NCBI RefSeq assembly: GCF_014279775.1
Contig: NZ_CP047961.1
Location: 124,001 to 188,000 of the forward strand
Reading direction: 5' to 3'
Source of the DNA: Synechococcus sp. PROS-9-1
GTDB lineage: Bacteria; Cyanobacteriota; Cyanobacteriia; PCC-6307; Cyanobiaceae
DNA length: 64,000 bases
Shown one piece after another: positions 1 to 64,000 of this stretch (positions are counted from its first letter, which is position 1; each line of letters opens with the position of its first letter). The notes beneath the pieces are model-generated. The model did not search any database. It saw only the letters and a program-made list of their open reading frames with translations, and was not told the origin of the DNA. Both the position numbers and the translations under genes were made by a program.

Positions 1-67
1 CGCTGAATGGATTGCAGCCTTAAAAGGAGAAGTGCACCAGACCTGAAAAGCGTTGCTAGCTTTCAAA

Positions 68-163
68 CACCACTAGGGGTGCCCTGGCGTTCATTGCGAT
101 CGCTGGGGCTGAGATCACACCCTCTGAACTTGATCCGGGTCATGCCGGCGCAGGGAAGTGAAG
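68..163 (+). promoter_or_regulatory. TPP riboswitch (THI element) upstream of thiC
   Basis: The leader contains the conserved core of the thiamine pyrophosphate riboswitch: an early block CTAGGGGTGCC at about 73, the GCTGAGATCA block at about 109, and the block ACTTGATCCGGGTCATGCCG followed by GCGCAGGGAAGTG ending near 160. These match the helix and loop sequences that bind the pyrimidine and pyrophosphate of TPP. It lies just before thiC, the usual target, so thiamine sufficiency should lower thiC expression. The ligand is known from the family. Whether control is by termination or translation is not visible, because no obvious terminator lies between 163 and the start at 222. Confidence 0.93.
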
Positions 164-170
164 GATGTGA

Positions 171-1619
<1,449 letters not shown>

Positions 1620-1625
1620 GCTTTG

Positions 1626-1690
1626 GCCTCAAGGGCCTGCGGCCTTGAGGATCACTCTTTCAACCCTGGTGTCATCGCCGGGGTTTTTTG
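1626..1690 (+). terminator. thiC terminator region, two hairpins
   Basis: Just after the thiC stop there is a GC-rich hairpin with CCTCAAGG/CCTTGAGG arms (1627-1650). A second hairpin, AACCCTGG...CCGGGGTT, runs straight into a TTTTTT run (1661-1689). The second has the form of an intrinsic terminator; the first may be a stabilising 3' hairpin. Confidence 0.8.
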
Positions 1691-1790
1691 TTGGCTTGGC
1701 TTGGGGCTACATCTCTTTTTTAGGTGAGTTACCTTCGGTTTGTTGCCCCATGGAGTGGACACCATTTGGGTGGGTGGTGGCGCAAGCGAA

Positions 1791-1818
1791 ATAAAAAGCC
1801 CTCCTTGCGGAGGGCGGG
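1791..1818 (-). terminator. transketolase terminator
   Basis: Read on the minus strand, the arms CCCTCCG/CGGAGGG with a short loop are followed by GCTTTTTAT. This is an intrinsic terminator about 45 bases after the transketolase stop codon. Confidence 0.85.
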
Positions 1819-1860
1819 AAAAGCAATGCTCTTGTCTGTTGCGAAATGGGTCGCTAAAGA

Positions 1861-3870
1861 TCAGCCCAGCAGACCCTTTGACTTGGCAACGACGTTCTCG
1901 ACGGTGAAGCCGAACTTCTCCATGCAGGTGCCGCCTGGAGCTGATGCCCCGAAGCGGTTCATGGTGATGCTGTCGCCGTCGAGGCCGATGAAGCGGTGCC
2001 AGCCAAAGGTTTCAGCGGCTTCCACCACGATGCGCTTTCGCACAGCGTTGGGGAGAACTTCTTCCTTGTAGGCGTCACTTTGCTCGTCGAACAGTTCAAC
2101 GCAAGGCATCGACACCACGCGTACTTTTTTACCCTCTGAGGTCAGCTGTTTGGCAGCTTGAACGCAGAGATCGAGTTCTGTGCCTGTTCCGATCAAGATC
2201 AGATCTGGTGTGCCTGCACAGTCTTCGAGGATGTAGCCACCAAAGGCGACTTTCGCGATCGATGAGTTGGCTTGGTTGGCCATGCCTTGACGGCTGAGGC
2301 ACATCGCGCTGGGGCGGTTCCGATTCTCGATAGCCAGCTTGTAAGCACCGCTGGTTTCGTTGCCGTCACCAGGACGGAACACCAGCATTCCTGGCATGGC
2401 ACGCAGGGAAGGGATGGTTTCGATCGGCTGGTGAGTCGGTCCGTCTTCTCCTACACCGATGGAATCGTGAGTGAGCACGTAAATCACGCCCAGCATGCTC
2501 AGGGCCGACAAGCGCATGGAGCCGCGCATGTAGTCGGCAAAGACCAGGAAGGTGCCGCCGTAGGGGATTAAGCCGCTGTTGTGATAAGCGATGCCGTTCA
2601 GTACAGCTGCCATGGCGTGCTCGCGCACGCCGAAGTGGAGGTAGCGCTTCTCTGGGGTTTCGGGCTGATAGGAGCCTGTTTCCCCAGCGATGTCGGTGTA
2701 GTTGGAATGGGTGAGGTCAGCGGAGCCGCCGATCAATTCGGGCAGGGTGGCACCAAGAGCGCCAAGACAAATCTGAGAGTGCTTCCGTGTAGCGAGGCCT
2801 TTGTCGTCTGCGGTGTAGGTGGGCAGGTTCTTGTCCCAGCCCTGGGGGAGTTCTCCGCGCAGCATTCGCTCGAATTCAGCAGCTTCAGTGGGGTATTTGC
2901 TGCGGTAGTTCGCCAAAGCTTGATTCCACTCGGCTTCCTGAGAAGCGCCACGTTCTACGGCTTGGCGGTACTGGTTGTAGGCCTCTTGAGGAATTTCGAA
3001 TGGGCCGTGGGTCCAGCCCAATTGCTTGCGTGTGAGCTCAGCTTCCTCTTCTCCAAGAGGGGCGCCATGGACACCAGCCGTATCACTCTTATTTGGTGAT
3101 CCGTAGCCGATGGTGGTTGTCACCTTGATAATCGATGGCTTGTTCGTGACGGCCTTGGCGGCCTCTATAGCCTTGGCGATCGCGTTCACATCGGTGTCGC
3201 CGTCGGCTACGTGTTGGACGTGCCAGCCATAGGCCTCGTAACGCTTGAGAACGTCCTCGGTGAAGGACACATCCGTGCGTCCATCGATGGTGATGTGATT
3301 GTCGTCGTACAGGGCAATCAATTTGCCCAACTTGAGGTGACCGGCCAGGGAGGCTGCTTCTGAAGCCACGCCTTCCTGATTGCAGCCATCACCCATGATC
3401 ACGTAGGTGAAGTGGTCTACAACTTTGGCGTCTGCCTTGTTGAATTTGGCGCCTAGGTGTGATTCGGCAATGGCCAGGCCCACGGCATTGGAGATGCCTG
3501 CGCCAAGGGGGCCGGTGGTGACTTCAATGCCAGGGGTTTCAAACGTTTCCGGGTGGCCTGGCGTTTTCGAGCCCCACTGCCGGAATTGTTTGATGTCGTC
3601 GATGGTTACCGAGTCGTAGCCGGTGAGGTGCAGAAGGGCGTACTGGAGCATGCAGCCATGCCCGGCTGAAAGTACAAACCGATCGCGGTTAAACCACTTG
3701 GGGTTTTTGGGATTGTGCTTCAGAAACTTGTCCCACAACGCGTACCCCATCGGTGCGCAGCCCATGGGCAAACCGGGGTGACCGCTATTGGATTTATTGA
3801 CGGCATCAACGGCCAGCATGCGGATGCTGTTGACGCAGAGCGTGTCGAGAGAAGCGGTTGCGGCGGCCAT
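1861..3870 (-). CDS. tkt: transketolase
   Basis: A 669-residue ThDP-dependent transketolase that moves two-carbon ketol units in the Calvin-Benson cycle and pentose phosphate pathway. Visible features are the N-terminal SGHPG substrate-site motif near residue 29, PLGAG near 121, and the ThDP-binding GDG at about 160-162 with NQEG following. The pyrimidine domain has [17 protein letters not shown], carrying the catalytic Glu, and the third domain is complete, ending in GLL. It lies downstream of fabF on the same strand with a 48-base gap and ends at its own terminator, so it may be the last gene of an acpP-fabF-tkt unit. Confidence 0.97.
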
Positions 3871-3918
3871 GGAGTGAAGAGGAGGGGGGAGGAGTTGGGG
3901 ATTGGACTGAGCTTGGGA

Positions 3919-5166
3919 TTAGCTCATGCGTCGGAAGGCGAGGCAGACGTTGTGACCACCGAAGCCGAAGGAATTGGACAGCACTGTTCTTAGTGTTAGT
4001 TCACGAGCCGTGTTCGGCACAACATCTAGATCACATTCGGGGTCCGGATTGTTGTAGTTGATGGTGGGTGGCACCACACCGTTGCGCAGTGCGAGCACAC
4101 AGGCCACAGCTTCGATGCCGCCTGAGCCCCCGAGCAGGTGGCCCGTCATCGATTTCGTTGAGCTCACCGGAATGTCATTGGCACGACTGCCTAGAGCACT
4201 CTTGATGGCTGCGGTTTCGTTGCTGTCGTTTGCAGGTGTACTGGTGCCGTGGGCGTTGACGTAGTCCACACTCTCAGCAGCGATTGCGCCATCTTCAAGA
4301 GCAAGGCGCATGGCGGCAGCGCCACCGACGCCGCCTGGAGTAGGAGAGGTGATGTGGTGGGCATCGCAGGTGGTGCCGTAACCCACGATTTCCGCCAAAA
4401 TCGTGGCCCCGCGTGATTCGGCGTGGGCAAGGGTTTCAAGGACCAAAATCCCTGAGCCTTCTCCGATCACGAATCCATCCCTGGTTTTGTCGAACGGTCG
4501 ACTCGCACTAGCAGGATCGTCGTTACGGAACGAGAGCGCCTTGGCACTGGCGAACCCCGCCACCCCAAGTGGAGTGATGGCTGATTCGGCACCGCCGCAA
4601 ATCATGGCGTCGGCTTTGCCCAACTGCAACAGCTGGAAGGCATCACCGATGGCATTGGAGCCTGCGGCACATGCGGTAGCAATAGCTGAGCTAGGACCTT
4701 TAGCCCCAAGGGCGATCGCAGCAAGCCCGGTGGCCATATTTGGAATCATCATCGGCACCGTGAAGGGGCTGACGCGACCAGGGGCTTTGTCTTTCAGCAC
4801 ATGGGCTTGGGTTTCCATGGTGAGAAGACCGCCAACCCCAGAACCGATGCTGACGCCAATGCGATGGGCATTGTCTGGGGTGATCGTGAGGCCAGAGTCG
4901 GCGAGAGCTTGCTTGGCAGCCACCACACCGAATTTGCAGAAGCGATCCCAGCGTTTGGCGTCTTTGGGCTCAATGAAGCCACTGGGATCAAAATTCTTGA
5001 CTTCAGCAGCGAAGCGACAGGCGTGCTGCGCTGCATCAAACAAGGTGATCGCTTCGACGCCGTTCTTTGCGGAGGTCAAGCCCTCCCAATAGTTAGCGAC
5101 GGTATTGCCGATCGGTGTAACAGCACCGAGGCCCGTGACCACGACGCGCTGGAGACCCTCCACCAT
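3919..5166 (-). CDS. fabF: 3-oxoacyl-[acyl-carrier-protein] synthase II
   Basis: A 415-residue beta-ketoacyl-ACP synthase that condenses malonyl-ACP with acyl-ACP in primary fatty acid synthesis. The thiolase-fold triad is visible: Cys166 in TACAAGS, a His in VNAHGTSTP, and a second His in MTGHLLGGSGG. The C-terminus NSFGFGGHN is typical. It follows acpP by 8 bases on the same strand. The start at 5166 places MVEGLQRVVVTGLG at the usual N-terminus. It is the housekeeping enzyme and is distinct from the KS domain of the large polyketide synthase 8 kb away. Confidence 0.97.
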   Translation of the reverse strand: MVEGLQRVVVTGLGAVTPIGNTVANYWEGLTSAKNGVEAITLFDAAQHACRFAAEVKNFDPSGFIEPKDAKRWDRFCKFGVVAAKQALADSGLTITPDNAHRIGVSIGSGVGGLLTMETQAHVLKDKAPGRVSPFTVPMMIPNMATGLAAIALGAKGPSSAIATACAAGSNAIGDAFQLLQLGKADAMICGGAESAITPLGVAGFASAKALSFRNDDPASASRPFDKTRDGFVIGEGSGILVLETLAHAESRGATILAEIVGYGTTCDAHHITSPTPGGVGGAAAMRLALEDGAIAAESVDYVNAHGTSTPANDSNETAAIKSALGSRANDIPVSSTKSMTGHLLGGSGGIEAVACVLALRNGVVPPTINYNNPDPECDLDVVPNTARELTLRTVLSNSFGFGGHNVCLAFRRMS

Positions 5167-5174
5167 GCAGATCC

Positions 5175-5417
5175 TCAGGCTTGCTTGTCTTCGATGTATT
5201 TGACGGCATCGCCAACCGTGGCGATTCCTTCGGCGGCTTCATCGGGAATTTCGATGTCGAAGGCTTCCTCAAGAGCCATCACCAACTCGACGGTGTCGAG
5301 GGAGTCAGCTCCCAGATCGTTCTGAAAGTTGGACTCAGGTTTGACTTCGCCCGCATCGACGCTGAGCTGCTCCGTAACGATCGAACGGACTTTTTCGAGG
5401 ATCGATTCCTGGGACAT
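5175..5417 (-). CDS. acpP: acyl carrier protein
   Basis: An 80-residue, acidic, four-helix acyl carrier protein. The phosphopantetheine attachment site is Ser39 in [12 protein letters not shown] took the ATG at 5417 ([14 protein letters not shown]) because the family starts there; an in-frame upstream extension to 5468 adds an arginine-rich tail unlike any ACP. It is first in the acpP-fabF-tkt series and divergent from psaC, with a 148-base intergenic region that must hold both promoters. It could also be the in trans partner of other acyl enzymes, but the PKS downstream has its own ACP. Confidence 0.97.
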
Positions 5418-5487
5418 GGCCGTGCAGACGTGACGCCGCATCTTACGGCTTGCCCCATGCTCATCCACGTGGCGTTAACAACGGTGA

Positions 5488-5811
<324 letters not shown>

Positions 5812-5836
5812 CGCCAACTTTTATACCCATAGGATC

Positions 5837-5860
5837 AGCCCGGCTAAGCCGGGTTTTTTT
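5837..5860 (+). terminator. psaC terminator abutting glmS
   Basis: The sequence AGCCCGGCTAAGCCGGG followed by seven T residues is a textbook intrinsic terminator. Its T-run ends two bases before the glmS start codon. It may double as a structured 5' end for glmS mRNA; a possible minus-10-like TTATAC lies at about 5820-5826. Confidence 0.85.
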
Positions 5861-5862
5861 AT

Positions 5863-7749
5863 ATGTGCGGCATCGTTGCGGTGATTGGTTCGCGAGACGC
5901 GGCACCGCTCCTGTTGGAAGGACTTCGGCAGTTGGAATACCGCGGCTATGACTCCGCGGGCATTGCCACACTTCAGAACACGGAATTGCACTGCATCCGT
6001 GCCAAAGGAAAGCTGAAGAACCTCACCTCTCGTGTGGAGGTTGAGGGGGCTCCTGGTCTTTGCGGGATTGGTCATACCCGCTGGGCTACGCACGGAAAGC
6101 CTGAGGAGCACAACGCCCACCCCCACCGTGACAGCAGCGGCAGGGTGGCAGTCGTCCAGAACGGGATCATCGAAAACCACCGGGCACTGCGTGAGGAGCT
6201 CACGGCTGCGGGTGTGAGCTTCAAGTCGGAAACTGATACCGAGGTGATTCCCCATCTGATTGCAGCTCAGTTGCAGTTGATGGGAGTAGGTGAGGGAGCT
6301 GGAAATGGCGAGATTCTTTTAGAAGCAATGCAGGCGGTCTTGCCCAGGCTTCAAGGGGCTTATGCCTTGGCAGTTTTGTGGGCCGATGCTCCCGGTGCTT
6401 TGGTCGTGGCACGCAAAGCCGCACCGCTCCTGATTGGCCTCGGTGAGGGTGAGTTCCTGTGTGCCAGTGACACGCCTGCATTGGCGGGATTCACGCGCAC
6501 GATTCTGCCGATGGAAGACGGCGAGGTGGCGCTGCTGAGTCCACTGGGGATCGAGCTCTATGACGCTGAAGGCGTGCGGCAACAGCGCACCCCAACCATG
6601 CTCAATGGTTCGGAACACATTGCCGACAAGCGGCATTTCCGCCACTTCATGTTGAAGGAAATCCACGAGCAGCCCGAAACGGCGCGGCTCTGGGTGGACC
6701 GGCATCTGCCGGTGGGGCTGCCTGCCAGTAATCCGGTGGCGCTTCCTTTTGATGAGTCGTTCTACGAAGGGGTGGAGCGTATTCAAATCCTGGCGTGTGG
6801 CACCAGCCGCCATGCGGCTTTGGTGGGGGCGTATCTGCTGGAGCAGTTCGCTGGACTCACCACAACGGTGTTTTATGCCAGTGAGTTTCGTTATGCCCCA
6901 CCACCGCTGGCACCCAACACCCTCACCATTGGGGTGACTCAGTCTGGCGAAACAGCCGACACCCTTGCAGCCCTAACTATGGATGCAAAACGGCGAGAAG
7001 ATCATGGCCAAGCTGACTTTGCGTCTCGTCAGCTCGGCATCACCAATCGCGCTGAGAGCTCACTGGCGCGGCAAGTTCCCCACATTCTTGATATCGGCGC
7101 GGGGATCGAGGTGGGCGTCGCTGCCACCAAAACCTTCCTCGGTCAAATGCTGGCTTTCTACGGGCTGGCGATTGCTTTTGCTGCCAGGCGCGGGCATCGC
7201 TCTGAAGCTGAAATCAGCGCCTTGCTGGAAGAACTGCGGGCCTTGCCGGAGCAGTTAGAGCGACTTGTGGAGCATCACGACAAGGGCTCAGAAGCTCTGG
7301 CTCCCCGCTTTGCTGACACCCAGGATGTGATTTTCCTAGGGCGTGGGATCAACTATCCGATTGCCCTGGAGGGTGCGCTCAAGCTCAAGGAAATCAGTTA
7401 TATCCACGCTGAAGGGTATCCAGCTGGAGAAATGAAGCATGGCCCGATCGCCCTGCTTGATGCGCACGTGCCGGTGGTGTCGATTGCGATGCCTGGCCCG
7501 GTGTTTGAGAAGGTGTTGAGCAATGCCCAGGAGGCCAAAGCCCGCGATGCGCAAATGATCGGTGTGGCGCCGGAAGGTCCTGACACTGACTTGTTTGATG
7601 CGCTCTTGCCCGTGCCGGAAGTGAGCGAATGGGTGAGCCCCCTGCTCACCGTGGTCCCGATGCAGCTGCTCAGTTATCACATCGCTGCCTATCGAGGCTT
7701 GGATGTGGACCAACCACGCAATTTGGCCAAGAGCGTGACGGTGGAGTAA
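5863..7749 (+). CDS. glmS: glutamine-fructose-6-phosphate aminotransferase (isomerizing)
   Basis: A 628-residue enzyme that makes glucosamine-6-phosphate from fructose-6-phosphate and glutamine, the first step to UDP-GlcNAc for peptidoglycan and LPS. The N-terminal glutaminase domain begins MCGIVAVIG, whose Cys becomes the nucleophile after Met removal, so the start at 5863 is fixed. Two SIS sugar-isomerase domains follow (about residues 300-430 and 470-610), with CGTSRHAA and SQSGETADT visible. The C-terminus PRNLAKSVTVE is canonical. No ribosome binding site can fit upstream, because the bases just before the ATG are the psaC terminator T-run. It is slightly longer than the usual 600-610 residues. 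Confidence 0.96.
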   Translation: MCGIVAVIGSRDAAPLLLEGLRQLEYRGYDSAGIATLQNTELHCIRAKGKLKNLTSRVEVEGAPGLCGIGHTRWATHGKPEEHNAHPHRDSSGRVAVVQNGIIENHRALREELTAAGVSFKSETDTEVIPHLIAAQLQLMGVGEGAGNGEILLEAMQAVLPRLQGAYALAVLWADAPGALVVARKAAPLLIGLGEGEFLCASDTPALAGFTRTILPMEDGEVALLSPLGIELYDAEGVRQQRTPTMLNGSEHIADKRHFRHFMLKEIHEQPETARLWVDRHLPVGLPASNPVALPFDESFYEGVERIQILACGTSRHAALVGAYLLEQFAGLTTTVFYASEFRYAPPPLAPNTLTIGVTQSGETADTLAALTMDAKRREDHGQADFASRQLGITNRAESSLARQVPHILDIGAGIEVGVAATKTFLGQMLAFYGLAIAFAARRGHRSEAEISALLEELRALPEQLERLVEHHDKGSEALAPRFADTQDVIFLGRGINYPIALEGALKLKEISYIHAEGYPAGEMKHGPIALLDAHVPVVSIAMPGPVFEKVLSNAQEAKARDAQMIGVAPEGPDTDLFDALLPVPEVSEWVSPLLTVVPMQLLSYHIAAYRGLDVDQPRNLAKSVTVE

Positions 7750-7933
7750 TTGCTCCAGTGCTGCTTCGGCTACATGACTAGAGAGGATCTATGGCATTGG
7801 AGACGAAAGAATCAGTGCTTATCTCCAATTTTGGATGTTGATTGAGGACGCCCGGGACGTCCCTCCCTTTACTTCAGGCATCGATGCATCTCTTGAAAGC
7901 CTGGGAATCGGATGGTTTTGGCGAATGAAAGGC

Positions 7934-8881
7934 TCAGGCTTCAAGCAGCAACGTCTTGAAGTAGTCAACCGTTGGCTCAAGACCTTTCTCTAGCGCCACC
8001 GCAGGTGTCCAGCCCAACTCCTTCTGTGCAAGATCAATGACGGGTTGCCGTTGGAGCGGATCATCTTGGGGCAACGGCTTGCAGATCAACTCCAAGTCTG
8101 GATTGATTCTTTCCCGCACCAGCTCTGCCAGCTGCCGGATCGTGAATTCCGTTGGGTTGCCGATGTTGATCGGCCCGGTGTGGGTTCCATTCATCAAGCG
8201 AATCATCCCCTCGATGAGATCATCCACAAAACAGAAGCTACGGGTCTGACTTCCATCGCCATAGAGCGTGAGCGGCTCTCCCTTAAGAGCTTGAACGATG
8301 AAATTGCTTACCACCCGGCCGTCGTCCGGCAACATGCGCGGGCCATAGGTGTTGAAAATTCGCATTACCCGGATCTCCAGGTCATGCATGCGCATGTAAT
8401 CGAAGCAGAGCGTTTCAGCAATGCGCTTGCCTTCGTCGTAGCAACTTCGGATGCCAATCGTATTAACGCAACCCCGGTAGCTCTCGGGTTGGGGATGCAC
8501 CTCAGGATCGCCATACACCTCACTAGTGCTGGCCAACAGCAGCCTTGCTCCTACGCGGCGAGCAAGACCGAGCATGTTGTAGGTGCCTATAAAGCTAGTT
8601 TTCGATGTTTTTACCGGGTTGAACTGGTAATGCACCGGTGAGGCCGGGCAAGCGAGATGCCAAATCCGGTCCACTTCGAGCTTGATCGGCTCGGTCACGT
8701 CATGACGGATCAGCTCAAAGCGGGGATTGCCTATCCAATGCGCAATGTTTTGCTTCCTGCCTGTGAAGTAATTATCCAGGCAGATCACTTCTTCTCCGGC
8801 TTCCATCAACCGGTCGCAGAGATGCGATCCCAGAAAGCCAGCACCACCGGTGATCAGATTGCGAGTAATGGGTGATGGCAT
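7934..8881 (-). CDS. UDP-glucuronate decarboxylase (UDP-xylose synthase)
   Basis: A 315-residue extended short-chain dehydrogenase. It has the Rossmann motif GGAGFLGSH (residues 12-20) and catalytic YDEGK (Tyr148, Lys152). Blocks typical of the UXS family are [39 protein letters not shown] and the C-terminal substrate block [11 protein letters not shown]. It is expected to oxidise and decarboxylate UDP-glucuronate to UDP-xylose in the cytoplasm for a xylose-containing surface glycan or glycolipid. It sits beside the mannose-1-phosphate guanylyltransferase gene on the same strand (161-base gap). An alternative dehydratase or epimerase role is less likely given these blocks. Confidence 0.9.
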
Positions 8882-9042
8882 TAGGTCGTCTGGATTCGAA
8901 GAATGATGAGGTGAGGTTGAAACTATTTGGGCTTATTTAAGCCACTTGCTGGAATGAATTGGCACTTCAAAATGATTTATTGATTCAGGTGAGTGAGAGG
9001 TTTAGATCTTTTTGGGCAAGGGCGTGATCGGAAGGCTCTGCT

Positions 9043-10482
9043 CTATTGATCGCTGCGGCCATAGCGGTCTTCAAAACGCACGATGTCGTCTTCTCCCAGG
9101 TATTCGCCGCTTTGAACCTCGATCATGACCACGGGGATTCGGCCGGGGTTGCTGAGCCGATGTTTGCAGCCAAGCGGGATGTAGGTGCTCTGGTTTTCGC
9201 CGATCAGTTGCTCTTCGCCATCCCGCTCCACGAGGGCTGTTCCATGCACCACAACCCAATGTTCGGCTCTGTGATGGTGCATCTGCAGCGACAGGCTGGA
9301 GCCAGGTTTGACGGAGATGTGTTTCACCTGCCAGCGCGTTCCCTCCACGACTCCGGTGTAGGCACCCCAAGGGCGGTAAATCTTGCGATGGGCTTTGCCT
9401 TCGGGGCTGCCCTCTGCTTCCAGCTGCTTCACCACCGTTTTCACGTTTTGCGCTTGGCTCCGGTCAGCGATCAGCACGGCATCATCGGTTTCCACAACCA
9501 CCAGGTTTTCCACGCCAAGACCCACCACCAGCCTGTGCTCACTGCGTAGATAACAGTTTTTGCTGCCTTCGCTGATCACGCGGCCGCGCAAGACATTGCC
9601 GTTTTCATCGCGATCAGCGGTGTCCCAGAGGGCGCTCCAGCTGCCTATATCACTCCAGCCGGCAGCAAGGGGAAGCACGGTGCCGAGTTTGGTTTGCTCC
9701 ATCACCGCCACATCAATTGCCACGTTGGGGCATTTAGCAAAGGCGTCCGGATCCAAGCGCAGAAAATCGAGGTCTGCCATGTCTTGCTCGAGGGCAGCGC
9801 GGCAGCAACTCACCACTTCAGGGGCGAGTCGCTCGAGCTCAGCGAGCATGGCGCTGGCCTTGAACAGGAACATGCCGCTGTTCCAGGTGAAGCGCCCACT
9901 TGCGAGGAATTGTTCGGCGGTGGCTTGATCGGGCTTCTCCACAAACCGGGCGATCGGTACCGGCGTTAACGCCCCAGGATGGAGAGGTTCGGCGGCTTCG
10001 ATGTAGCCATAGCCGGTTTCGGGTGCGGTCGGCACGATCCCAAAGGTCACCAGGCGGCCGGCTTCCGCTTCTTTGCGACCAGCAGCAATAGCGGCCTGAA
10101 AGTGAGCCCCATCGCGGATCACGTGATCGGCAGCCAAGACGAGCAAGAGGGGGTCATCACCTTGGGCTGTCGCTTGAAGCGCGGCGACGGCCACCGCAGG
10201 AGCGGTGTTGCGGCCCATCGGCTCAAGAAGGATTGCGCCTGGCTCCACATCGATCTGGCGCATCTGCTCAGCCACGATGAAGCGGTGGTCCTCGTTGCAG
10301 ATCAGCAGTGGTTTCCCAAGCGCTTCAATTCCGGTTAATCGCTTCTGGGTTTGTTGGAGCAAGGTGTCATCGCCGCTGCCTCCGAGGGGCCAATACTGCT
10401 TGGGATAGCTGGCGCGAGAGAGGGGCCAGAGGCGTGTTCCAGTGCCACCGCAAAGGATCACAGGTAGAAGCGAGGTGATCAC
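9043..10482 (-). CDS. manC: mannose-1-phosphate guanylyltransferase / mannose-6-phosphate isomerase
   Basis: A 479-residue bifunctional protein. The N-terminal nucleotidyltransferase domain shows CGGTGTRLWPLSR near residues 11-23 and FVEKPD near 190. The C-terminal type II phosphomannose isomerase cupin shows YRPWGAY near 365, SLQMHHHRAEHW and a final EDDIVRFEDRYGR. It makes GDP-mannose from fructose-6-phosphate-derived mannose phosphate. GDP-mannose is the substrate of the Gmd encoded at 31.9 kb, so this gene probably feeds GDP-fucose and mannose into the surface polysaccharide. Length is normal for the fused family. Confidence 0.94.
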   Translation of the reverse strand: MITSLLPVILCGGTGTRLWPLSRASYPKQYWPLGGSGDDTLLQQTQKRLTGIEALGKPLLICNEDHRFIVAEQMRQIDVEPGAILLEPMGRNTAPAVAVAALQATAQGDDPLLLVLAADHVIRDGAHFQAAIAAGRKEAEAGRLVTFGIVPTAPETGYGYIEAAEPLHPGALTPVPIARFVEKPDQATAEQFLASGRFTWNSGMFLFKASAMLAELERLAPEVVSCCRAALEQDMADLDFLRLDPDAFAKCPNVAIDVAVMEQTKLGTVLPLAAGWSDIGSWSALWDTADRDENGNVLRGRVISEGSKNCYLRSEHRLVVGLGVENLVVVETDDAVLIADRSQAQNVKTVVKQLEAEGSPEGKAHRKIYRPWGAYTGVVEGTRWQVKHISVKPGSSLSLQMHHHRAEHWVVVHGTALVERDGEEQLIGENQSTYIPLGCKHRLSNPGRIPVVMIEVQSGEYLGEDDIVRFEDRYGRSDQ

Positions 10483-10758
10483 TGGAGCGCTGTTATGAAT
10501 GCCTTTCAGTCTCGCGCAGCCTGGGAGCTGGATTCAAGGGGGAAAATTACGAAGCTAAAGCGGTCCCGAAAGTGCAAGATATGAGAACAACCGCCGACAA
10601 ACTTATTCTTGCGTATCTTGCATATGCAGAGAGTCGATCTTGTTTCATGCCTCCTACTTGTTTAGTATTAGTTAGATAATCTCCTTGATAAGTAGTTTTA
10701 GGATTTCGCAAAAGTTTCAACTTGATTCCAAAGGTGTTGCCAACTTCCTCAGGCCTCA

Positions 10759-12099
10759 ATGACTGAACATCCCCTCCAGGTTCAGGGTCCGAGCGTTTTA
10801 TTCCGCTACCTCTGGGGTGGGCAGCTGATTTCCAACCTCGGAACACAAACGAGTTTGTATGGAATTGGCCTGTGGCTGTTCTCCCAGTCGGGAGATTTGC
10901 TGGATTTCGGACTGGTCGCGGTTGTGGTGCAGCTGGCCCGCTTGCTTGCTCTTCCGTTGTTAATCCAGTACCTAGTCAACTGGCCACCAGGTCGACTGAT
11001 GCTGGTTTGCCACACCTCAGGCGCTTTGTGTACAGCGCTACTCGCTCTGTTGCTCTTGGGTCGATCGGCTGTCACGCTCCCTCCCCTCGCGTGGATTCTT
11101 GCGGTGCAGGGAGTAGCGGCTGTTGGAGAAGGCATTTTGGTGGTGCGGCTATCCAGCTTGATCCCGTTGCTGATTGCGGAAGAAGAGCGACTGCAACGGG
11201 CCAATGGCCTGTTCGCCACTGTGGATGGGCTTGTGATCACCGTTGCACCTTTCCTTGGCTCTTGGCTGGTGGCGGTTTGGGGTTTGGCAGGAGTATTGGC
11301 GCTGGATGGCATCACTTTTGTGTTGGCGCTGCTAGCCGTTGTGATTGCGCCTTGGCAGAGGCAGATCCAACACTTGCAGCAAGCGGTCGTTTCAGAGCGA
11401 ACACCGTGGGCGCCTAGAAGCACCATTCGGCGTGGCATGCAGCTTTGGCAGCGTTCGTGGTCGGCTCGCTCCGCTCTTCTCCTGACGGGGATAGCGGCAT
11501 TCGTTTATGCCGGTTTGGAGGTGTTGTTTCCGGCCTGGGTGTCCTTGGCCTATCCCCCGGAGCGGATGGGGGCGGTGTTGTTGGTTGGTGCGTGTGGTTA
11601 CTTGATGGGGTTTGCTGCTTGGCGCTGGAGGCTGGGTCGTTGTTGGCGCTCAGCCTTGTTGGTGGCGCTGTTGATTCAAGCCTTAATTTTGATGGGCTCC
11701 GGTTTGCAGGCGTTTGCTGATCGCGATCGAGTCTGGATGGGGGCTGTGCTGGTGTTCAGCTGCGGTTTGCCAGTGGTGATGGCAGCGCTTCATCAGGCCT
11801 GGGTGGAACTCGCACCTCGCGAGGCTTTGCCCCGTTATTTCGCGCTTCGCTATGGCTGCGAGTGGAGTACTCGTTTGGTGGCGTTTTTGGCGGTTCCTTT
11901 GTTGATTGATCGCTTGCTACGTCCAGCGATGAGCTGGTCGATTTGGCCTTTCTGGTTGATGGATGCTCTTGGTAAAGGGCCAGGACGGGAGATGGCCATC
12001 GCGATGGGGGGGTTGGGCTGGTTGATCGTGATAGCAATTTGGATCAGAAGTTACTTGTTAAGAGATCGACTTAGGTCGACTTTGGCCATGAGATCCTGA
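10759..12099 (+). CDS. MFS transporter
   Basis: A 446-residue integral membrane protein with roughly ten to twelve hydrophobic segments, resembling the enterobactin-exporter-like branch (MFS_3) of the major facilitator superfamily. The N-terminus FRYLWGGQLISNLGTQTS matches the start of that branch. It opens a run of same-direction genes, with the next glycosyltransferase only 4 bases on and then the polyketide synthase. This suggests it exports or flips the product of that locus. Substrate is inferred only. The 276-base upstream region is the most likely place for the cluster promoter. Confidence 0.85.
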   Translation: MTEHPLQVQGPSVLFRYLWGGQLISNLGTQTSLYGIGLWLFSQSGDLLDFGLVAVVVQLARLLALPLLIQYLVNWPPGRLMLVCHTSGALCTALLALLLLGRSAVTLPPLAWILAVQGVAAVGEGILVVRLSSLIPLLIAEEERLQRANGLFATVDGLVITVAPFLGSWLVAVWGLAGVLALDGITFVLALLAVVIAPWQRQIQHLQQAVVSERTPWAPRSTIRRGMQLWQRSWSARSALLLTGIAAFVYAGLEVLFPAWVSLAYPPERMGAVLLVGACGYLMGFAAWRWRLGRCWRSALLVALLIQALILMGSGLQAFADRDRVWMGAVLVFSCGLPVVMAALHQAWVELAPREALPRYFALRYGCEWSTRLVAFLAVPLLIDRLLRPAMSWSIWPFWLMDALGKGPGREMAIAMGGLGWLIVIAIWIRSYLLRDRLRSTLAMRS

Positions 12100-12103
12100 G
12101 TCA

Positions 12104-13228
12104 ATGAGGGTTTTGATTTTCACCTCTAGTGGTGGTACAGCTCACGATGCTGCGGCTTATGCCCTCGAGGCCTGGCTGCGCCGCTGGGATCCAAATGGAG
12201 AAGTTTTGGTGGAACATATTCTCGAAAAGGCAAGTTGGTTCACCCGCGGCGGTGTTGCTCTTTACAACTGGATTCAACGCCATGGCCCCTGGATGCATCA
12301 GATCTATTGGCGTTTGGTGGAGTTTGAGGATGTGACCAAGCCTGGAACTTTGCTCGCGGGTCGTTCCTATGTGATTCGGATTTTGCGGCGTTTCCAGCCT
12401 GATCTGCTGATATCCACCCATCCCCATATCAATCGAGGTCATTTTGATTTGGCTCGGCGTGTTTGTCCCGAGATGCGTTGCATCACCTGTTGCACAGAGC
12501 TTGATGGTGGTTTCGGATTCAGTCGTAATTGGTTTTCAAAGAGGGCTGAGGCTTTCTGGACGTTGACCCCTGAGGTGAGCTCTTATGCGCGCCGGCAGGG
12601 CTATCGAACGGTCCCAGCTCCGGCCTTCGGCCCCTTGTTTGATCCAGCCTTTGATGAGGAGCTCTTCCGGCCCGAGAAAGCTGCTACAGCTGATCAGTTG
12701 CCGTTATTGGTGCTGGGGGCCGGTGCCAACGGTGCAAACAACCACGTGCGCTTGCTTGAGATGTTGCTGCCCCTGGCTGGCAGGGTGCGTGTGGTTGCGT
12801 TGTGCGGTCGCCGTCAGGCTGCTTTGCATCAGCTGCGGCAGTGGGCTGAGCAGCACCCTCAGTTGTCCTTCAAGCCATTGGGTTTTCAAGGGCCTGCTGA
12901 GATGGCAAGCCTTTACAAGCAATCCTGGGCGATGGTGGCGAGACCAGGAGCGCGCACGGCCACGGAAGCCTTGGCAGCAGGCTGTGTGCTGATTTTCAAC
13001 GGCTTCGGTACGACCATGCCACAAGAGCTCTTGGCCCGTCGTTACTTCAAGGCGCGTCAGATTGATTGCTGCATTCGCAAGCCTCAGGATTTATTGAATT
13101 TGTGTCGCGGCTGGTTGGATCAACCAGAGCACTATCAGAAACTCAAAGAGCGGGTTTCGAATCATCGGCTTATTGCTGATCAGGAGGCGATTCGTTCGCT
13201 CCTGTTTGATGGATATTCGTTTGACTGA
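12104..13228 (+). CDS. MGDG synthase-like family 28 glycosyltransferase
   Basis: A 374-residue GT-B glycosyltransferase. The N-terminal half carries the MGDG-synthase-type acceptor domain (SSGGTAHDAAA near residue 8, ISTHPHINRGH near 106). The C-terminal half has the GT28 donor domain, with VLGAGANGANNH and the sugar-nucleotide block RPGARTATEALAAG. This family adds galactose or glucose to diacylglycerol or other lipid alcohols at the cytoplasmic face of a membrane. Its stop overlaps the start of the polyketide synthase by one base, implying translational coupling. A role in glycosylating the alcohol made by the PKS is inferred; housekeeping cyanobacterial MGDG synthesis uses a different enzyme (MgdA). 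Confidence 0.85.
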   Translation: MRVLIFTSSGGTAHDAAAYALEAWLRRWDPNGEVLVEHILEKASWFTRGGVALYNWIQRHGPWMHQIYWRLVEFEDVTKPGTLLAGRSYVIRILRRFQPDLLISTHPHINRGHFDLARRVCPEMRCITCCTELDGGFGFSRNWFSKRAEAFWTLTPEVSSYARRQGYRTVPAPAFGPLFDPAFDEELFRPEKAATADQLPLLVLGAGANGANNHVRLLEMLLPLAGRVRVVALCGRRQAALHQLRQWAEQHPQLSFKPLGFQGPAEMASLYKQSWAMVARPGARTATEALAAGCVLIFNGFGTTMPQELLARRYFKARQIDCCIRKPQDLLNLCRGWLDQPEHYQKLKERVSNHRLIADQEAIRSLLFDGYSFD

Positions 13229-16200
13229 TGGCATTGGATCCTTCAGGCACAATCAATAAACAGGAGCCCATTGCCGTTTTAGGTATGGGCTGCCGTTTGC
13301 CTGGTGGGGTCGAGAGCCCTGAACAGTTTTGGCAACTGCTGGCTGAAGGAAGTGAGGCGATCGGCGAGATTCCCTCAGATCGCTGGGATCTTCAGCGTCA
13401 CCATGATCCCGATCCGCGCAGGCCGTTGCACCAGCATGTCCGCCGAGCTGGATTGGTGGACGGGATCGACCAGTTCGATCCAGCCTTGTTTGGCATAAGC
13501 GGCAGGGAAGCCCAGTGCATGGACCCTCAGCAACGCCTGTTGCTTGAAGTGTGCTGGAGGGCGATGGAGGCGGGTGCCCAGCCCCTGGAGCAGTTGCGTG
13601 GACGCTCAGTGGGAGTGTTCATGGGCATTTCCAGCGCTGATTACAGCGCATTGCTCTGGGCTTCGGAAAATCAATACCTCACACCTGATAACGAACCCTT
13701 CATCCTCACCGGCAACACCGGTTGCATTGCTGCCAACAGAATTTCCTACGCCTTTGATCTCAAAGGGCCCAGCTTCACCGTGGATACGGCTTGTTCCTCG
13801 TCTCTGGTGGCTTTGCACTTGGCTTGCGAGAGCTTGAGGCGCGGTGAGTCAGAGCTTGCTCTTGCTGGAGGTGTGCAGGCCTTAATCCATCCCGGCATAC
13901 AGATGAGCTTCTGTAAGGCGGGGTTGCTGTCGCCATCAGGGCACTGCCGCAGCTTTGATGCTGAGGCGGATGGCTATGTGCGTTCCGAAGGCGCCGGTGC
14001 TGTACTCCTTAAGCCGTTGCGGGCTGCCCTGCGCGACGGTGATCCGATTGAAGCGGTGATCCGTGGCACCGCGGTGAATTCCGATGGCCGCAGTCAAGGC
14101 TTGGCTGCACCCAACAAAAAAGCTCAGATCGCGTGTGTGCAAGCCGCCTATGCCTCTGCTGGGCTGTCTCCTTCGGCAGCGCAATTCGTAGAAGCCCATG
14201 GCACAGGGACTCGCCAGGGGGATCCGATTGAACTCAGAGCCCTTGGCTCGGTGCTTGGGCAGGGGCGGCCAAGCACCGAGCCCTGCTTGCTTGGCTCGGT
14301 GAAAACCAATGTGGGGCATTCGGAAACGGCTGCAGGCATTACGGGTTTCATCAAAGCCGTGTTGTCTCTCAGGGAGCGAATGGTCCCTGAGAGCCTGCAT
14401 TATTCGCAGCCCAATCCCAGCGTGGATTTGCCTGGGCTTGGATTGAAGGTTTCAACGACGCTGCAGCCTTTTCCCAAGCCTGAGCAGGAGCTGGTGGTCA
14501 GTGTCAGCTCTTTTGGATTCGGTGGTACTAATTCTCACGCTGTGCTTAGTAGTGCTCCTCTTGAGCTTTCTCAGCCCTCTTCTACATCGTTACTAGGGCA
14601 TTCATTTCACCTGCTCTGGTTGAGCGCACGCAACGAGGAAGCACTTGACGTGCTTCGCGCGCAAATAGCGGATTGGCTCGAGGCTCAAGCAGCGTTCAGT
14701 TTGGAGGATCTTTGCGCCAGCATCCATGTGGGACGCTCCCAATTCCCCCATGCGCTGGCGTTGATTGCGAGTAGTGGTGAGGACCTGGTACGCCAGCTGC
14801 GAGGGCAAGAGCCTGCCGCTTGGACCGGTGTTGTTCCCTCGCGTGGATCTGAGGTTTTGCCAGAAACGTTGAAAGATCTGCAACAACAGACATTGTCTGA
14901 GGGCCCCGTGGGGGTTGAGCAGCTCCAGAAGCTTGTTCAAGCCTTGGCTCAAGGAGCCCAGATGGATTGGCGCGAATGGCATCAAGGTGCCTCCTGGCGT
15001 CAGCTCCGGCCGCCAGGTCATCCATTTCTGCGCTCACGCTTTTGGTGGACGCCACGGGACCAGGATCTGGAACAAGGCAAAGCCAGCCTTTGGCTTGATC
15101 ACATCGGTGTTGGCAGCAGTGTCACAACGGAACAGCCAGGGATGGCTTTTCAGAAGTTGGACCTTCCAGGAGCGTTAGAGCACTGGCAGACCGTGTTGGA
15201 TCCAGCTAACGCTCGCGACTTGCAAGATCATGCGCTTTGCGGATATCCCCTGTTCGCGGCAGCGGGCTATCTTGCCCTTGTCTTGGATTGGTTGAGCGAC
15301 CAACAACAGCCACTTGAGTGTGCTGATCTCAATCTCGATCGTCCGCTGTGGCTCAACGCTGGATCAGTGCAGCTACAGGCTGTGCGCGACGGTGATGACT
15401 TCAGCTTCCATGCCCGCACTCCCCAGGCTGAAGACGCCGGCAGCTGGCAGCTTCATGGGCAGCTCCTATTGAGCAGAGCTGCGGAACAAGCCATTCAGCC
15501 CTTGCAGGCTTTGGAGTTTGACCATGGTGCTGACCTTGATGTCGCCGATTTTTATAGCTCCTTAAAGAATTTTGGGCTGGATTACGGCAGCTGCTATCGG
15601 CCGCTTGCTGCTTTGCAAGCCAACGCCACGGGCGCCGAAGCACTGCTGCATCGTCCTGATGCTGCACCTGATCGCAGCCTGATCGATGGATGTTTTCAAC
15701 TGGTGGCTGCGGTTCTTGCGCAAACGCACTCCGATGGCCAATTGCTACTCCCTGTGGGAGTGGAACAGATGCAGATGTTGCGCTGGCCTTTGCCCGACCA
15801 GCTGCGATGCCGTTTACAGCTTCGTCCAGAAGATTTGCACAACGCAGCTGAGAGCAGTCGCGCGCATGTGACCGCTGACTTGGACCTTCTTGATCAATCT
15901 GGGGTTTTGCTCGGTGGGATCCGTGGTTTGCAGTTGAGGCGTTTGACGCGAACTCTGCTGGAGTTAATGCTCCCTGAGGACTCCTCTCGACCTGCCGGGG
16001 AACTGCTGGAGACCATTTGGCAACCTCTTGCGGCGCATGCACTGAGCGATTGGAGCCCAGGAGCTGCCGAGCCAATCACCCTGATCGCGTTGGGGGCATT
16101 GCCAGATGCCGTCTGGGAGTGGTGCCAGCAGCAGGCGATCGTGCCTTTGGAACTGGATGCTCAGGAGGATCCAAAATCCGTAACTTCAGCGCTGGTGCAA

Positions 16201-19200
16201 CAGCTGCAGGCGCTTCCCCTCAGCCAGCCGCGTCAAGTGTTGTTGTGGATGCCGGCTTTCGCCACACCTGCTGCTGGGTCAGTCCAGGCGGCAGTGCGCT
16301 CCCTGGCCCAGGACTGTTCTGCTTGGCGTTGCAGCACGATTACAGCCTCAGCCACTGCGCTGGCTGGAGGTCTCTCATCAGCGCAGTGGCAACGTCTCTT
16401 GGCTGCCACCGCCGGTGATGCTGAGCTCCGCTGGTGCGGTTCCGATTGCATTGAAACCCGCTGTTTTCAGCCGATTGATCAAGATCGGTTTCGCATGCTG
16501 TCCGATGGAAGTGGTCGACTTGAAGGGCTGGTCAAGGCGCCTTTGCCACTAGCGCGCCTTCAGCCAGGAGAGTTGGAGTTGGCGGTGGAGGCCACGGGCC
16601 TGAACTTTCGCGATGTCCTGAATGCTTTGGGGCTTCTGCACAGCCACAACCAATCCCTTGGGCTTAGGGCCAATGCTCAATTGCCATTCGGCGGGGAGGC
16701 CGTGGGGCGTGTGGTCGCTGTTGGCCCTGGCGTGGATTCCTCATTGGTGGGCCAGCGGATGCTTGCGGCTCTCACCCTGGGAAGCCTGGCAAGCCATGTG
16801 AGTTGTAGGGCAGCCCTCTGTGTGCGTTGGCCAGAAGAGTTGGATCCTGTGGTAGGGGCAAGCCTTTCAACGGCCTATCTCACGGCAGAGCATGGCCTGG
16901 AGCAGTTGGCGCAGCTTCAGGCTGGAGAAACAGTTTTGATTCATGCAGCTGCCGGTGGAGTAGGGCAGGCGGCTGTGCAGGTGGCCTTGCGATGCGGTGC
17001 TCGCATCCTGGCCACCGCCAGTGCAGCCAAACAGGCTGGATTGTTGCAGCAAGGTGTGGAGGTGGTCTTTGATTCCCGCTCCACTGCTTTCGCTGATCAG
17101 GTTCTCAAGCACACCGAAGGCCGTGGTGTTGATGTTGTCCTGAATAGCCTTAAAGGTGAGTGGGTGGATGCCAGCTTTCAGGCGCTCGCTTCAGGCGGAC
17201 GCTTTGTAGAGCTTGGCAAGCTGGAAATCTGGAGCGATCAGCAGGTACGCGAGAAACGGCCTGATGTCGGCTATTTCCGCTTTGATCTGCTGGAAGTGGC
17301 AGCGCGCGATCCACACCCCTTAAGGCAGCGATTGCTGCGGTTGGTGGCGGCGTCTCAAGACAAAACTTTGCCTGCTTTGCCGGTATCAGCCTTTGCTTTG
17401 GATCAGTGCAAGGACGCCTTCCGACGGATGGCGCAGGGAAAGCATGTGGGCAAGTTGGTGATCACCCTGCCAAGCCAAGCCCCGCCTTGTGCCATCCGTA
17501 TGGACGGCACTTATCTGGTGGTGGGTGCTTTTGGAGGGATTGGCCAACTTCTGCAGTCTTGGTTGGTGGATCGGGGTGCGCGCTCGTTGTTGTTGCTGGG
17601 GAGAAGTGTGCCCGTACCAGGGACAGAAACGGCCGAGTGTTTGGACAGCCTCCGCTCTCAAGGTGTGCAGGTTGAGGCGCTCCGATGGGACGATCTCCCT
17701 CAAGCACTCGCTGGATTACCTCAGGACCTACCACTGCGCGGTGTCTTTCATGCTGCTGGAGCCCTGCAAGATCAGCGCGTCGGTGAGATTGAACTCACCA
17801 GTATTAATAAGGTGTTTGAGGCGAAGTTGGGTCCCCAGCAGCAGCTTGACAAGCTGCAAAGGCTGCAGCCAGCTGCGTTTCAAAACCTCGATTTTCAGGT
17901 GATGTTCTCGTCAATCGCCGCGGCACTGGGTTCGCCGGGCCAGTTTGTCTATGGCGCTGCCAATGGGGCTGTTGAATCCACCTGCATCAACGCGGACTCT
18001 GATGGCGCAGTTCAGCTGGCGATTCAGTGGGGGCCTTGGGCTGGTGCTGGCATGGCTGAAGGGTTGGAGCGGCGCTTTGAGTCCGTAGGACTGCATCTCT
18101 TGGCGGAAGACGAAGCGTTGTCGGCTCTGGAGTCATTGCTGCAGCGAGGCCGTAGCGGAGTGGTGACCGTGATGGCGGCCGATTGGCCGCGGCTCGTCAG
18201 TCAGGCCTTGCCCCGACAGGCGGCCTGGTTCCGATCCCTGATTAATGAAGTAGGGGGCCGCTCAGAAGCCCAGGTGCGCGCTCAGTTGGAGGCCTTGTCA
18301 GTGGACCAGCGCAGGCCATGGATGTTGTCGACGCTCCAAGACATCCTGGCTGGAGTGATGGAAGAACCGGAAGCTCAGCTCGATTCCCGTACCAGCCTTT
18401 TTGATTTAGGGCTCGATTCGTTGATGGCAGCCGAGTTTGCTGCCGAAGTCCAGCAGGCGTTGGGATGGCGCCTAGATCTGGCTGCCCTTAGCGACGCCCC
18501 TTGCTTGGATGATCTGGCGAGCATGGCTCTCGAGCGATTGTTGCCAGACGGATCTGCAGCGGCACGGGAGGGATTGGACCTTGATCAAGAGGCGCAGCTA
18601 GAAGCCAGTTGGTCAGTGCCGGAGAGCCCACCCGTTGAGGCGCCTGGAGAACGAGTTCTGCTCACTGGCGCGAGTGGCTTCCTAGGCGCCTATCTCCTGG
18701 CAGGGCAGCTGGAGCGTTGGCCGGAGCTGCGGGTGCGTTGTCTCGTGCGAGCTTCCTCCTTGCATCAAGGATCGGAAAAGTTGGAGCGGAATCTTCGTCG
18801 TTACGGTCTGTGGAATCCGGACTGGTCGGAGCGGTTGGAGGTGGTGCTTGGAGACCTTTCCCAGCCGAAGCTGGGACTCGACCCCGATCAATTTGCGGCT
18901 CTCGGCCAGGGGGTGGGAGGCATTCTTCACAACGGTGCCCAGCTCAGCCAGATGGCCAGCTATGCCCAACTCGCTGCTGCCAATGTTGGCGGTACTCGAG
19001 AGCTGCTCCACCTAGCAACGGCCGCTTCGCCACTCCGCTTTGAGTTGATTTCAAGCGTTGCTGTCTTTGAGGCTGATGCTTATCGCGATCAGGTGATCGC
19101 TGAAGATGATGCGCTGGCCGACTGGCAGGGCATCCAACTCGGTTATTCCCAAACCAAATGGGTCACGGATCGCATGGTGGCGCGAGCAGGGGAGGCCGGA

Positions 19201-19752
19201 CTTCCCGTCACGGTGTATCGCCCACCGCTGATTGCCGGCCCCTCCAACGGACGTTTCTGGCATGAGGGCGATCTTTTGCAGCGCTTGTTGCAGGGAAGTT
19301 TGGCCCTAGGGGCATCCCCGGATCTGGCCTGGGAGCTCGATGTGGTTCCTGTGGATTACGTCGCAGATGCAGTGTCTGCGCTGGCCTGGTGTGAACCTGC
19401 CAAGGGGCGTTGTTTTCACTTGCAGCACCCTGAGCCGTTGATGCTCACCACGCTTTTGAGCCAGATCACCGATGCTCAAGGTGGTTGGAGGATCTTGCCG
19501 ATGCAGGAATGGATCGAGGCGATCGAAGCAAGCTTGGCTAATCCTCTGCAGCCCCTGCTGCCTTTCCTGCGGCAACGCTGGGGAGAGGACGGCCTAACGT
19601 ATCCGGAGCGCAACTGCAAGGGACAGCGGGCTCGACCTGGTTGTAGTTACACCACTCAGCTGTTGGCTGAACAGGGGGTCCGCTGCCCTGATTGGGACCA
19701 ATTAATTAGTCCTTGGGCATCGGCGCTGCTTCAGCAGAAGTCTTCGGTTTGA
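13228..19752 (+). CDS. iterative-type polyketide synthase KS-DH-ER-KR-ACP-TR lacking an AT domain
   Basis: A 2174-residue type I PKS. KS spans about 14-440, with Cys189 (DTACSSS), His324 (EAHGTGT) and His364 (VGHSETA) all present. Residues about 455-610 hold the flanking linkers of an acyltransferase (LWLSARNEEALD, RPPGHPFLRSRFWW), but no AT core such as GHSxG. DH spans about 630-890, with His668 and Asp820 (LIDGCFQ). A truncated structural KR is followed by ER, about 1090-1415, with HAAAGGVGQAA. Catalytic KR, about 1425-1635, has Ser1561/1562, Tyr1575 and YGAAN. ACP has Ser1731 in LGLDSLMA. The terminal thioester reductase, about 1805-2174, has LLTGASGFLGAYLL, Tyr1973 and Lys1977. One fully reducing module with reductive release predicts a saturated or partly reduced long-chain aldehyde or alcohol. 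Malonyl loading must come from a separate AT, perhaps FabD, which is not in the window. Confidence 0.93.
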   Translation: MALDPSGTINKQEPIAVLGMGCRLPGGVESPEQFWQLLAEGSEAIGEIPSDRWDLQRHHDPDPRRPLHQHVRRAGLVDGIDQFDPALFGISGREAQCMDPQQRLLLEVCWRAMEAGAQPLEQLRGRSVGVFMGISSADYSALLWASENQYLTPDNEPFILTGNTGCIAANRISYAFDLKGPSFTVDTACSSSLVALHLACESLRRGESELALAGGVQALIHPGIQMSFCKAGLLSPSGHCRSFDAEADGYVRSEGAGAVLLKPLRAALRDGDPIEAVIRGTAVNSDGRSQGLAAPNKKAQIACVQAAYASAGLSPSAAQFVEAHGTGTRQGDPIELRALGSVLGQGRPSTEPCLLGSVKTNVGHSETAAGITGFIKAVLSLRERMVPESLHYSQPNPSVDLPGLGLKVSTTLQPFPKPEQELVVSVSSFGFGGTNSHAVLSSAPLELSQPSSTSLLGHSFHLLWLSARNEEALDVLRAQIADWLEAQAAFSLEDLCASIHVGRSQFPHALALIASSGEDLVRQLRGQEPAAWTGVVPSRGSEVLPETLKDLQQQTLSEGPVGVEQLQKLVQALAQGAQMDWREWHQGASWRQLRPPGHPFLRSRFWWTPRDQDLEQGKASLWLDHIGVGSSVTTEQPGMAFQKLDLPGALEHWQTVLDPANARDLQDHALCGYPLFAAAGYLALVLDWLSDQQQPLECADLNLDRPLWLNAGSVQLQAVRDGDDFSFHARTPQAEDAGSWQLHGQLLLSRAAEQAIQPLQALEFDHGADLDVADFYSSLKNFGLDYGSCYRPLAALQANATGAEALLHRPDAAPDRSLIDGCFQLVAAVLAQTHSDGQLLLPVGVEQMQMLRWPLPDQLRCRLQLRPEDLHNAAESSRAHVTADLDLLDQSGVLLGGIRGLQLRRLTRTLLELMLPEDSSRPAGELLETIWQPLAAHALSDWSPGAAEPITLIALGALPDAVWEWCQQQAIVPLELDAQEDPKSVTSALVQQLQALPLSQPRQVLLWMPAFATPAAGSVQAAVRSLAQDCSAWRCSTITASATALAGGLSSAQWQRLLAATAGDAELRWCGSDCIETRCFQPIDQDRFRMLSDGSGRLEGLVKAPLPLARLQPGELELAVEATGLNFRDVLNALGLLHSHNQSLGLRANAQLPFGGEAVGRVVAVGPGVDSSLVGQRMLAALTLGSLASHVSCRAALCVRWPEELDPVVGASLSTAYLTAEHGLEQLAQLQAGETVLIHAAAGGVGQAAVQVALRCGARILATASAAKQAGLLQQGVEVVFDSRSTAFADQVLKHTEGRGVDVVLNSLKGEWVDASFQALASGGRFVELGKLEIWSDQQVREKRPDVGYFRFDLLEVAARDPHPLRQRLLRLVAASQDKTLPALPVSAFALDQCKDAFRRMAQGKHVGKLVITLPSQAPPCAIRMDGTYLVVGAFGGIGQLLQSWLVDRGARSLLLLGRSVPVPGTETAECLDSLRSQGVQVEALRWDDLPQALAGLPQDLPLRGVFHAAGALQDQRVGEIELTSINKVFEAKLGPQQQLDKLQRLQPAAFQNLDFQVMFSSIAAALGSPGQFVYGAANGAVESTCINADSDGAVQLAIQWGPWAGAGMAEGLERRFESVGLHLLAEDEALSALESLLQRGRSGVVTVMAADWPRLVSQALPRQAAWFRSLINEVGGRSEAQVRAQLEALSVDQRRPWMLSTLQDILAGVMEEPEAQLDSRTSLFDLGLDSLMAAEFAAEVQQALGWRLDLAALSDAPCLDDLASMALERLLPDGSAAAREGLDLDQEAQLEASWSVPESPPVEAPGERVLLTGASGFLGAYLLAGQLERWPELRVRCLVRASSLHQGSEKLERNLRRYGLWNPDWSERLEVVLGDLSQPKLGLDPDQFAALGQGVGGILHNGAQLSQMASYAQLAAANVGGTRELLHLATAASPLRFELISSVAVFEADAYRDQVIAEDDALADWQGIQLGYSQTKWVTDRMVARAGEAGLPVTVYRPPLIAGPSNGRFWHEGDLLQRLLQGSLALGASPDLAWELDVVPVDYVADAVSALAWCEPAKGRCFHLQHPEPLMLTTLLSQITDAQGGWRILPMQEWIEAIEASLANPLQPLLPFLRQRWGEDGLTYPERNCKGQRARPGCSYTTQLLAEQGVRCPDWDQLISPWASALLQQKSSV

Positions 19753-20930
19753 GCTTGCCTGCACCAGCGCTGCTCCTTGGGATGCTCTTTCTGCAGATTG
19801 TGCTGGTAGGGCTGTTTGCTTATCAACTGCGCAAGTTGCGCAGTTGCAGCACACCGTTTGCAGCGGAGCCCGAGGAGGGATGGTTGCCCTTGGAGGTGGT
19901 GCTGTGCCTGAGGGGGGCAGATAGTTGCTTGCCGCGACTGCTGCGATCTCTGGCCGGTCAGACCTACCCAGGCCCTTGGCGGCTTCAGGTGGTGGTGGAC
20001 AGTGATGCTGATCCGGCGTGGCCGTTACTCCAGCCTTGGCTGAATCGCTCAGATACTGCTTGGTCCGAGTTGCACTGCCGGACCCTTCAGCAACGTCCGA
20101 GCCAGGGCTCGCTCAAATGTGCAGCACTACGTCAGGCTTTTTCTGATCTTCACTCCGAGAGTGCTCTGGTGGTGCTGCTCGATGCTGATATTCGCTTCGC
20201 TGAAGATGGCCTGGAACGTTGTGCCCGAGCTTGCTTGAAGCCAGGGATCGGGGCGATTTCTGGCAACCGCTGGTTTGCTCCTCTCTCTCCAGGATTATCG
20301 GCATTGAATTTGAGCAGTTGGACGCGCGCGGTGTGGAATGCCGGCGCCGTGGTGTTGATGACCCTGTGGAAGATCCCTTGGGGCGGCACTCTTTGCGTTC
20401 GCCGCTCGGTGGTGGAAGCCGGCGATTGGCTTGAACTGCTTCGCCGCGGATTGTGCGAAGACACCGGCCTGTTGGGTCCGTTGCGAAGGCTGGGTTTGGA
20501 CTATCGGTTTGAACCGAATTTGATCATGGTGGATCCTGATCCTGCCCAGCCCTTGCTCCCGCTAAGCCGCTGGATCACCCGTCAGCTGCTCACCGCTCGA
20601 TTGCATCATCCGGCTTGGGGCTTGGTGGCACTGCATGGTGTTAGCAGTGCTGCACTGCTCTTGCTTGCGCTGTTGCAGGGAGATTGGGCCGCGGCGTTGA
20701 TCTATGAGCTGGGTTGTGTGGGACTGCTTTGCTGGATTGAACGATTGATGCAGCCTCAAGGAAGCCCCCATTGGCTGGGCTGGGCTGTGGGCCTTGTGCC
20801 GGGGCAGCTCGTGGATGGGGCGGCAACCTTGGCGGCTCTGCTTGTGCGCCTGATCTCTTGGCGAGGTGTTGATTACCTGGTCCGCTTCCACCCCTCTCGG
20901 GTCACGATCCTGCGAGATAGAGGGATTTAG
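19749..20930 (+). CDS. family 2 glycosyltransferase, ceramide glucosyltransferase-like
   Basis: A membrane-bound processive-type GT2 of about 393 residues. An N-terminal hydrophobic anchor (ALLLGMLFLQIVLVGLFAYQ) is followed by a GT-A domain with VVVDSDAD, VVLLDADIRF, CEDTGL and RQLLTARL. This spacing is the D,D,D,(Q/R)xxRW-like pattern of ceramide glucosyltransferase and HpnI proteins. Several C-terminal hydrophobic segments follow. I favour the TTG at 19749, which overlaps the PKS stop as TTGA, a pattern also seen at 25983 in this window. Alternatives are TTG 19713 and ATG 19782. It would transfer a sugar to a lipid acceptor, probably the PKS product (inferred). Confidence 0.82.
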   Translation: MSLPAPALLLGMLFLQIVLVGLFAYQLRKLRSCSTPFAAEPEEGWLPLEVVLCLRGADSCLPRLLRSLAGQTYPGPWRLQVVVDSDADPAWPLLQPWLNRSDTAWSELHCRTLQQRPSQGSLKCAALRQAFSDLHSESALVVLLDADIRFAEDGLERCARACLKPGIGAISGNRWFAPLSPGLSALNLSSWTRAVWNAGAVVLMTLWKIPWGGTLCVRRSVVEAGDWLELLRRGLCEDTGLLGPLRRLGLDYRFEPNLIMVDPDPAQPLLPLSRWITRQLLTARLHHPAWGLVALHGVSSAALLLLALLQGDWAAALIYELGCVGLLCWIERLMQPQGSPHWLGWAVGLVPGQLVDGAATLAALLVRLISWRGVDYLVRFHPSRVTILRDRGI

Positions 20931-21499
20931 GGCTTCTCCATCAGCGCACTCAGCCGCAGCATCGAATCCCGCAAGCTGGTGCGTGTCAGCTGGGCAAACA
21001 GAGGTTGCATCAGGCCTGGCAATTCAGGAACCAAGGTGATGGTGTGGCGCAGACGCGTCCCCGTTTGTGTTGGCGTTAACGACCAGCTTCCGCTGAGGGC
21101 ACTGATCAAATCACCCTTGATCATGCGGAAGTGAATGGCTGTCTTGGGCGTTTCCGTTACAGCAAGTTCAGCGCTGATTGTTAACCCGAAGGTGTAGGGA
21201 GCCTGATAAGCCTGGCGTAGCCGCAGGCTGTTCCCCTGCCGGCTGAGGAGTTGCACCTTGGAGATGTCAGGCATTGCTTCCCCTATGGCCACGTAATCGG
21301 TGAGCACCTCCCAGGCGCGCTGGGGCGGCACTGGCACGGTCATTGATGCAGTGCGGGTGTTCCCCTGCTGCTCCACCAGCACGTTCAGCTTGGTTTGCGC
21401 TTGTGCCGCAGGTAAAGCTGCTGCGCTGATGATCGCCAACGGCATGAGTAAGGCAGAACCTTTAAGGGCCCAGGGAGAAAGGCGAGAATGAGAGAACAT
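20927..21499 (-). CDS. exported SRPBCC (START/cyclase-like) protein
   Basis: About 190 residues. The N-terminus has basic residues, a hydrophobic core (ALLMPLAIISAAALPAAQA) and an AxA-type signal peptidase site. The mature part is a single SRPBCC domain that starts with the typical VPVPPQRAWEVLTDY and IGEAMPDISKVQLL blocks. Such domains form a hydrophobic pocket for lipids or polyketides; the exact role is unknown. It is the only minus-strand gene in the cluster. It overlaps its neighbours at both ends: 4 bases with the GT2 stop, and its ATG shares a CATG with the divergent hydrolase start. A later in-frame ATG at 21445 would lack the basic region. Confidence 0.8.
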   Translation of the reverse strand: MFSHSRLSPWALKGSALLMPLAIISAAALPAAQAQTKLNVLVEQQGNTRTASMTVPVPPQRAWEVLTDYVAIGEAMPDISKVQLLSRQGNSLRLRQAYQAPYTFGLTISAELAVTETPKTAIHFRMIKGDLISALSGSWSLTPTQTGTRLRHTITLVPELPGLMQPLFAQLTRTSLRDSMLRLSALMEKP

Positions 21500-22592
21500 G
21501 GCCGCGCTACTGGTGCACTCCAATCCATTCTGCCGGCGCCGCACCTATTTCATCAGCGGTTTTGATCCAAGAGGTGTGGCTCACTACCAGGGCTTGTTTA
21601 AGCGGGCCTTGAAACAACGGGGTTGGCGTTTAGGGCGGCGTTTACCAGGTGAGCAAATCACGCTTTGGCCTTTGGAGAAGCAAGGCACTGAGCTCGCATT
21701 CCTGCATTGGGATGATGTGGCACGGGCCCACTGGCCCAAGCATCCCTTTTCACTGCTGGGTCAACTGCTCCCGTATGGATGGGACTACCTGTTTAGAGGG
21801 CGCTTATGGGCTGCTGCCAGGTTGTGTAGAGGGGTTGCCTTATGCGGCTTGTATCCCCTAGTTGTGCTCGCGATCGTGTTTTTGTTGGCGGCTGCAGCCG
21901 CTTGGCTTGGCTTGCAGGTAGGGCCGCCCATAGGGCCCATCATTGCGACATTTTTAGCAGCGATGGTGGTTTGGCGAGGCTGGCTATTGGCTGACCAGCT
22001 CGGGGTTGTCTGGCTGAGTCGCTCGATCTTGTTCACGTATCGGCTCGGCGAAGCTCGCGATCAAAGCCTGCGTTTGCGGGTTCAGATGTTGGCGCAATCC
22101 CTTTTGGATCTGGAACGAAACTCGCCTGCAAACGAAATCCTGATTGTGGGTCACAGCTCTGGTTCATTCGTTTTGGCAATGTTGGCGGCGGAGCTACGCC
22201 GACGGCCTGAGGCTGAAACCGTTTTGCAAAAAATGAGCTTGCTTAGCCTTGGACAAAATCTTGCCAATCTGGCCTTGTATCCACGTGCTGATGCCTTCCG
22301 TCAAGATCTGAGGGAGCTGGCTAAGCCCCCTCGTTTGCCCTGGCTTGATGTGACATCCGCAGATGATCTGCTGTGCTTTGCCGGTGTGAATCCCTACGAG
22401 GTCTGCGGAATGCCGTTGCCAGAGCAGGGCAACTATCCACGCCAGCAACTGTTGGATCTAAGAAAAACGAGGGGTTTGAGACGTCGCCGCCAGTGGCTCA
22501 GTGTGCTGTTCGAGCTTCATTTTGTTTACCTCTGCGATCCGTCAAGCGGAATTGATCTCTGTGGCTTGATCGCTGGGGAGGGTCACTGTTAA
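21498..22592 (+). CDS. membrane-associated alpha/beta hydrolase
   Basis: A 364-residue protein with the serine-hydrolase nucleophile elbow GHSSGS (Ser220) preceded by EILIVGH. One or two long hydrophobic segments lie near residues 115-165 (LYPLVVLAIVFLLAAAAAW, GPIIATFLAAMVVW), so the active domain is membrane-tethered. A lipase, esterase or thioesterase role on the cluster product is possible but not shown. The start codon overlaps that of the divergent SRPBCC gene in a CATG, and the stop overlaps the P450 start by one base, so hydrolase and P450 are probably co-translated. Confidence 0.75.
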   Translation: MAALLVHSNPFCRRRTYFISGFDPRGVAHYQGLFKRALKQRGWRLGRRLPGEQITLWPLEKQGTELAFLHWDDVARAHWPKHPFSLLGQLLPYGWDYLFRGRLWAAARLCRGVALCGLYPLVVLAIVFLLAAAAAWLGLQVGPPIGPIIATFLAAMVVWRGWLLADQLGVVWLSRSILFTYRLGEARDQSLRLRVQMLAQSLLDLERNSPANEILIVGHSSGSFVLAMLAAELRRRPEAETVLQKMSLLSLGQNLANLALYPRADAFRQDLRELAKPPRLPWLDVTSADDLLCFAGVNPYEVCGMPLPEQGNYPRQQLLDLRKTRGLRRRRQWLSVLFELHFVYLCDPSSGIDLCGLIAGEGHC

Positions 22593-23983
22593 TGGCGATC
22601 ACACCTCCCTGGCCGAAACCGCTGCCTTACACCGCAAACCTGTTTCGGCGCCTTGCCCGTGGTTGGACCAGCTGGTTCGGTTTGCTCAATGAATGGGACT
22701 TCCGCATCGCCTTGGGGGAACTCAACCTCCTGGGACTGCGCGTTTTTTTGGTGAACGACCGAGCCCTCGTGCGGCGTGTGTTGATTGAGGAGGTAGAGAA
22801 TTTCCCAAAGCATCCCTACACCCTCTGGATTCTCGAGCCGCTCATCGGTCGAGCCATTTTCTCGGTGAACGGTGAGGAATGGGCCCGTCAACGGCGTCTC
22901 ATTGATCAAGCCTTTCAGGCAGCCCAGTTGGAGCGGGTCTATCCAGCGATGGCTGCTGCCACCGATGCGATGTTGGAGCGGTTGGACCAGGAGTTGGCGC
23001 AACAGCCAGATGCCATGCGGGGGGCTGTGGTCGACATCGAAGCAGCGATGACTTGGGTGACAGCGGATGTAATCGTGCGCACGATTCTGAGCCGGCCTTT
23101 ACAGGCAGATGAAGCAAGAGAGGTGGTGGAGGCCTTTGGGCGCTATCAACGCCGGGCGGCTCGTGCTTTGGTGATGCGTTTCTTGCATCTCCCTCGGCGC
23201 TGGGTGCAGCGTTCTCTACAGCGTGATGCGGGTGTGATTCGCCGTTGGATTAAAGGGGTGATTGAGGAGCGGTTGGCGGCGCCGGACGCAGGTGGAGACG
23301 ATTTGCTCGCTTATCTCATGGCAGCGCATGATCCAGTGAGCGGCACCAGTTTCAGCGCGGAGGAGCTGGTTGATCAGGTTTGTTTTCTGTTCTTGGCCGG
23401 GCATGAAACCTCTGCTAGCGCCTTGAGCAGTGCCTGTTGGTTATTGGCTCTCGACCCTTCTTGCCAGCAGCGGTTTTGGGCTGAAGTGGACGGGGTCGTA
23501 GAAGAGGGCGGCTTGGCTCCGGAGCGCTTGCGAAAGCTTGATTACGGTGCCGCTGTGTTTCAAGAAACCCTGCGCCTCTATCCGCCAGTGAGTTTTTTTA
23601 TTCGCGAAAGGCAAAGCACCGAAACCACGTTGCAGGCGAGTCGTTGCCCTGTGGGTTCATTGCTGACCTTCTCGCCATGGGTGATTCACCGCCATGAGGA
23701 TCACTGGCCGGAGCCCAATCAGTTTCGCCCTGAACGTTTTTTGCTCGATGGCTCCACCCCAGAAGAACGCCGTCTGTCTCGAGAGGCTTGGTTGCCCTAT
23801 GGCTTGGGGCCGCGCAAGTGTCCTGGGGCTGCCTTTGCCCAGCAGGAGGCTTTATTGGTGCTCGCGGAATTGATTGGGGAGTACCAGCTTTTACCTGCAA
23901 ACGAGGACATCGGCCCGGAATGGGTGGGTCGCCTTACGTTGCGTAGCGCCAATGGCGTGCTGTTGCGGCTTGTCCCGCGTTGA
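22592..23983 (+). CDS. cytochrome P450
   Basis: A 463-residue soluble-type P450. The I-helix AGHETS lies near residues 269-274, the K-helix ETLR is followed by YPPVSFFIRE, and the heme loop is PYGLGPRKCPG with the thiolate Cys410. The usual FxxGxRxC begins with Tyr here, a tolerated variation. It probably hydroxylates a fatty chain or polyketide using electrons from ferredoxin. It is coupled to the hydrolase by a one-base TAATG overlap and is the last plus-strand gene of the polyketide locus. It converges on the outer-membrane protein gene with only 17 bases between the stops. Confidence 0.95.
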   Translation: MAITPPWPKPLPYTANLFRRLARGWTSWFGLLNEWDFRIALGELNLLGLRVFLVNDRALVRRVLIEEVENFPKHPYTLWILEPLIGRAIFSVNGEEWARQRRLIDQAFQAAQLERVYPAMAAATDAMLERLDQELAQQPDAMRGAVVDIEAAMTWVTADVIVRTILSRPLQADEAREVVEAFGRYQRRAARALVMRFLHLPRRWVQRSLQRDAGVIRRWIKGVIEERLAAPDAGGDDLLAYLMAAHDPVSGTSFSAEELVDQVCFLFLAGHETSASALSSACWLLALDPSCQQRFWAEVDGVVEEGGLAPERLRKLDYGAAVFQETLRLYPPVSFFIRERQSTETTLQASRCPVGSLLTFSPWVIHRHEDHWPEPNQFRPERFLLDGSTPEERRLSREAWLPYGLGPRKCPGAAFAQQEALLVLAELIGEYQLLPANEDIGPEWVGRLTLRSANGVLLRLVPR

Positions 23984-24000
23984 TGACGATGCCTTCGGCC

Positions 24001-25983
24001 TTAAAAACCCACCAGAACCCTGCCGCCCCAGCGAATTTGCTCGGCACTCAGTAATTGGCCGATATCGAGGATCGAGGCAGCTGTAGTGCCGTAGGCCTCT
24101 AGAGCAATGCTTTCGGTGGTCTGCCAGCGCAGACCAAGCGTGCTGTTGCTCTGAGAAAATTGATTTATCACAAGGTTTCCTTCAGGGATGAGCTGCCAGC
24201 GCGGCGCTAGCTGCACGTTCGCGCTCAGGCCCACACCCCAGAGGTTGCCAACCCCACTCCATGCCACTTTGGGGTTCACATTGAAAGCGAGCCAGGGAGT
24301 GGCTTCCCAGGTGTTGATGGATTCAGTGAACACGTAGCCCTGGCCGCTGCTGCTCTTGGCATCGCTTCTGCCGAGGGTGATGCGGCCACCTCCCCAGAAA
24401 GGAGCGCCGCGCAGAGGACTGAAAGCCACGGCTTTACCACCGATGCGCCAGTTGTAGGCGCCGTCGTTGGCGTAGGTGCGCGCCTGGGGAGTGGTCTGGG
24501 GAACGTTGTTGTAGAGACCACCGCTAAATAAACCCACCTGGAAAATGTTCGACAGCGAGTAGCCCACAAAGCCGTTGCGGTTCCCTCCGTCGTCGCCATT
24601 GCCCCAGGCCTCGATGCCTCCATCGGGTGGAACAAGAGCGGTGTTCACGGTGAGGCCGCCCTTGCTTAAAGATTGTTGCCGTGTGGTGAGGGGCGGTTGG
24701 GGCGTATCGGGTGTGTCTGGAGTGAACACGAAGCTGGCGCTGTAGCCCAGACGGTTGTCGGAAGGTAGGGCGAGCAGCGCTGTGGCTGGTGTGGCGCCGA
24801 AGCCATTGGTGATCATGCCCCGCAGACCAATGCGGGGGTTTAGGTCCCAATTGATTCCGGCTGAAAGGATGGGTACGCGTGAAAATTCAAGATCAGCATT
24901 AAAGCTATTGGTTCCAGCACCCACGGGTTGGGCGATGCTCGCGGTGAGTCCTAACTCGGGGATGGGTTGGAACAGAACACCACCACTGATGAATGGATTG
25001 GTTCCATAAAACGTGCCTGCGCCCCCTTGGCCTGCGCCCTGGCTGGAGGGCAGAACGCTCACCCCTGGAGCAAGGCTGAATTGCAGGTTTTTGGTTGCTT
25101 GCCAGCTCACCGGAAGGCTGATGGAGCCAACAATGTTGCGTGTGAACACCCTGCTGCCGGAGTCATTGAAGATGTTGGGGCTGGCGTTATCTCCCGCGTT
25201 AGAGAAGGAGTCGTCACCACCGCTACCCACTTCCCAGACTTCTAGGGATCCATTCAGAGCCAGTTGCCAGCTGTCTTGATTGAGCAAGCGCCAGCGTGCG
25301 GCTGCGCCGTAGCTTTGCCAGAAGTTGCCGGGCTGCTTCTTGAATCCAGTTAGCGGGGCGTTGAGTGGGTCATCGGCTTGGCTCACAAATGCCGTGAGCT
25401 GCAGGTTATCGATCAGGCCGACGTCGAGATTGATGGCGTAGTTCTGGTTCCCTGTGCCGGTATCACTGCTGAACGGCGAGATGTTCAGGAAGCTGATCCG
25501 CCATTGCTCAGACGGCAGGGTGGCTGCAGTGGGTACGGCGAGTGATAACCGCAGCAGGGGGAGGTAGTCGCTGGCTTTGAGGGGAATGCTGTTCAGTACT
25601 GCCTCCACTTGTTCTGGCGTGAGCTGCTGATCAAAAGGTTCTTTGGAGGCTTCCTTAGGGGGCTCTGCTGATCTCTCGTCGTTTGCAATCACCTCCCAGA
25701 CCAATCGATTCAGCGATGGATTGGTGTGCTCGTTGTCTGGAATCACCTCCCAAACCACTGGATCCATCGATTGTTTGCTCTGCTCACGTTCCGGCACCGC
25801 ATCCCAAATCACAGATGGAGCAGCATCTGCTTCTTTTGCGCTGTTCTGATCCATCAGCAACGGCTCCCAGCGCACCTGGGTGTGGGCCTCTCGTGGCGCC
25901 AGGGCAGTGGTGCTCAGGCACAACAACACACCGCCAGCCATGAGTTTGGACAGGCCGTGAACGATCGCAGGTTGGTTGCTCAA
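24001..25983 (-). CDS. outer-membrane beta-barrel protein with N-terminal Trp repeats
   Basis: About 660 residues; no named family recognised. An N-terminal hydrophobic signal segment (MAGGVLLCLSTTALA) is followed by four short repeats centred on Trp39, Trp60, Trp78 and Trp96 of the form W-(E/D)-x-(I/V/L)-(P/A/L) with acidic residues after. The rest alternates aromatic and small residues, with many Gly/Asn turns, and ends GGRVLVGF with a terminal Phe, as outer-membrane barrels do. The start is TTG at 25983, overlapping the Wzz-like stop as TTGA, so it is third in a wza-wzz-omp operon. A role in polysaccharide passage or anchoring at the outer membrane is inferred from that context. Confidence 0.7.
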   Translation of the reverse strand: MSNQPAIVHGLSKLMAGGVLLCLSTTALAPREAHTQVRWEPLLMDQNSAKEADAAPSVIWDAVPEREQSKQSMDPVVWEVIPDNEHTNPSLNRLVWEVIANDERSAEPPKEASKEPFDQQLTPEQVEAVLNSIPLKASDYLPLLRLSLAVPTAATLPSEQWRISFLNISPFSSDTGTGNQNYAINLDVGLIDNLQLTAFVSQADDPLNAPLTGFKKQPGNFWQSYGAAARWRLLNQDSWQLALNGSLEVWEVGSGGDDSFSNAGDNASPNIFNDSGSRVFTRNIVGSISLPVSWQATKNLQFSLAPGVSVLPSSQGAGQGGAGTFYGTNPFISGGVLFQPIPELGLTASIAQPVGAGTNSFNADLEFSRVPILSAGINWDLNPRIGLRGMITNGFGATPATALLALPSDNRLGYSASFVFTPDTPDTPQPPLTTRQQSLSKGGLTVNTALVPPDGGIEAWGNGDDGGNRNGFVGYSLSNIFQVGLFSGGLYNNVPQTTPQARTYANDGAYNWRIGGKAVAFSPLRGAPFWGGGRITLGRSDAKSSSGQGYVFTESINTWEATPWLAFNVNPKVAWSGVGNLWGVGLSANVQLAPRWQLIPEGNLVINQFSQSNSTLGLRWQTTESIALEAYGTTAASILDIGQLLSAEQIRWGGRVLVGF

Positions 25984-27689
25984 CCCAGCTCCAGATCAGG
26001 ATCAAGCAGCACCCAACCAGCCAGAGGGGTGCCTTGAAGCGCCAATTTCTGTTTGAACTGGGACAGCTGGGTGCGTGTGGCTACGCCTGGGGCAGTGAGC
26101 AGCAGCTGGGTGGCGCAACGGCTGGTTTGGCGCAGGTCGCTGCTCACTAGCAGCTCACGGCTGCCAAGGGCCTGTTGCAGCTCGGAGCGCAAGCGCTGCA
26201 GCTGATCACTGGGAACATTGCCTACGGGAATGAGAGCAATCGGTCCAGGGGCGGGCACGCTTAGGGGGCCGTTGGCCAAGAGATCAGCGGCGTCATGCCA
26301 GCTGTTGGGGGCAAGCGCAGAGAGGTGCTTGAGCAGAGGGCAAGGCAGCAATCCCTTGAGCTCATCACGGCTGAACACCAGCCCGGTGCGGCGATCCACC
26401 ACAAGGGCAGCACCGCTTCCAGCGACCAAGCCGGCCAGCAAACCCAGCGCCATCATCCGCTTTTTGCGGGGGGCCACTGGGTTGTCAAGCAAGGTCGGGG
26501 TAGAGATCAACTCCCATGGCTCTTGTTTGCGGGCTTTTTCAAGTGAAAGTACCTGGCGCTCCGCTTCTAATTTGGTAAGCGTGGCTTCATCACGGGCAGC
26601 TTCGCGTAGAAGTTCCCTGAACTTGATCAACACTCCCTTAGGACGTTCCGCCGCCTTGAGTCTTGCTTGCGCTGCAGTTCGCTGGGCATATAGATAACCA
26701 TATGTTTGGCGTTTAAATACCTCAATCAGCAGGCGGCGTTTCTCTAATACCCTTCTGATCGAGTCATCCTTATCGGTGAATTTGGCGCGTAGGAGGGCGA
26801 GCTCAGTGTCAAGAGCGTCAAGAGTTTGAGGTAATTCCTGAGCAGCAAGCTCGGGGATATTTCTCCCCAAATACATTAAAGTTTCCGGATTATCGTTGAG
26901 TTGATTAAGTTGTATGAGTTGTTCGTTAATGCTTCGGATTTGATTGGCGGCCTGCACTCTGATGGCTTCGATGTTTATTGAATTTTTGATTTCATTATCG
27001 TTAGCTCCTTCGCCCTTTAAAGCTGTGAGGTCTTCATTAATGGCGTATTGCTGAGCCGCCCGGAGTGACTCGGCGCTTTTCGTAGTGAAAAGCTCTATCT
27101 GTTCATCGAGATAGGAAATCGCCTGGGTTAAGCCCTTCGCTCTGTCGCGTCCGGAATAGGCCTGGTAGGTCTTAGAGATGCGATCAATTACCGGAAGAAT
27201 CAAGTCTTCCTGGGTGTCGCGGTAGGCGATCTCGAGCACGGAGGTGCCTTTGGCGAGTTCGATCGTGAGATTTCCCACCCAACTCGAGTAGCGCCACGCG
27301 CTGACGTCCTCACCTGTTTTGGCTTTGCTGGCTTTCACGAAATCGAAAACCGGCTTGAGCACCGAAGGGCTTTCGAGAATTTTGACCTCGGTTTCCAATT
27401 GGCTTTCACCACCGCCAGCTCCGATCAATCCGGCTAAGCCTGGATTGGTTTGAAGCAAGGCAGCCGCACCACTGGAAGGTTGCTCATTGTTTTGCAGCAC
27501 GATCTGAAATTGCCCTTCCCACACTGGTTTGCGAGTGAAGGCATAGAGGGTGGAAAGGACGAGCGCCCATCCCGCAACAGCTCCAATCAGGCGCTTATGG
27601 CGAAGCAGGGCCCCGCCCACTTGGCGCAGATCGATCTCATCGTCTGTTGATGGGTTCTCGATGGGGGAGGGGGTATGGCTGCTCGTCAT
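25980..27689 (-). CDS. Wzz/GumC-like chain-length and export co-polymerase without kinase domain
   Basis: A 569-residue inner-membrane protein of the polysaccharide co-polymerase family. The first membrane segment lies near residues 34-51 (LIGAVAGWALVLSTLYAF), then the Wzz domain and long coiled-coil periplasmic helices. The second membrane segment is near 412-431 (MMALGLLAGLVAGSGAALVV). The cytoplasmic tail has the remains of a P-loop-like fold but no Walker A motif, so it is not an autokinase like Wzc. It controls polymer length and bridges to Wza. Its ATG shares one base with the wza stop and its stop overlaps the next gene. Confidence 0.88.
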   Translation of the reverse strand: MTSSHTPSPIENPSTDDEIDLRQVGGALLRHKRLIGAVAGWALVLSTLYAFTRKPVWEGQFQIVLQNNEQPSSGAAALLQTNPGLAGLIGAGGGESQLETEVKILESPSVLKPVFDFVKASKAKTGEDVSAWRYSSWVGNLTIELAKGTSVLEIAYRDTQEDLILPVIDRISKTYQAYSGRDRAKGLTQAISYLDEQIELFTTKSAESLRAAQQYAINEDLTALKGEGANDNEIKNSINIEAIRVQAANQIRSINEQLIQLNQLNDNPETLMYLGRNIPELAAQELPQTLDALDTELALLRAKFTDKDDSIRRVLEKRRLLIEVFKRQTYGYLYAQRTAAQARLKAAERPKGVLIKFRELLREAARDEATLTKLEAERQVLSLEKARKQEPWELISTPTLLDNPVAPRKKRMMALGLLAGLVAGSGAALVVDRRTGLVFSRDELKGLLPCPLLKHLSALAPNSWHDAADLLANGPLSVPAPGPIALIPVGNVPSDQLQRLRSELQQALGSRELLVSSDLRQTSRCATQLLLTAPGVATRTQLSQFKQKLALQGTPLAGWVLLDPDLELG

Positions 27690-28897
27690 CAGTTGAAGTT
27701 GTTAAAGATCGAGTAGAAGGCATAGATACCAAAGGCAGGAGTTGTGAGCTCATTCAGCACCGTGGCAGTGGCGCTAAGCGGCGATTCGCGAACGGTGATC
27801 AAATCTCCAGCCATCAATACGGGGTTGTTGGGGGCATCCGCAGCTGCACCTGGGTTGTAACCAAAGATCCTGCGATCCACTTCTCCTTCCCTGGTGAAAC
27901 GGATGAATTCCACCTTGCCGCGCATCAGTTGCGGGCCACCGGCGAGGGTTAAGGCTTGATTGAGCACGGAGCCTTGAGGCACCACAACGCCGCCAGGATT
28001 TTTAACGCGCCCGCTCACGAACACATTCATGAATTGGGGGCTGAGGTTGGTTTGCCCGGCTTTGAGCAACTGCTCCCGCATCACCACCTTGCTTTTGCTC
28101 ACGCTCACCACATCGCCGTCAAACAGGCGGATGTTTTGGGATTCGTTGCCTTCCGTGATCAGCGAGAGAAAGTCGAGGTTGGTGCGGATGCGGCCACCAC
28201 CAAGGCCCAGGGCTCGTTTGCGCGTGACCTGCACCTTGGAGAGGTTGGAATAGGGGGTGATTCCCTGAGCGGTGCGGATCGCGTCAAAGACGGTGGGAAA
28301 CAAAGTTCCAAAGGTGCTTAAACCACTGCCGCCGGGTCCTGCTGCTGCAGCTCTTGGCAGTTGGCCCAATCCAGGCCGGTTGGTTGATGTGGCGGTTCCT
28401 GCTTGCAGCTGAGTGGCTTCCGCTGTGGTGGAGAGATTTTCGAGATCAGAGTCTCCACTCAAGGTGTAATACCCAGGCCGTCTCACTTCGCCGCCGATGT
28501 AAATCCGGATCGGGCGATAGCGCACGGGCCGCACGTAAACCTGTGGGTCACGCACGTAGGTGCTGAATTGTTCGGTGAGGAAATAACGCAGCTCTTCCAC
28601 CGTGAGCCCTTCGACATAGAGGGCTCTTAGGCGGGGAAGGTAAAGCGTTCCGTCGGGGCCGATCGAGAAACGCCCGCTCAGTTCGGGAAGATCCAGCAAC
28701 TCAATCTGCAGACCATCCCCAGGGCCGAGGATGTAGGCGTCATAGGTGATTTGTGAACGCTGCTCGAGCGGCAGGGGTTGGGCCTGCTCTACGACTGTTT
28801 CTTCAACCTCAATGAGCTGCTGAGCACCCACCATGACGGGCTGGAGCGTTAGAGCAACTCCTGATGCGATCGCCCATAGGAAACGGGTATTCAGCAA
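27689..28897 (-). CDS. wza: Wza-type polysaccharide export outer-membrane protein
   Basis: A 402-residue periplasmic/outer-membrane export protein. It has a signal peptide (FLWAIASGVALTLQPVMVGAQ) and then the Poly_export block YILGPGDGLQIELLDLPELSG. SLBB-type domains follow (VYVRPVRYRPIRIYIGGEVRRPG, VSGRVKNPGGVVVPQGS). There is no lipobox Cys after the signal, unlike enterobacterial Wza, which is common in cyanobacteria. The start is probably TTG at 28897 (LNTRFLW...). It opens the wza-wzz-omp operon and is divergent from the DUF218 gene across about 118 bases. Confidence 0.9.
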   Translation of the reverse strand: MLNTRFLWAIASGVALTLQPVMVGAQQLIEVEETVVEQAQPLPLEQRSQITYDAYILGPGDGLQIELLDLPELSGRFSIGPDGTLYLPRLRALYVEGLTVEELRYFLTEQFSTYVRDPQVYVRPVRYRPIRIYIGGEVRRPGYYTLSGDSDLENLSTTAEATQLQAGTATSTNRPGLGQLPRAAAAGPGGSGLSTFGTLFPTVFDAIRTAQGITPYSNLSKVQVTRKRALGLGGGRIRTNLDFLSLITEGNESQNIRLFDGDVVSVSKSKVVMREQLLKAGQTNLSPQFMNVFVSGRVKNPGGVVVPQGSVLNQALTLAGGPQLMRGKVEFIRFTREGEVDRRIFGYNPGAAADAPNNPVLMAGDLITVRESPLSATATVLNELTTPAFGIYAFYSIFNNFN

Positions 28898-29015
28898 TCT
28901 TCATTCTGTAAAAGCCCTTGCAAGGTATGGCATCTCAGTGTCTTGGGAAAGTGTTCTGTTGCCAGGAAGAGAATTGGGTGGAAAGCACACTTTTCGCAGA
29001 GCTGACGACGTTTCG

Positions 29016-29786
29016 ATGATTTATCTGCTCAGCAAGCTTCTCCCTCTGGCCTTGTTGCCACTTGGCTTCTCCTTGATCCTTCTGTTCGTGGGGCTGATCG
29101 GCCGTTGGCGTTGGCCTGTGATTGCAGCGCTTGTGCTGCTTTGGGTTTGTTCTCTGGGGCTGGTGAGCCAAACCCTGTGGCGCTGGCTCGAGGCGCCCTG
29201 GCAACGCACCACCGCATCTGAAGCTCATTCTGCTGAAGCGATCGTGGTGCTCAGCGGCGGCCGTCACCCAGCTCCCGGTGCTGCGCGGGTGAGCGAGTGG
29301 CACGACCCAGACCGCTTTCTTGCTGGCCTCGATCTCTACCGCGCTGGCAAGGCCCCGCGCTTGCTGTTTACCGGTGGGGCAAGTCCGTTCCGGCCCGGCC
29401 AACCTCCCGAGGGGAAGCGCTACCTAAAGGAAGCGCAACAGCTTGGAATCCCCGCTGGCGTTATGGCGAGCACGCCACCGGTGGTGAACACCGCAGAAGA
29501 AGCGGTTGCGATTCGTCGATTGCTGGAGACATCTGGGAATGGATTAGTTCCATCCCCTCGCATCCTGCTGGTCACCAGTGCCTTTCATATGCGCCGTGCT
29601 CAGCGCCTGTTTGAGCGCCAGGGTCTCGTGGTGGAACCGTTCCCCGTGGATTTTCAGGCCCGCGGCGCTTGGGCCGGTCCTCTGTGGCGTGACCCAACCC
29701 AGTGGTTTCCTTCTGCAGGCGCTTTAGATGGCAGCTCCCGTGCCCTGCGTGAGCTATTGGGTCGCTTGATCTATCGGGCTTGGTAG
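29016..29786 (+). CDS. DUF218/YdcF (SanA/ElyC-like) membrane protein
   Basis: A 256-residue protein with two N-terminal membrane segments (LLPLALLPLGFSLILLFVGL and PVIAALVLLWVCSLGLV). A DUF218 domain follows, with AIVVLSGG near residue 75, ARLLFTGG, NTAEEAVAIRRLL and LLVTSAFHMRRAQRLF. Members act in envelope, cyclic enterobacterial antigen or vancomycin-barrier phenotypes; the chemistry is not settled. I start it at the ATG at 29016, because the upstream open frame runs into the wza promoter region and has no family sequence. Its position next to wza suggests an envelope polysaccharide role. Confidence 0.85.
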   Translation: MIYLLSKLLPLALLPLGFSLILLFVGLIGRWRWPVIAALVLLWVCSLGLVSQTLWRWLEAPWQRTTASEAHSAEAIVVLSGGRHPAPGAARVSEWHDPDRFLAGLDLYRAGKAPRLLFTGGASPFRPGQPPEGKRYLKEAQQLGIPAGVMASTPPVVNTAEEAVAIRRLLETSGNGLVPSPRILLVTSAFHMRRAQRLFERQGLVVEPFPVDFQARGAWAGPLWRDPTQWFPSAGALDGSSRALRELLGRLIYRAW

Positions 29787-29827
29787 CGCTTGGCGGGTCG
29801 GGGGCTCGATCGAAACGCTGAACGGTG

Positions 29828-29932
29828 ATGCCAGCTTTTTGCCTCGACACCTCAGCAATCCTGACCTTGCCAGACGACGAACTCGGTGCTGCAGGCATTA
29901 GCGACGCGTGTGTGCAGTGTGCGCCTCCTTAA
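29828..29932 (+). pseudogene. PIN-domain (VapC-type) toxin fragment
   Basis: A 34-codon frame from ATG 29828 begins MPAFCLDTSAILTLPDDE. This resembles the first strand of PIN toxins (xLDTSAILxLLxDEPG), including the first catalytic Asp. It then loses similarity and stops at 29932. It looks like the 5' remnant of a vapC gene cut off by the MazF fragment that follows on the other strand. The match is short, so confidence is modest. Confidence 0.5.
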
Positions 29933-30162
29933 TGGAGAGCCAGCCAGTCTCTGAGCGCCAGATCAAGCTCTGCCATCACTGTTGTCTCCATGCCACCAAT
30001 CGAGCTGCCGATGCCCTCGATTGGAACCGTGAAGAGCTTGTCGACCATTAGCTGGGATCGTTTGCGTAGTCCATTAATGGCGCTGGGCTCAACAATGATC
30101 CGCACCAAAGGTGCATCGATCAGGGTGCTGGTGAATCGAATCGCATTAATCGTTTCTAGCTC
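29929..30162 (-). pseudogene. MazF/PemK-type toxin, C-terminal fragment
   Basis: Read on the minus strand, this 77-codon frame has no start codon of its own before an upstream in-frame stop at 30163-30165. It gives TSTLIDAPLVRIIVEPSA, NGLRKRSQLMVDKLFTVP and then IGSSIGGM, ending at 29929. This is the typical second half of PemK/MazF endoribonucleases (APLxRVxVEPxxxNGL, SxxMVDKxxTVP). The N-terminal half is missing. It is not the same sequence as the intact toxin at 30440, so it represents a second, lost toxin-antitoxin system. Confidence 0.7.
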
Positions 30163-30213
30163 TTACGCCGCAGAAGCGTAAGGAGTCCTACGATAGTAAG
30201 GCAGTAAGGAGGT
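30163..30213 (+). promoter_or_regulatory. candidate toxin-antitoxin operator and strong Shine-Dalgarno
   Basis: Before the antitoxin lies an inverted repeat TTACGC/GCGTAA (30163-30168, 30176-30181), then GTAAGGAG twice (about 30178 and 30204). The second copy forms AAGGAGGT, a near-perfect ribosome binding site 6 bases from the ATG at 30219. AbrB-fold antitoxins usually repress their own promoter, so the inverted repeat is a plausible operator; this is inference. Confidence 0.45.
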
Positions 30214-30218
30214 AAGCG

Positions 30219-30443
30219 ATGGATTTGGCAACATTGACGGCTAAGGGGCAAGTCACGATCCCCAAGGGTGTACGGGACGCTCTCGGGCTGAAGCGTGGCG
30301 ATCTCGTGAGTTGGGAACTTGAGGACGAGTCGGTTCGTCTCAGGGTGGTGTCTCCGATCGACCTGGGCTATTTGCGTGGAGTTCAGGCTGGGCTGACGGA
30401 ATGGGGCAGTGATGAGGATGAAGTTGCCTTTGCAGACCTGTGA
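30219..30443 (+). CDS. AbrB/MazE-family antitoxin
   Basis: A 74-residue protein with a swapped-hairpin AbrB/SpoVT DNA-binding domain: LTAKGQVTIPKGVRDALGLKRGDLVSW is visible in pieces from residue 6. The acidic C-terminal tail (EWGSDEDEVAFADL) is probably the toxin-neutralising part. A strong Shine-Dalgarno precedes it. Its TGA overlaps the GTG start of the next gene (GTGA), so antitoxin and toxin are co-translated in the usual antitoxin-first order. Confidence 0.9.
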   Translation: MDLATLTAKGQVTIPKGVRDALGLKRGDLVSWELEDESVRLRVVSPIDLGYLRGVQAGLTEWGSDEDEVAFADL

Positions 30444-30799
30444 CAGCGTTTCCACCGTTCGCTTTGGTACGAGTTCCGTTTCCATTCACAGAGCGCCAGG
30501 CCATCAAGCGGAGGCCCGCGTTGGTTCTCTCCAAGCCTGCATTTCAAGAGCAAAGTGGTCATCTCCTGTTGGCGATGGTGACCAGTGCTCGCAACAGCCA
30601 ATGGCCAACGGATTGGCAGATCAAGGATCTCCAAGCTGCTGGGTTACCTCAGCCTTGTGTTGTTCGCTTCAAGTTGTTCACCCTGGATCAGAGCTTGTTG
30701 ATTGGTTCCCTTGGGGCGTTGTCAGAAGCGGATCGGCGAGGTGTCCAAAGCAGATTGACTGAAGTGGCAGCCCTCAGCCCTGCTGATCCAAAGCCTTGA
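30440..30799 (+). CDS. PemK/MazF-type mRNA interferase toxin
   Basis: A 119-residue protein starting from GTG with the MazF-fold beginning FALVRVPFPFTE, then KRRPALVLSKPAF (conserved RPALVL), LLLAMVTSARNSQWP and VVRFKLFTLDQSLL. It most likely cleaves RNA and is held in check by the AbrB-type protein encoded just before it. The 36 bases at 30562-30597 recur exactly at 34155-34190. The 3' end overlaps the convergent HEPN gene by 26 bases. Confidence 0.88.
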   Translation: MTAFPPFALVRVPFPFTERQAIKRRPALVLSKPAFQEQSGHLLLAMVTSARNSQWPTDWQIKDLQAAGLPQPCVVRFKLFTLDQSLLIGSLGALSEADRRGVQSRLTEVAALSPADPKP

Positions 30800-31169
30800 G
30801 GATGCTCAACACCTCACGGGCCGTTGCTAAAGCTTGATCGGTTTCCTCTGGATCGAACAGCTCAGAAGGCGGGGTGGCATCCACGGGGTAGCGGGATTGG
30901 ATCGCCATCCTGCTCAGGCTGCGCAGAGATAGGGCCTCTAATGCCTTGGTCTCTAAGCCTGTTTCTTTCAGCCGCCTCGTTAAATCGTTGAGCACATCCG
31001 TGTGCGGAGGCTCCAGTCCCAATTCCAGAAGTGCGCTTTTTAGGCCTTTTTCGGCTGCTTGTGATGCGTAGAAGCAGGCTTGCGCCAAGTAGCCGTTGTC
31101 ACGTGCCAGTTGAGCGAGTTCGAGGTCGTTTTGGGCTTGGCGCAGCCATGCATCCGGCCGGGCATTCAT
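30774..31169 (-). CDS. HEPN-domain protein of a HEPN-MNT toxin-antitoxin pair
   Basis: About 131 residues and mostly helical. MNARPDAWLRQAQNDLELAQ is followed by CFYASQAAEKGLKSALLELG, the recognised HEPN (PF05168-like) core. HEPN partners of MNT proteins are usually RNases or targets of nucleotidyl modification. I could not point to a clear RX4-6H catalytic pair, so the activity is uncertain. I start it at the ATG at 31169, which overlaps the MNT stop as ATGA; a longer frame to 31217 has no family sequence. Confidence 0.85.
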   Translation of the reverse strand: MNARPDAWLRQAQNDLELAQLARDNGYLAQACFYASQAAEKGLKSALLELGLEPPHTDVLNDLTRRLKETGLETKALEALSLRSLSRMAIQSRYPVDATPPSELFDPEETDQALATAREVLSILKALDQQG

Positions 31170-31537
31170 GGCCTCTCCGCTAGTAACGGAATAGCGACCT
31201 TGGCAGCGTTGCGCCAAACCACTGAGTTGCTCTGTGGCAACTGAGCCCAGGCCTCACGGTCGAGTGCGATCACATCCTCAGCGAGTCCTGAATCGAGCAC
31301 TTGATCGGCCCATGTTTCGGCCAGATGTTGGTTGGCTGCCACCACGAGTAGATCGGTGTCTGATAAACCGTCCCAATCGCCCCGAGCACGGGAGCCGAAC
31401 AGATAGATCTGGTCTGGTCGTTCCAGATTGGACTCCACCAAGTCTTGTAGCGAAAGGCGTAGTGCGAGCAACCATTGGGCGTGACGTTGGGTGCGTAGGT
31501 CCGCCAGGCTGGTCGTGGTTGGTGATGGCCTGTTCAC
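31166..31537 (-). CDS. MNT minimal nucleotidyltransferase of a HEPN-MNT pair
   Basis: A 123-residue protein with the pol-beta nucleotidyltransferase motif GSRARGDW...SDTDLLV, including both catalytic Asp residues. In characterised pairs the MNT protein neutralises the HEPN toxin, in some cases by transferring AMP to it. It precedes and overlaps the HEPN gene by four bases. The start is GTG at 31537. Confidence 0.88.
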   Translation of the reverse strand: MNRPSPTTTSLADLRTQRHAQWLLALRLSLQDLVESNLERPDQIYLFGSRARGDWDGLSDTDLLVVAANQHLAETWADQVLDSGLAEDVIALDREAWAQLPQSNSVVWRNAAKVAIPLLAERP

Positions 31538-31869
31538 GTTCTTTGGCGGCTCAACAAGGTTGGATTGAACTCTCCTTCCCTTGAATCTAGCTAAGGAGTT
31601 CTGGCTCGATTCTTAAGCCATTGCTCATGAGCCGGGCAGTTTTGACCCACTAAAAGTGATGAACAGATGCGTGATGTTTGATGCGCACCACTTTCCAGCT
31701 CTATGTTGGCGCGCTGCGCTACGCATTGCCGCCCACAAAACCTCAGCTATGCAGCAGCGACGTGGCAAACTCCTATCCATTACGTCACAGCCGAGGCGGT
31801 TGAGCTCTGCTCCTGTCCGCTGTGACCGCAGGCGGAATTGTTATGCCTGCATGACGTTCTGAAGACTCA
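31538..31869. other. intergenic region between toxin-antitoxin island and gmd
   Basis: About 330 bases with no gene I can support. It holds the promoter side of the HEPN-MNT pair and the leader of gmd, including the first copy of a 72-base leader repeat (31764-31835). A 68-codon open frame (31656-31862) covers it but has no recognisable protein features. Confidence 0.5.
31764..31835 (+). repeat. leader repeat copy 1, upstream of gmd
   Basis: A 72-base segment beginning GGCAAACTC and containing ACGTCAC, GCCGAG and CGGTTGAGCTC. It aligns without gaps to 35416-35487 at roughly 80 percent identity by eye. Both copies sit some 35-70 bases upstream of a plus-strand polysaccharide gene (gmd and the sugar transferase), which suggests a duplicated promoter or leader element. 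Confidence 0.7.
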
Positions 31870-33027
31870 ATGCCCCCCTCTATTACCCCCACCAAAACCG
31901 CCCTGATCACCGGCATCACCGGCCAAGACGGCAGTTATTTAGCGGAGTTGTTGCTGGAGAAGGGATATGAAGTGCATGGGATCAAAAGAAGAGCGAGCAG
32001 TTTTAATACCAGCCGAATTGATCATCTCTATCAGGATCCCCATGAAGATGATCCGCGGCTGGTGCTGCACTACGGGGATTTAACAGATAGCAGCAATTTG
32101 ATCCGGATTATTCAGCAGGTGCAGCCGGATGAGATTTATAACCTTGGAGCCCAAAGCCATGTGGCCGTGAGCTTTGAAGCGCCCGAATACACAGCCAATA
32201 GTGATGCGCTTGGCACACTGCGAATTTTAGAAGCAGTGCGGATGTTGGATTTAACGGAGAAGACCCGTATCTATCAAGCCAGCACGAGTGAGCTGTATGG
32301 CTTGGTGCAGGAGATGCCGCAGAAGGAGAGCACGCCCTTTTACCCAAGAAGCCCCTACGGGGTGGCCAAGTTGTATGCGTACTGGATCACGGTGAATTAT
32401 CGCGAGGCCTATGGGATGTATGCCTGCAATGGGGTGCTGTTTAACCACGAGAGCCCAAGGCGCGGTGAAACGTTTGTGACGCGCAAGATCTCGCGGGGCC
32501 TGGCGCGGATTGATGCGGGCTTAGAGGATTGCCTGTACATGGGCAATCTCGATTCGCTGCGCGATTGGGGCCATGCCAGGGATTATGTGGAGATGCAGTG
32601 GCGGATGCTGCAGCAGGAGGGTCCACCGGAAGATTTTGTTATCGCTACAGGGCGGCAGGAAAGCGTGCGCCGCTTTATTGAATTAACGGCACTTGAGCTG
32701 GGCTGGGGCGCCGTCGAATGGGAAGGCAAGGGTTTAGAGGAAACTGGCAAGCGAAACACCGGCGAAGTGGTGGTGCGAATTGATCCGCGTTACTTCCGTC
32801 CGGCAGAAGTGGAGACGTTGCTCGGTGATCCCACTAAGGCCAAGGTGAAGCTGGGCTGGACGCCGACGACAACCCTGGAGGAATTGGTGGCGGAGATGGT
32901 GGCGACGGATCAGGAGGAGGCTAAGAAAGAGGCTTATTTGAAATTGAAAGGATTCAATGTTGTGGGCTCGATGGAGAATCCACCGGCGAACCCTGATGCT
33001 GTCAAGGCCGCTGGAGTTAAGGAGTGA
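31870..33027 (+). CDS. gmd: GDP-mannose 4,6-dehydratase
   Basis: A 385-residue SDR that converts GDP-mannose to GDP-4-keto-6-deoxymannose. Visible are [21 protein letters not shown] at the N-terminus (NADP-binding GxxGxxG), [13 protein letters not shown] (catalytic Thr/Ser-Glu), [10 protein letters not shown] (Tyr-Lys) and [16 protein letters not shown]. Length is normal. Its TGA overlaps the GTG of fcl, giving an operon. A decayed copy of the first third of this gene lies at 37012-37322. Confidence 0.97.
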
Positions 33028-34013
33028 GAAGCTTGATCAAAGCCGATGATCGCTTTTTTGTTGCCGGCGCGCGGGGAATGGCGGGCAGCGCGATTTGTAG
33101 GGCATTGCAGGAGAAGGGCTATGGCGATGAAGCTAAACGCGGAGCCTTGCTGACACCAAACCGCCAAGAGTTGGATCTGCTCAATCACGAAGCAGTGAAA
33201 GCTTGGTATGCAACGAATAAGCCTGATGTGGTGGTGCTAGCGGCCGCAAAAGTGGGCGGAATTTATGCCAATGACACCTACCCAGCTGATTTTTTGCTGG
33301 AGAATTTGAAGATTCAAACGAATGTGATTGAAGGGGCTTGGGAGGCGGGGGTGAGGCGATTGCTCTTTCTGGGTAGTAGTTGTATTTACCCGAAGTTTGC
33401 TGAGCAACCGATCAAAGAGGAGTCGTTGCTCACAGGATCATTGGAGCCCACGAATGAGTGGTATGCGATCGCCAAGATCACCGGGATCAAGCTGTGCGAA
33501 TCACTAAGAAAACAGTATGGCTTTGATGCAATCAGCTTGATGCCAACGAATTTGTATGGCCCTGGAGATAACTATCACCCGGAAAATAGCCATGTGCTGC
33601 CTGCTTTAATGCGCCGCTTCCATGAAGCCAAGGAAGCCAAAATAAAAAGTGTGACCTGTTGGGGAACGGGATCACCGTTGCGTGAGTTTTTGCATGTGGA
33701 TGACCTCGGCGACGCCTGCGTGTTTGCCTTGGAGCGTTGGAACCCGGCCCCAGGTGAGCTCACTTACCTCAATGTTGGTACGGGCCTTGACCTGAGCATC
33801 CGCGAGCTGGCGGATGCGGTGGCCATCGCAACGGGCTACCGAGGCGCGATCGATTGGGACATCAGCATGCCCGACGGCACCCCGAAGAAACAACTGGACG
33901 TGAGCCGCTTGGCCTCCCATGGCTGGCGTGCCCGGATCTCGCTGGCGGAAGGTCTGGCGACCACGGTGGCGCAGTTTCGTAAGGAGCTAGCGCAGCAACT
34001 GGTACGTCTCTAG
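33024..34013 (+). CDS. fcl: GDP-L-fucose synthase
   Basis: A 329-residue epimerase/reductase (WcaG family) that turns GDP-4-keto-6-deoxymannose into GDP-L-fucose. Motifs are [51 protein letters not shown] (Tyr-Lys) and [18 protein letters not shown]. The GTG start overlaps the gmd stop. The product would feed the predicted alpha-1,2-fucosyltransferase at 60.2 kb. A decayed copy of its last third lies at 37622-37870. Confidence 0.96.
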
Positions 34014-34062
34014 GGATGGTGATCGACATTGTGATTTCCGGAGCGATTTGAGGACACAGCCT

Positions 34063-34221
34063 GTGCCCAATCAAGACCCACCCCAATCCACCCTCACCTT
34101 GCTGCTCGGTATCTGGGGCTACCTCAGCCGGCGCCGCTGCATACAACTGTGCTGTCTCCTGTTGGCGATGGTGACCAGTGCTCGCAACAGGCATTGGTCT
34201 TTATGTGACCCAAGGAGTTGA
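34063..34221 (+). pseudogene. truncated ABC-transporter gene, N-terminal fragment fused to toxin-derived DNA
   Basis: A 52-codon frame from GTG 34063. The first part, STLTLLLGIWGYLSRRR, matches the N-terminus of the intact transporter at 37992 (STPTLLLGIWKHLSRRR). From 34155 the next 36 bases are identical to part of the MazF-type toxin gene at 30562-30597. The frame then stops at 34221. Nothing of the membrane or ATPase domains remains. Confidence 0.85.
34155..34190 (+). repeat. 36-base exact copy of toxin-gene segment
   Basis: TCTCCTGTTGGCGATGGTGA and the 16 bases after it are identical to 30562-30597 inside the MazF-type toxin gene. Flanking bases differ on both sides. The protein reading there, LLLAMVTSARN, belongs to the toxin. 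Confidence 0.9.
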
Positions 34222-34227
34222 ATCCGC

Positions 34228-35292
34228 TCATGTATATCCCTGAGGGTTCTGCTGCTGCCAGGCCCAGCCGTCTCTACAGATGTCTTCAAGCCCGCGCTGG
34301 GTGCGCCAGCCAAGGCGTCTAGCTGCTTTGATGGAATCGGCGAAGCTGTTGGCGGCATCGCCAGGCCGACGGTCGGTGATCGTGTATTGGATGGAACGAC
34401 CGCTCGCAGCTTCCATTGCCTGCACCACCTCCAGAACGGACTGTCCCTGGCTGCTGCCCAGGTTGAGGGCCAACAGCTGTGGTGCTTCCGCCAGCAGGCA
34501 GTCCAGGCAGGCACGGTGTCCCTCAGCGAGATCCATCACGTGGATGTAGTCACGTACGCCCGTGCCATCGGGGGTGGGCCAGTCGCCGCCGAACACCTGG
34601 AGCTGTGCTCTGCGGCCAATGGCCACCTGACTCACGAAGGGGAAGAGGTTGTTGGGAATGCCCAGCGGGTTTTCCCCAATGCGGCCGGACGGATGGGCCC
34701 CAACGGGGTTGAAATAGCGCAGGCAAGCGATCCGCCAAGAGTCCGGGGCACTGGCGTGCAGGTCGGACAGCATCTGCTCCACAGCGGCCTTGGTGTGGCC
34801 GTAGGGGTTGATCGGAGCGATCGGAGCTGTCTCTGGAATCGGTACGGCTTCTGGATAGCCGTAGACCGTGGCGCTGCTGCTGAACACAAGGGTGTGGCAG
34901 CCATGGGACTGCATGGCCTCCAGCAGGCAGCGACTGCCATTCACATTCACATCTCAGTACTTCAGTGGCTTCTGCACAGACTCGCCAACAGCCTTCAGAC
35001 CGGCGAAATGGATCACCGCATCAATCCCGGACGGCGCCTTGGTGAAGGCTTGCTGAAGATCCCTGGGGTTACGGATGTCGCCTTGCATCTGCCGCAACCG
35101 AGGTGCGGCCGCAGGTCCAGCAAGCTCTCGCACACGGTCAAGCGCGATCGGGCTGCTGTTGCTGAAATCATCGAACACCAGCAGCTCGTGGCCCGCCTCC
35201 AGCAGAACCAGCGCGGCATGGCTGCCGATGAAGCCTGCTCCACCAGTGATCAGTAGATGTGCCATTCGCTTGCTCACGCTGTTTGTATCCAT
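34228..35292 (-). pseudogene. galE: UDP-glucose 4-epimerase interrupted by an in-frame TGA
   Basis: Two open frames, 34954-35292 and 34228-34950, lie in the same reading frame and together make one full GalE of about 345 residues. The N-part has [21 protein letters not shown]. The C-part has VFSSSATVYGYPEAVPI, NPYGHTKAAVEQM (Tyr-Lys), RYFNPVGAHPSGRIGE and the usual end. They are separated only by TGA at 34954-34956, in KPLKY-stop-DVNVNG, where relatives carry Trp (TGG) in the YWDVNVNG block. One G-to-A change explains it. The likely start is the ATG at 35265 or the one at 35292. It may be a fresh pseudogene, a sequencing error, or a readthrough site. The enzyme would interconvert UDP-glucose and UDP-galactose. 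Confidence 0.85.
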
Positions 35293-35415
35293 TATCTAAT
35301 GAGCTGATCTGCAAGTATTTCCAACGCCTCTCTTAAGCTTGATTATTTTGACTTGCGTCAGGAATCTTGGGTTTCGATCAATTGAACCTGCCATGCAATT
35401 GTTAGCACTGCCTAT

Positions 35416-35487
35416 GGCAAACTCAACTCAATCACGTCACTGCCGAGACGGTTGAGCTCCGCTCCCGTCCTCTGCGACTACAGGCTG
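35416..35487 (+). repeat. leader repeat copy 2, upstream of the sugar transferase
   Basis: The second copy of the 72-base element seen at 31764-31835, sharing GGCAAACTC, ACGTCAC, GCCGAG and CGGTTGAGCTC in the same order and spacing. It lies 67 bases before the sugar transferase start. The rest of the 35293-35554 gap shows no gene. Confidence 0.7.
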
Positions 35488-35554
35488 ACATGAAGTGCCT
35501 TCTCGATCTCTGCCTTTCCAGTTTTATTTCAAAATTTGAGTCACAACGCAACTC

Positions 35555-36925
35555 ATGCAACTCAGGCTCCCCTGGATTCTGTCTCGACGCAGACTGCTTG
35601 CTGCGATGTTCCTTGACAGCGTCCTTTTTCTCTCTCTCTACAACGTACTGTTCCTAAATCGCTTTGGGCGCTGGCCTGATGGGTCGATCTTTTTTCCGAT
35701 TCTTTGGGCCACATGGGTGCTCAGTGGCTACGTACTGGGGCGCTATCAATGGTCGTATGGTTTGCGCTCTTCCAATACTGGCGCTTTTTTTGTTCTGCAA
35801 GGTGCTGTGAAGGTAGCTCTTGTGGTTGCTGTCAGCCTTGCGGGCACACTCACCTACTTTTGGCTTTTCAAAGGCATTGAAGGCTATTCCCTGTTTCGCA
35901 GCTTTTTAATTCCCTATCTCGGTTGTCTGGGATTCACCAGTCTGGCGATTCAGATCTTCTTGGGTACCTTGGTCAGAAACAGACCAATTTGGACCGATCA
36001 TTGGCTCTTTTTAGGACGTAAGGAGGTATATGAGCGGCTTCAGTATCATTTGAAGTTGTCACGATTGCCTATCCATCTTGTTTATCTAGCCCCTGCACAG
36101 CTGAACATATTAGGAAATGCTTCAATCCTCGTAGATGACTTTGCCGCTGAACCTAATTCAGTCCTTCAGAGCCTTCTAGAGTTTCAACATGAGGGCAGAA
36201 CAGTTCTCGGCCTTCAAGCGTGGTGTGAATTAATTTTACAGAGATTTCCATCGGAGTTTCTAAGTGATGCTGATTTACTGCGAGGTGAATTCTCCATTTT
36301 TCCAGGCACCTTTCAATCGCGATTGAAGCGTCTAGGAGATGTATGTCTATCGGCCATATTATTGTTGCTGACGAGCCCTATTCTTCTTGTCTCGGGTTTG
36401 TTGATCAAGATTGAAGATCGAGGCCCAATTCTTTATTCACAAATTCGTTCCGGATTTAACGGCACTCATTACACCATTTACAAGTTGCGAAGTATGCGAG
36501 TTAATGCTGAGCGCAATGGTGCTCAATGGGTGAAGCGCTCAGATTCCCGAATCACATCAATAGGATCTTTCTTAAGGCGCACGCGAATTGATGAGCTGCC
36601 TCAGCTCTGGTGTGTGTTTACAGGGAATATGAGTCTAATTGGGCCGCGACCAGAACGTCCTGAATTTGATCAGGAGCTTGACAAAGAGATTCCGCACTAC
36701 CGTTTAAGGCAACGCATGCGGCCTGGCCTGAGTGGATGGGCTCAGGTCAATTATCCATATGGAGCCTCTGTGGAAGATGCCTCCAACAAACTCAGTTATG
36801 ATCTCTATTATCTCCGTAACTTCTCATTTTGGTTGGATCTATTGATCTTGTTCAAAACAATCCGTTTGGTGTTTAATGCTCAGGGTTCTGTGCCTGCCTG
36901 CGTCGACGAGGCTATGCGCTTTTAA
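35555..36925 (+). CDS. polyprenyl-phosphate sugar-1-phosphate transferase (WbaP/WcaJ-type)
   Basis: A 456-residue initiating enzyme that loads the first sugar phosphate onto undecaprenyl phosphate at the inner membrane. The N-terminal half has four or so hydrophobic segments (from about residue 18) and a central CoA-binding-like domain. The C-terminal bacterial sugar transferase domain starts near residue 255, with KRLGDVCLSAILLLLTSP, YKLRSM, RRTRIDELPQLW, GPRPERP and RPGLSGWAQVNY. The donor sugar cannot be read from sequence. It is the natural start of synthesis for the glycan made by the surrounding genes. Confidence 0.93.
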   Translation: MQLRLPWILSRRRLLAAMFLDSVLFLSLYNVLFLNRFGRWPDGSIFFPILWATWVLSGYVLGRYQWSYGLRSSNTGAFFVLQGAVKVALVVAVSLAGTLTYFWLFKGIEGYSLFRSFLIPYLGCLGFTSLAIQIFLGTLVRNRPIWTDHWLFLGRKEVYERLQYHLKLSRLPIHLVYLAPAQLNILGNASILVDDFAAEPNSVLQSLLEFQHEGRTVLGLQAWCELILQRFPSEFLSDADLLRGEFSIFPGTFQSRLKRLGDVCLSAILLLLTSPILLVSGLLIKIEDRGPILYSQIRSGFNGTHYTIYKLRSMRVNAERNGAQWVKRSDSRITSIGSFLRRTRIDELPQLWCVFTGNMSLIGPRPERPEFDQELDKEIPHYRLRQRMRPGLSGWAQVNYPYGASVEDASNKLSYDLYYLRNFSFWLDLLILFKTIRLVFNAQGSVPACVDEAMRF

Positions 36926-37011
36926 CAAAAACTTTAATTGCTGAATATCAAAAATAATTTATCCTAAATTTGCTTTGATAACTATCATTACTAGTAAGTT
37001 CAACTGCTATT

Positions 37012-37322
37012 TGGCGGCGCTACTTTTGCAGAAGCTCCATAAGATGCACAGCATTAAAAGGCTTGCAAGCGGCTATAACCTCGTGCCCACTTCGCAAATA
37101 CCACTATTCCGGTCGATCACCTCCACTAAGACATCAAGCCCCTCGTCTGACTCTCCGCTGTTGAGAGCTCACCGACAGAGAAAAGCTGATCAGGATTATC
37201 CAGTAGGTACAGCCGGAAGAGATTTACACTCTTGGCGCTCAGAGTCATGTGGAGGAGAGTTTTGAGGTGCCGGAATAAACCCCCAATAGAGATGTGCTCG
37301 GCACGTTGTGGGGCCTTTAGGC
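37012..37322 (+). pseudogene. decayed gmd fragment (first third)
   Basis: This stretch is collinear with bases about 31938-32240 of the intact gmd. Matching words include GATGCACAGCATTAAAAG (versus AGTGCATGGGATCAAAAG), TGATCAGGATTATCCAGTAGG (versus TGATCCGGATTATTCAGCAGG, first 20 bases compared), CAGCCGGAAGAGATTTA and GTGCTCGGCACGTTG. Frameshifts and stops are frequent. The middle and end of the gene are gone. Confidence 0.8.
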
Positions 37323-37370
37323 GGCGTAAAACTGGTCTCACGAAAAACTAAGATTGACCAAACATTCACC

Positions 37371-37532
37371 AGAGTGTTTTACGGATTTGTGCAGCAAATA
37401 CACAAAAGGGCAAAACACTCTATAAACCCCGTGAAGTCTTTACGGTGTGATGCTGAACTTCAGCTTCTACGATTATCATAATATTGTAATTAGTTAGATC
37501 ACATGAATTACAAATTTATCAACGTTCATGTG
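37371..37532. repeat. two inverted repeats in the decayed region
   Basis: AGAGTGTTTT (37371-37380) pairs perfectly with AAAACACTCT (37412-37421), and CACATGAA (37500-37507) pairs with TTCATGTG (37525-37532). They lie in the non-homologous stretch between the gmd and fcl remnants. They could be the arms of a lost insertion or RNA hairpins; no transposase is nearby. Confidence 0.5.
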
Positions 37533-37621
37533 ATGTTGGCTTGAGTCCATCATTTTCACATCTCTAGAGTTTATGAGCGAGAGCTTGATCGGCTGGGGGC
37601 CCCGGCTCCTACATCCCTTCC

Positions 37622-37870
37622 CCATTGTGAGGGTTTTTGCATGTGGACGACCTCTAAGAAGCCTACGTTTTCGCCTTTGAGCACTTGAGTCCCGAGCCAG
37701 GTGAGATCCTTTATGCCATAGCGGGCACGGGTGTGGAGTGGAGCACCAGGGTGCTTGTTAATGCCGTGGTACTTATCACCGTTATCAGTGGAACTATCCA
37801 TTGGGAAACAATTAAAACGATGGTTCCTAATGAACAACTCGACGTGTGCCTCCGGTCAAACTTGGATTTT
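37622..37870 (+). pseudogene. decayed fcl fragment (last third)
   Basis: Collinear with about 33672-33920 of the intact fcl. Shared words include GGTTTTTGCATGTGGACGACC (first 20 bases, versus AGTTTTTGCATGTGGATGACC), CCAGGTGAG, GGCACGGGTG and AACAACTCGACGTG. Reading frames are broken. Together with the gmd remnant upstream it shows the same gene order as the intact pair. Confidence 0.8.
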
Positions 37871-37991
37871 CCGGCCCGATCCCACTAAACGAATGATTAC
37901 GTAGAATTATGAGCATGTTATTCGAGTAACTAAGCAACGCGCTGCTGCAGTGGTCGGCACATTTAACCCTAATTCTTAGTTTCAGATCAAT

Positions 37992-39743
37992 TTGACGGCA
38001 CAACCTCCCTTTAATCAGCAACATCCCCTTTCTACCCCCACGCTGCTGCTGGGTATATGGAAACATCTCAGCCGCCGCCGCCGCATGCAGTTGGGCTTGC
38101 TTCCTTTGGTAATGCTCTCCAGTGGTGTAGCAGAGCTGGTGTCCCTGGGGGCGGTCTTGCCATTCCTGAGCGTCCTCAGCGACCCAGAGCGACTCTGGCA
38201 GCAATCGCTGATACAAGTAGTAGCAGTTCATGTTGGCTGGTCAAGGGCGAGTCAGCTTGTATTGCCGGCAACGCTGGCGTTTGCGGCAGCTGCTGTTTCG
38301 GCGGCGCTGATCCGGCTGGCCAACCTTTGGCTGAATGGCCGCTTGGCAGCGGCTATTGGCTCAGACCTGAGTTGTGAGGCTTACCGGCGAACTCTGTTTC
38401 AGCCCTACTGCGTTCATGTGCAGCGTAATAGCGCATCAATAATCCATACCATCACTGCCCAGATCGGTCAAACAGTGGGGGCTCTTAACGCCATGCTTCA
38501 GCTTCTCACTTCCGCCGTGGTGGCGGTGGGGTTGCTTACGGGTTTGCTGTTGATTGACACTAATGTCGCTTTGGCTGCCGCGGCTCTGTTTTGTTGTGCC
38601 TACGGAGCATTGGCGATCGTCTCGCGGCGAGAGCTTCGTGTTAATGGTCAAAAAATCGCTAAGGCGTCAACCCTGCAGCTCAAAGCGCTGCAAGAGGGGC
38701 TTGGTGCCATTCGTGATGTTCTGCTTGATGGCACCCAACCCATGTATCTGCAGATCTATCGGCAAGCGGATTTCCCTCAACGCCAATTCGCAGCCAAAAA
38801 CGCCTTTATTATTGCTTTTCCTCGCTACTCGCTCGAGGCATTGGGCATGGTGGCGATTGCACTGCTAGGGGGGGCGCTGGTGGTGCAACGCGGCAGCGGC
38901 TCTGCCGTGATTCCTTTGCTTGGCGCAATGGCCTTAGGGGCGCAACGCTTGCTGCCCGCACTGCAGCAGATCTATGCTGGCTGGGCGGCTTTGAAGGGCT
39001 ACAACGCTGCAATGCAGGGTGTAATGGAGATGCTCAGCCAGCCAATTCCGCCCACAGTTATCGGGGTTGAACCACTGCCACTACGCCAAGGGATTCTCCT
39101 GTGTGATGTGTATTACAGATACTGGCAGGATCAACCTGACGTCTTACAGGGGTTGCATTTGGAGATCCGCCCAGGCGAGCGCATTGGAATTATTGGGAGC
39201 ACCGGCAGCGGTAAGAGCACCACGGTAGACCTGCTTATGGGCCTGCTGGTACCCACTTCCGGGAAGGTTCTTGTGGATGGAGCAGATCTGCACGACCCGG
39301 AGCACCCTGAGCGGTTATTAGCATGGCGCGCATCAATTGCACATGTGCCCCAGAACATCTACCTGGCTGACAGTTCGATTTCAGAAAACATCGCCTTTGG
39401 CGTTCCCTTTGATGAGATTGATTTAGACCGAGTGAAGAGGGCAGCTGGTCAGGCCCAAATAGCTAAATTTATAGAATCTAGTAGAGAAGGCTATGAGAGT
39501 TTTGTAGGCGAGCGAGGAATTCGTCTCAGTGGCGGTCAACGCCAGCGTATAGGTATTGCTCGTGCTCTGTACAAGCAGGCGCGGGTTCTTGTGTTTGATG
39601 AGGCCACCAGTGCTCTTGACACAGGCACAGAAGAGGCGGTGATGGCGGCGGTTGAAGAACTGAGTCAGGAACTCACAATCGTAATGATTGCCCATCGGCT
39701 GAGCACAGTCCAGAAATGTGACCGGCTTGTCTCACTCGATTAA
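37992..39743 (+). CDS. ABC exporter, fused membrane and ATPase domains
   Basis: A 583-residue half transporter of the MsbA/PglK type. The membrane domain spans about residues 20-330 (LVSLGAVLPFLSVLSDPERLW is typical of glycan or lipid-linked oligosaccharide exporters). The ATPase domain has Walker A GSTGSGKST near 402-410, signature LSGGQRQR near 513 and Walker B VLVFDEATSALD near 532. It likely flips a lipid-linked glycan. The start appears to be TTG at 37992, since similarity to the truncated copy at 34063 extends to this point. The next clear ATG is 90 bases in. Confidence 0.9.
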   Translation: MTAQPPFNQQHPLSTPTLLLGIWKHLSRRRRMQLGLLPLVMLSSGVAELVSLGAVLPFLSVLSDPERLWQQSLIQVVAVHVGWSRASQLVLPATLAFAAAAVSAALIRLANLWLNGRLAAAIGSDLSCEAYRRTLFQPYCVHVQRNSASIIHTITAQIGQTVGALNAMLQLLTSAVVAVGLLTGLLLIDTNVALAAAALFCCAYGALAIVSRRELRVNGQKIAKASTLQLKALQEGLGAIRDVLLDGTQPMYLQIYRQADFPQRQFAAKNAFIIAFPRYSLEALGMVAIALLGGALVVQRGSGSAVIPLLGAMALGAQRLLPALQQIYAGWAALKGYNAAMQGVMEMLSQPIPPTVIGVEPLPLRQGILLCDVYYRYWQDQPDVLQGLHLEIRPGERIGIIGSTGSGKSTTVDLLMGLLVPTSGKVLVDGADLHDPEHPERLLAWRASIAHVPQNIYLADSSISENIAFGVPFDEIDLDRVKRAAGQAQIAKFIESSREGYESFVGERGIRLSGGQRQRIGIARALYKQARVLVFDEATSALDTGTEEAVMAAVEELSQELTIVMIAHRLSTVQKCDRLVSLD

Positions 39744-39799
39744 GTGAATTGGGTGAAGGAAAGAAAACTAGTAAACGTACTTCAAGACTGATTCTGACA

Positions 39800-40471
39800 A
39801 TGCAAGAAAAGAAAAAAAATCTTGAAAGAAGTCTTCTTTTGAGTCCACCTTTCCCAAGCCAATCTCCAGCTCTTTTTTTAGATCGTGATGGTGTGGTGAT
39901 CGAGGATTGTCATTATGTGTGTGATCCTAACAAGGTTCGATTGTGTTTAGGTTCTCGGGAGCTGATTGAGCAGGCATGTCGACAAGGTATTCCTGTAGTA
40001 TTAGTAACTAATCAATCGGGAATTAGCAGGGGTTTCTTTCAGTGGGAAAATTTTGAAGCAGTTAACGAGAGGATGCAAGAGCTGCTTGGTCCTGATGCGC
40101 CGTTGTCTGCTATTTATGCGAACGGGTATGGGCCTAGTGGGCCAGTTAACAGTTGGCGTAAACCTAGCCCAAAAATGCTCTTGGAAGCTGCGATGGCTCT
40201 AAATCTTGATTTGAATGGATCAATAATGATTGGTGATCGTCTTAGTGATCTTCAGGCTGGTGCAGCAGCAGGTGTTGCCACTGTTTGCCATGTTCTTAGT
40301 GGCCATGGCCTCAGTGCCCGCAATTCAGTTGTCAAATGGCACCGGCAGATTGCGAATACTTTATCGACTGGCAATTCTTTTGGTATTCACGTGCCAGCCT
40401 TGAAACTTTTAGATACTCTTGTAAGCTTCCCGGATCAGCTTTTCGTGAATAGTAAGGCAACTCAAGAATGA
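39800..40471 (+). CDS. gmhB: HAD phosphatase, GmhB-like (heptose 1,7-bisphosphate 7-phosphatase)
   Basis: About 223 residues. The HAD nucleophile motif is LFLDRDGVVIED, with VTNQSGISRG, KPSPKMLLEA and IGDRLSDLQAG following. This is the HisB-N/GmhB subgroup, which removes the 7-phosphate of D-glycero-D-manno-heptose 1,7-bisphosphate. I start it at the ATG at 39800; an earlier frame from 39749 is lysine-rich and lacks family sequence. It begins a long chain of overlapping genes (its TGA overlaps the next ATG as ATGA) that includes GmhA- and HldE-like proteins, which supports the heptose assignment. Confidence 0.82.
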   Translation: MQEKKKNLERSLLLSPPFPSQSPALFLDRDGVVIEDCHYVCDPNKVRLCLGSRELIEQACRQGIPVVLVTNQSGISRGFFQWENFEAVNERMQELLGPDAPLSAIYANGYGPSGPVNSWRKPSPKMLLEAAMALNLDLNGSIMIGDRLSDLQAGAAAGVATVCHVLSGHGLSARNSVVKWHRQIANTLSTGNSFGIHVPALKLLDTLVSFPDQLFVNSKATQE

Positions 40472-41700
40472 CTACTTACAACTGCGACGTTCTAATAATT
40501 GGTGGTGGCATGGTAGGAATGTGTATCGCGCATCAGCTGTTGGAGCGCCAAATTGCTAAATCTATTGTTGTACTTGATAAAGAGTCTGAGCTTGGACTTC
40601 ATAGCTCAGGTCGAAATTCTGGAGTACTTCATGCGGGACTATATTATAAGCCTGGTAGTATTAAGGCCAAAGTTTGTGTAGATGGTGCTCGAAGATTGCG
40701 TGCTTGGATAGTAGAGCGAAATATATATTTAAATACTTGTGGAAAGGTAATTGTTCCTCCTCGACAAGAATTAGATGGCCAATTAGATTTGTTGGCTGAG
40801 AGAGGTAAGGCTAATGGTGCAACAGTTGAGTTTTGGGATGAGCAACAATTGCGCGAGTTAATCCCTGAAGCATGTACTTCGAGTGGTCGTGCTCTTTGGA
40901 GCCCAAACACAGCTGTAGTTAAACCAATCAAAGTCGTAAAAAGATTACGTGAAGAGCTTCAGGAGCATGGGGTCTTATTTCTCATAGGTAAGTCAGAATG
41001 GTCTGCTGAACCAAAACATCGCTTGATACGTCTTGCGAAGGACGAGCAAGTTTCCTATGGCCACCTGATCAATTGCGCAGGTTTGCAGTCTGACCGCATC
41101 GCCCATCAGTTCGGTGTTGGTCGCGAGTACACCCTTCTTCCTTTCAAAGGTCTCTATTGGCAGCTCAAGCCGGAATGTCCAATCCAACCACGCTCAAACC
41201 TGTATCCAGTACCAGATCTCAATGTGCCGTTCCTCGGGGTTCACTTCACTCCCAGTGCTGATCCAAATCCTCTTATAAGCATCGGACCAACTGCTACACC
41301 AGCCTGGGGACGAGAAAACTATCGTGGAATCGATGCCCTGGAGCCAGCTATGGCTGCATCGAATTTAGCAGTATTGGCAAGGCAGTACTTCGCAAATAGC
41401 GGAGGCTTTAGGCGGTATGTGCATGAGCAAGCGTTTTTGGCCTTCCCGCCCTTACTGCTACGAGCAGCTCAGCAGTTGATCCCGGCAGTGAGGGCAGAGC
41501 ATATTGAGTTGAGTCAGAAAGTAGGTATACGATCTCAACTATTCAATCGCAACACTCAGCGACTGGAAGACGATTTTCTATGTCTCCCAGGTCCCGCCAG
41601 CACACACGTAATGAATGCCATTTCTCCAGCTTTCACCGCTAGCTTTGCCTTATCTGATCTGATTCTCGATGAGGCTTCACAAAGGATGGAATTTGGATGA
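40468..41700 (+). CDS. FAD-dependent oxidoreductase, L-2-hydroxyglutarate oxidase-like
   Basis: A 410-residue DAO-fold flavoprotein. The FAD motif is LIIGGGMVGMCIAHQLL at the N-terminus. HSSGRNSGVLHAGLYYKPGS follows, the characteristic block of the LhgO family, with LINCAGLQSDRIA later. LhgO oxidises L-2-hydroxyglutarate to 2-oxoglutarate. In a sugar cluster the substrate may instead be a hydroxy acid or sugar acid side product; this is inference. It overlaps both neighbours by four bases. Confidence 0.8.
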   Translation: MTTYNCDVLIIGGGMVGMCIAHQLLERQIAKSIVVLDKESELGLHSSGRNSGVLHAGLYYKPGSIKAKVCVDGARRLRAWIVERNIYLNTCGKVIVPPRQELDGQLDLLAERGKANGATVEFWDEQQLRELIPEACTSSGRALWSPNTAVVKPIKVVKRLREELQEHGVLFLIGKSEWSAEPKHRLIRLAKDEQVSYGHLINCAGLQSDRIAHQFGVGREYTLLPFKGLYWQLKPECPIQPRSNLYPVPDLNVPFLGVHFTPSADPNPLISIGPTATPAWGRENYRGIDALEPAMAASNLAVLARQYFANSGGFRRYVHEQAFLAFPPLLLRAAQQLIPAVRAEHIELSQKVGIRSQLFNRNTQRLEDDFLCLPGPASTHVMNAISPAFTASFALSDLILDEASQRMEFG

Positions 41701-42416
41701 GTCGTCCTATTCGCGCGCTGCTCTTAGCAGCTGGCCTTGGCACCCGGCTTCGACCAATTACTCTTCATACACCGAAGTGTCTGGTACAGGTGGCTGGTTT
41801 GCCATTGTTAGGGCGCTGGTTGCGACAGCTTGAGATGGCAGGATGCGAGGCAGTATTGATCAACACTCATTATTTAGCTGATCAAGTCGAAGATTTTCTT
41901 AAAAAGTGGCGCTCGCCTGTGATGCAGATAATTACTACTTATGAGCCTGAGTTGCTCGGAACAGCAGGTACACTTTTGGCTAATCAGTCTTTCTTTGAAG
42001 GTGCCACCGGTCTGCTGATCCATGCGGATAACGCTATGGAAGGCGATCTGCAGGAACTACTTTCTGCGCACAAAAGCCGTTCGAACCAATGCTTGTTAAC
42101 AATGCTCACCTTTTGTACTGATAATCCAAGGAGTTGTGGAATTGTTGCAACAGATTCCCTGGGTCTTGTGATTGACTTTCACGAAAAAGTTGATGATCCT
42201 CCCGGTAACTGTGCAAACGGGGCGCTTTATGCATTTGATGCATCTCTCCTGGATCACCTCTCGAGCATGTCACCTTGGCCCAGTGACTTCAGCATCGAAG
42301 TTATCCCTGACTTGTTAGGCAAAATTCAGACTTGGCACACTGATCAGCTCTATCTCGATATCGGCACGCCTGCGGCACTAACACAAGCCCAAGCTTTGCT
42401 TTCACCGATTTTATGA
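41697..42416 (+). CDS. sugar-1-phosphate nucleotidyltransferase, HddC-like
   Basis: A 239-residue single-domain nucleotidyltransferase with the signature LLAAGLGTRLRPITLHTPKCLVQV (read in pieces from residue 10), INTHYLADQVEDF and a final DIGTPAALTQA. This compact type includes HddC (GDP-heptose) and mannose-1-phosphate guanylyltransferases. With GmhA next to it, D-glycero-D-manno-heptose 1-phosphate is the best guess at the sugar. The nucleotide is not determined. Confidence 0.8.
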   Translation: MSRPIRALLLAAGLGTRLRPITLHTPKCLVQVAGLPLLGRWLRQLEMAGCEAVLINTHYLADQVEDFLKKWRSPVMQIITTYEPELLGTAGTLLANQSFFEGATGLLIHADNAMEGDLQELLSAHKSRSNQCLLTMLTFCTDNPRSCGIVATDSLGLVIDFHEKVDDPPGNCANGALYAFDASLLDHLSSMSPWPSDFSIEVIPDLLGKIQTWHTDQLYLDIGTPAALTQAQALLSPIL

Positions 42417-43036
42417 CTCTCACTCAAAGTGTTTTTGCTGTTAAAGCGACTGATTACCTGAATCGCTTACAGAGCTGTTTTAGCCCAGAGATTTTGGCAG
42501 CAGTAGAAATATTGGCTAAGGAGATTCGCCAAGCTTGGGCCGAGGGACGCAATGTGTTTATATGCGGCAATGGTGGTAGTGCTGCCAATGCTATTCACCT
42601 TGCAAATGACTTTCATTACGGAATCGGAGCCTGTGGACCTGGTCCAAGTTTGCCAGGGCTTCGAGTTGAAGCGCTTCCCGCTAACGCTGGAGTGATAACT
42701 TGTTTGGCGAATGATACCGGCTATGACAATATTTATTCTCACCAGCTGCAGGTGAAGGGCCAGCCTGGAGATCTTCTAATCGTGCTTTCTGGGAGCGGCA
42801 ATTCTCCCAACGTAGTGAAGGCACTGGAAACTGCAGATTCTCAGCAGATGAAAACTTTCGCGATCTTGGCCTTCTCTGGTGGTCGCTGCCTCGAGCTTGC
42901 TCAAGTGCCAATTCATTTCGCTATCGATGATATGCAGATTGCTGAGGACACTCAGCTTGTGGTTGGTCACTTGTGCATGCAGTGGCTGAGTAACAACAAG
43001 CCCACTGAACTTCCCCCCCTACACTCAAATTATTGA
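42413..43036 (+). CDS. gmhA: SIS-domain sedoheptulose-7-phosphate isomerase
   Basis: A 207-residue SIS protein. FICGNGGSAANAIHLANDFHYG and VLSGSGNSPNVVKALE are the two sugar-phosphate loops of the GmhA family. It converts sedoheptulose 7-phosphate to D-glycero-D-manno-heptose 7-phosphate, the first step of heptose synthesis. It overlaps the preceding gene by four bases and is three bases from the next. Confidence 0.88.
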   Translation: MTLTQSVFAVKATDYLNRLQSCFSPEILAAVEILAKEIRQAWAEGRNVFICGNGGSAANAIHLANDFHYGIGACGPGPSLPGLRVEALPANAGVITCLANDTGYDNIYSHQLQVKGQPGDLLIVLSGSGNSPNVVKALETADSQQMKTFAILAFSGGRCLELAQVPIHFAIDDMQIAEDTQLVVGHLCMQWLSNNKPTELPPLHSNY

Positions 43037-43039
43037 CAA

Positions 43040-43711
43040 ATGGCTGAAGTTGATTTTATGAGCGTGCTTCACAAAAGCACCCAAAGAGACTATTTGGCTC
43101 GTGTGAACGACTCTGAATTTCCTAAGGCTAGAGCTGCCGAACTTGCTAAAAAATTTGACTTTGATTACTGGGATGGAGATCGCCGCATTTGTTATGGGGG
43201 ATATCGCTATTTGGAGGGTCGTTGGGAAAAGGTTGCGCGTGCGATGGTCGACCATTACTCACTCCCGGAAAAACCCAAAATTTTAGATATTGGTTGTGGT
43301 AAAGGTTTTCTTTTGTACGACTTCCTGAAGGTCATTCCTACTGCAGAGATTTACGGAATTGATAGCTCCACGTATGCGCTCGCTAACTGCAAGTCTGAAA
43401 TAAAAGGTCGGCTGCAGCTTGGATCAGCTACAGAGCTTCCTTGGCCTGATAACTACTTCGATCTGGTAATATCCATCAATACACTACATTGTCTTCAAGC
43501 GCATCATCTAGATCCAGCGTTACGTGAGATGGAGCGTGTGGGTAAATTCCATAAATATTTATGCGTAGAGAGTTGGAGAAATCAATCTGAGAAAGCTAAT
43601 CTTCTTTATTGGCAAGTCACCTGCGAGGCTTTTCACACACCCGAAGCCTGGAAATGGTGGTTTGAACGTACCCGCTACAGCGGTGATCACTCGTTCATCT
43701 ATTTTGAATAG
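43040..43711 (+). CDS. class I SAM-dependent methyltransferase
   Basis: A 223-residue protein. The SAM-binding motif KILDIGCGKGFLLYDFL lies near residues 76-92, then IYGIDSS, LQLGSATELPWPDNYFDLVISINTLH. An N-terminal block with DFDYWDGDRRICYGGY precedes it. Substrate is unknown; within this operon an O- or C-methylation of the sugar or its precursor is likely. Confidence 0.82.
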   Translation: MAEVDFMSVLHKSTQRDYLARVNDSEFPKARAAELAKKFDFDYWDGDRRICYGGYRYLEGRWEKVARAMVDHYSLPEKPKILDIGCGKGFLLYDFLKVIPTAEIYGIDSSTYALANCKSEIKGRLQLGSATELPWPDNYFDLVISINTLHCLQAHHLDPALREMERVGKFHKYLCVESWRNQSEKANLLYWQVTCEAFHTPEAWKWWFERTRYSGDHSFIYFE

Positions 43712-43721
43712 GTAATTAAAC

Positions 43722-44771
43722 ATGAACAGACCTTTCACGACAGAGGCCGCGATACTCGTAGCTCAAAAGCAACCCTTAGTGGTGGAAACCATTGAATTGC
43801 CTGCCGAGCTCGATGTGGGTCAAGTTCTTGTGCAACTTCAAGTGAGCGGTATATGCGGATCTCAGCTTGGAGAAATTGCTGGGGCTAAGGGCCCAGACCG
43901 CTACTTGCCCCATTTGATGGGCCATGAAGGTTTTGCCACAGTACTTGATACTGGTCCAGGAGTAAAACAAGTACTGCCGGGTGACAGTGTGGTGTTGCAC
44001 TGGCGTCCTGGTGCTGGTATTCAAGCTGATCCACCCAAGTATCGATGGCGTGGTGAGCAGCTCAATGCTGGGTGGGTCACTACGTTCAATCGTCATGCAG
44101 TAGTCAGTGAAAACCGCTGCACACGGGTGCCAGGTGATACTGATCCAGATGCCGCTGCTCTGTTTGGTTGCGCTGTCACTACTGGTTTTGGAGTTGTGGA
44201 AAATAATGCTGGCTTACGTATGGGTGAGGCTGTCGTGGTGTTCGGAGCCGGTGGCATCGGCCTCAACATTATTCAGGCTGCCTGCCTTCGTTCAGCCTCT
44301 GTTATTATTGCTGTGGATTTGTTTGACAGTCGACTTGATTTGGCTCGTCAGTTAGGAGCTACTCACGTGATTAACAGTAATCGTGAGGATGCCGAAACTG
44401 CAATTCAAGACGCTTTATCTGGTCAGCCTCTTGATGTGTTTATTGATAATACGGGTCTTCCTGCGATCATTGAGCAGGGCTACCGTTTAACTCATAGTCA
44501 GGGGCGTGTGATTCTGGTTGGTGTCCCTCGCCAAGGCAATAAAACTAATCTCTACACCTTGCCCCTTCATTTCGGTAAAATTCTTACAGGCTCCCACGGT
44601 GGTGAAAGTAAGCCGGCAGAGGATATTCCTCGATATTTGCGACTGCTGCAGAAAGGCCAAATTCAGTTTCATCGTCTTGTAAGTGCCAGATACTCTCTTG
44701 AAGAGATCAATTCTGCAATTGATGCCATTCGGGATGGCAGCACAGCAGGCCGAGTGATGATCGATCTGTGA
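43722..44771 (+). CDS. zinc-type medium-chain alcohol dehydrogenase
   Basis: A 349-residue MDR. The catalytic-zinc block has SGICGSQ and LMGHEGFATV, and the nucleotide-binding motif is VVVFGAGGIGLNIIQAA. It resembles class III alcohol dehydrogenases (HWRPGAGIQ, GWVTTFNRHAVVSENR) but lacks their four-cysteine structural zinc loop. It probably oxidises or reduces a sugar hydroxyl or aldehyde made in the operon. The stop overlaps the next start as GTGA. Confidence 0.85.
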   Translation: MNRPFTTEAAILVAQKQPLVVETIELPAELDVGQVLVQLQVSGICGSQLGEIAGAKGPDRYLPHLMGHEGFATVLDTGPGVKQVLPGDSVVLHWRPGAGIQADPPKYRWRGEQLNAGWVTTFNRHAVVSENRCTRVPGDTDPDAAALFGCAVTTGFGVVENNAGLRMGEAVVVFGAGGIGLNIIQAACLRSASVIIAVDLFDSRLDLARQLGATHVINSNREDAETAIQDALSGQPLDVFIDNTGLPAIIEQGYRLTHSQGRVILVGVPRQGNKTNLYTLPLHFGKILTGSHGGESKPAEDIPRYLRLLQKGQIQFHRLVSARYSLEEINSAIDAIRDGSTAGRVMIDL

Positions 44772-46261
44772 GCGATATCCTTTACCCCCTGGAGCGGGCA
44801 TCCGGCCTCCAGTGCAATGTGCTGGCCTACGGCCACTTCACAACCATCCATCCTGGCCACATACGTTATCTTCGACATGCTAAAAATCTTGGTGAAAAAC
44901 TTTCAATTGCACTGATTGGGGACGGCAAACCCGATCAGTCGCCTTACCTTTTTTCTCAGTCAGAGCGGGCAGATGCACTGAGTCTGCTCGGGATCGCCGA
45001 TACAATTGTTCTTCTGAGGGGCGATGAGCTGATCGAAGCAATTCAGATGCTCAGTCCCGAAGTGCTGGTTCTTGGAACCGAGCTGCAGGGTCTTCCTTCT
45101 TTAGACCTTCCTATAGCGGTGTTGAAAGACCAAGGAGGTAGCGTTCAGTTTCACGCGGGTGAAGTGAGCTACGCCAGCACTCACCTGCTGATGAACTCAG
45201 AGAAAGATATTCGCCAGCAACGTCGCCTTCAGTTTGTAGCTGCTTGTCATCGGCAGGGCCTAAGCCGTGGGCATCTTTTGGCTTCAATGCAGGCATGGAA
45301 CAAGGCACATTTGATTGTGCTGGGTGACACGATTGTTGATCAGTACGTCGCATGCGAGGCAATCGGTATGAGTGCCGAGGCTCCGGTGGTGGTGGTGCGT
45401 GAGCTGGCAAAGCGCAACTTCATTGGCGCAGCTGCAGTTGTTGCATCTCACATTCGGGCTCTTGGAGCTCAGGTAAGCTTAGTTTCTGTAATCGGGAACG
45501 ACAGCACCGCCAACTTGGTTCAGCAGGAATTGAATGCTCAAGGTATTAGCGATGCACTGACGCGAGATCCCTCACGGCCCACCACCTTTAAGAAACGTTA
45601 TGTGGTGGAGAACCAGAAGTTGTTTCGAGTAAGTCGCCTTGAACAGCACAATCTTGATGCTCCAATTGAAGACAAGCTGATTGCTCGTTTGGAGGAGCTA
45701 GCACCCCATGTCCATGGCATTGTCGTTTCAGATTTTGTCTATGGGGTGGTAACTCCACGAGTGTTAGATGTAGTGCAGCAATTGTCTCAGCGTTATGGCT
45801 TATTGCTGTTTGGTGATTTGCAGTGCAGTAGTCAGGTCGGCTCAATTAGTCGTTTCCGAGATTTTTCTCTTCTATGTCCGAATGAACGTGAACTTCGCTT
45901 GGCTTTACAGGACAAAGACACTGGATTAGAGCGCCTGAGTCAGCAATTGATAGAAGAAACTAATTGTGAGCGTTTAATCGTGAAGTTGGCGTCAGACGGC
46001 TTTATTGCCTACGACCGTGACGATAAAGATCGGATTTCGAGTCAAGCCTTTCCTGCTCTTAGCGTCAATCCTCTAGATGTAACAGGAGCTGGGGATTCGG
46101 TCCTTTCAGTATTATCTACTGGTTTGGCCAGCAGACAGCCGATGATGCAAAGTGCAGCTTTGGCATGCTGTATGGCGGCATTGGCAGTTGAAACGATGGG
46201 AAACACACCGATTGGTGCTGATGAACTGCGTAACTACCTAAATGAGGTACTTCCTTTATGA
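44768..46261 (+). CDS. bifunctional nucleotidyltransferase-PfkB kinase, HldE-like with reversed domain order
   Basis: A 497-residue fusion. Residues about 15-140 form a cytidylyltransferase-like domain with the HxGH site as HPGH (His28-His31) and LGTELQGL. Residues about 175-497 form a PfkB kinase with VLGDTIVDQYV, SAEAPVVVV and the anion-hole motif DVTGAGDSV near 440. Canonical HldE has the kinase first and the adenylyltransferase second, so this is the reverse order. Expected jobs are phosphorylation of heptose 7-phosphate at C1 and later nucleotide activation. GTG start within the previous stop. Confidence 0.82.
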   Translation: MSDILYPLERASGLQCNVLAYGHFTTIHPGHIRYLRHAKNLGEKLSIALIGDGKPDQSPYLFSQSERADALSLLGIADTIVLLRGDELIEAIQMLSPEVLVLGTELQGLPSLDLPIAVLKDQGGSVQFHAGEVSYASTHLLMNSEKDIRQQRRLQFVAACHRQGLSRGHLLASMQAWNKAHLIVLGDTIVDQYVACEAIGMSAEAPVVVVRELAKRNFIGAAAVVASHIRALGAQVSLVSVIGNDSTANLVQQELNAQGISDALTRDPSRPTTFKKRYVVENQKLFRVSRLEQHNLDAPIEDKLIARLEELAPHVHGIVVSDFVYGVVTPRVLDVVQQLSQRYGLLLFGDLQCSSQVGSISRFRDFSLLCPNERELRLALQDKDTGLERLSQQLIEETNCERLIVKLASDGFIAYDRDDKDRISSQAFPALSVNPLDVTGAGDSVLSVLSTGLASRQPMMQSAALACCMAALAVETMGNTPIGADELRNYLNEVLPL

Positions 46262-47280
46262 CTAGTCAGAAGATTCTGGTAATCGGAAGCAATAGCTTTA
46301 GTGGTTCCCATTTCGTGGCGGAAGCTCTGCGTGCGGGGCATGAGTTGTGGGGTGTCAGCCGCTCGCTCGAGTTGGATTCTGTCTTCTTGCCGTATCGCTG
46401 GCTTGAGAAGGTAAGTGGCCAACCACTGGCCACACCAGAGAACTTTCACTTCCAAACAATTGATCTCAACAGTCAACTTCCTGAGCTTCTGAAGTTGATT
46501 GATCTGGTTCAACCTGCATTTGTTGTGAATTTTGCGGCCCAAGGGATGGTAGCCGAAAGCTGGCTTAATCCCACTCATTGGTATCAAACCAATGTTGTTA
46601 GTCAAGTTGCTCTTCATGATGAGCTGCGTCAGCGCTCTTTCTTGAAAAAATATGTGCATGTGACCACTCCTGAGGTTTACGGCAGCACTGACGCCGGATG
46701 GATCAGTGAAACTAATCATTTTGCTCCTAGTACTCCTTATGCCGTTAGTCGGGCCGCGTGCGATTTGCATTTGCTGAGTTTTCATAAGGCCTATGAATTT
46801 CCAGTTGTTTTTACGCGTGCGGCCAATGTTTATGGGCCTGGTCAGCAGCTCTATCGAATCATTCCTCGTGCCATGCTTAGTGCTCGAACCGGTCAACCGA
46901 TGCAACTACATGGAGGTGGCTACTCCGAACGCTGCTTCATCCACATCAAAGATGCAATGCAGGCCACGCTGAGGCTCGCGTTTGAGGCAGACCCTGGTAG
47001 CACTTGGCATCTTTCCACACGAGAGCCGATCAGTATTCGGGCGTTGGTGGAACAAATCTGCGGACGTTGCGGCGTTGCCTTTACCAATGTGGTTGAGGAG
47101 ACGGGAGAGAGGCTCGGCAAAGACCAGAGCTACTTGCTTGATAGCGACTCAATTCGTAAAACTTTTGGTTGGACTGATGCAATTAGTCTTGAAGATGGGC
47201 TTTCCGATACAATTGCCTGGGTGGATAGTCACCTAGACCATCTCAAAACTCTTTCCTGGTCCTATCAACATAAAGCATGA
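46258..47280 (+). CDS. NAD-dependent sugar epimerase/dehydratase with YxxxR
   Basis: A 340-residue extended SDR: VIGSNSFSGSHFVAEAL at the N-terminus, VNFAAQGMVAESW, VTTPEVYGSTDAGW, PYAVSRAACDLH and RAANVYGPGQQLYRI. It resembles dTDP-glucose/GDP-mannose 4,6-dehydratases. The catalytic YxxxK reads Tyr161-AVS-Arg165, so the Lys is Arg. It may be a variant subfamily rather than a dead enzyme, because the rest is intact. Substrate is likely the NDP-heptose. ATGA overlaps on both sides. Confidence 0.82.
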   Translation: MTSQKILVIGSNSFSGSHFVAEALRAGHELWGVSRSLELDSVFLPYRWLEKVSGQPLATPENFHFQTIDLNSQLPELLKLIDLVQPAFVVNFAAQGMVAESWLNPTHWYQTNVVSQVALHDELRQRSFLKKYVHVTTPEVYGSTDAGWISETNHFAPSTPYAVSRAACDLHLLSFHKAYEFPVVFTRAANVYGPGQQLYRIIPRAMLSARTGQPMQLHGGGYSERCFIHIKDAMQATLRLAFEADPGSTWHLSTREPISIRALVEQICGRCGVAFTNVVEETGERLGKDQSYLLDSDSIRKTFGWTDAISLEDGLSDTIAWVDSHLDHLKTLSWSYQHKA

Positions 47281-48215
47281 AAATTCTCGTTACTGGTGGT
47301 AATGGCTATAAGGGGTCTGTCCTAGTTCCTTTGCTTCTATCTGAAGGTCATCAAGTCATAAGTTTTGATACTCAGTGGTTTGGAAATCATCTTCTTTCTC
47401 ACGAAAATCTGATCAATATACAAGGAGATATTCGAGATATTGACTCAATTCCCCTAGATGGCGTGGAAACCATTATTCATTTTGCAAATATTGCTAATGA
47501 TCCCGCTGTTGATCTTAACCCTACTTTGAGTTGGGAAGTGAATGTACTCGCTTCTCAGCAATTAGCTGATAAAGCAGTTCGGAAAGGTGTTAAACATATG
47601 CTCTATGCAAGTTCGGGTAGTGTTTATGGTTTAAAAGATGAACCCAATGTGACAGAAGATTTACCCTTGGTGCCAATTTCTGTCTACAATAAAACTAAAA
47701 TGGTTGCAGAACGTGTTTTCTTGTCTTACATTGAAGAAATGCAAGTCCATTGCATTAGGCCTGCAACTGTTTGCGGTGTTTCCCCGCGTATGCGCCTTGA
47801 TGTGAGCGTCAATATGTTGACTTATCAAGCTCTCAAAAACGGTAAAATCACTGTCTTTGGTGGCAACCAGACAAGGCCTAATATACACATTGATGATATT
47901 GTTAATGTTTATCGCCACTTCCTTAAACAGCCTGAATTGGCCAGCGGTTGTTATAATGCTGGCTTTGAAAATATATCAATCATGGATATTGCTAACTTAG
48001 TGAAGGAAAAAGTTGGTGCTGAAGTAGTAGTTTCTGAATCAAATGATCCAAGGTCCTATAGGCAAGATTCTTCCAAATTGCTTAGTACTGGCTTCTCCCC
48101 GACAAAATGTGTATCTTCAGCTATTGATGAAATTGTTGATGCATTCAACAAGGGTGTTTTGCCGGATGGTGAAAATTGCTATACCGTTAAAACAATGCGG
48201 CACCTTAGCATTTAA
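47277..48215 (+). CDS. NAD-dependent sugar epimerase/dehydratase
   Basis: A 312-residue SDR: VTGGNGYKGSVLVPLLL at the N-terminus, IIHFANIANDPAVDLNP, YASSGSVYGLKDEPNV, SVYNKTKMVAERVF (Tyr-Lys intact), and RPATVCGVSPRMRLD. The block around ANDPA is typical of a subgroup common in surface-sugar clusters. Substrate unknown. It overlaps the preceding gene by four bases and lies 3 bases before the E1-like gene. Confidence 0.85.
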   Translation: MKILVTGGNGYKGSVLVPLLLSEGHQVISFDTQWFGNHLLSHENLINIQGDIRDIDSIPLDGVETIIHFANIANDPAVDLNPTLSWEVNVLASQQLADKAVRKGVKHMLYASSGSVYGLKDEPNVTEDLPLVPISVYNKTKMVAERVFLSYIEEMQVHCIRPATVCGVSPRMRLDVSVNMLTYQALKNGKITVFGGNQTRPNIHIDDIVNVYRHFLKQPELASGCYNAGFENISIMDIANLVKEKVGAEVVVSESNDPRSYRQDSSKLLSTGFSPTKCVSSAIDEIVDAFNKGVLPDGENCYTVKTMRHLSI

Positions 48216-48218
48216 ACT

Positions 48219-50276
48219 ATGTTAAAACATAAAATATCGCATTTCTCTGAAATTTCTAAAAATCTTTTCTATTCGATGCTTCGCATTAGGATGGTTGAGG
48301 AAAAGATAGCTCATAAATACTCTGAACAACAAATGAGATGCCCGGTCCATTTAAGTATCGGTCAGGAAGCTCCAGCTGTAGGAGTTTGTTCAGCACTCGA
48401 TAAGTCTGATTGGGTCTTTTCAGGGCATAGAAATCATGCTCATTATCTCGCCAAAGGTGGTGATTTGAAAGCAATGATTTCAGAAATATATGGTAAAGCT
48501 ACTGGTTGCTGTGGAGGTAAAGGTGGATCAATGCACCTTACTGATAAATCTGCAGGTTTTATTGGTGCAACTCCCATTGTTGGTAGCACAATTCCGATAG
48601 CTGTTGGAGCAGCCTTAACTGCTAAGCGTACTTCCTCTAACCGTGTTGTTACGGTATTTCTTGGAGATGGGGCCATGGAGTCGGGAGTTGTTCACGAAAG
48701 CCTCAACTTTGCGGCAACAGCTAACCTTCCTGTTCTTTTTGTTTGCGAGAATAATTTATATTCTGTGTATTCCCCGCTTGATGTGAGGCAACCTCCCGGA
48801 AGGTCATTGTCAGACATAGCAAAAGCCCATTGCTTAAATACAATTACAGTTGATGGGAATAATGTAGGGGAAATCTATGATACTTCCTTCAAGGCTATTA
48901 ATGATTTGCGCAATGGCTCTTTGCCGTATTTTCTAGAGCTGCCTACATATCGCTGGAGAGAACATTGTGGACCTGGTTATGATAATGACATTGGTTATCG
49001 TACTGAATTAGAATTTGAATCATGGAGAGAAAAAGATCCTATAGTTAAATTTAGTGATCATGTTGATCCTCAGGAATCAATGATGTGGGCTGAAGAAATC
49101 CAACAAGAGATTGAAGAAGCATTTGTTTTTGCCGAGACCTCTTGCTTTGCTCCCATTTCTTCTGCTTCCGAAAATGTATACCATTCAACAACTATTGCTT
49201 GTGAAAATAGTCATCTAACCTCTGATAGGGTGATCTCATATGCTGAAGCAATTCGAGAATCACAAGATTACGCACTTGCTAATGATCAAGGTGTATATTT
49301 AATGGGTTTGGGTGTGCCAGATCCAAAGGGGATATTCGGCACTACCTTAAATTTACAAAATGTTCATGGTATTGACAGAGTATTTGATATTCCACTATCA
49401 GAAAATGCGATTACAGGTGTGGCAATTGGTAGCGCCATAACTGGTATGAGGCCAATCTTGACACATCAAAGACTTGACTTTTCACTTGTGTCAATAGATC
49501 AGATAGTAAATCAGGCAGCAAAGTGGCACTATATGTTCAATGGAACAATGAGTGTTCCGTTGGTGATTAGGATGATAATCGGCCGAGGATGGGGACAAGG
49601 TCCACAACACAGTCAAAGTTTGCATGCTTGGTTTGCTCATATACCAGGATTAAAAGTTGTCATGCCATCTTCTGCATATGATGCTAAAGGTATGCTTTCT
49701 TCTGCAATTAAGGACAATAATCCTGTATTATTTTTAGAACATCGGTGGTTACATAACATCAAAGGGTTTGTCCCTTCTGAGCCTTACTTTATACCACTAT
49801 CAAAAGCCGCTATTGTGCGCGAGGGGTCGGATATTACACTTGTTGGAGTTTCTTATATGACACTTGAATGTCTTAAAGCAGCTGAAACACTTTTACGGCT
49901 CAATATTAGCGTCGAAGTGATTGATCTCCGTTCTATACATCCATTAGATACTGAAACATTGTTGACTTCAGTCAATAAAACTAAAAGGCTTCTCGTTGTT
50001 GATCATGCGGAATCCACTTGTGGAATAAGTGCAGAAGTCATTGCACTAGTTGTTGAGAATTTTGGCAAAAGCCTCTTGTCAAATCCAAAGCGTGTTTGTT
50101 TACCTCCCCACCCAGTTCCAACTTGCCATGCTTTGGCATCTGAATATTATCCAACCTCAGATACAATCACGAGGTCTATCTTCTCCATTTTTAGTAAACC
50201 ATGTGATTCTCTATTAAAAGAAGATGAGCAAACCCCTAAAGACCAACCTAATCGTGAATTCATAGGTCCATTCTGA
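48219..50276 (+). CDS. fused E1 alpha-beta ThDP-dependent dehydrogenase-like enzyme
   Basis: A 685-residue fusion of the two subunits of a pyruvate/2-oxoacid dehydrogenase E1. The alpha part (1 to about 325) has LSIGQEA, SGHRNHAHYLAKG and the ThDP motif GDG149-151...N178/179. The beta part (about 337-660) has the catalytic Glu395 in PLSENAITGVAIGSA and GPQHSQSLHAWFAHIPGLKVV. No E2 or E3 partner gene is nearby. In sugar pathways such E1 pairs (AviB1/AviB2 of avilamycin) add a two-carbon unit to a keto-sugar. That role is inferred here from the neighbouring epimerases and SDR. Confidence 0.85.
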   Translation: MLKHKISHFSEISKNLFYSMLRIRMVEEKIAHKYSEQQMRCPVHLSIGQEAPAVGVCSALDKSDWVFSGHRNHAHYLAKGGDLKAMISEIYGKATGCCGGKGGSMHLTDKSAGFIGATPIVGSTIPIAVGAALTAKRTSSNRVVTVFLGDGAMESGVVHESLNFAATANLPVLFVCENNLYSVYSPLDVRQPPGRSLSDIAKAHCLNTITVDGNNVGEIYDTSFKAINDLRNGSLPYFLELPTYRWREHCGPGYDNDIGYRTELEFESWREKDPIVKFSDHVDPQESMMWAEEIQQEIEEAFVFAETSCFAPISSASENVYHSTTIACENSHLTSDRVISYAEAIRESQDYALANDQGVYLMGLGVPDPKGIFGTTLNLQNVHGIDRVFDIPLSENAITGVAIGSAITGMRPILTHQRLDFSLVSIDQIVNQAAKWHYMFNGTMSVPLVIRMIIGRGWGQGPQHSQSLHAWFAHIPGLKVVMPSSAYDAKGMLSSAIKDNNPVLFLEHRWLHNIKGFVPSEPYFIPLSKAAIVREGSDITLVGVSYMTLECLKAAETLLRLNISVEVIDLRSIHPLDTETLLTSVNKTKRLLVVDHAESTCGISAEVIALVVENFGKSLLSNPKRVCLPPHPVPTCHALASEYYPTSDTITRSIFSIFSKPCDSLLKEDEQTPKDQPNREFIGPF

Positions 50277-51091
50277 TGAACCAATCTAGTTGTACACTTA
50301 TAGTTGGCATTACTAGTGGCATTGGATCTGCACTTGCTTCTCATTTTGAATCACTAAAATTAAATGTTGTGGGAACTTCGAGAAACACAGAGATTCCCAC
50401 AGATAATAATTTCTATATTCATCCTCTTGATCTGGCGTCCCACGACTCAATCGATAAATTTGTTCACTTGTTTTCGGAAAAATATAGGTGGAATCGGTTA
50501 ATCTTTTGTCCTGCTGTTATGGCACCTATCGGCAAATTTGATTCGATTGATATTCATGAATGGCTCTCTACTTTTAATATCAATTTCTCAAATCAGGTTT
50601 ACCTTCTCCACTCAATTCTTTCATTTCGTATAGGTGATTGCCCTCATGTTTTATTCTTTGCCGGAGGTGGTACTAATTCTGCACCAAAGAACTATTCATC
50701 GTATACACTATCAAAGATCGCTCTAATCAAGTTGGTAGAGCTATTAGATGAGGAGATACAAGACACCTCTTTTACTATTTTGGGCCCAGGATGGGTAAAG
50801 ACAAAGATTCATGAGCAATCTTTGGAACCCTCTTTGTCTCATCTTTCATCATATCAAGAGACTGTGAGACGTATTTCTGATTCTGATTTTGTTGGTATGG
50901 ATAAAGTTATAGATAGTGTAATGTGGATTTTAGCTCAAGATAAGAAAACTGTTGGAGGTCGAAATTTTAGCACAGCTCATGATCCATTTGATTCTGATGA
51001 CTTTGCGAGTAAATTAGTTTCTGATGCCGATGTCTTCAAGCTCAGAAGGCACGGCAATCATCTGTTCCAAACCAACCACATTCATTCATGA
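50276..51091 (+). CDS. short-chain dehydrogenase/reductase
   Basis: A 271-residue classical SDR. GITSGIGSALASHF is the NAD(P) motif, and SSYTLSKIALIKL holds the Tyr-x3-Lys pair. The start shares a base with the E1-like stop. As a reductase beside two ThDP enzymes it could reduce the keto group left after a two-carbon transfer; this is inference. Confidence 0.85.
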   Translation: MNQSSCTLIVGITSGIGSALASHFESLKLNVVGTSRNTEIPTDNNFYIHPLDLASHDSIDKFVHLFSEKYRWNRLIFCPAVMAPIGKFDSIDIHEWLSTFNINFSNQVYLLHSILSFRIGDCPHVLFFAGGGTNSAPKNYSSYTLSKIALIKLVELLDEEIQDTSFTILGPGWVKTKIHEQSLEPSLSHLSSYQETVRRISDSDFVGMDKVIDSVMWILAQDKKTVGGRNFSTAHDPFDSDDFASKLVSDADVFKLRRHGNHLFQTNHIHS

Positions 51092-51942
51092 AATCACTCT
51101 CCACCCTTAATTTTATTCTACAGATACTCCCTTCCATTAACCATTCTCATGCTCGTTCCTCTTCAATTTATCAATATCTAGATGGTTTATTAAAGCCAGC
51201 TATAGATGATCTCTTTGGAGCAAATTCTGACTGTAGTGCTGATTTAGTTAATATTGGTAATCTGTGTCTACCGTATTTCTCTATGGGGACCATTAATTCA
51301 ACGCACCTCTTTGGTTTGGATGAGTTAATAATTTTTTCTTTTTATCAAAAAAATATTCACCGATACAAATCAGTTGCTGATCTCGGTGCTAATATTGGTC
51401 TACATTCAATTAGTTTGAGTAAGTTGGGTTTTTCAGTTGACTCTTATGAGCCGGATCCAGAACATTTAGAGCGTATAAAGCTAAATATTGGTTTGAATAA
51501 TGTAACTCCCAATATTATTGCTGCCGCGGTCTCAATTGACGACGGTGAAACTGAATTTACGCGAGTTGTGGGTAATACCACTGGCAGTCATCTCTCTGGA
51601 GCCAAAGACGAACCCTATGGTGAGCTGGAGCGTTTTTCTGTGCCCACGCGCGCATTTAAAAATATACTGCTTGAGCATGAACTCTTGAAAATTGATGTTG
51701 AAGGTCATGAGGCCAATATAATATGTTCAAGTGATCCAACTGATTGGACTAATTCAGATGCAATCGTAGAAGTTGGATCTATCTCCAATGCTGAGCGTAT
51801 ATTTAATCATTTTAGAGATTCCAATATCCATTTGTTTGCACAGTCTCTCTCATGGCAGGAAGTTTTCTCACTTTCTGACATGCCTTCTTCATACAAGGAC
51901 GGCTCATTATTTATATCTAGTAAAGGTAAAATGCCATGGTAG
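51088..51942 (+). CDS. FkbM-family methyltransferase
   Basis: A 284-residue protein with the FkbM block: VADLGANIGLHSISLSKLG near residue 97, DSYEPDPEHLERI, and LLKIDVEGHEANI near 207. The family O-methylates sugars and secondary-metabolite hydroxyls using SAM. It overlaps the SDR by four bases and the ThDP enzyme by seven. Confidence 0.87.
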   Translation: MKSLSTLNFILQILPSINHSHARSSSIYQYLDGLLKPAIDDLFGANSDCSADLVNIGNLCLPYFSMGTINSTHLFGLDELIIFSFYQKNIHRYKSVADLGANIGLHSISLSKLGFSVDSYEPDPEHLERIKLNIGLNNVTPNIIAAAVSIDDGETEFTRVVGNTTGSHLSGAKDEPYGELERFSVPTRAFKNILLEHELLKIDVEGHEANIICSSDPTDWTNSDAIVEVGSISNAERIFNHFRDSNIHLFAQSLSWQEVFSLSDMPSSYKDGSLFISSKGKMPW

Positions 51943-53765
51943 TAAAAAAATTATCAGATCTAGTAGCGGATTTTTTATCAGAGAAATCTGTTCGCCATGT
52001 ATTCGCAATTTCAGGTGGCGCCTCATTACATCTGATTCACTCCGTCGCAAATCATCCATCTATTGATTACATTTGTAATCATCATGAGCAAGCCTCTGCG
52101 ATGGCTGCAGATGCATATTCTAGGATAACAGGTAATCTTGGTGTCGCAATTGCTACTAGTGGACCGGGTGCTACTAATTTGATCACTGGCTTATGTTGTA
52201 GTTATTACGATTCTGTGCCTGTTCTAGCAATCACTGGACAAGTGAATACGACTCGTATGGTTGGTAATACTGGAGTTCGTCAAGTTGGTTTTCAAGAAAC
52301 ACCCATTGTTAGTATATGTGCCCCGATAACCAAGTATGCTGTGCAAATTAGTGATCCTCTTGACATATTGTATGAATTAGAGAAGTGCTTTTTTATAGCT
52401 ACTAGTGGACGTCCCGGACCTGTACTTGTTGATATCCCTGATGACTTTCAGAGGGTTTTGGTTGATAGATCAAAGTGTCGAAAATTCTTGCCAGACACGG
52501 ATATTGTACCTACTATATACCCTAATCTTAATGACTCCTCAGCCTATATTATTTCTCAACTAAATATTTCGGAACGGCCTATTATTATTGCCGGTTGGGG
52601 TGTTCATCTCTCAGGATTTAAAAACCAGCTGCTTGAATTTGCTGAGAACTTTTCAATTCCAATTGCACTGACTTGGGGTGCCGCTGATCTTATTTCAGCA
52701 TCTCATCCTCTTTTCGTAGGTACATTTGGTACACATGGGAATCGGCATGCCAACTTTGCGGTCCAGAATGCTGACCTTATTATTTCCTTTGGTTCAAGAC
52801 TGGATACTAAGTCGACGGGTTCACCGGTGAATACTTTTGCTAGACAGGCAAAAAAAATTGTCGTTGATGTTGACCCCTCTGAGCTTTCGAAGTTTTCCCA
52901 TTTTGGCTTGAAAATAGACTCCCTTATCCTGCAGGATCTAAAATTTGCTAATTTGAAACCTCTTATTCATAGGGCTAAAGAATTTTCTTTTGCATCAAAA
53001 CTGCCTTGGTTAGATCAAATCAAGGATTGGAAAAGCCTCTTTACATTAATGGATGATAACGCAAGGAAATCAATCTGTACAGAAAAAGTTAATCCCTATG
53101 TAGTTTTTGATTTGTTAAGCCAATCCATATGTACAGAGACAAATTTAATTTTTGATACTGGTTGTGCACTTGCATGGGGGATGCAATCTTATCTGCCAAA
53201 TCACCTGACAAGGATCTTCCACGATTTCAATAATACCGCAATGGGGTGGTCACTTCCAGCCGCTATTGCATCTGCTTTGGCAACTCCTTGTAGGGATACT
53301 ATTTGCCTTATTGGTGATGGCTCTTTTATGATGTCTCTTCATGAACTTGCAGTAATCAAGCGCTACAAACTGCCAATTAAGATTTTCTTATTTAATAACT
53401 CTGGATATGGAATGATCCAACAAACTCAAGATCAATGGCTTGATTCGGATTATGTTGCTTCCTCTTACGAAGGCGGTCTTGACTTTCCTGACTTCAGATC
53501 TTTGGCAAATTCTTTTTCCCTGAAATATGCTGAAGTCGCCTCTAATGATTCTATTGAATCTTGCGTCAGCAATGTTTTAAAGGAATCCATGCCTATACTT
53601 TGCAATTTCATTGTTTCAGATAAGATGCGAGTCATTCCACAAGTTAAGGCCGGTTATCCTAATGAAGATTTAGAACCTCTCTTGGCTAGAGAAGTCTTCT
53701 ATGATCAAATGATAATCCCCCCATTCAGTCCGGATAGTCAGCGTCCATTAAATTATCAAGCTTAG
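51936..53765 (+). CDS. ThDP-dependent enzyme, acetolactate synthase large-subunit-like
   Basis: A 609-residue three-domain ThDP enzyme. The catalytic Glu51 lies in NHHEQASAMAADAYSR, and ThDP-Mg binding is GDG460-462 followed by LFNNSGYGM. Closest in pattern to acetohydroxyacid synthases and to YerE-type enzymes, which transfer the acetaldehyde of pyruvate onto a keto-sugar. No regulatory IlvH subunit is present, and the gene sits in a sugar operon, so a housekeeping valine/isoleucine role is unlikely. It overlaps the FkbM gene by seven bases. Confidence 0.85.
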   Translation: MVVKKLSDLVADFLSEKSVRHVFAISGGASLHLIHSVANHPSIDYICNHHEQASAMAADAYSRITGNLGVAIATSGPGATNLITGLCCSYYDSVPVLAITGQVNTTRMVGNTGVRQVGFQETPIVSICAPITKYAVQISDPLDILYELEKCFFIATSGRPGPVLVDIPDDFQRVLVDRSKCRKFLPDTDIVPTIYPNLNDSSAYIISQLNISERPIIIAGWGVHLSGFKNQLLEFAENFSIPIALTWGAADLISASHPLFVGTFGTHGNRHANFAVQNADLIISFGSRLDTKSTGSPVNTFARQAKKIVVDVDPSELSKFSHFGLKIDSLILQDLKFANLKPLIHRAKEFSFASKLPWLDQIKDWKSLFTLMDDNARKSICTEKVNPYVVFDLLSQSICTETNLIFDTGCALAWGMQSYLPNHLTRIFHDFNNTAMGWSLPAAIASALATPCRDTICLIGDGSFMMSLHELAVIKRYKLPIKIFLFNNSGYGMIQQTQDQWLDSDYVASSYEGGLDFPDFRSLANSFSLKYAEVASNDSIESCVSNVLKESMPILCNFIVSDKMRVIPQVKAGYPNEDLEPLLAREVFYDQMIIPPFSPDSQRPLNYQA

Positions 53766-53777
53766 GTACTTTTTGAT

Positions 53778-55229
53778 ATGAGCACCTTGCAATTTATTTT
53801 ACACTTATTGAAACTTATTGGCTCTTGTGCCAAGTTTTTTTCATTGTTTATTAGAATTACAGTATCTCTTTTACTGCATTTTAAGATCGCTTCTGCCTCT
53901 AAATTTCTACGACAATTAACTCTGTCAGTTGAGTTTATACTCGAACATGGCAGTAAATCTAGTCCAATAAAATATTCCCCTTTTTTGTTACTGCCAACAG
54001 ATGCTCTGGTATTGTATTCAGAACATCAATCTATATTGCATAATGCTAATTCCGCTTATGCATTTGCATGCTGGGATGAGACTAAAAATTTGTTGTATTC
54101 TTCTTTAACAATAGAAGATAAAGCATCTTCTTTACACTCAATTGATCCTTTAGATCTTCGGATTATTGGTTCTGAAATTGTTGGTTCTATCGGTCACTCT
54201 TCGTTTGGCTTAGCATTACGAGCTCGTATGAATTTTTTGGGCCATAATCCTGTCAAAAGCTATTGGATACTTGCTGGTTTAACTTCTAATGAATACTTTT
54301 TAAGGCTTTGGGGTCAACATTTTGATTCTTTTCTTAATGTTAGTCGTTCTGAGCAGAAAGCTATTGAAAATAGTCTCTGGCCCATTGTTGAGTCGATACA
54401 AACCATTCGGACTTTTGACGGATATTTAGACTTAGTTAGTGCACATAATAGGTATGCATTAGCTTGGGAGAAGGAATCATTTCCGCCCTTGATTAAACTT
54501 TCAGATAATGACCAGACTCGTGCTGAGCATTTTTTTGCTGAACGCAATTGGCAGATTCCTAAATTTATAGTTACATTACATGTTCGCGAAGCTACAGTAG
54601 CAGAAGGAAGGTTATATGGAAGGAATGCTTGCATCAGTTCTTATCTTCCAGCCATCGATGAAATCTCACAGCATGGGGGTCTTGTATTCAGAATTGGTAA
54701 CAATAGGATGACCCCATTACGACATCCTGGCGTTATTGATCTCACACAAGAAAAGGAGATTCCAGAGTGGCTTAATATTTATCTCATTGCTAAGAGTCGC
54801 TTTATGATTGCAACCACTTCAGGACCGATAGGTGTTGCGGCAGCCTTTGGTGTACCAATTCTTTGGACAAATATGCCCGATATTGGTAAAGCTGTTTTTC
54901 ATGCTAAATCTTTATGCTTACCTAAAATGATCAGGCGCCCCTGTGGCGACTTAATGTCTTTAAACGAGACTCTCGATTCTGTTTTTGGCTGGAGTGATTC
55001 ATTTATACACAACATAAGAGATAAAAATAATGTTCAAGGATATACTTGGGTTGACAATACTGCGCCTGAAATCAAAGAAGCTACAGTTGAAATGCTTAAT
55101 GGTTGGACACAATTTGAGTCTGATTATCAATCGTGCTGGTCTCAATCTCTTCAGGATTTTGGCAGTTCAGGCTCTACTAGAGTATCGGATACCTTTTTAG
55201 TATCGCACGCTAGGGATTTGAGACTATAA
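53778..55229 (+). CDS. TIGR04372-type glycosyltransferase
   Basis: A 483-residue protein. The N-terminus is hydrophobic (residues 8-35). The C-terminal half has VTLHVREATVAEG, YGRNACISSYLPAIDEI, RIGNNRMTPLRHPGVIDL and IATTSGPIGVAAAFGVPILW, the pattern of the TIGR04372 glycosyltransferase family. Donor and acceptor are unknown. It starts 12 bases after the ThDP gene and appears to be the last gene of the long operon. Confidence 0.75.
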   Translation: MSTLQFILHLLKLIGSCAKFFSLFIRITVSLLLHFKIASASKFLRQLTLSVEFILEHGSKSSPIKYSPFLLLPTDALVLYSEHQSILHNANSAYAFACWDETKNLLYSSLTIEDKASSLHSIDPLDLRIIGSEIVGSIGHSSFGLALRARMNFLGHNPVKSYWILAGLTSNEYFLRLWGQHFDSFLNVSRSEQKAIENSLWPIVESIQTIRTFDGYLDLVSAHNRYALAWEKESFPPLIKLSDNDQTRAEHFFAERNWQIPKFIVTLHVREATVAEGRLYGRNACISSYLPAIDEISQHGGLVFRIGNNRMTPLRHPGVIDLTQEKEIPEWLNIYLIAKSRFMIATTSGPIGVAAAFGVPILWTNMPDIGKAVFHAKSLCLPKMIRRPCGDLMSLNETLDSVFGWSDSFIHNIRDKNNVQGYTWVDNTAPEIKEATVEMLNGWTQFESDYQSCWSQSLQDFGSSGSTRVSDTFLVSHARDLRL

Positions 55230-55583
55230 AACCCACTAAGCCTACATATAGATTTTTATTTTTTTGGGATATGTTTATTCATTTCTTTTTTGGGCATAGC
55301 TTTAGTAGTTTGCTGTCATTCTAAATCTTCTATCTTCAGATTTGTCTCTCGATTTAGAAGATAATTAGTTTTCTAGATGATCAAGCCGGTTGAGTATTCA
55401 CCGCTTTGTATGCAACTAGCTCCTTATTTGCAAGTTTGGAGCTGATCCTACTTATAGTCGTTGAATAATCTTTTTACTTTTTAGTAAGCACTATCTTCAG
55501 TTAGTGTCTGTAATGCAAAATTATACTTCATCGGATTATTCCCTACCAACTCTGTGCTATAATTGGTGTTATTAATTTTAATC
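55230..55583. other. AT-rich intergenic gap
   Basis: About 350 bases without a supportable gene. The plus strand is T-rich and contains several short T-runs but no clear hairpin terminator. Confidence 0.5.
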
Positions 55584-56456
55584 GTGGGAATCACCAAGCA
55601 AGTTATCAAAGCGCTTATTGCCGAGCATTCCTTCAGGCCTATATCTGGTAACTGGCTTTCGTTTGGTAGCCAAACCGTCAATGTTGATAAGTCTACGTTA
55701 ATTAATATTTGTGGCCAATCTTGTGTTGATAAACTTTCTTTGGATACTAGTACTAGGCATGGAGCTGGTAGTCGATACTCAGACAGCTCCCTGATTGAGT
55801 CTCTTTTCTCTGTGAGTTACAAAACTGTCGATAAGAGTGCTTATGAGTCTTCTAATCTAGTATTGGACTTGTCAAGGCCCATTCCACCTGAATTGGAGTC
55901 TTCCTACGATTTTCTTTACACAGGTGGTTGTTTGGATAATGTTTTTTCTCCAGCAGACGTTTTGATTAATAGTTCACGCTTGCTTAATAGTAATGGTCGT
56001 GTTCTCCACTATGAATCAGCCTCAAGGCTTCTTGGAGCTTTTACATTTGTGACTGCTGAATGGTTCTTGTCTTATTATGCTGCTAATAATTTCCTCGACT
56101 GCAAAGTCTACCTCTTGTGTCAAACCAAGCCTGGCTTGTCTAGGTTTGACTATGATGTACATATTTTCAATTATTCTCACGAATTTACCCGTTCGAAAAA
56201 TTTAGATTATTTTCGATCAGGATGCTCATTACCTGGGATACAGTATCTTTTAGTTGTTGCAGAGAAAGGTCCATCTTCTACCTGTGACGTTATACCTGAT
56301 CAACTCCAATACCTTGATTCTAACAGCGTTGACTGGCCAAATATCGCTAAAAAGTATAGCTATTCGAAACGCCCTTTGCTTGAAACATCTAGGACTGCAC
56401 AAATTGAGCTTCCTTTTCTTTCCGATCATTATACTTATCTTGGAAGTTGCTTCTGA
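55584..56456 (+). CDS. hypothetical methyltransferase-fold protein
   Basis: About 290 residues; not recognised with certainty. YDFLYTGGCLDNVFSPADVL and SSRLLNSNGRVLHYESAS resemble the late strands of a SAM methyltransferase domain. The N-terminal SAM-binding glycine motif is not clear. I prefer the GTG at 55584 (MGITKQVIKAL); a TTG at 55563 is an alternative. It sits alone between two gaps in the glycan island. Confidence 0.55.
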   Translation: MGITKQVIKALIAEHSFRPISGNWLSFGSQTVNVDKSTLINICGQSCVDKLSLDTSTRHGAGSRYSDSSLIESLFSVSYKTVDKSAYESSNLVLDLSRPIPPELESSYDFLYTGGCLDNVFSPADVLINSSRLLNSNGRVLHYESASRLLGAFTFVTAEWFLSYYAANNFLDCKVYLLCQTKPGLSRFDYDVHIFNYSHEFTRSKNLDYFRSGCSLPGIQYLLVVAEKGPSSTCDVIPDQLQYLDSNSVDWPNIAKKYSYSKRPLLETSRTAQIELPFLSDHYTYLGSCF

Positions 56457-56837
56457 TTATAGATTCTCTTCGAGGATGGTTAATATTTCAATAATTTGGC
56501 AATCCTGTTAATTTTATCTTCTTGTGATAAACTTGTTCGTCTTAATATTACTCTTTTCTGCAAGCCCTCGTCTTCGTTCCTTTGACTGATCTTTTATTTG
56601 TCAAACAATTTTGGCTCTACTGATTATTTATATATCACTGATTAGATATTATATCAGTAAACTTCATTGTTTGCTTGTCTATTGGTAATTTATTATCTAA
56701 TTTCCTAAGTATCCAATGCTTTTGGGAATATGTTACTACTAACCCTGCTCTTAAGGCAGCCACCTCTTTTTGAAGATATTATGCTATATTGTTATTACAT
56801 TATTCATTATCCTGCTAGCTAAAGCATAATTTTCGTC
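56457..56837. other. AT-rich intergenic gap
   Basis: About 380 bases, AT-rich, with no open frame or RNA I can support. Confidence 0.5.
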
Positions 56838-58079
56838 ATGTATTTAAGAAAGTTTTTTCTTCTGCCATTATCTCTATTGTTATTCATAGTATCCCTTGTT
56901 CTCTCCTCTATATTTTATCGTAAAAAAATTTATAGCGTCCATTTCTGTCATAAATTTTTTGGTCATGCTGCTATAGAGCCTGCAATTGCTTCTTCCTTTG
57001 CTTCCTCAAATAATATAAAATTATTTACTTCCTTTCAAGGCTTTTCCGACGACCATAATTCTTTTCTTTACTCCATTTTACGCTCTTTGTTTTCTGATTC
57101 CTTTGTTCCCTTTTCATACCTGCATTATATATACAACAATTCTTTTTCTTTTATCAAGTATATTACATCGTTTTTTTATTCCCCACTTCTTCCGAATAGG
57201 ATTGATAGAGAGCTCTTTTATCTGCCATATCTTTCGACTGACTTGATTTTTCCATGGCGAACATTTGCTAGAAAAAAGCTTAACCTTCCGTCTGATTTTT
57301 CATATCCTTCCTCCTTTCCAGTTCTTATTGCATGTAGGACTAGCCATTTTTACAAAAACTCTTCAGCCGTACTTGAACAAAATTATCGTAATTTACAGAC
57401 CGTCGAAATTGAGCATCTTTTACGTTCTTTTTTGGTTAATGACGATTCCACAACTTTTATAATATATACATCACATTCCATTATTAATTATTTACTCCCA
57501 AGATTTCAACAATATGAGTCTAGACTTGAGTTTGTGGATGAGCAATATCAAGATGTGATTCCTCTTTTTGCGCGTTCAAAATTGCTGGTAAACAATGGCA
57601 ATGGTATTGGCGCTTTTGCTACTTCACTGGGATTTCCTACTCTATTTATTAAACATTCTCCCTACCAGAGTATACATTCTTCTCATTTAAATGCTGTCTT
57701 GATACCTTCCATCTATCATAAATTTAATACTATTCCGGACTTTTTAGAATCTCTTGAACTCTCCTTTTCTCCCCCATGTATTCTTCCATATGATTTTGTA
57801 CTAAATTATAGTTCGGTTGGTATTTCCTTGCTTTCTTTAACTAAATATCCTACTCATATCTTTTCAGATTCCTTAAAGCAGGCATTAGACCTAAGTAATC
57901 TATTTTCATCTCAGCCTTTCACTATGAATTCCTTTGATTCATTTATCCATACTGAATCTAATTTATTATTTTGGAATACTTTTAACCAGCTTGCATCTAA
58001 ACAGGTCAAAACTTGGCATAGCAAACAATATCTGACCGTTTCAAATTCTTTTCTTGATTATTTCTCTTCTTGCTTATAG
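56838..58079 (+). CDS. divergent glycosyltransferase-like hypothetical protein
   Basis: A 413-residue protein rich in Ser, Phe, Tyr and Leu. An N-terminal membrane segment (LPLSLLLFIVSLVLSSIFY) is followed by a C-terminal part. That part (VLIACRTSHFYKN, NYRNLQTVEIEHLLRSFL, LLVNNGNGIGAFATSLGFPTLFIK) resembles the TIGR04372 pattern seen at 53778. I would place it as a distant relative. Codon use is strongly AT- and T-biased, as around it. Confidence 0.6.
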   Translation: MYLRKFFLLPLSLLLFIVSLVLSSIFYRKKIYSVHFCHKFFGHAAIEPAIASSFASSNNIKLFTSFQGFSDDHNSFLYSILRSLFSDSFVPFSYLHYIYNNSFSFIKYITSFFYSPLLPNRIDRELFYLPYLSTDLIFPWRTFARKKLNLPSDFSYPSSFPVLIACRTSHFYKNSSAVLEQNYRNLQTVEIEHLLRSFLVNDDSTTFIIYTSHSIINYLLPRFQQYESRLEFVDEQYQDVIPLFARSKLLVNNGNGIGAFATSLGFPTLFIKHSPYQSIHSSHLNAVLIPSIYHKFNTIPDFLESLELSFSPPCILPYDFVLNYSSVGISLLSLTKYPTHIFSDSLKQALDLSNLFSSQPFTMNSFDSFIHTESNLLFWNTFNQLASKQVKTWHSKQYLTVSNSFLDYFSSCL

Positions 58080-58198
58080 AATTAATTATATTTTTTCATT
58101 TAATATTTCTCTTTTATATGCTAGAATTTAATGGTGGCGCTTGTTAAGTCTTTTCTTACATCACCTTTCTTGCTTAGATTGTCTTATCGCATGTAATT

Positions 58199-58909
58199 AT
58201 GTATTCTTCTTGGCTCAAAAGAAATCTACTCAAGCTTTGTGATTATCGTTATGCGAGGCATTCCTTTTCCCAATTTGGTGAAGATCTGATCATAGAGCAA
58301 GCTTTCAATTTGCTTGCGTGCCAAAAATTCACCTATCTCGATATTGGTGCCAACCATCCTTCTCGTTTGAGCAATTCCTTTTATTTTTATAGAAGGGGTT
58401 CGACAGGAGTTTTGGTTGAACCTGATCCTAATTTGTACCGACTACTTAAGCGTAAACGACCTCGCGATATAACTTTAAATTGTGGTGTTTCTGTCTATGG
58501 AACTACAGGCAAGCAAACTCTTTACTTGATGAGTTCAAATGTGTTGAATACTTTTTCTCTCGAGGAGGCTGAAAGAATTCAACGTACCACCCCATTTCAT
58601 ATTGTTGATTCTATAGATGTTGACGTCCTTCCTGTAAATAGTATTATTGATTTATATTTTTCTGATATCCCATTCTTTATGTCTATTGATATCGAAGGAT
58701 TAGATCTGCAAATTCTGCAGGATATTAATTTCTCTTTATATCGCCCTTTGCTTATAGTGTCTGAGACTCTTACTTTCGATCCTGCGACAGGAGGTCGTAA
58801 AATTTCTGAGATCATTGAGTTTTTGATCTCTAAAAACTACTCTATTTTTGCAGATACTCGATGCAATACGATTTTTGTTGATTCACTCCGCTTCCAAGGT
58901 CATGTTTAG
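58199..58909 (+). CDS. FkbM-family methyltransferase
   Basis: A 236-residue protein: FSQFGEDLIIEQAF, YLDIGANHPSRLSNS, VEPDPNLYRLLKRKRP and FMSIDIEGLDLQILQ are typical FkbM blocks. It is unlike the FkbM protein at 51088 beyond these motifs. Its stop overlaps the start of the next gene. Confidence 0.85.
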   Translation: MYSSWLKRNLLKLCDYRYARHSFSQFGEDLIIEQAFNLLACQKFTYLDIGANHPSRLSNSFYFYRRGSTGVLVEPDPNLYRLLKRKRPRDITLNCGVSVYGTTGKQTLYLMSSNVLNTFSLEEAERIQRTTPFHIVDSIDVDVLPVNSIIDLYFSDIPFFMSIDIEGLDLQILQDINFSLYRPLLIVSETLTFDPATGGRKISEIIEFLISKNYSIFADTRCNTIFVDSLRFQGHV

Positions 58910-59666
58910 GTCTCTTACGGTTTTTCTACGACTATTTGGCATTGATATTCTTCGTTTGGTATCATCACTTGTTTCGATTCCGTGGTACATCCGTCAGTAT
59001 TTCTTTTTTATTCGTCATCAGAAGGATTCATTTTTTCCTATTGATTTATATCCGATTCTTTTTGATAGATTTGAATCTGCTTCTGCACTTGGTGAGTATT
59101 TTTGGCAAGACTTGTTTGTCGCACAGAAAGTACTGTCACTTAATCCCAGAAAACATGTAGACATTGGTTCTCGTATAGACGGTTTTGTTGCTCATCTTGC
59201 GTGTGTACGTCAAGTTGAGGTTCTTGATATAAGGCCTCTTCCTGTCAACATCAACAATGTATTTTTTACGCAATGGGATATTACTGAACCAAATCCTGCC
59301 TTTTTTGGTATTTATGACTGTGTCACTTGTTTGCACACTTTGGAGCACATTGGTTTAGGTCGTTATGGAGATCAGTTGGATCCTAATGGCTGGTCCAAAG
59401 GTCTTGCTTCTCTTTCTCTTCTCTTGCAACCTCAAGGAGTTCTTCTAATATCAGTACCTATAGGTGTCCAGCGTGTTCAGTTTAATGCTCATCGTATTTT
59501 TCATCCCTCTACCATTGTAAAAGTAGCTTCTCTAAATGGGTTATCTTTATCCAACTTTCACCACTTAACACATTCTGGCTCTTTTTTGGAGGGTGATCTC
59601 GGTGATTTTGACTTCTTGGCACAGCAGCGCTATGGTTTAGGTATATTTTGTTTTACCAGATCCTAA
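58902..59666 (+). CDS. DUF268-type methyltransferase-like protein
   Basis: About 254 residues. KHVDIGSRIDGFVAHLA, VLDIRPLP, YDCVTCLHTLEHIGLGRYGD and NGWSKGLASLSLLLQPQGVLLISVPIG form a complete methyltransferase-like domain of the DUF268 group seen in surface-glycan loci. I chose the ATG at 58902 inside the FkbM stop region; the longer frame from 58848 lies within the upstream gene. Confidence 0.75.
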   Translation: MFRSLTVFLRLFGIDILRLVSSLVSIPWYIRQYFFFIRHQKDSFFPIDLYPILFDRFESASALGEYFWQDLFVAQKVLSLNPRKHVDIGSRIDGFVAHLACVRQVEVLDIRPLPVNINNVFFTQWDITEPNPAFFGIYDCVTCLHTLEHIGLGRYGDQLDPNGWSKGLASLSLLLQPQGVLLISVPIGVQRVQFNAHRIFHPSTIVKVASLNGLSLSNFHHLTHSGSFLEGDLGDFDFLAQQRYGLGIFCFTRS

Positions 59667-60237
59667 TTTCTTTTTTTGAAATATGTTATTCAATTCTTCT
59701 TTATCTTAATTCTTCTTTATTGTGTTCCTTTTGTTTTCGTACCCCCTAATAGCCTTCTTTAGCATGTTTTTGGTGATTCCTTATCAATCGTGAAAGTAGT
59801 TCTGTATCTTTAATTTGAACTATATCTTTTTCTCGTTTATTAGGCCTGTATTAGGTATATATCTTTTTTTATCGTTACTTTTTCGGCATAGCTCTCAGCT
59901 TGTGAATTTTAACTTCTAATTGTCCTTTTAAGGTTCTTTTGGCTTTTTGCTGTTTGCATTACGATCTACTTAGCACAACACTTATTCATTCGTAAATTGC
60001 TTTTCGAGCTAATTTGGATGTATTTCTCCTCTGTTTAATTGCTTCATTGTTTACTTATACAAGAAGCCATGTTGCTCCTCTACTATCTCTATTATAATAG
60101 CTTTTTTACTTAAAATATGCTCTTCTTTTCTTTGCAATTTTTTCTTTTCCTTACTATCAGTCTTTATTTGTGCCGCCTTGATTAATGTATTCTTTTCTTC
60201 TACTTTTTAATTTTTCTCTGATCTTATATTTTCTATC
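59667..60237. other. T-rich gene-free gap
   Basis: About 570 bases with a strongly T-rich plus strand. No protein or RNA gene supported. It probably includes the leader of the fucosyltransferase gene. Confidence 0.5.
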
Positions 60238-61086
60238 ATGATTCTATTTCCCGAGCAAGGTAGGTTGGGTAATCAACTTTTCCAGTATTGCGGATTACGT
60301 ACATATTTTCCAGATGAACAGATTGTCTTATTTGGTTTTGAGGATCTAAGATCCATCTCCACCGATTTAAAAGTCCATTTTGTGAGTAGACACTTGTTCA
60401 GATCTCATCTCATTTTTAAAATCTTCTGCTCCTCGCTTAAGTTTTTATCTCGTTTTAGGATCTTGTCTCGGATAGTGGAGGATTTATCTTCTGATGGTTT
60501 TCATGTTTTTATTCGCAGGGGTCTTTTTTTTAATTTATATGTTCCAGATAACGTTTTTTTTCAGCATTCCAATGTTTTTTGCAATTTTATCGATGTTCCT
60601 CCCTTGAAGCGCACACTTCTAACTGACGCTAATTTATGGCTCTCGGCTAACGGATTAGATCCCATTGTAGATACTCTCGTTTTTGTCCATATTCGACGTG
60701 GTGATTATTTACGCTGGCCCTCACTTCAATCCCCTGCCGTACTTAGTCTAAGTTGGTATTTGAAAGCAATTGAGGTTATCACGAAATATTCGCCGAAATC
60801 TACTTTTATATTTATGGGTGATGATCTCATGTATCTTGAGGATATATTTGGTTCTAGACCTGACTCCTTCATATCTCAAAATTCTCCACAAATTGATTTA
60901 ATGCTTATGTCCTTGTGTCATCATGGTATTCTTTCAGCAAGTTCATTTGCCTGGTGGGGTGCTAAATATTGTTCCTTATATCACGATTTAGATCCTTTTT
61001 GCCTTGCTCCTAAGTACTGGATAGGCCATCGATCTCAACAATGGTACCCTCCATTTATGGAAACGCCCAACCTTACTTATCTTTAA
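60238..61086 (+). CDS. alpha-1,2-fucosyltransferase (GT11)
   Basis: A 282-residue GT11 enzyme: EQGRLGNQLFQYCGLR at the N-terminus, the GDP-fucose motif HIRRGDYL at residues 151-158, and ASSFAWWGAKY near 240. It adds L-fucose from GDP-fucose to a galactose or similar residue of the glycan. The GDP-fucose would come from Gmd and Fcl encoded at 31.9-34.0 kb. Confidence 0.9.
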   Translation: MILFPEQGRLGNQLFQYCGLRTYFPDEQIVLFGFEDLRSISTDLKVHFVSRHLFRSHLIFKIFCSSLKFLSRFRILSRIVEDLSSDGFHVFIRRGLFFNLYVPDNVFFQHSNVFCNFIDVPPLKRTLLTDANLWLSANGLDPIVDTLVFVHIRRGDYLRWPSLQSPAVLSLSWYLKAIEVITKYSPKSTFIFMGDDLMYLEDIFGSRPDSFISQNSPQIDLMLMSLCHHGILSASSFAWWGAKYCSLYHDLDPFCLAPKYWIGHRSQQWYPPFMETPNLTYL

Positions 61087-61312
61087 TTTTTCAAGTATCT
61101 TTATTTCTGCAAACCTATTAGCTTGTGGGTTTTCCTTATTAGTTAGTTTTTTAAATGGATTGCTTACGCTTTCAGGGTTTGTCTTTTTTCTGTATTTTTC
61201 ACTTAAACTTGACTTATTTGTTTTATAATTAATTTGTTCCTCGGTTTTCATTGCTAATTATTTTTGTTTCATCTGTTATTTTGAATTATTTCTCACAACA
61301 TCTTTGATTTAT

Positions 61313-63241
61313 ATGTGTGGTATTGCCGGTGTAATTGGTCTGAAGAGCTCCCAGATTGCCAAAAAGCTACTTAAGAAAATTGAGCATCGGGGTCCTGATG
61401 GATCCGGTTTTTGGTTGTCTAGCCCAGGTGAGTTTCCTGCCACGCTCTGTCATTCACGATTATCCATTCTTGATCTTTCTGATGCGGGTGCGCAGCCATT
61501 TCATTCTGCAAATGGCAGATATTCTATTGTCTTTAATGGCGAAATTTATAACTTTCTTGAGTTAGGTCAAGATCTCACCTCTAAGTATAAAGTTTCTCTT
61601 TTATCCAATACCGATACTGAAGTTCTTCTTTATGGTCTTATATATGAAGGTTTAGATTTTTTATCGAAATGCAATGGTATGTGGGCTTTTTGTCTATGGG
61701 ATAGGCTTGAAGCCAGAGCAACTTTTTCTCGCGACAGATTTGGTGTCAAACCGTTATTCTTTGCTGATCTTTCCGGGGGTAGGATTGCCTTTTCTTCTGA
61801 AATGAAGGGTCTTGCGCCCCTTCTCTCTTCCATAATTCCATCACAACATATTAAAGATATTTTTGCACATCAATTCAGCTACGAATTTTCTGATTTGTGT
61901 GCAATTGCTGGGATTTCACGTTTGCCTGCTGGATCTGTAGGGATTTATGAGAATGGTCGATTATTCGTTGATCAATGGTGGAATACGCTTGATCATCTTT
62001 CTTTGATTGATGTTGATTACTCCTCTCAAGTTGACTCTTGGCGAGAATTATTTTTTGATAGTGTAAATATACGAATGAGGTCTGATGTTCGGATTGGAAC
62101 GGCACTAAGTGGTGGTTTAGATTCAAGTTCAGTACTTGCGGCTATGTCTGCCATTAGTGGTCATTCTGCTTTCCCTAATAATCGTGTCGCTACTGACTGG
62201 CAACATGGAATATGTTGTTCATTTCCTGGAAGTTCTTTAGATGAGTCTCATTTTGCAAAGAAAGTTGCACAATCATGCAATGTCAATTTTGATTCTTTGA
62301 ACGTTCTCCCCAATGTCTCTGAAGTTGATATCATTGAATCACTTGCCCGTGTCGATGATCCTTATCTCACAATGCCTATTCCTATGCTGGCTACTTATAA
62401 GGCAATTAAGTCAAAAGGAATTAGTGTTACCCTCGATGGTCATGGAGCTGACGAACTTTTTAGTGGTTACGGTCATCTAAAGTATGCATTGCAATGTTCT
62501 AAAACGTATCGGGAATTTTCTCAAATTATGGAGATTGACCGCTCTACACGTACGGGAATCTTTTCTTACAAGGAGCGCCGGAATATCAGTTGTAGATTAA
62601 GGTGTCGGGTTTATTACTTTCTTTATTCTTTAGGTGTACTTCCCCTAGGTCGTTTTCGAATGTTGTTGTCTGGTGTACATTTTAATTCCGATTATGGTGG
62701 TCCTTCCTCAAGGCTTTATGAGGCTCGTAAATATTTATATAACCATCCCCGATTTCTTGAACTAGATGCTTTCACTCAAGTTCTGTATGAAATTTTTCAT
62801 CTGACTATATTGCCTACTCTTCTTCGTAATTATGATCGCTATTCTATGGCTAATGGTCTTGAGATTAGGATGCCTTTCATGGATTGGCGACTTGTCACTT
62901 ACACCTTTTCTTTGCCTTTACAATCTAAACTAGGCGGTACTTTTACGAAAAGAATTTTGAGAGACGCCCTTTCAGGATTTCTCATTGACGAGGTTCGTTT
63001 GCGGAGAGATAAAATTGGTTGGAATGCCCCAGTTCACGAATGGTTTCAGGGCCCCTTGAAGCAGTCACTTGATGAGCGTTTTGCAAATCATTCTTCAAGT
63101 CCTTATCATGAAAAGTTTAGGTATGCATATCTTAACTTCTTGAAATTGCATAACCCAGGTTTTCGTGACGGTCAACAACTTTGGAATTCTGTTCTTCCCC
63201 TTTTGTGGCTTGAGTCTTTAAATTCGTCTTCATGGAATTAA
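61313..63241 (+). CDS. asparagine synthase (glutamine-hydrolysing)-type amidotransferase
   Basis: About 642 residues. The N-terminal class II glutaminase starts MCGIAGVIG, with HRGPDGSGFW and the later SRLSILDLSDAGAQPF. The C-terminal synthetase domain has ALSGGLDSSSVLAAM (PP-loop) and GADELFSGYG. I start it at the ATG at 61313 so that Cys2 is the nucleophile; the frame from 61304 adds three residues. In glycan clusters such enzymes often amidate uronic acids or make amidino sugars rather than asparagine. Which applies here is not known. Confidence 0.88.
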   Translation: MCGIAGVIGLKSSQIAKKLLKKIEHRGPDGSGFWLSSPGEFPATLCHSRLSILDLSDAGAQPFHSANGRYSIVFNGEIYNFLELGQDLTSKYKVSLLSNTDTEVLLYGLIYEGLDFLSKCNGMWAFCLWDRLEARATFSRDRFGVKPLFFADLSGGRIAFSSEMKGLAPLLSSIIPSQHIKDIFAHQFSYEFSDLCAIAGISRLPAGSVGIYENGRLFVDQWWNTLDHLSLIDVDYSSQVDSWRELFFDSVNIRMRSDVRIGTALSGGLDSSSVLAAMSAISGHSAFPNNRVATDWQHGICCSFPGSSLDESHFAKKVAQSCNVNFDSLNVLPNVSEVDIIESLARVDDPYLTMPIPMLATYKAIKSKGISVTLDGHGADELFSGYGHLKYALQCSKTYREFSQIMEIDRSTRTGIFSYKERRNISCRLRCRVYYFLYSLGVLPLGRFRMLLSGVHFNSDYGGPSSRLYEARKYLYNHPRFLELDAFTQVLYEIFHLTILPTLLRNYDRYSMANGLEIRMPFMDWRLVTYTFSLPLQSKLGGTFTKRILRDALSGFLIDEVRLRRDKIGWNAPVHEWFQGPLKQSLDERFANHSSSPYHEKFRYAYLNFLKLHNPGFRDGQQLWNSVLPLLWLESLNSSSWN

Positions 63242-63251
63242 AATTGATTTT

Positions 63252-64000
63252 ATGACTTTACTGACTCCTCCTATCTTACTTCTTGCCTGGCGTCGTCCCC
63301 ATACGCTCCGCCAGGTAATTAACGCTATTCGGCTGGTTTCTCCCAGCCGGCTATACGTAGCCTGTGATGGCCCCAATCCTGATTCTCCTTATGATGTTGA
63401 AAAGGTAGCTGCGACCCGAGCCGTGATCGATTCAGAGATTGATTGGTCTTGTAATGTTGAACGTTTGTACTCTGACGTCAATCTGGGATGCCGTATTGGT
63501 GTTAGCAAAGCTATTACCTGGTTTTTCGACCAGGTTGAGGAAGGCATCATCTTGGAGGACGATTGCGTACCTCATCCCGATTTTTTTACTTACTGCACAG
63601 TCTTGCTTCAGCGTTACCGTCATGATTCACGGGTTTGGTGCATTAGTGGCAATAACTTTCAAGACGGTACATGGAGTGGACATGGGGACTATTTTTTTAG
63701 TCAAATACCAATGTGTTGGGGTTGGGCTACATGGCGGTCGAGATGGGCGACTTATGATTCAGATTTGAATGGATGGCCTGTTGCCCAAGACCTTAACTTA
63801 TTATTTTCGCTCATCCCAGATGCTTCTATGCGTTTGTATTGGTCACAGATTTGGCAAAGATTGTGGTTTGAAGACAAGCCCGATTCATGGGCTTACCGTT
63901 GGGCTTTCACATGCGTTGTAAATCGAGGAATCACTGCTGTACCAAAAGCTAATTTGGTTACAAATGTTGGTTTTGGAGATGACGCAACTCATACTTTTGG
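63252..64000 (+). CDS. glycosyltransferase-like protein (partial, runs off the right edge)
   Basis: An open frame of at least 249 residues from ATG 63252, with no stop before the window ends. ILLLAWRRPHTLRQVI is followed by EEGIILEDDCVPHPDFF (acidic metal site) and PMCWGWATWRSRW. This is the pattern of a GT-A, HlpA-like nucleotide-diphospho-sugar transferase. It starts 10 bases after the amidotransferase stop, so the two are probably in one unit. Confidence 0.8.
   Translation, partial: MTLLTPPILLLAWRRPHTLRQVINAIRLVSPSRLYVACDGPNPDSPYDVEKVAATRAVIDSEIDWSCNVERLYSDVNLGCRIGVSKAITWFFDQVEEGIILEDDCVPHPDFFTYCTVLLQRYRHDSRVWCISGNNFQDGTWSGHGDYFFSQIPMCWGWATWRSRWATYDSDLNGWPVAQDLNLLFSLIPDASMRLYWSQIWQRLWFEDKPDSWAYRWAFTCVVNRGITAVPKANLVTNVGFGDDATHTF

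Follow-up and report, generated by a model that had tools for sequence, protein, structure and literature searches.

The window, the whole stretch of 64,000 nucleotides that was analyzed, lies in the genome of Synechococcus sp. PROS-9-1, a single contig of 2.27 Mb. The genes are arranged as MFS-GTa-PKS-GTb, then SRPBCC on the opposite strand, HYD-P450, and OMP24-Wzz-Wza, again on the opposite strand (Table 1). All seven ORFs from MFS to P450 that the first-pass annotation had proposed were recovered at their positions. Pfam and NCBIfam back the assigned families of the MFS, the MGDG-synthase-like GT, the PKS with terminal TR, the GT2/GT21 transferase, SRPBCC and P450. The ORF of the proposed membrane hydrolase is present, too, and Pfam gives it no family. 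The close packing described earlier, with overlaps of 1 to 4 bases or short gaps, does not hold between PKS and GTb, which overlap by 40 bases if the TTG of GTb is used; the true start of GTb may lie downstream of this codon.

SRPBCC converges on GTb and diverges from HYD; the cluster is therefore not one operon and comprises at least three transcription units. Its strand is opposite to that of PKS or GTa in the loci possessing it. SRPBCC likely starts at the ATG at 21499, which is followed by a signal-peptide-like stretch. If this ATG and the HYD ATG at 21498 on the plus strand are both used, the two starts overlap in CATG.

Table 1. Features of the cluster and of its right-hand flank, in window positions.
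Feature	Position	Strand	Evidence or remark
MFS exporter, MefA / 2A0121-like	10759..12099	+	PF07690 58 bits; TIGR00900 below cut-off; kept in cluster
GTa, MGDG-synthase / processive diacylglycerol glucosyltransferase-like (GT28)	12104..13228	+	PF06925 27 bits
PKS: KS - KS/AT linker - (AT absent) - DH - ER - KR - ACP - TR	13228..19752	+	Pfam
Lost-AT scar: ~107-residue linker, PKS residues 505-611	14740..15060	+	junction alignment
TR domain, reductive chain release	18655..19728	+	TIGR01746, residues 1810-2167
GTb, HpnI / ceramide-glucosyltransferase-like membrane GT	19713..20930	+	NCBIfam HpnI 40 bits, below cut-off
SRPBCC (START-like), exported, lipid-binding, predicted	20927..21544	-	PF03364/PF10604 ~49 bits
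HYD, membrane-anchored serine hydrolase-like	21498..22592	+	invariant GHSSG, D284/D290, H341; without Pfam family
Cytochrome P450	22592..23983	+	PF00067 206 bits; PDB relatives 7wzl, LUT5/CYP97A
OMP24, exported, probable outer-membrane beta-barrel	24001..25983	-	conserved right-hand neighbour; C-terminal Phe
Wzz-like polysaccharide export protein	25980-27689	-	flank in several loci
Wza-like polysaccharide export protein	27689-28897	-	flank in several loci

The Wzz- and Wza-like genes are a conserved flank, which probably stands outside the lipid pathway. Farther to the right, positions 30000-56000 form a low-GC island (47% vs ~57%) with sugar-nucleotide and polysaccharide genes, among them those for a GDP-mannose dehydratase, an HldE-like protein, a transketolase-like protein and a TPP enzyme.

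Conservation and recombination of the cluster

The PKS was searched in 201 genomes of the family (E<=1e-100), and matches, partly to other PKSs, were found in 36 of them. Among 36 regions that were read, the complete seven-gene set was present in 20 loci besides the window, all of the same genome family. Gene order is as in the window in 17 of these 20 complete loci, and MFS and GTa are swapped in the other 3; the position of MFS varies within genus g1. The homologues are thus not scattered, the idea of the first-pass annotation survives this comparison, and the seven-gene arrangement is not due to chance.

HYD is the most specific marker of the cluster. It was found in 29 of these 201 genomes; a search of 386 genomes across the phylum gave 2, both from the same family as the window. 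Of the family genomes, 27 have both HYD and PKS, 2 only HYD, 9 only PKS and 163 neither (Fisher p ~1.5e-23, a significance overstated by the relatedness of the genomes). The best KS matches outside the family are ~54% identical and belong to ordinary PKSs. A scan of viral contigs with HYD gave no relative, and a scan of named genomes with GTa gave one close relative only. One family genome (G032), which has no type I PKS match in the whole-family search, carries HYD/P450 relatives, KpsC/KpsS-like genes, an ABC-2 exporter and a FabF-like KS in one region (L134, 5600-18402).

Within the genus of the window, the PKS is present in 6 of 31 genomes. Two clusters of this genus, L041 and L042 (the contig of the latter starts inside GTa), are without HYD and P450, which are therefore accessory genes. 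Neither HYD nor OMP24 was found in nine sampled PKS-less genomes of the genus. The conserved block extends past P450 to the convergent OMP24 gene and often to Wzz/Wza genes. OMP24 is also present in PKS-less genomes, sometimes adjoining Wza/Wzz.

Three architectures of the cluster were distinguished. The first has an AT-less single PKS of ~2,120-2,200 aa, and the second an AT-bearing single PKS of ~2,450-2,680 aa in identical gene order. The third (L063-L068) has two PKSs, one KS-AT-DH-ER-KR-ACP and the other KS-KR-ACP-TR, and scans of two examples (L064, L068) found no AT in the latter. Domain logic would predict that a 3-hydroxyl is retained in this two-PKS form, with a 1,3-diol as product.

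Comparison with loci L038 and L041 reveals that the cluster is a recombination mosaic within the genus, with a PKS body like that of one congener and TR and both GTs like those of another. The stretch at ~14.2-18.7 kb of the window (14205-18702) matches genome G208 with 83-89% identity, whereas GTa and the TR and GTb portion match G201, mostly with 74-86%, against 61-78% to G208. For the breakpoint, which is placed at ~18702 near the ACP/TR boundary, the log-likelihood gain is 310, whereas permutations reach 7.8 at most. The left edge of the mosaic is less sharp, and the KS region is mixed.

A PKS without acyltransferase and the probable role of FabD

In the window PKS, Pfam detected KS, the KS-AT linker, DH, ER, KR, ACP and TR, but not the AT domain PF00698. 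The single fully reducing PKS of the first-pass annotation is hence confirmed in its reductive domains, and the absence of AT had been missed. PF00698 was detected in none of the 17 PKSs of the AT-less clade and in all 10 AT-bearing sister PKSs, which occur in syntenic clusters. The stretch between KS and DH measures 104-107 residues in 15 of 16 aligned AT-less PKSs and 75 in L042, compared with 357-419 residues, AT included, in the sister PKSs. The junction alignment displays that AT alone is missing; the KS-AT linker and the post-AT motif PGHPF..R.WW are kept.

All cluster KSs form one clade in the KS tree (support 100/100), and the 17 AT-less KSs form a single clade nested among the AT-bearing ones (100/99, one change), for which one loss of AT is the simplest reading. 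The terminal domain matches TIGR01746 with 257 bits (cut-off 213) and carries Rossmann and YxxxK motifs, as in reductively released type I PKSs. With a module devoid of an AT domain, the protein is also a candidate trans-AT PKS in the mechanistic sense, and it has in common with trans-AT type I PKSs that malonyl is needed in trans. It differs from them in that no dedicated AT gene was found and in that its KS sits among AT-bearing sisters of the same genome family, in a tree built without reference trans-AT KSs; this nesting indicates an AT loss local to the lineage and tends to speak against a place in the trans-AT KS clade.

A dedicated trans-AT gene was sought in ten AT-less genomes and not found. 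Each of them encodes one PF00698 protein, of FabD size and FabD-like, while the three AT-bearing genomes tested encode two each, one inside the PKS. As the sole AT-family protein, FabD is the only candidate of this family to load the PKS, and going by gene content the AT-less PKS is most likely loaded in trans by the FabD of fatty acid synthesis. One PPTase-like ORF is present in the genome.

The catalytic residues of KS (C/H/H), DH (H/D) and KR (K/S/Y/N) are kept in all 17 AT-less PKSs, and those of ACP (S) and TR (Y/K) in all 16 complete ones. The PKS is under purifying selection with dN/dS ~0.14. Both results argue against decay of the PKS.

Proposed glycolipid and competing explanations

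With moderate confidence, we propose that the cluster directs the biosynthesis of an exported glycolipid in picocyanobacteria on an AT-less, FabD-loaded PKS. From the predicted protein families, the product is best read as a long-chain alcohol that is glycosylated and exported. The PKS would elongate an acyl primer in iterative rounds, with malonyl units supplied to its ACP by FabD, the transacylase of the fatty acid synthase, because the PKS is without its own AT. KR, DH and ER would fully reduce the chain, and TR would free it as an aldehyde or alcohol. GTa and then GTb may add sugar, giving a mono- or diglycoside. P450, in strains having it, may hydroxylate the chain, and HYD, where present, may add or remove an acyl or ester group. 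The product would be carried over the inner membrane by MFS, shielded in the periplasm by SRPBCC, and helped into or through the outer membrane by OMP24. We infer the substrate, chain length, sugar and order of steps, as well as the loading by FabD and the roles of SRPBCC, HYD, MFS and OMP24, from computed features of the locus.

The two glycosyltransferases resemble members of known families that act on lipids, which favours a glycolipid. The GTa family profile matches a diacylglycerol glucosyltransferase (9wde, E=2e-22) and MGD1 (4wyi, E=4e-17) in PDB, and the GTb profile matches ceramide glucosyltransferase (E=9e-9). GTa identity is 57-84% across the aligned cluster loci except L068 (49%). 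In HYD, GHSSG, D284/D290 and H341 are invariant, as in serine hydrolases, of which HYD is a putative member; lipase and esterase matches in the PDB profile search were at chance level only. OMP24 has no Pfam match and retrieved nothing in the PDB profile search. Outer-membrane barrels end in Phe, and a C-terminal Phe is found in 17 of 18 OMP24 proteins, so OMP24 is a probable outer-membrane beta-barrel, with predicted topology. Single-sequence structure prediction gave unusable models (pLDDT 47 for HYD and 29 for OMP24). In the yeast clusters of the sophorolipid type, too, a fatty chain is handled by a P450, a pair of glycosyltransferases, an esterase-like hydrolase and a transporter; they are without a PKS, and the likeness lies in the logic only.

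Against the glycolipid reading stand the two same-genus clusters missing P450 and HYD, the shifting position of MFS and the OMP24 genes of PKS-less genomes. Judged by sequence alone, a polysaccharide or another lipid might also be the substrate of the GTs. An unlikely but serious alternative is that the PKS alcohol, once GTa/GTb have added one or two sugars, is not a free glycolipid but the primer or membrane anchor for an exopolysaccharide or a capsule that leaves the cell through Wza/Wzz. It draws on OMP24 and/or Wzz/Wza bordering the cluster in loci of all three architectures, on the sugar-nucleotide/polysaccharide island in the right half of the window, and on G032, where HYD and P450 without a PKS match lie beside capsule genes and the ABC-2 exporter. 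However, OMP24 also occurs without the PKS, and as surface-polysaccharide islands belong to the variable parts of genomes, the proximity may be coincidental. KpsC/KpsS-type genes were found in 0 of 24 PKS-bearing genomes tested, and a general link of the cluster to Kps capsules was rejected.

A secreted bioactive polyketide glycoside, an allelochemical exported by MFS and not a structural lipid, seems improbable. The weak MefA-likeness of MFS, the patchy distribution in the genus and the recombination mosaic would fit such a compound, yet an envelope lipid accords better with the persistence of the cluster in small genomes (1.6-2.0 Mb), the lipid-type GTs, the periplasmic SRPBCC and the outer-membrane-like partner. 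Still less probable, and indeed very unlikely, is that the PKS does not elongate and only reduces and releases a chain from the ordinary fatty acid synthase. The lack of AT in the protein, with FabD alone in the genome, could be read this way, but an idle KS or DH should degenerate over time, whereas their catalytic residues, like those of KR, are invariant in all 17 AT-less proteins and the gene is under purifying selection.

The first-pass annotation had also considered the product related to heterocyst glycolipids. An exported, glycosylated and reductively released lipid is still favoured, now for a conserved cluster, whereas the kinship is reduced to an analogy: reductive release and glycosylation occur together, and hgl islands make long-chain alcohols on a PKS that are freed by reduction, glycosylated and exported, as the window cluster would. 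In the hgl islands the PKS is PfaA-like and consists of several proteins, its KSs are distinct, and HglT and the HgdBC ABC exporter are present; the window cluster has a single AT-less PKS, an MFS exporter and other GTs. Neither an HglE-type PKS nor an ABC exporter was detected among the seven genes by Pfam/NCBIfam. The definition of an hgl island in PMC11804610 requires at least seven HG genes, and these were not seen at the locus; the main text of that paper leaves Synechococcus unmentioned. The KS tree included three hgl reference islands (L124-L126), recognised by a PfaA-like HglE followed by HglC/D-type KS proteins. It separates the cluster KS from the hgl and PfaA-like KSs with a 95/96 split, which is good but not absolute given some long branches and partial hgl KS stretches. 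TIGR02813, the PfaA model that also detects HglE, has no match in the genome at E <= 1e-80. On the split and this result hgl membership was rejected, and homology of the cluster to the hgl island has next to no probability.

An uncharacterised PKS cluster family, CF-20, was described as widespread in marine and freshwater picocyanobacteria, with conserved gene order and content and largely vertical inheritance (Calteau 2014, PMC4247773). Host group and conservation agree with the window cluster, which is probably a CF-20 member. The main-text passages on CF-20 in that paper make no mention of AT loss, GTs or product. The cluster, put forward at first as a candidate for an undescribed system, has thus likely been seen before and left unexplained. 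In the literature outside subscription journals, no description was found of its product, nor of the AT loss, the FabD dependence or the mosaic near a domain boundary.

Meaning for picocyanobacteria

The fuller proposal is more tentative, and as a whole somewhat doubtful: an undescribed exported glycolipid would be made by a PKS tied to the fatty acid pathway through AT loss and FabD, and strains would swap the KS-to-ACP portion against TR and the GTs by recombination. The cluster is a testable candidate for an envelope lipid of picocyanobacteria not yet known. Its AT-bearing, AT-less and two-PKS versions form a natural series within one syntenic cluster for AT loss and FabD dependence, a question usually approached only via distant trans-AT systems. 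Moreover, the breakpoint near the domain boundary suggests a natural route by which the chain building and chain release of a PKS may be exchanged.
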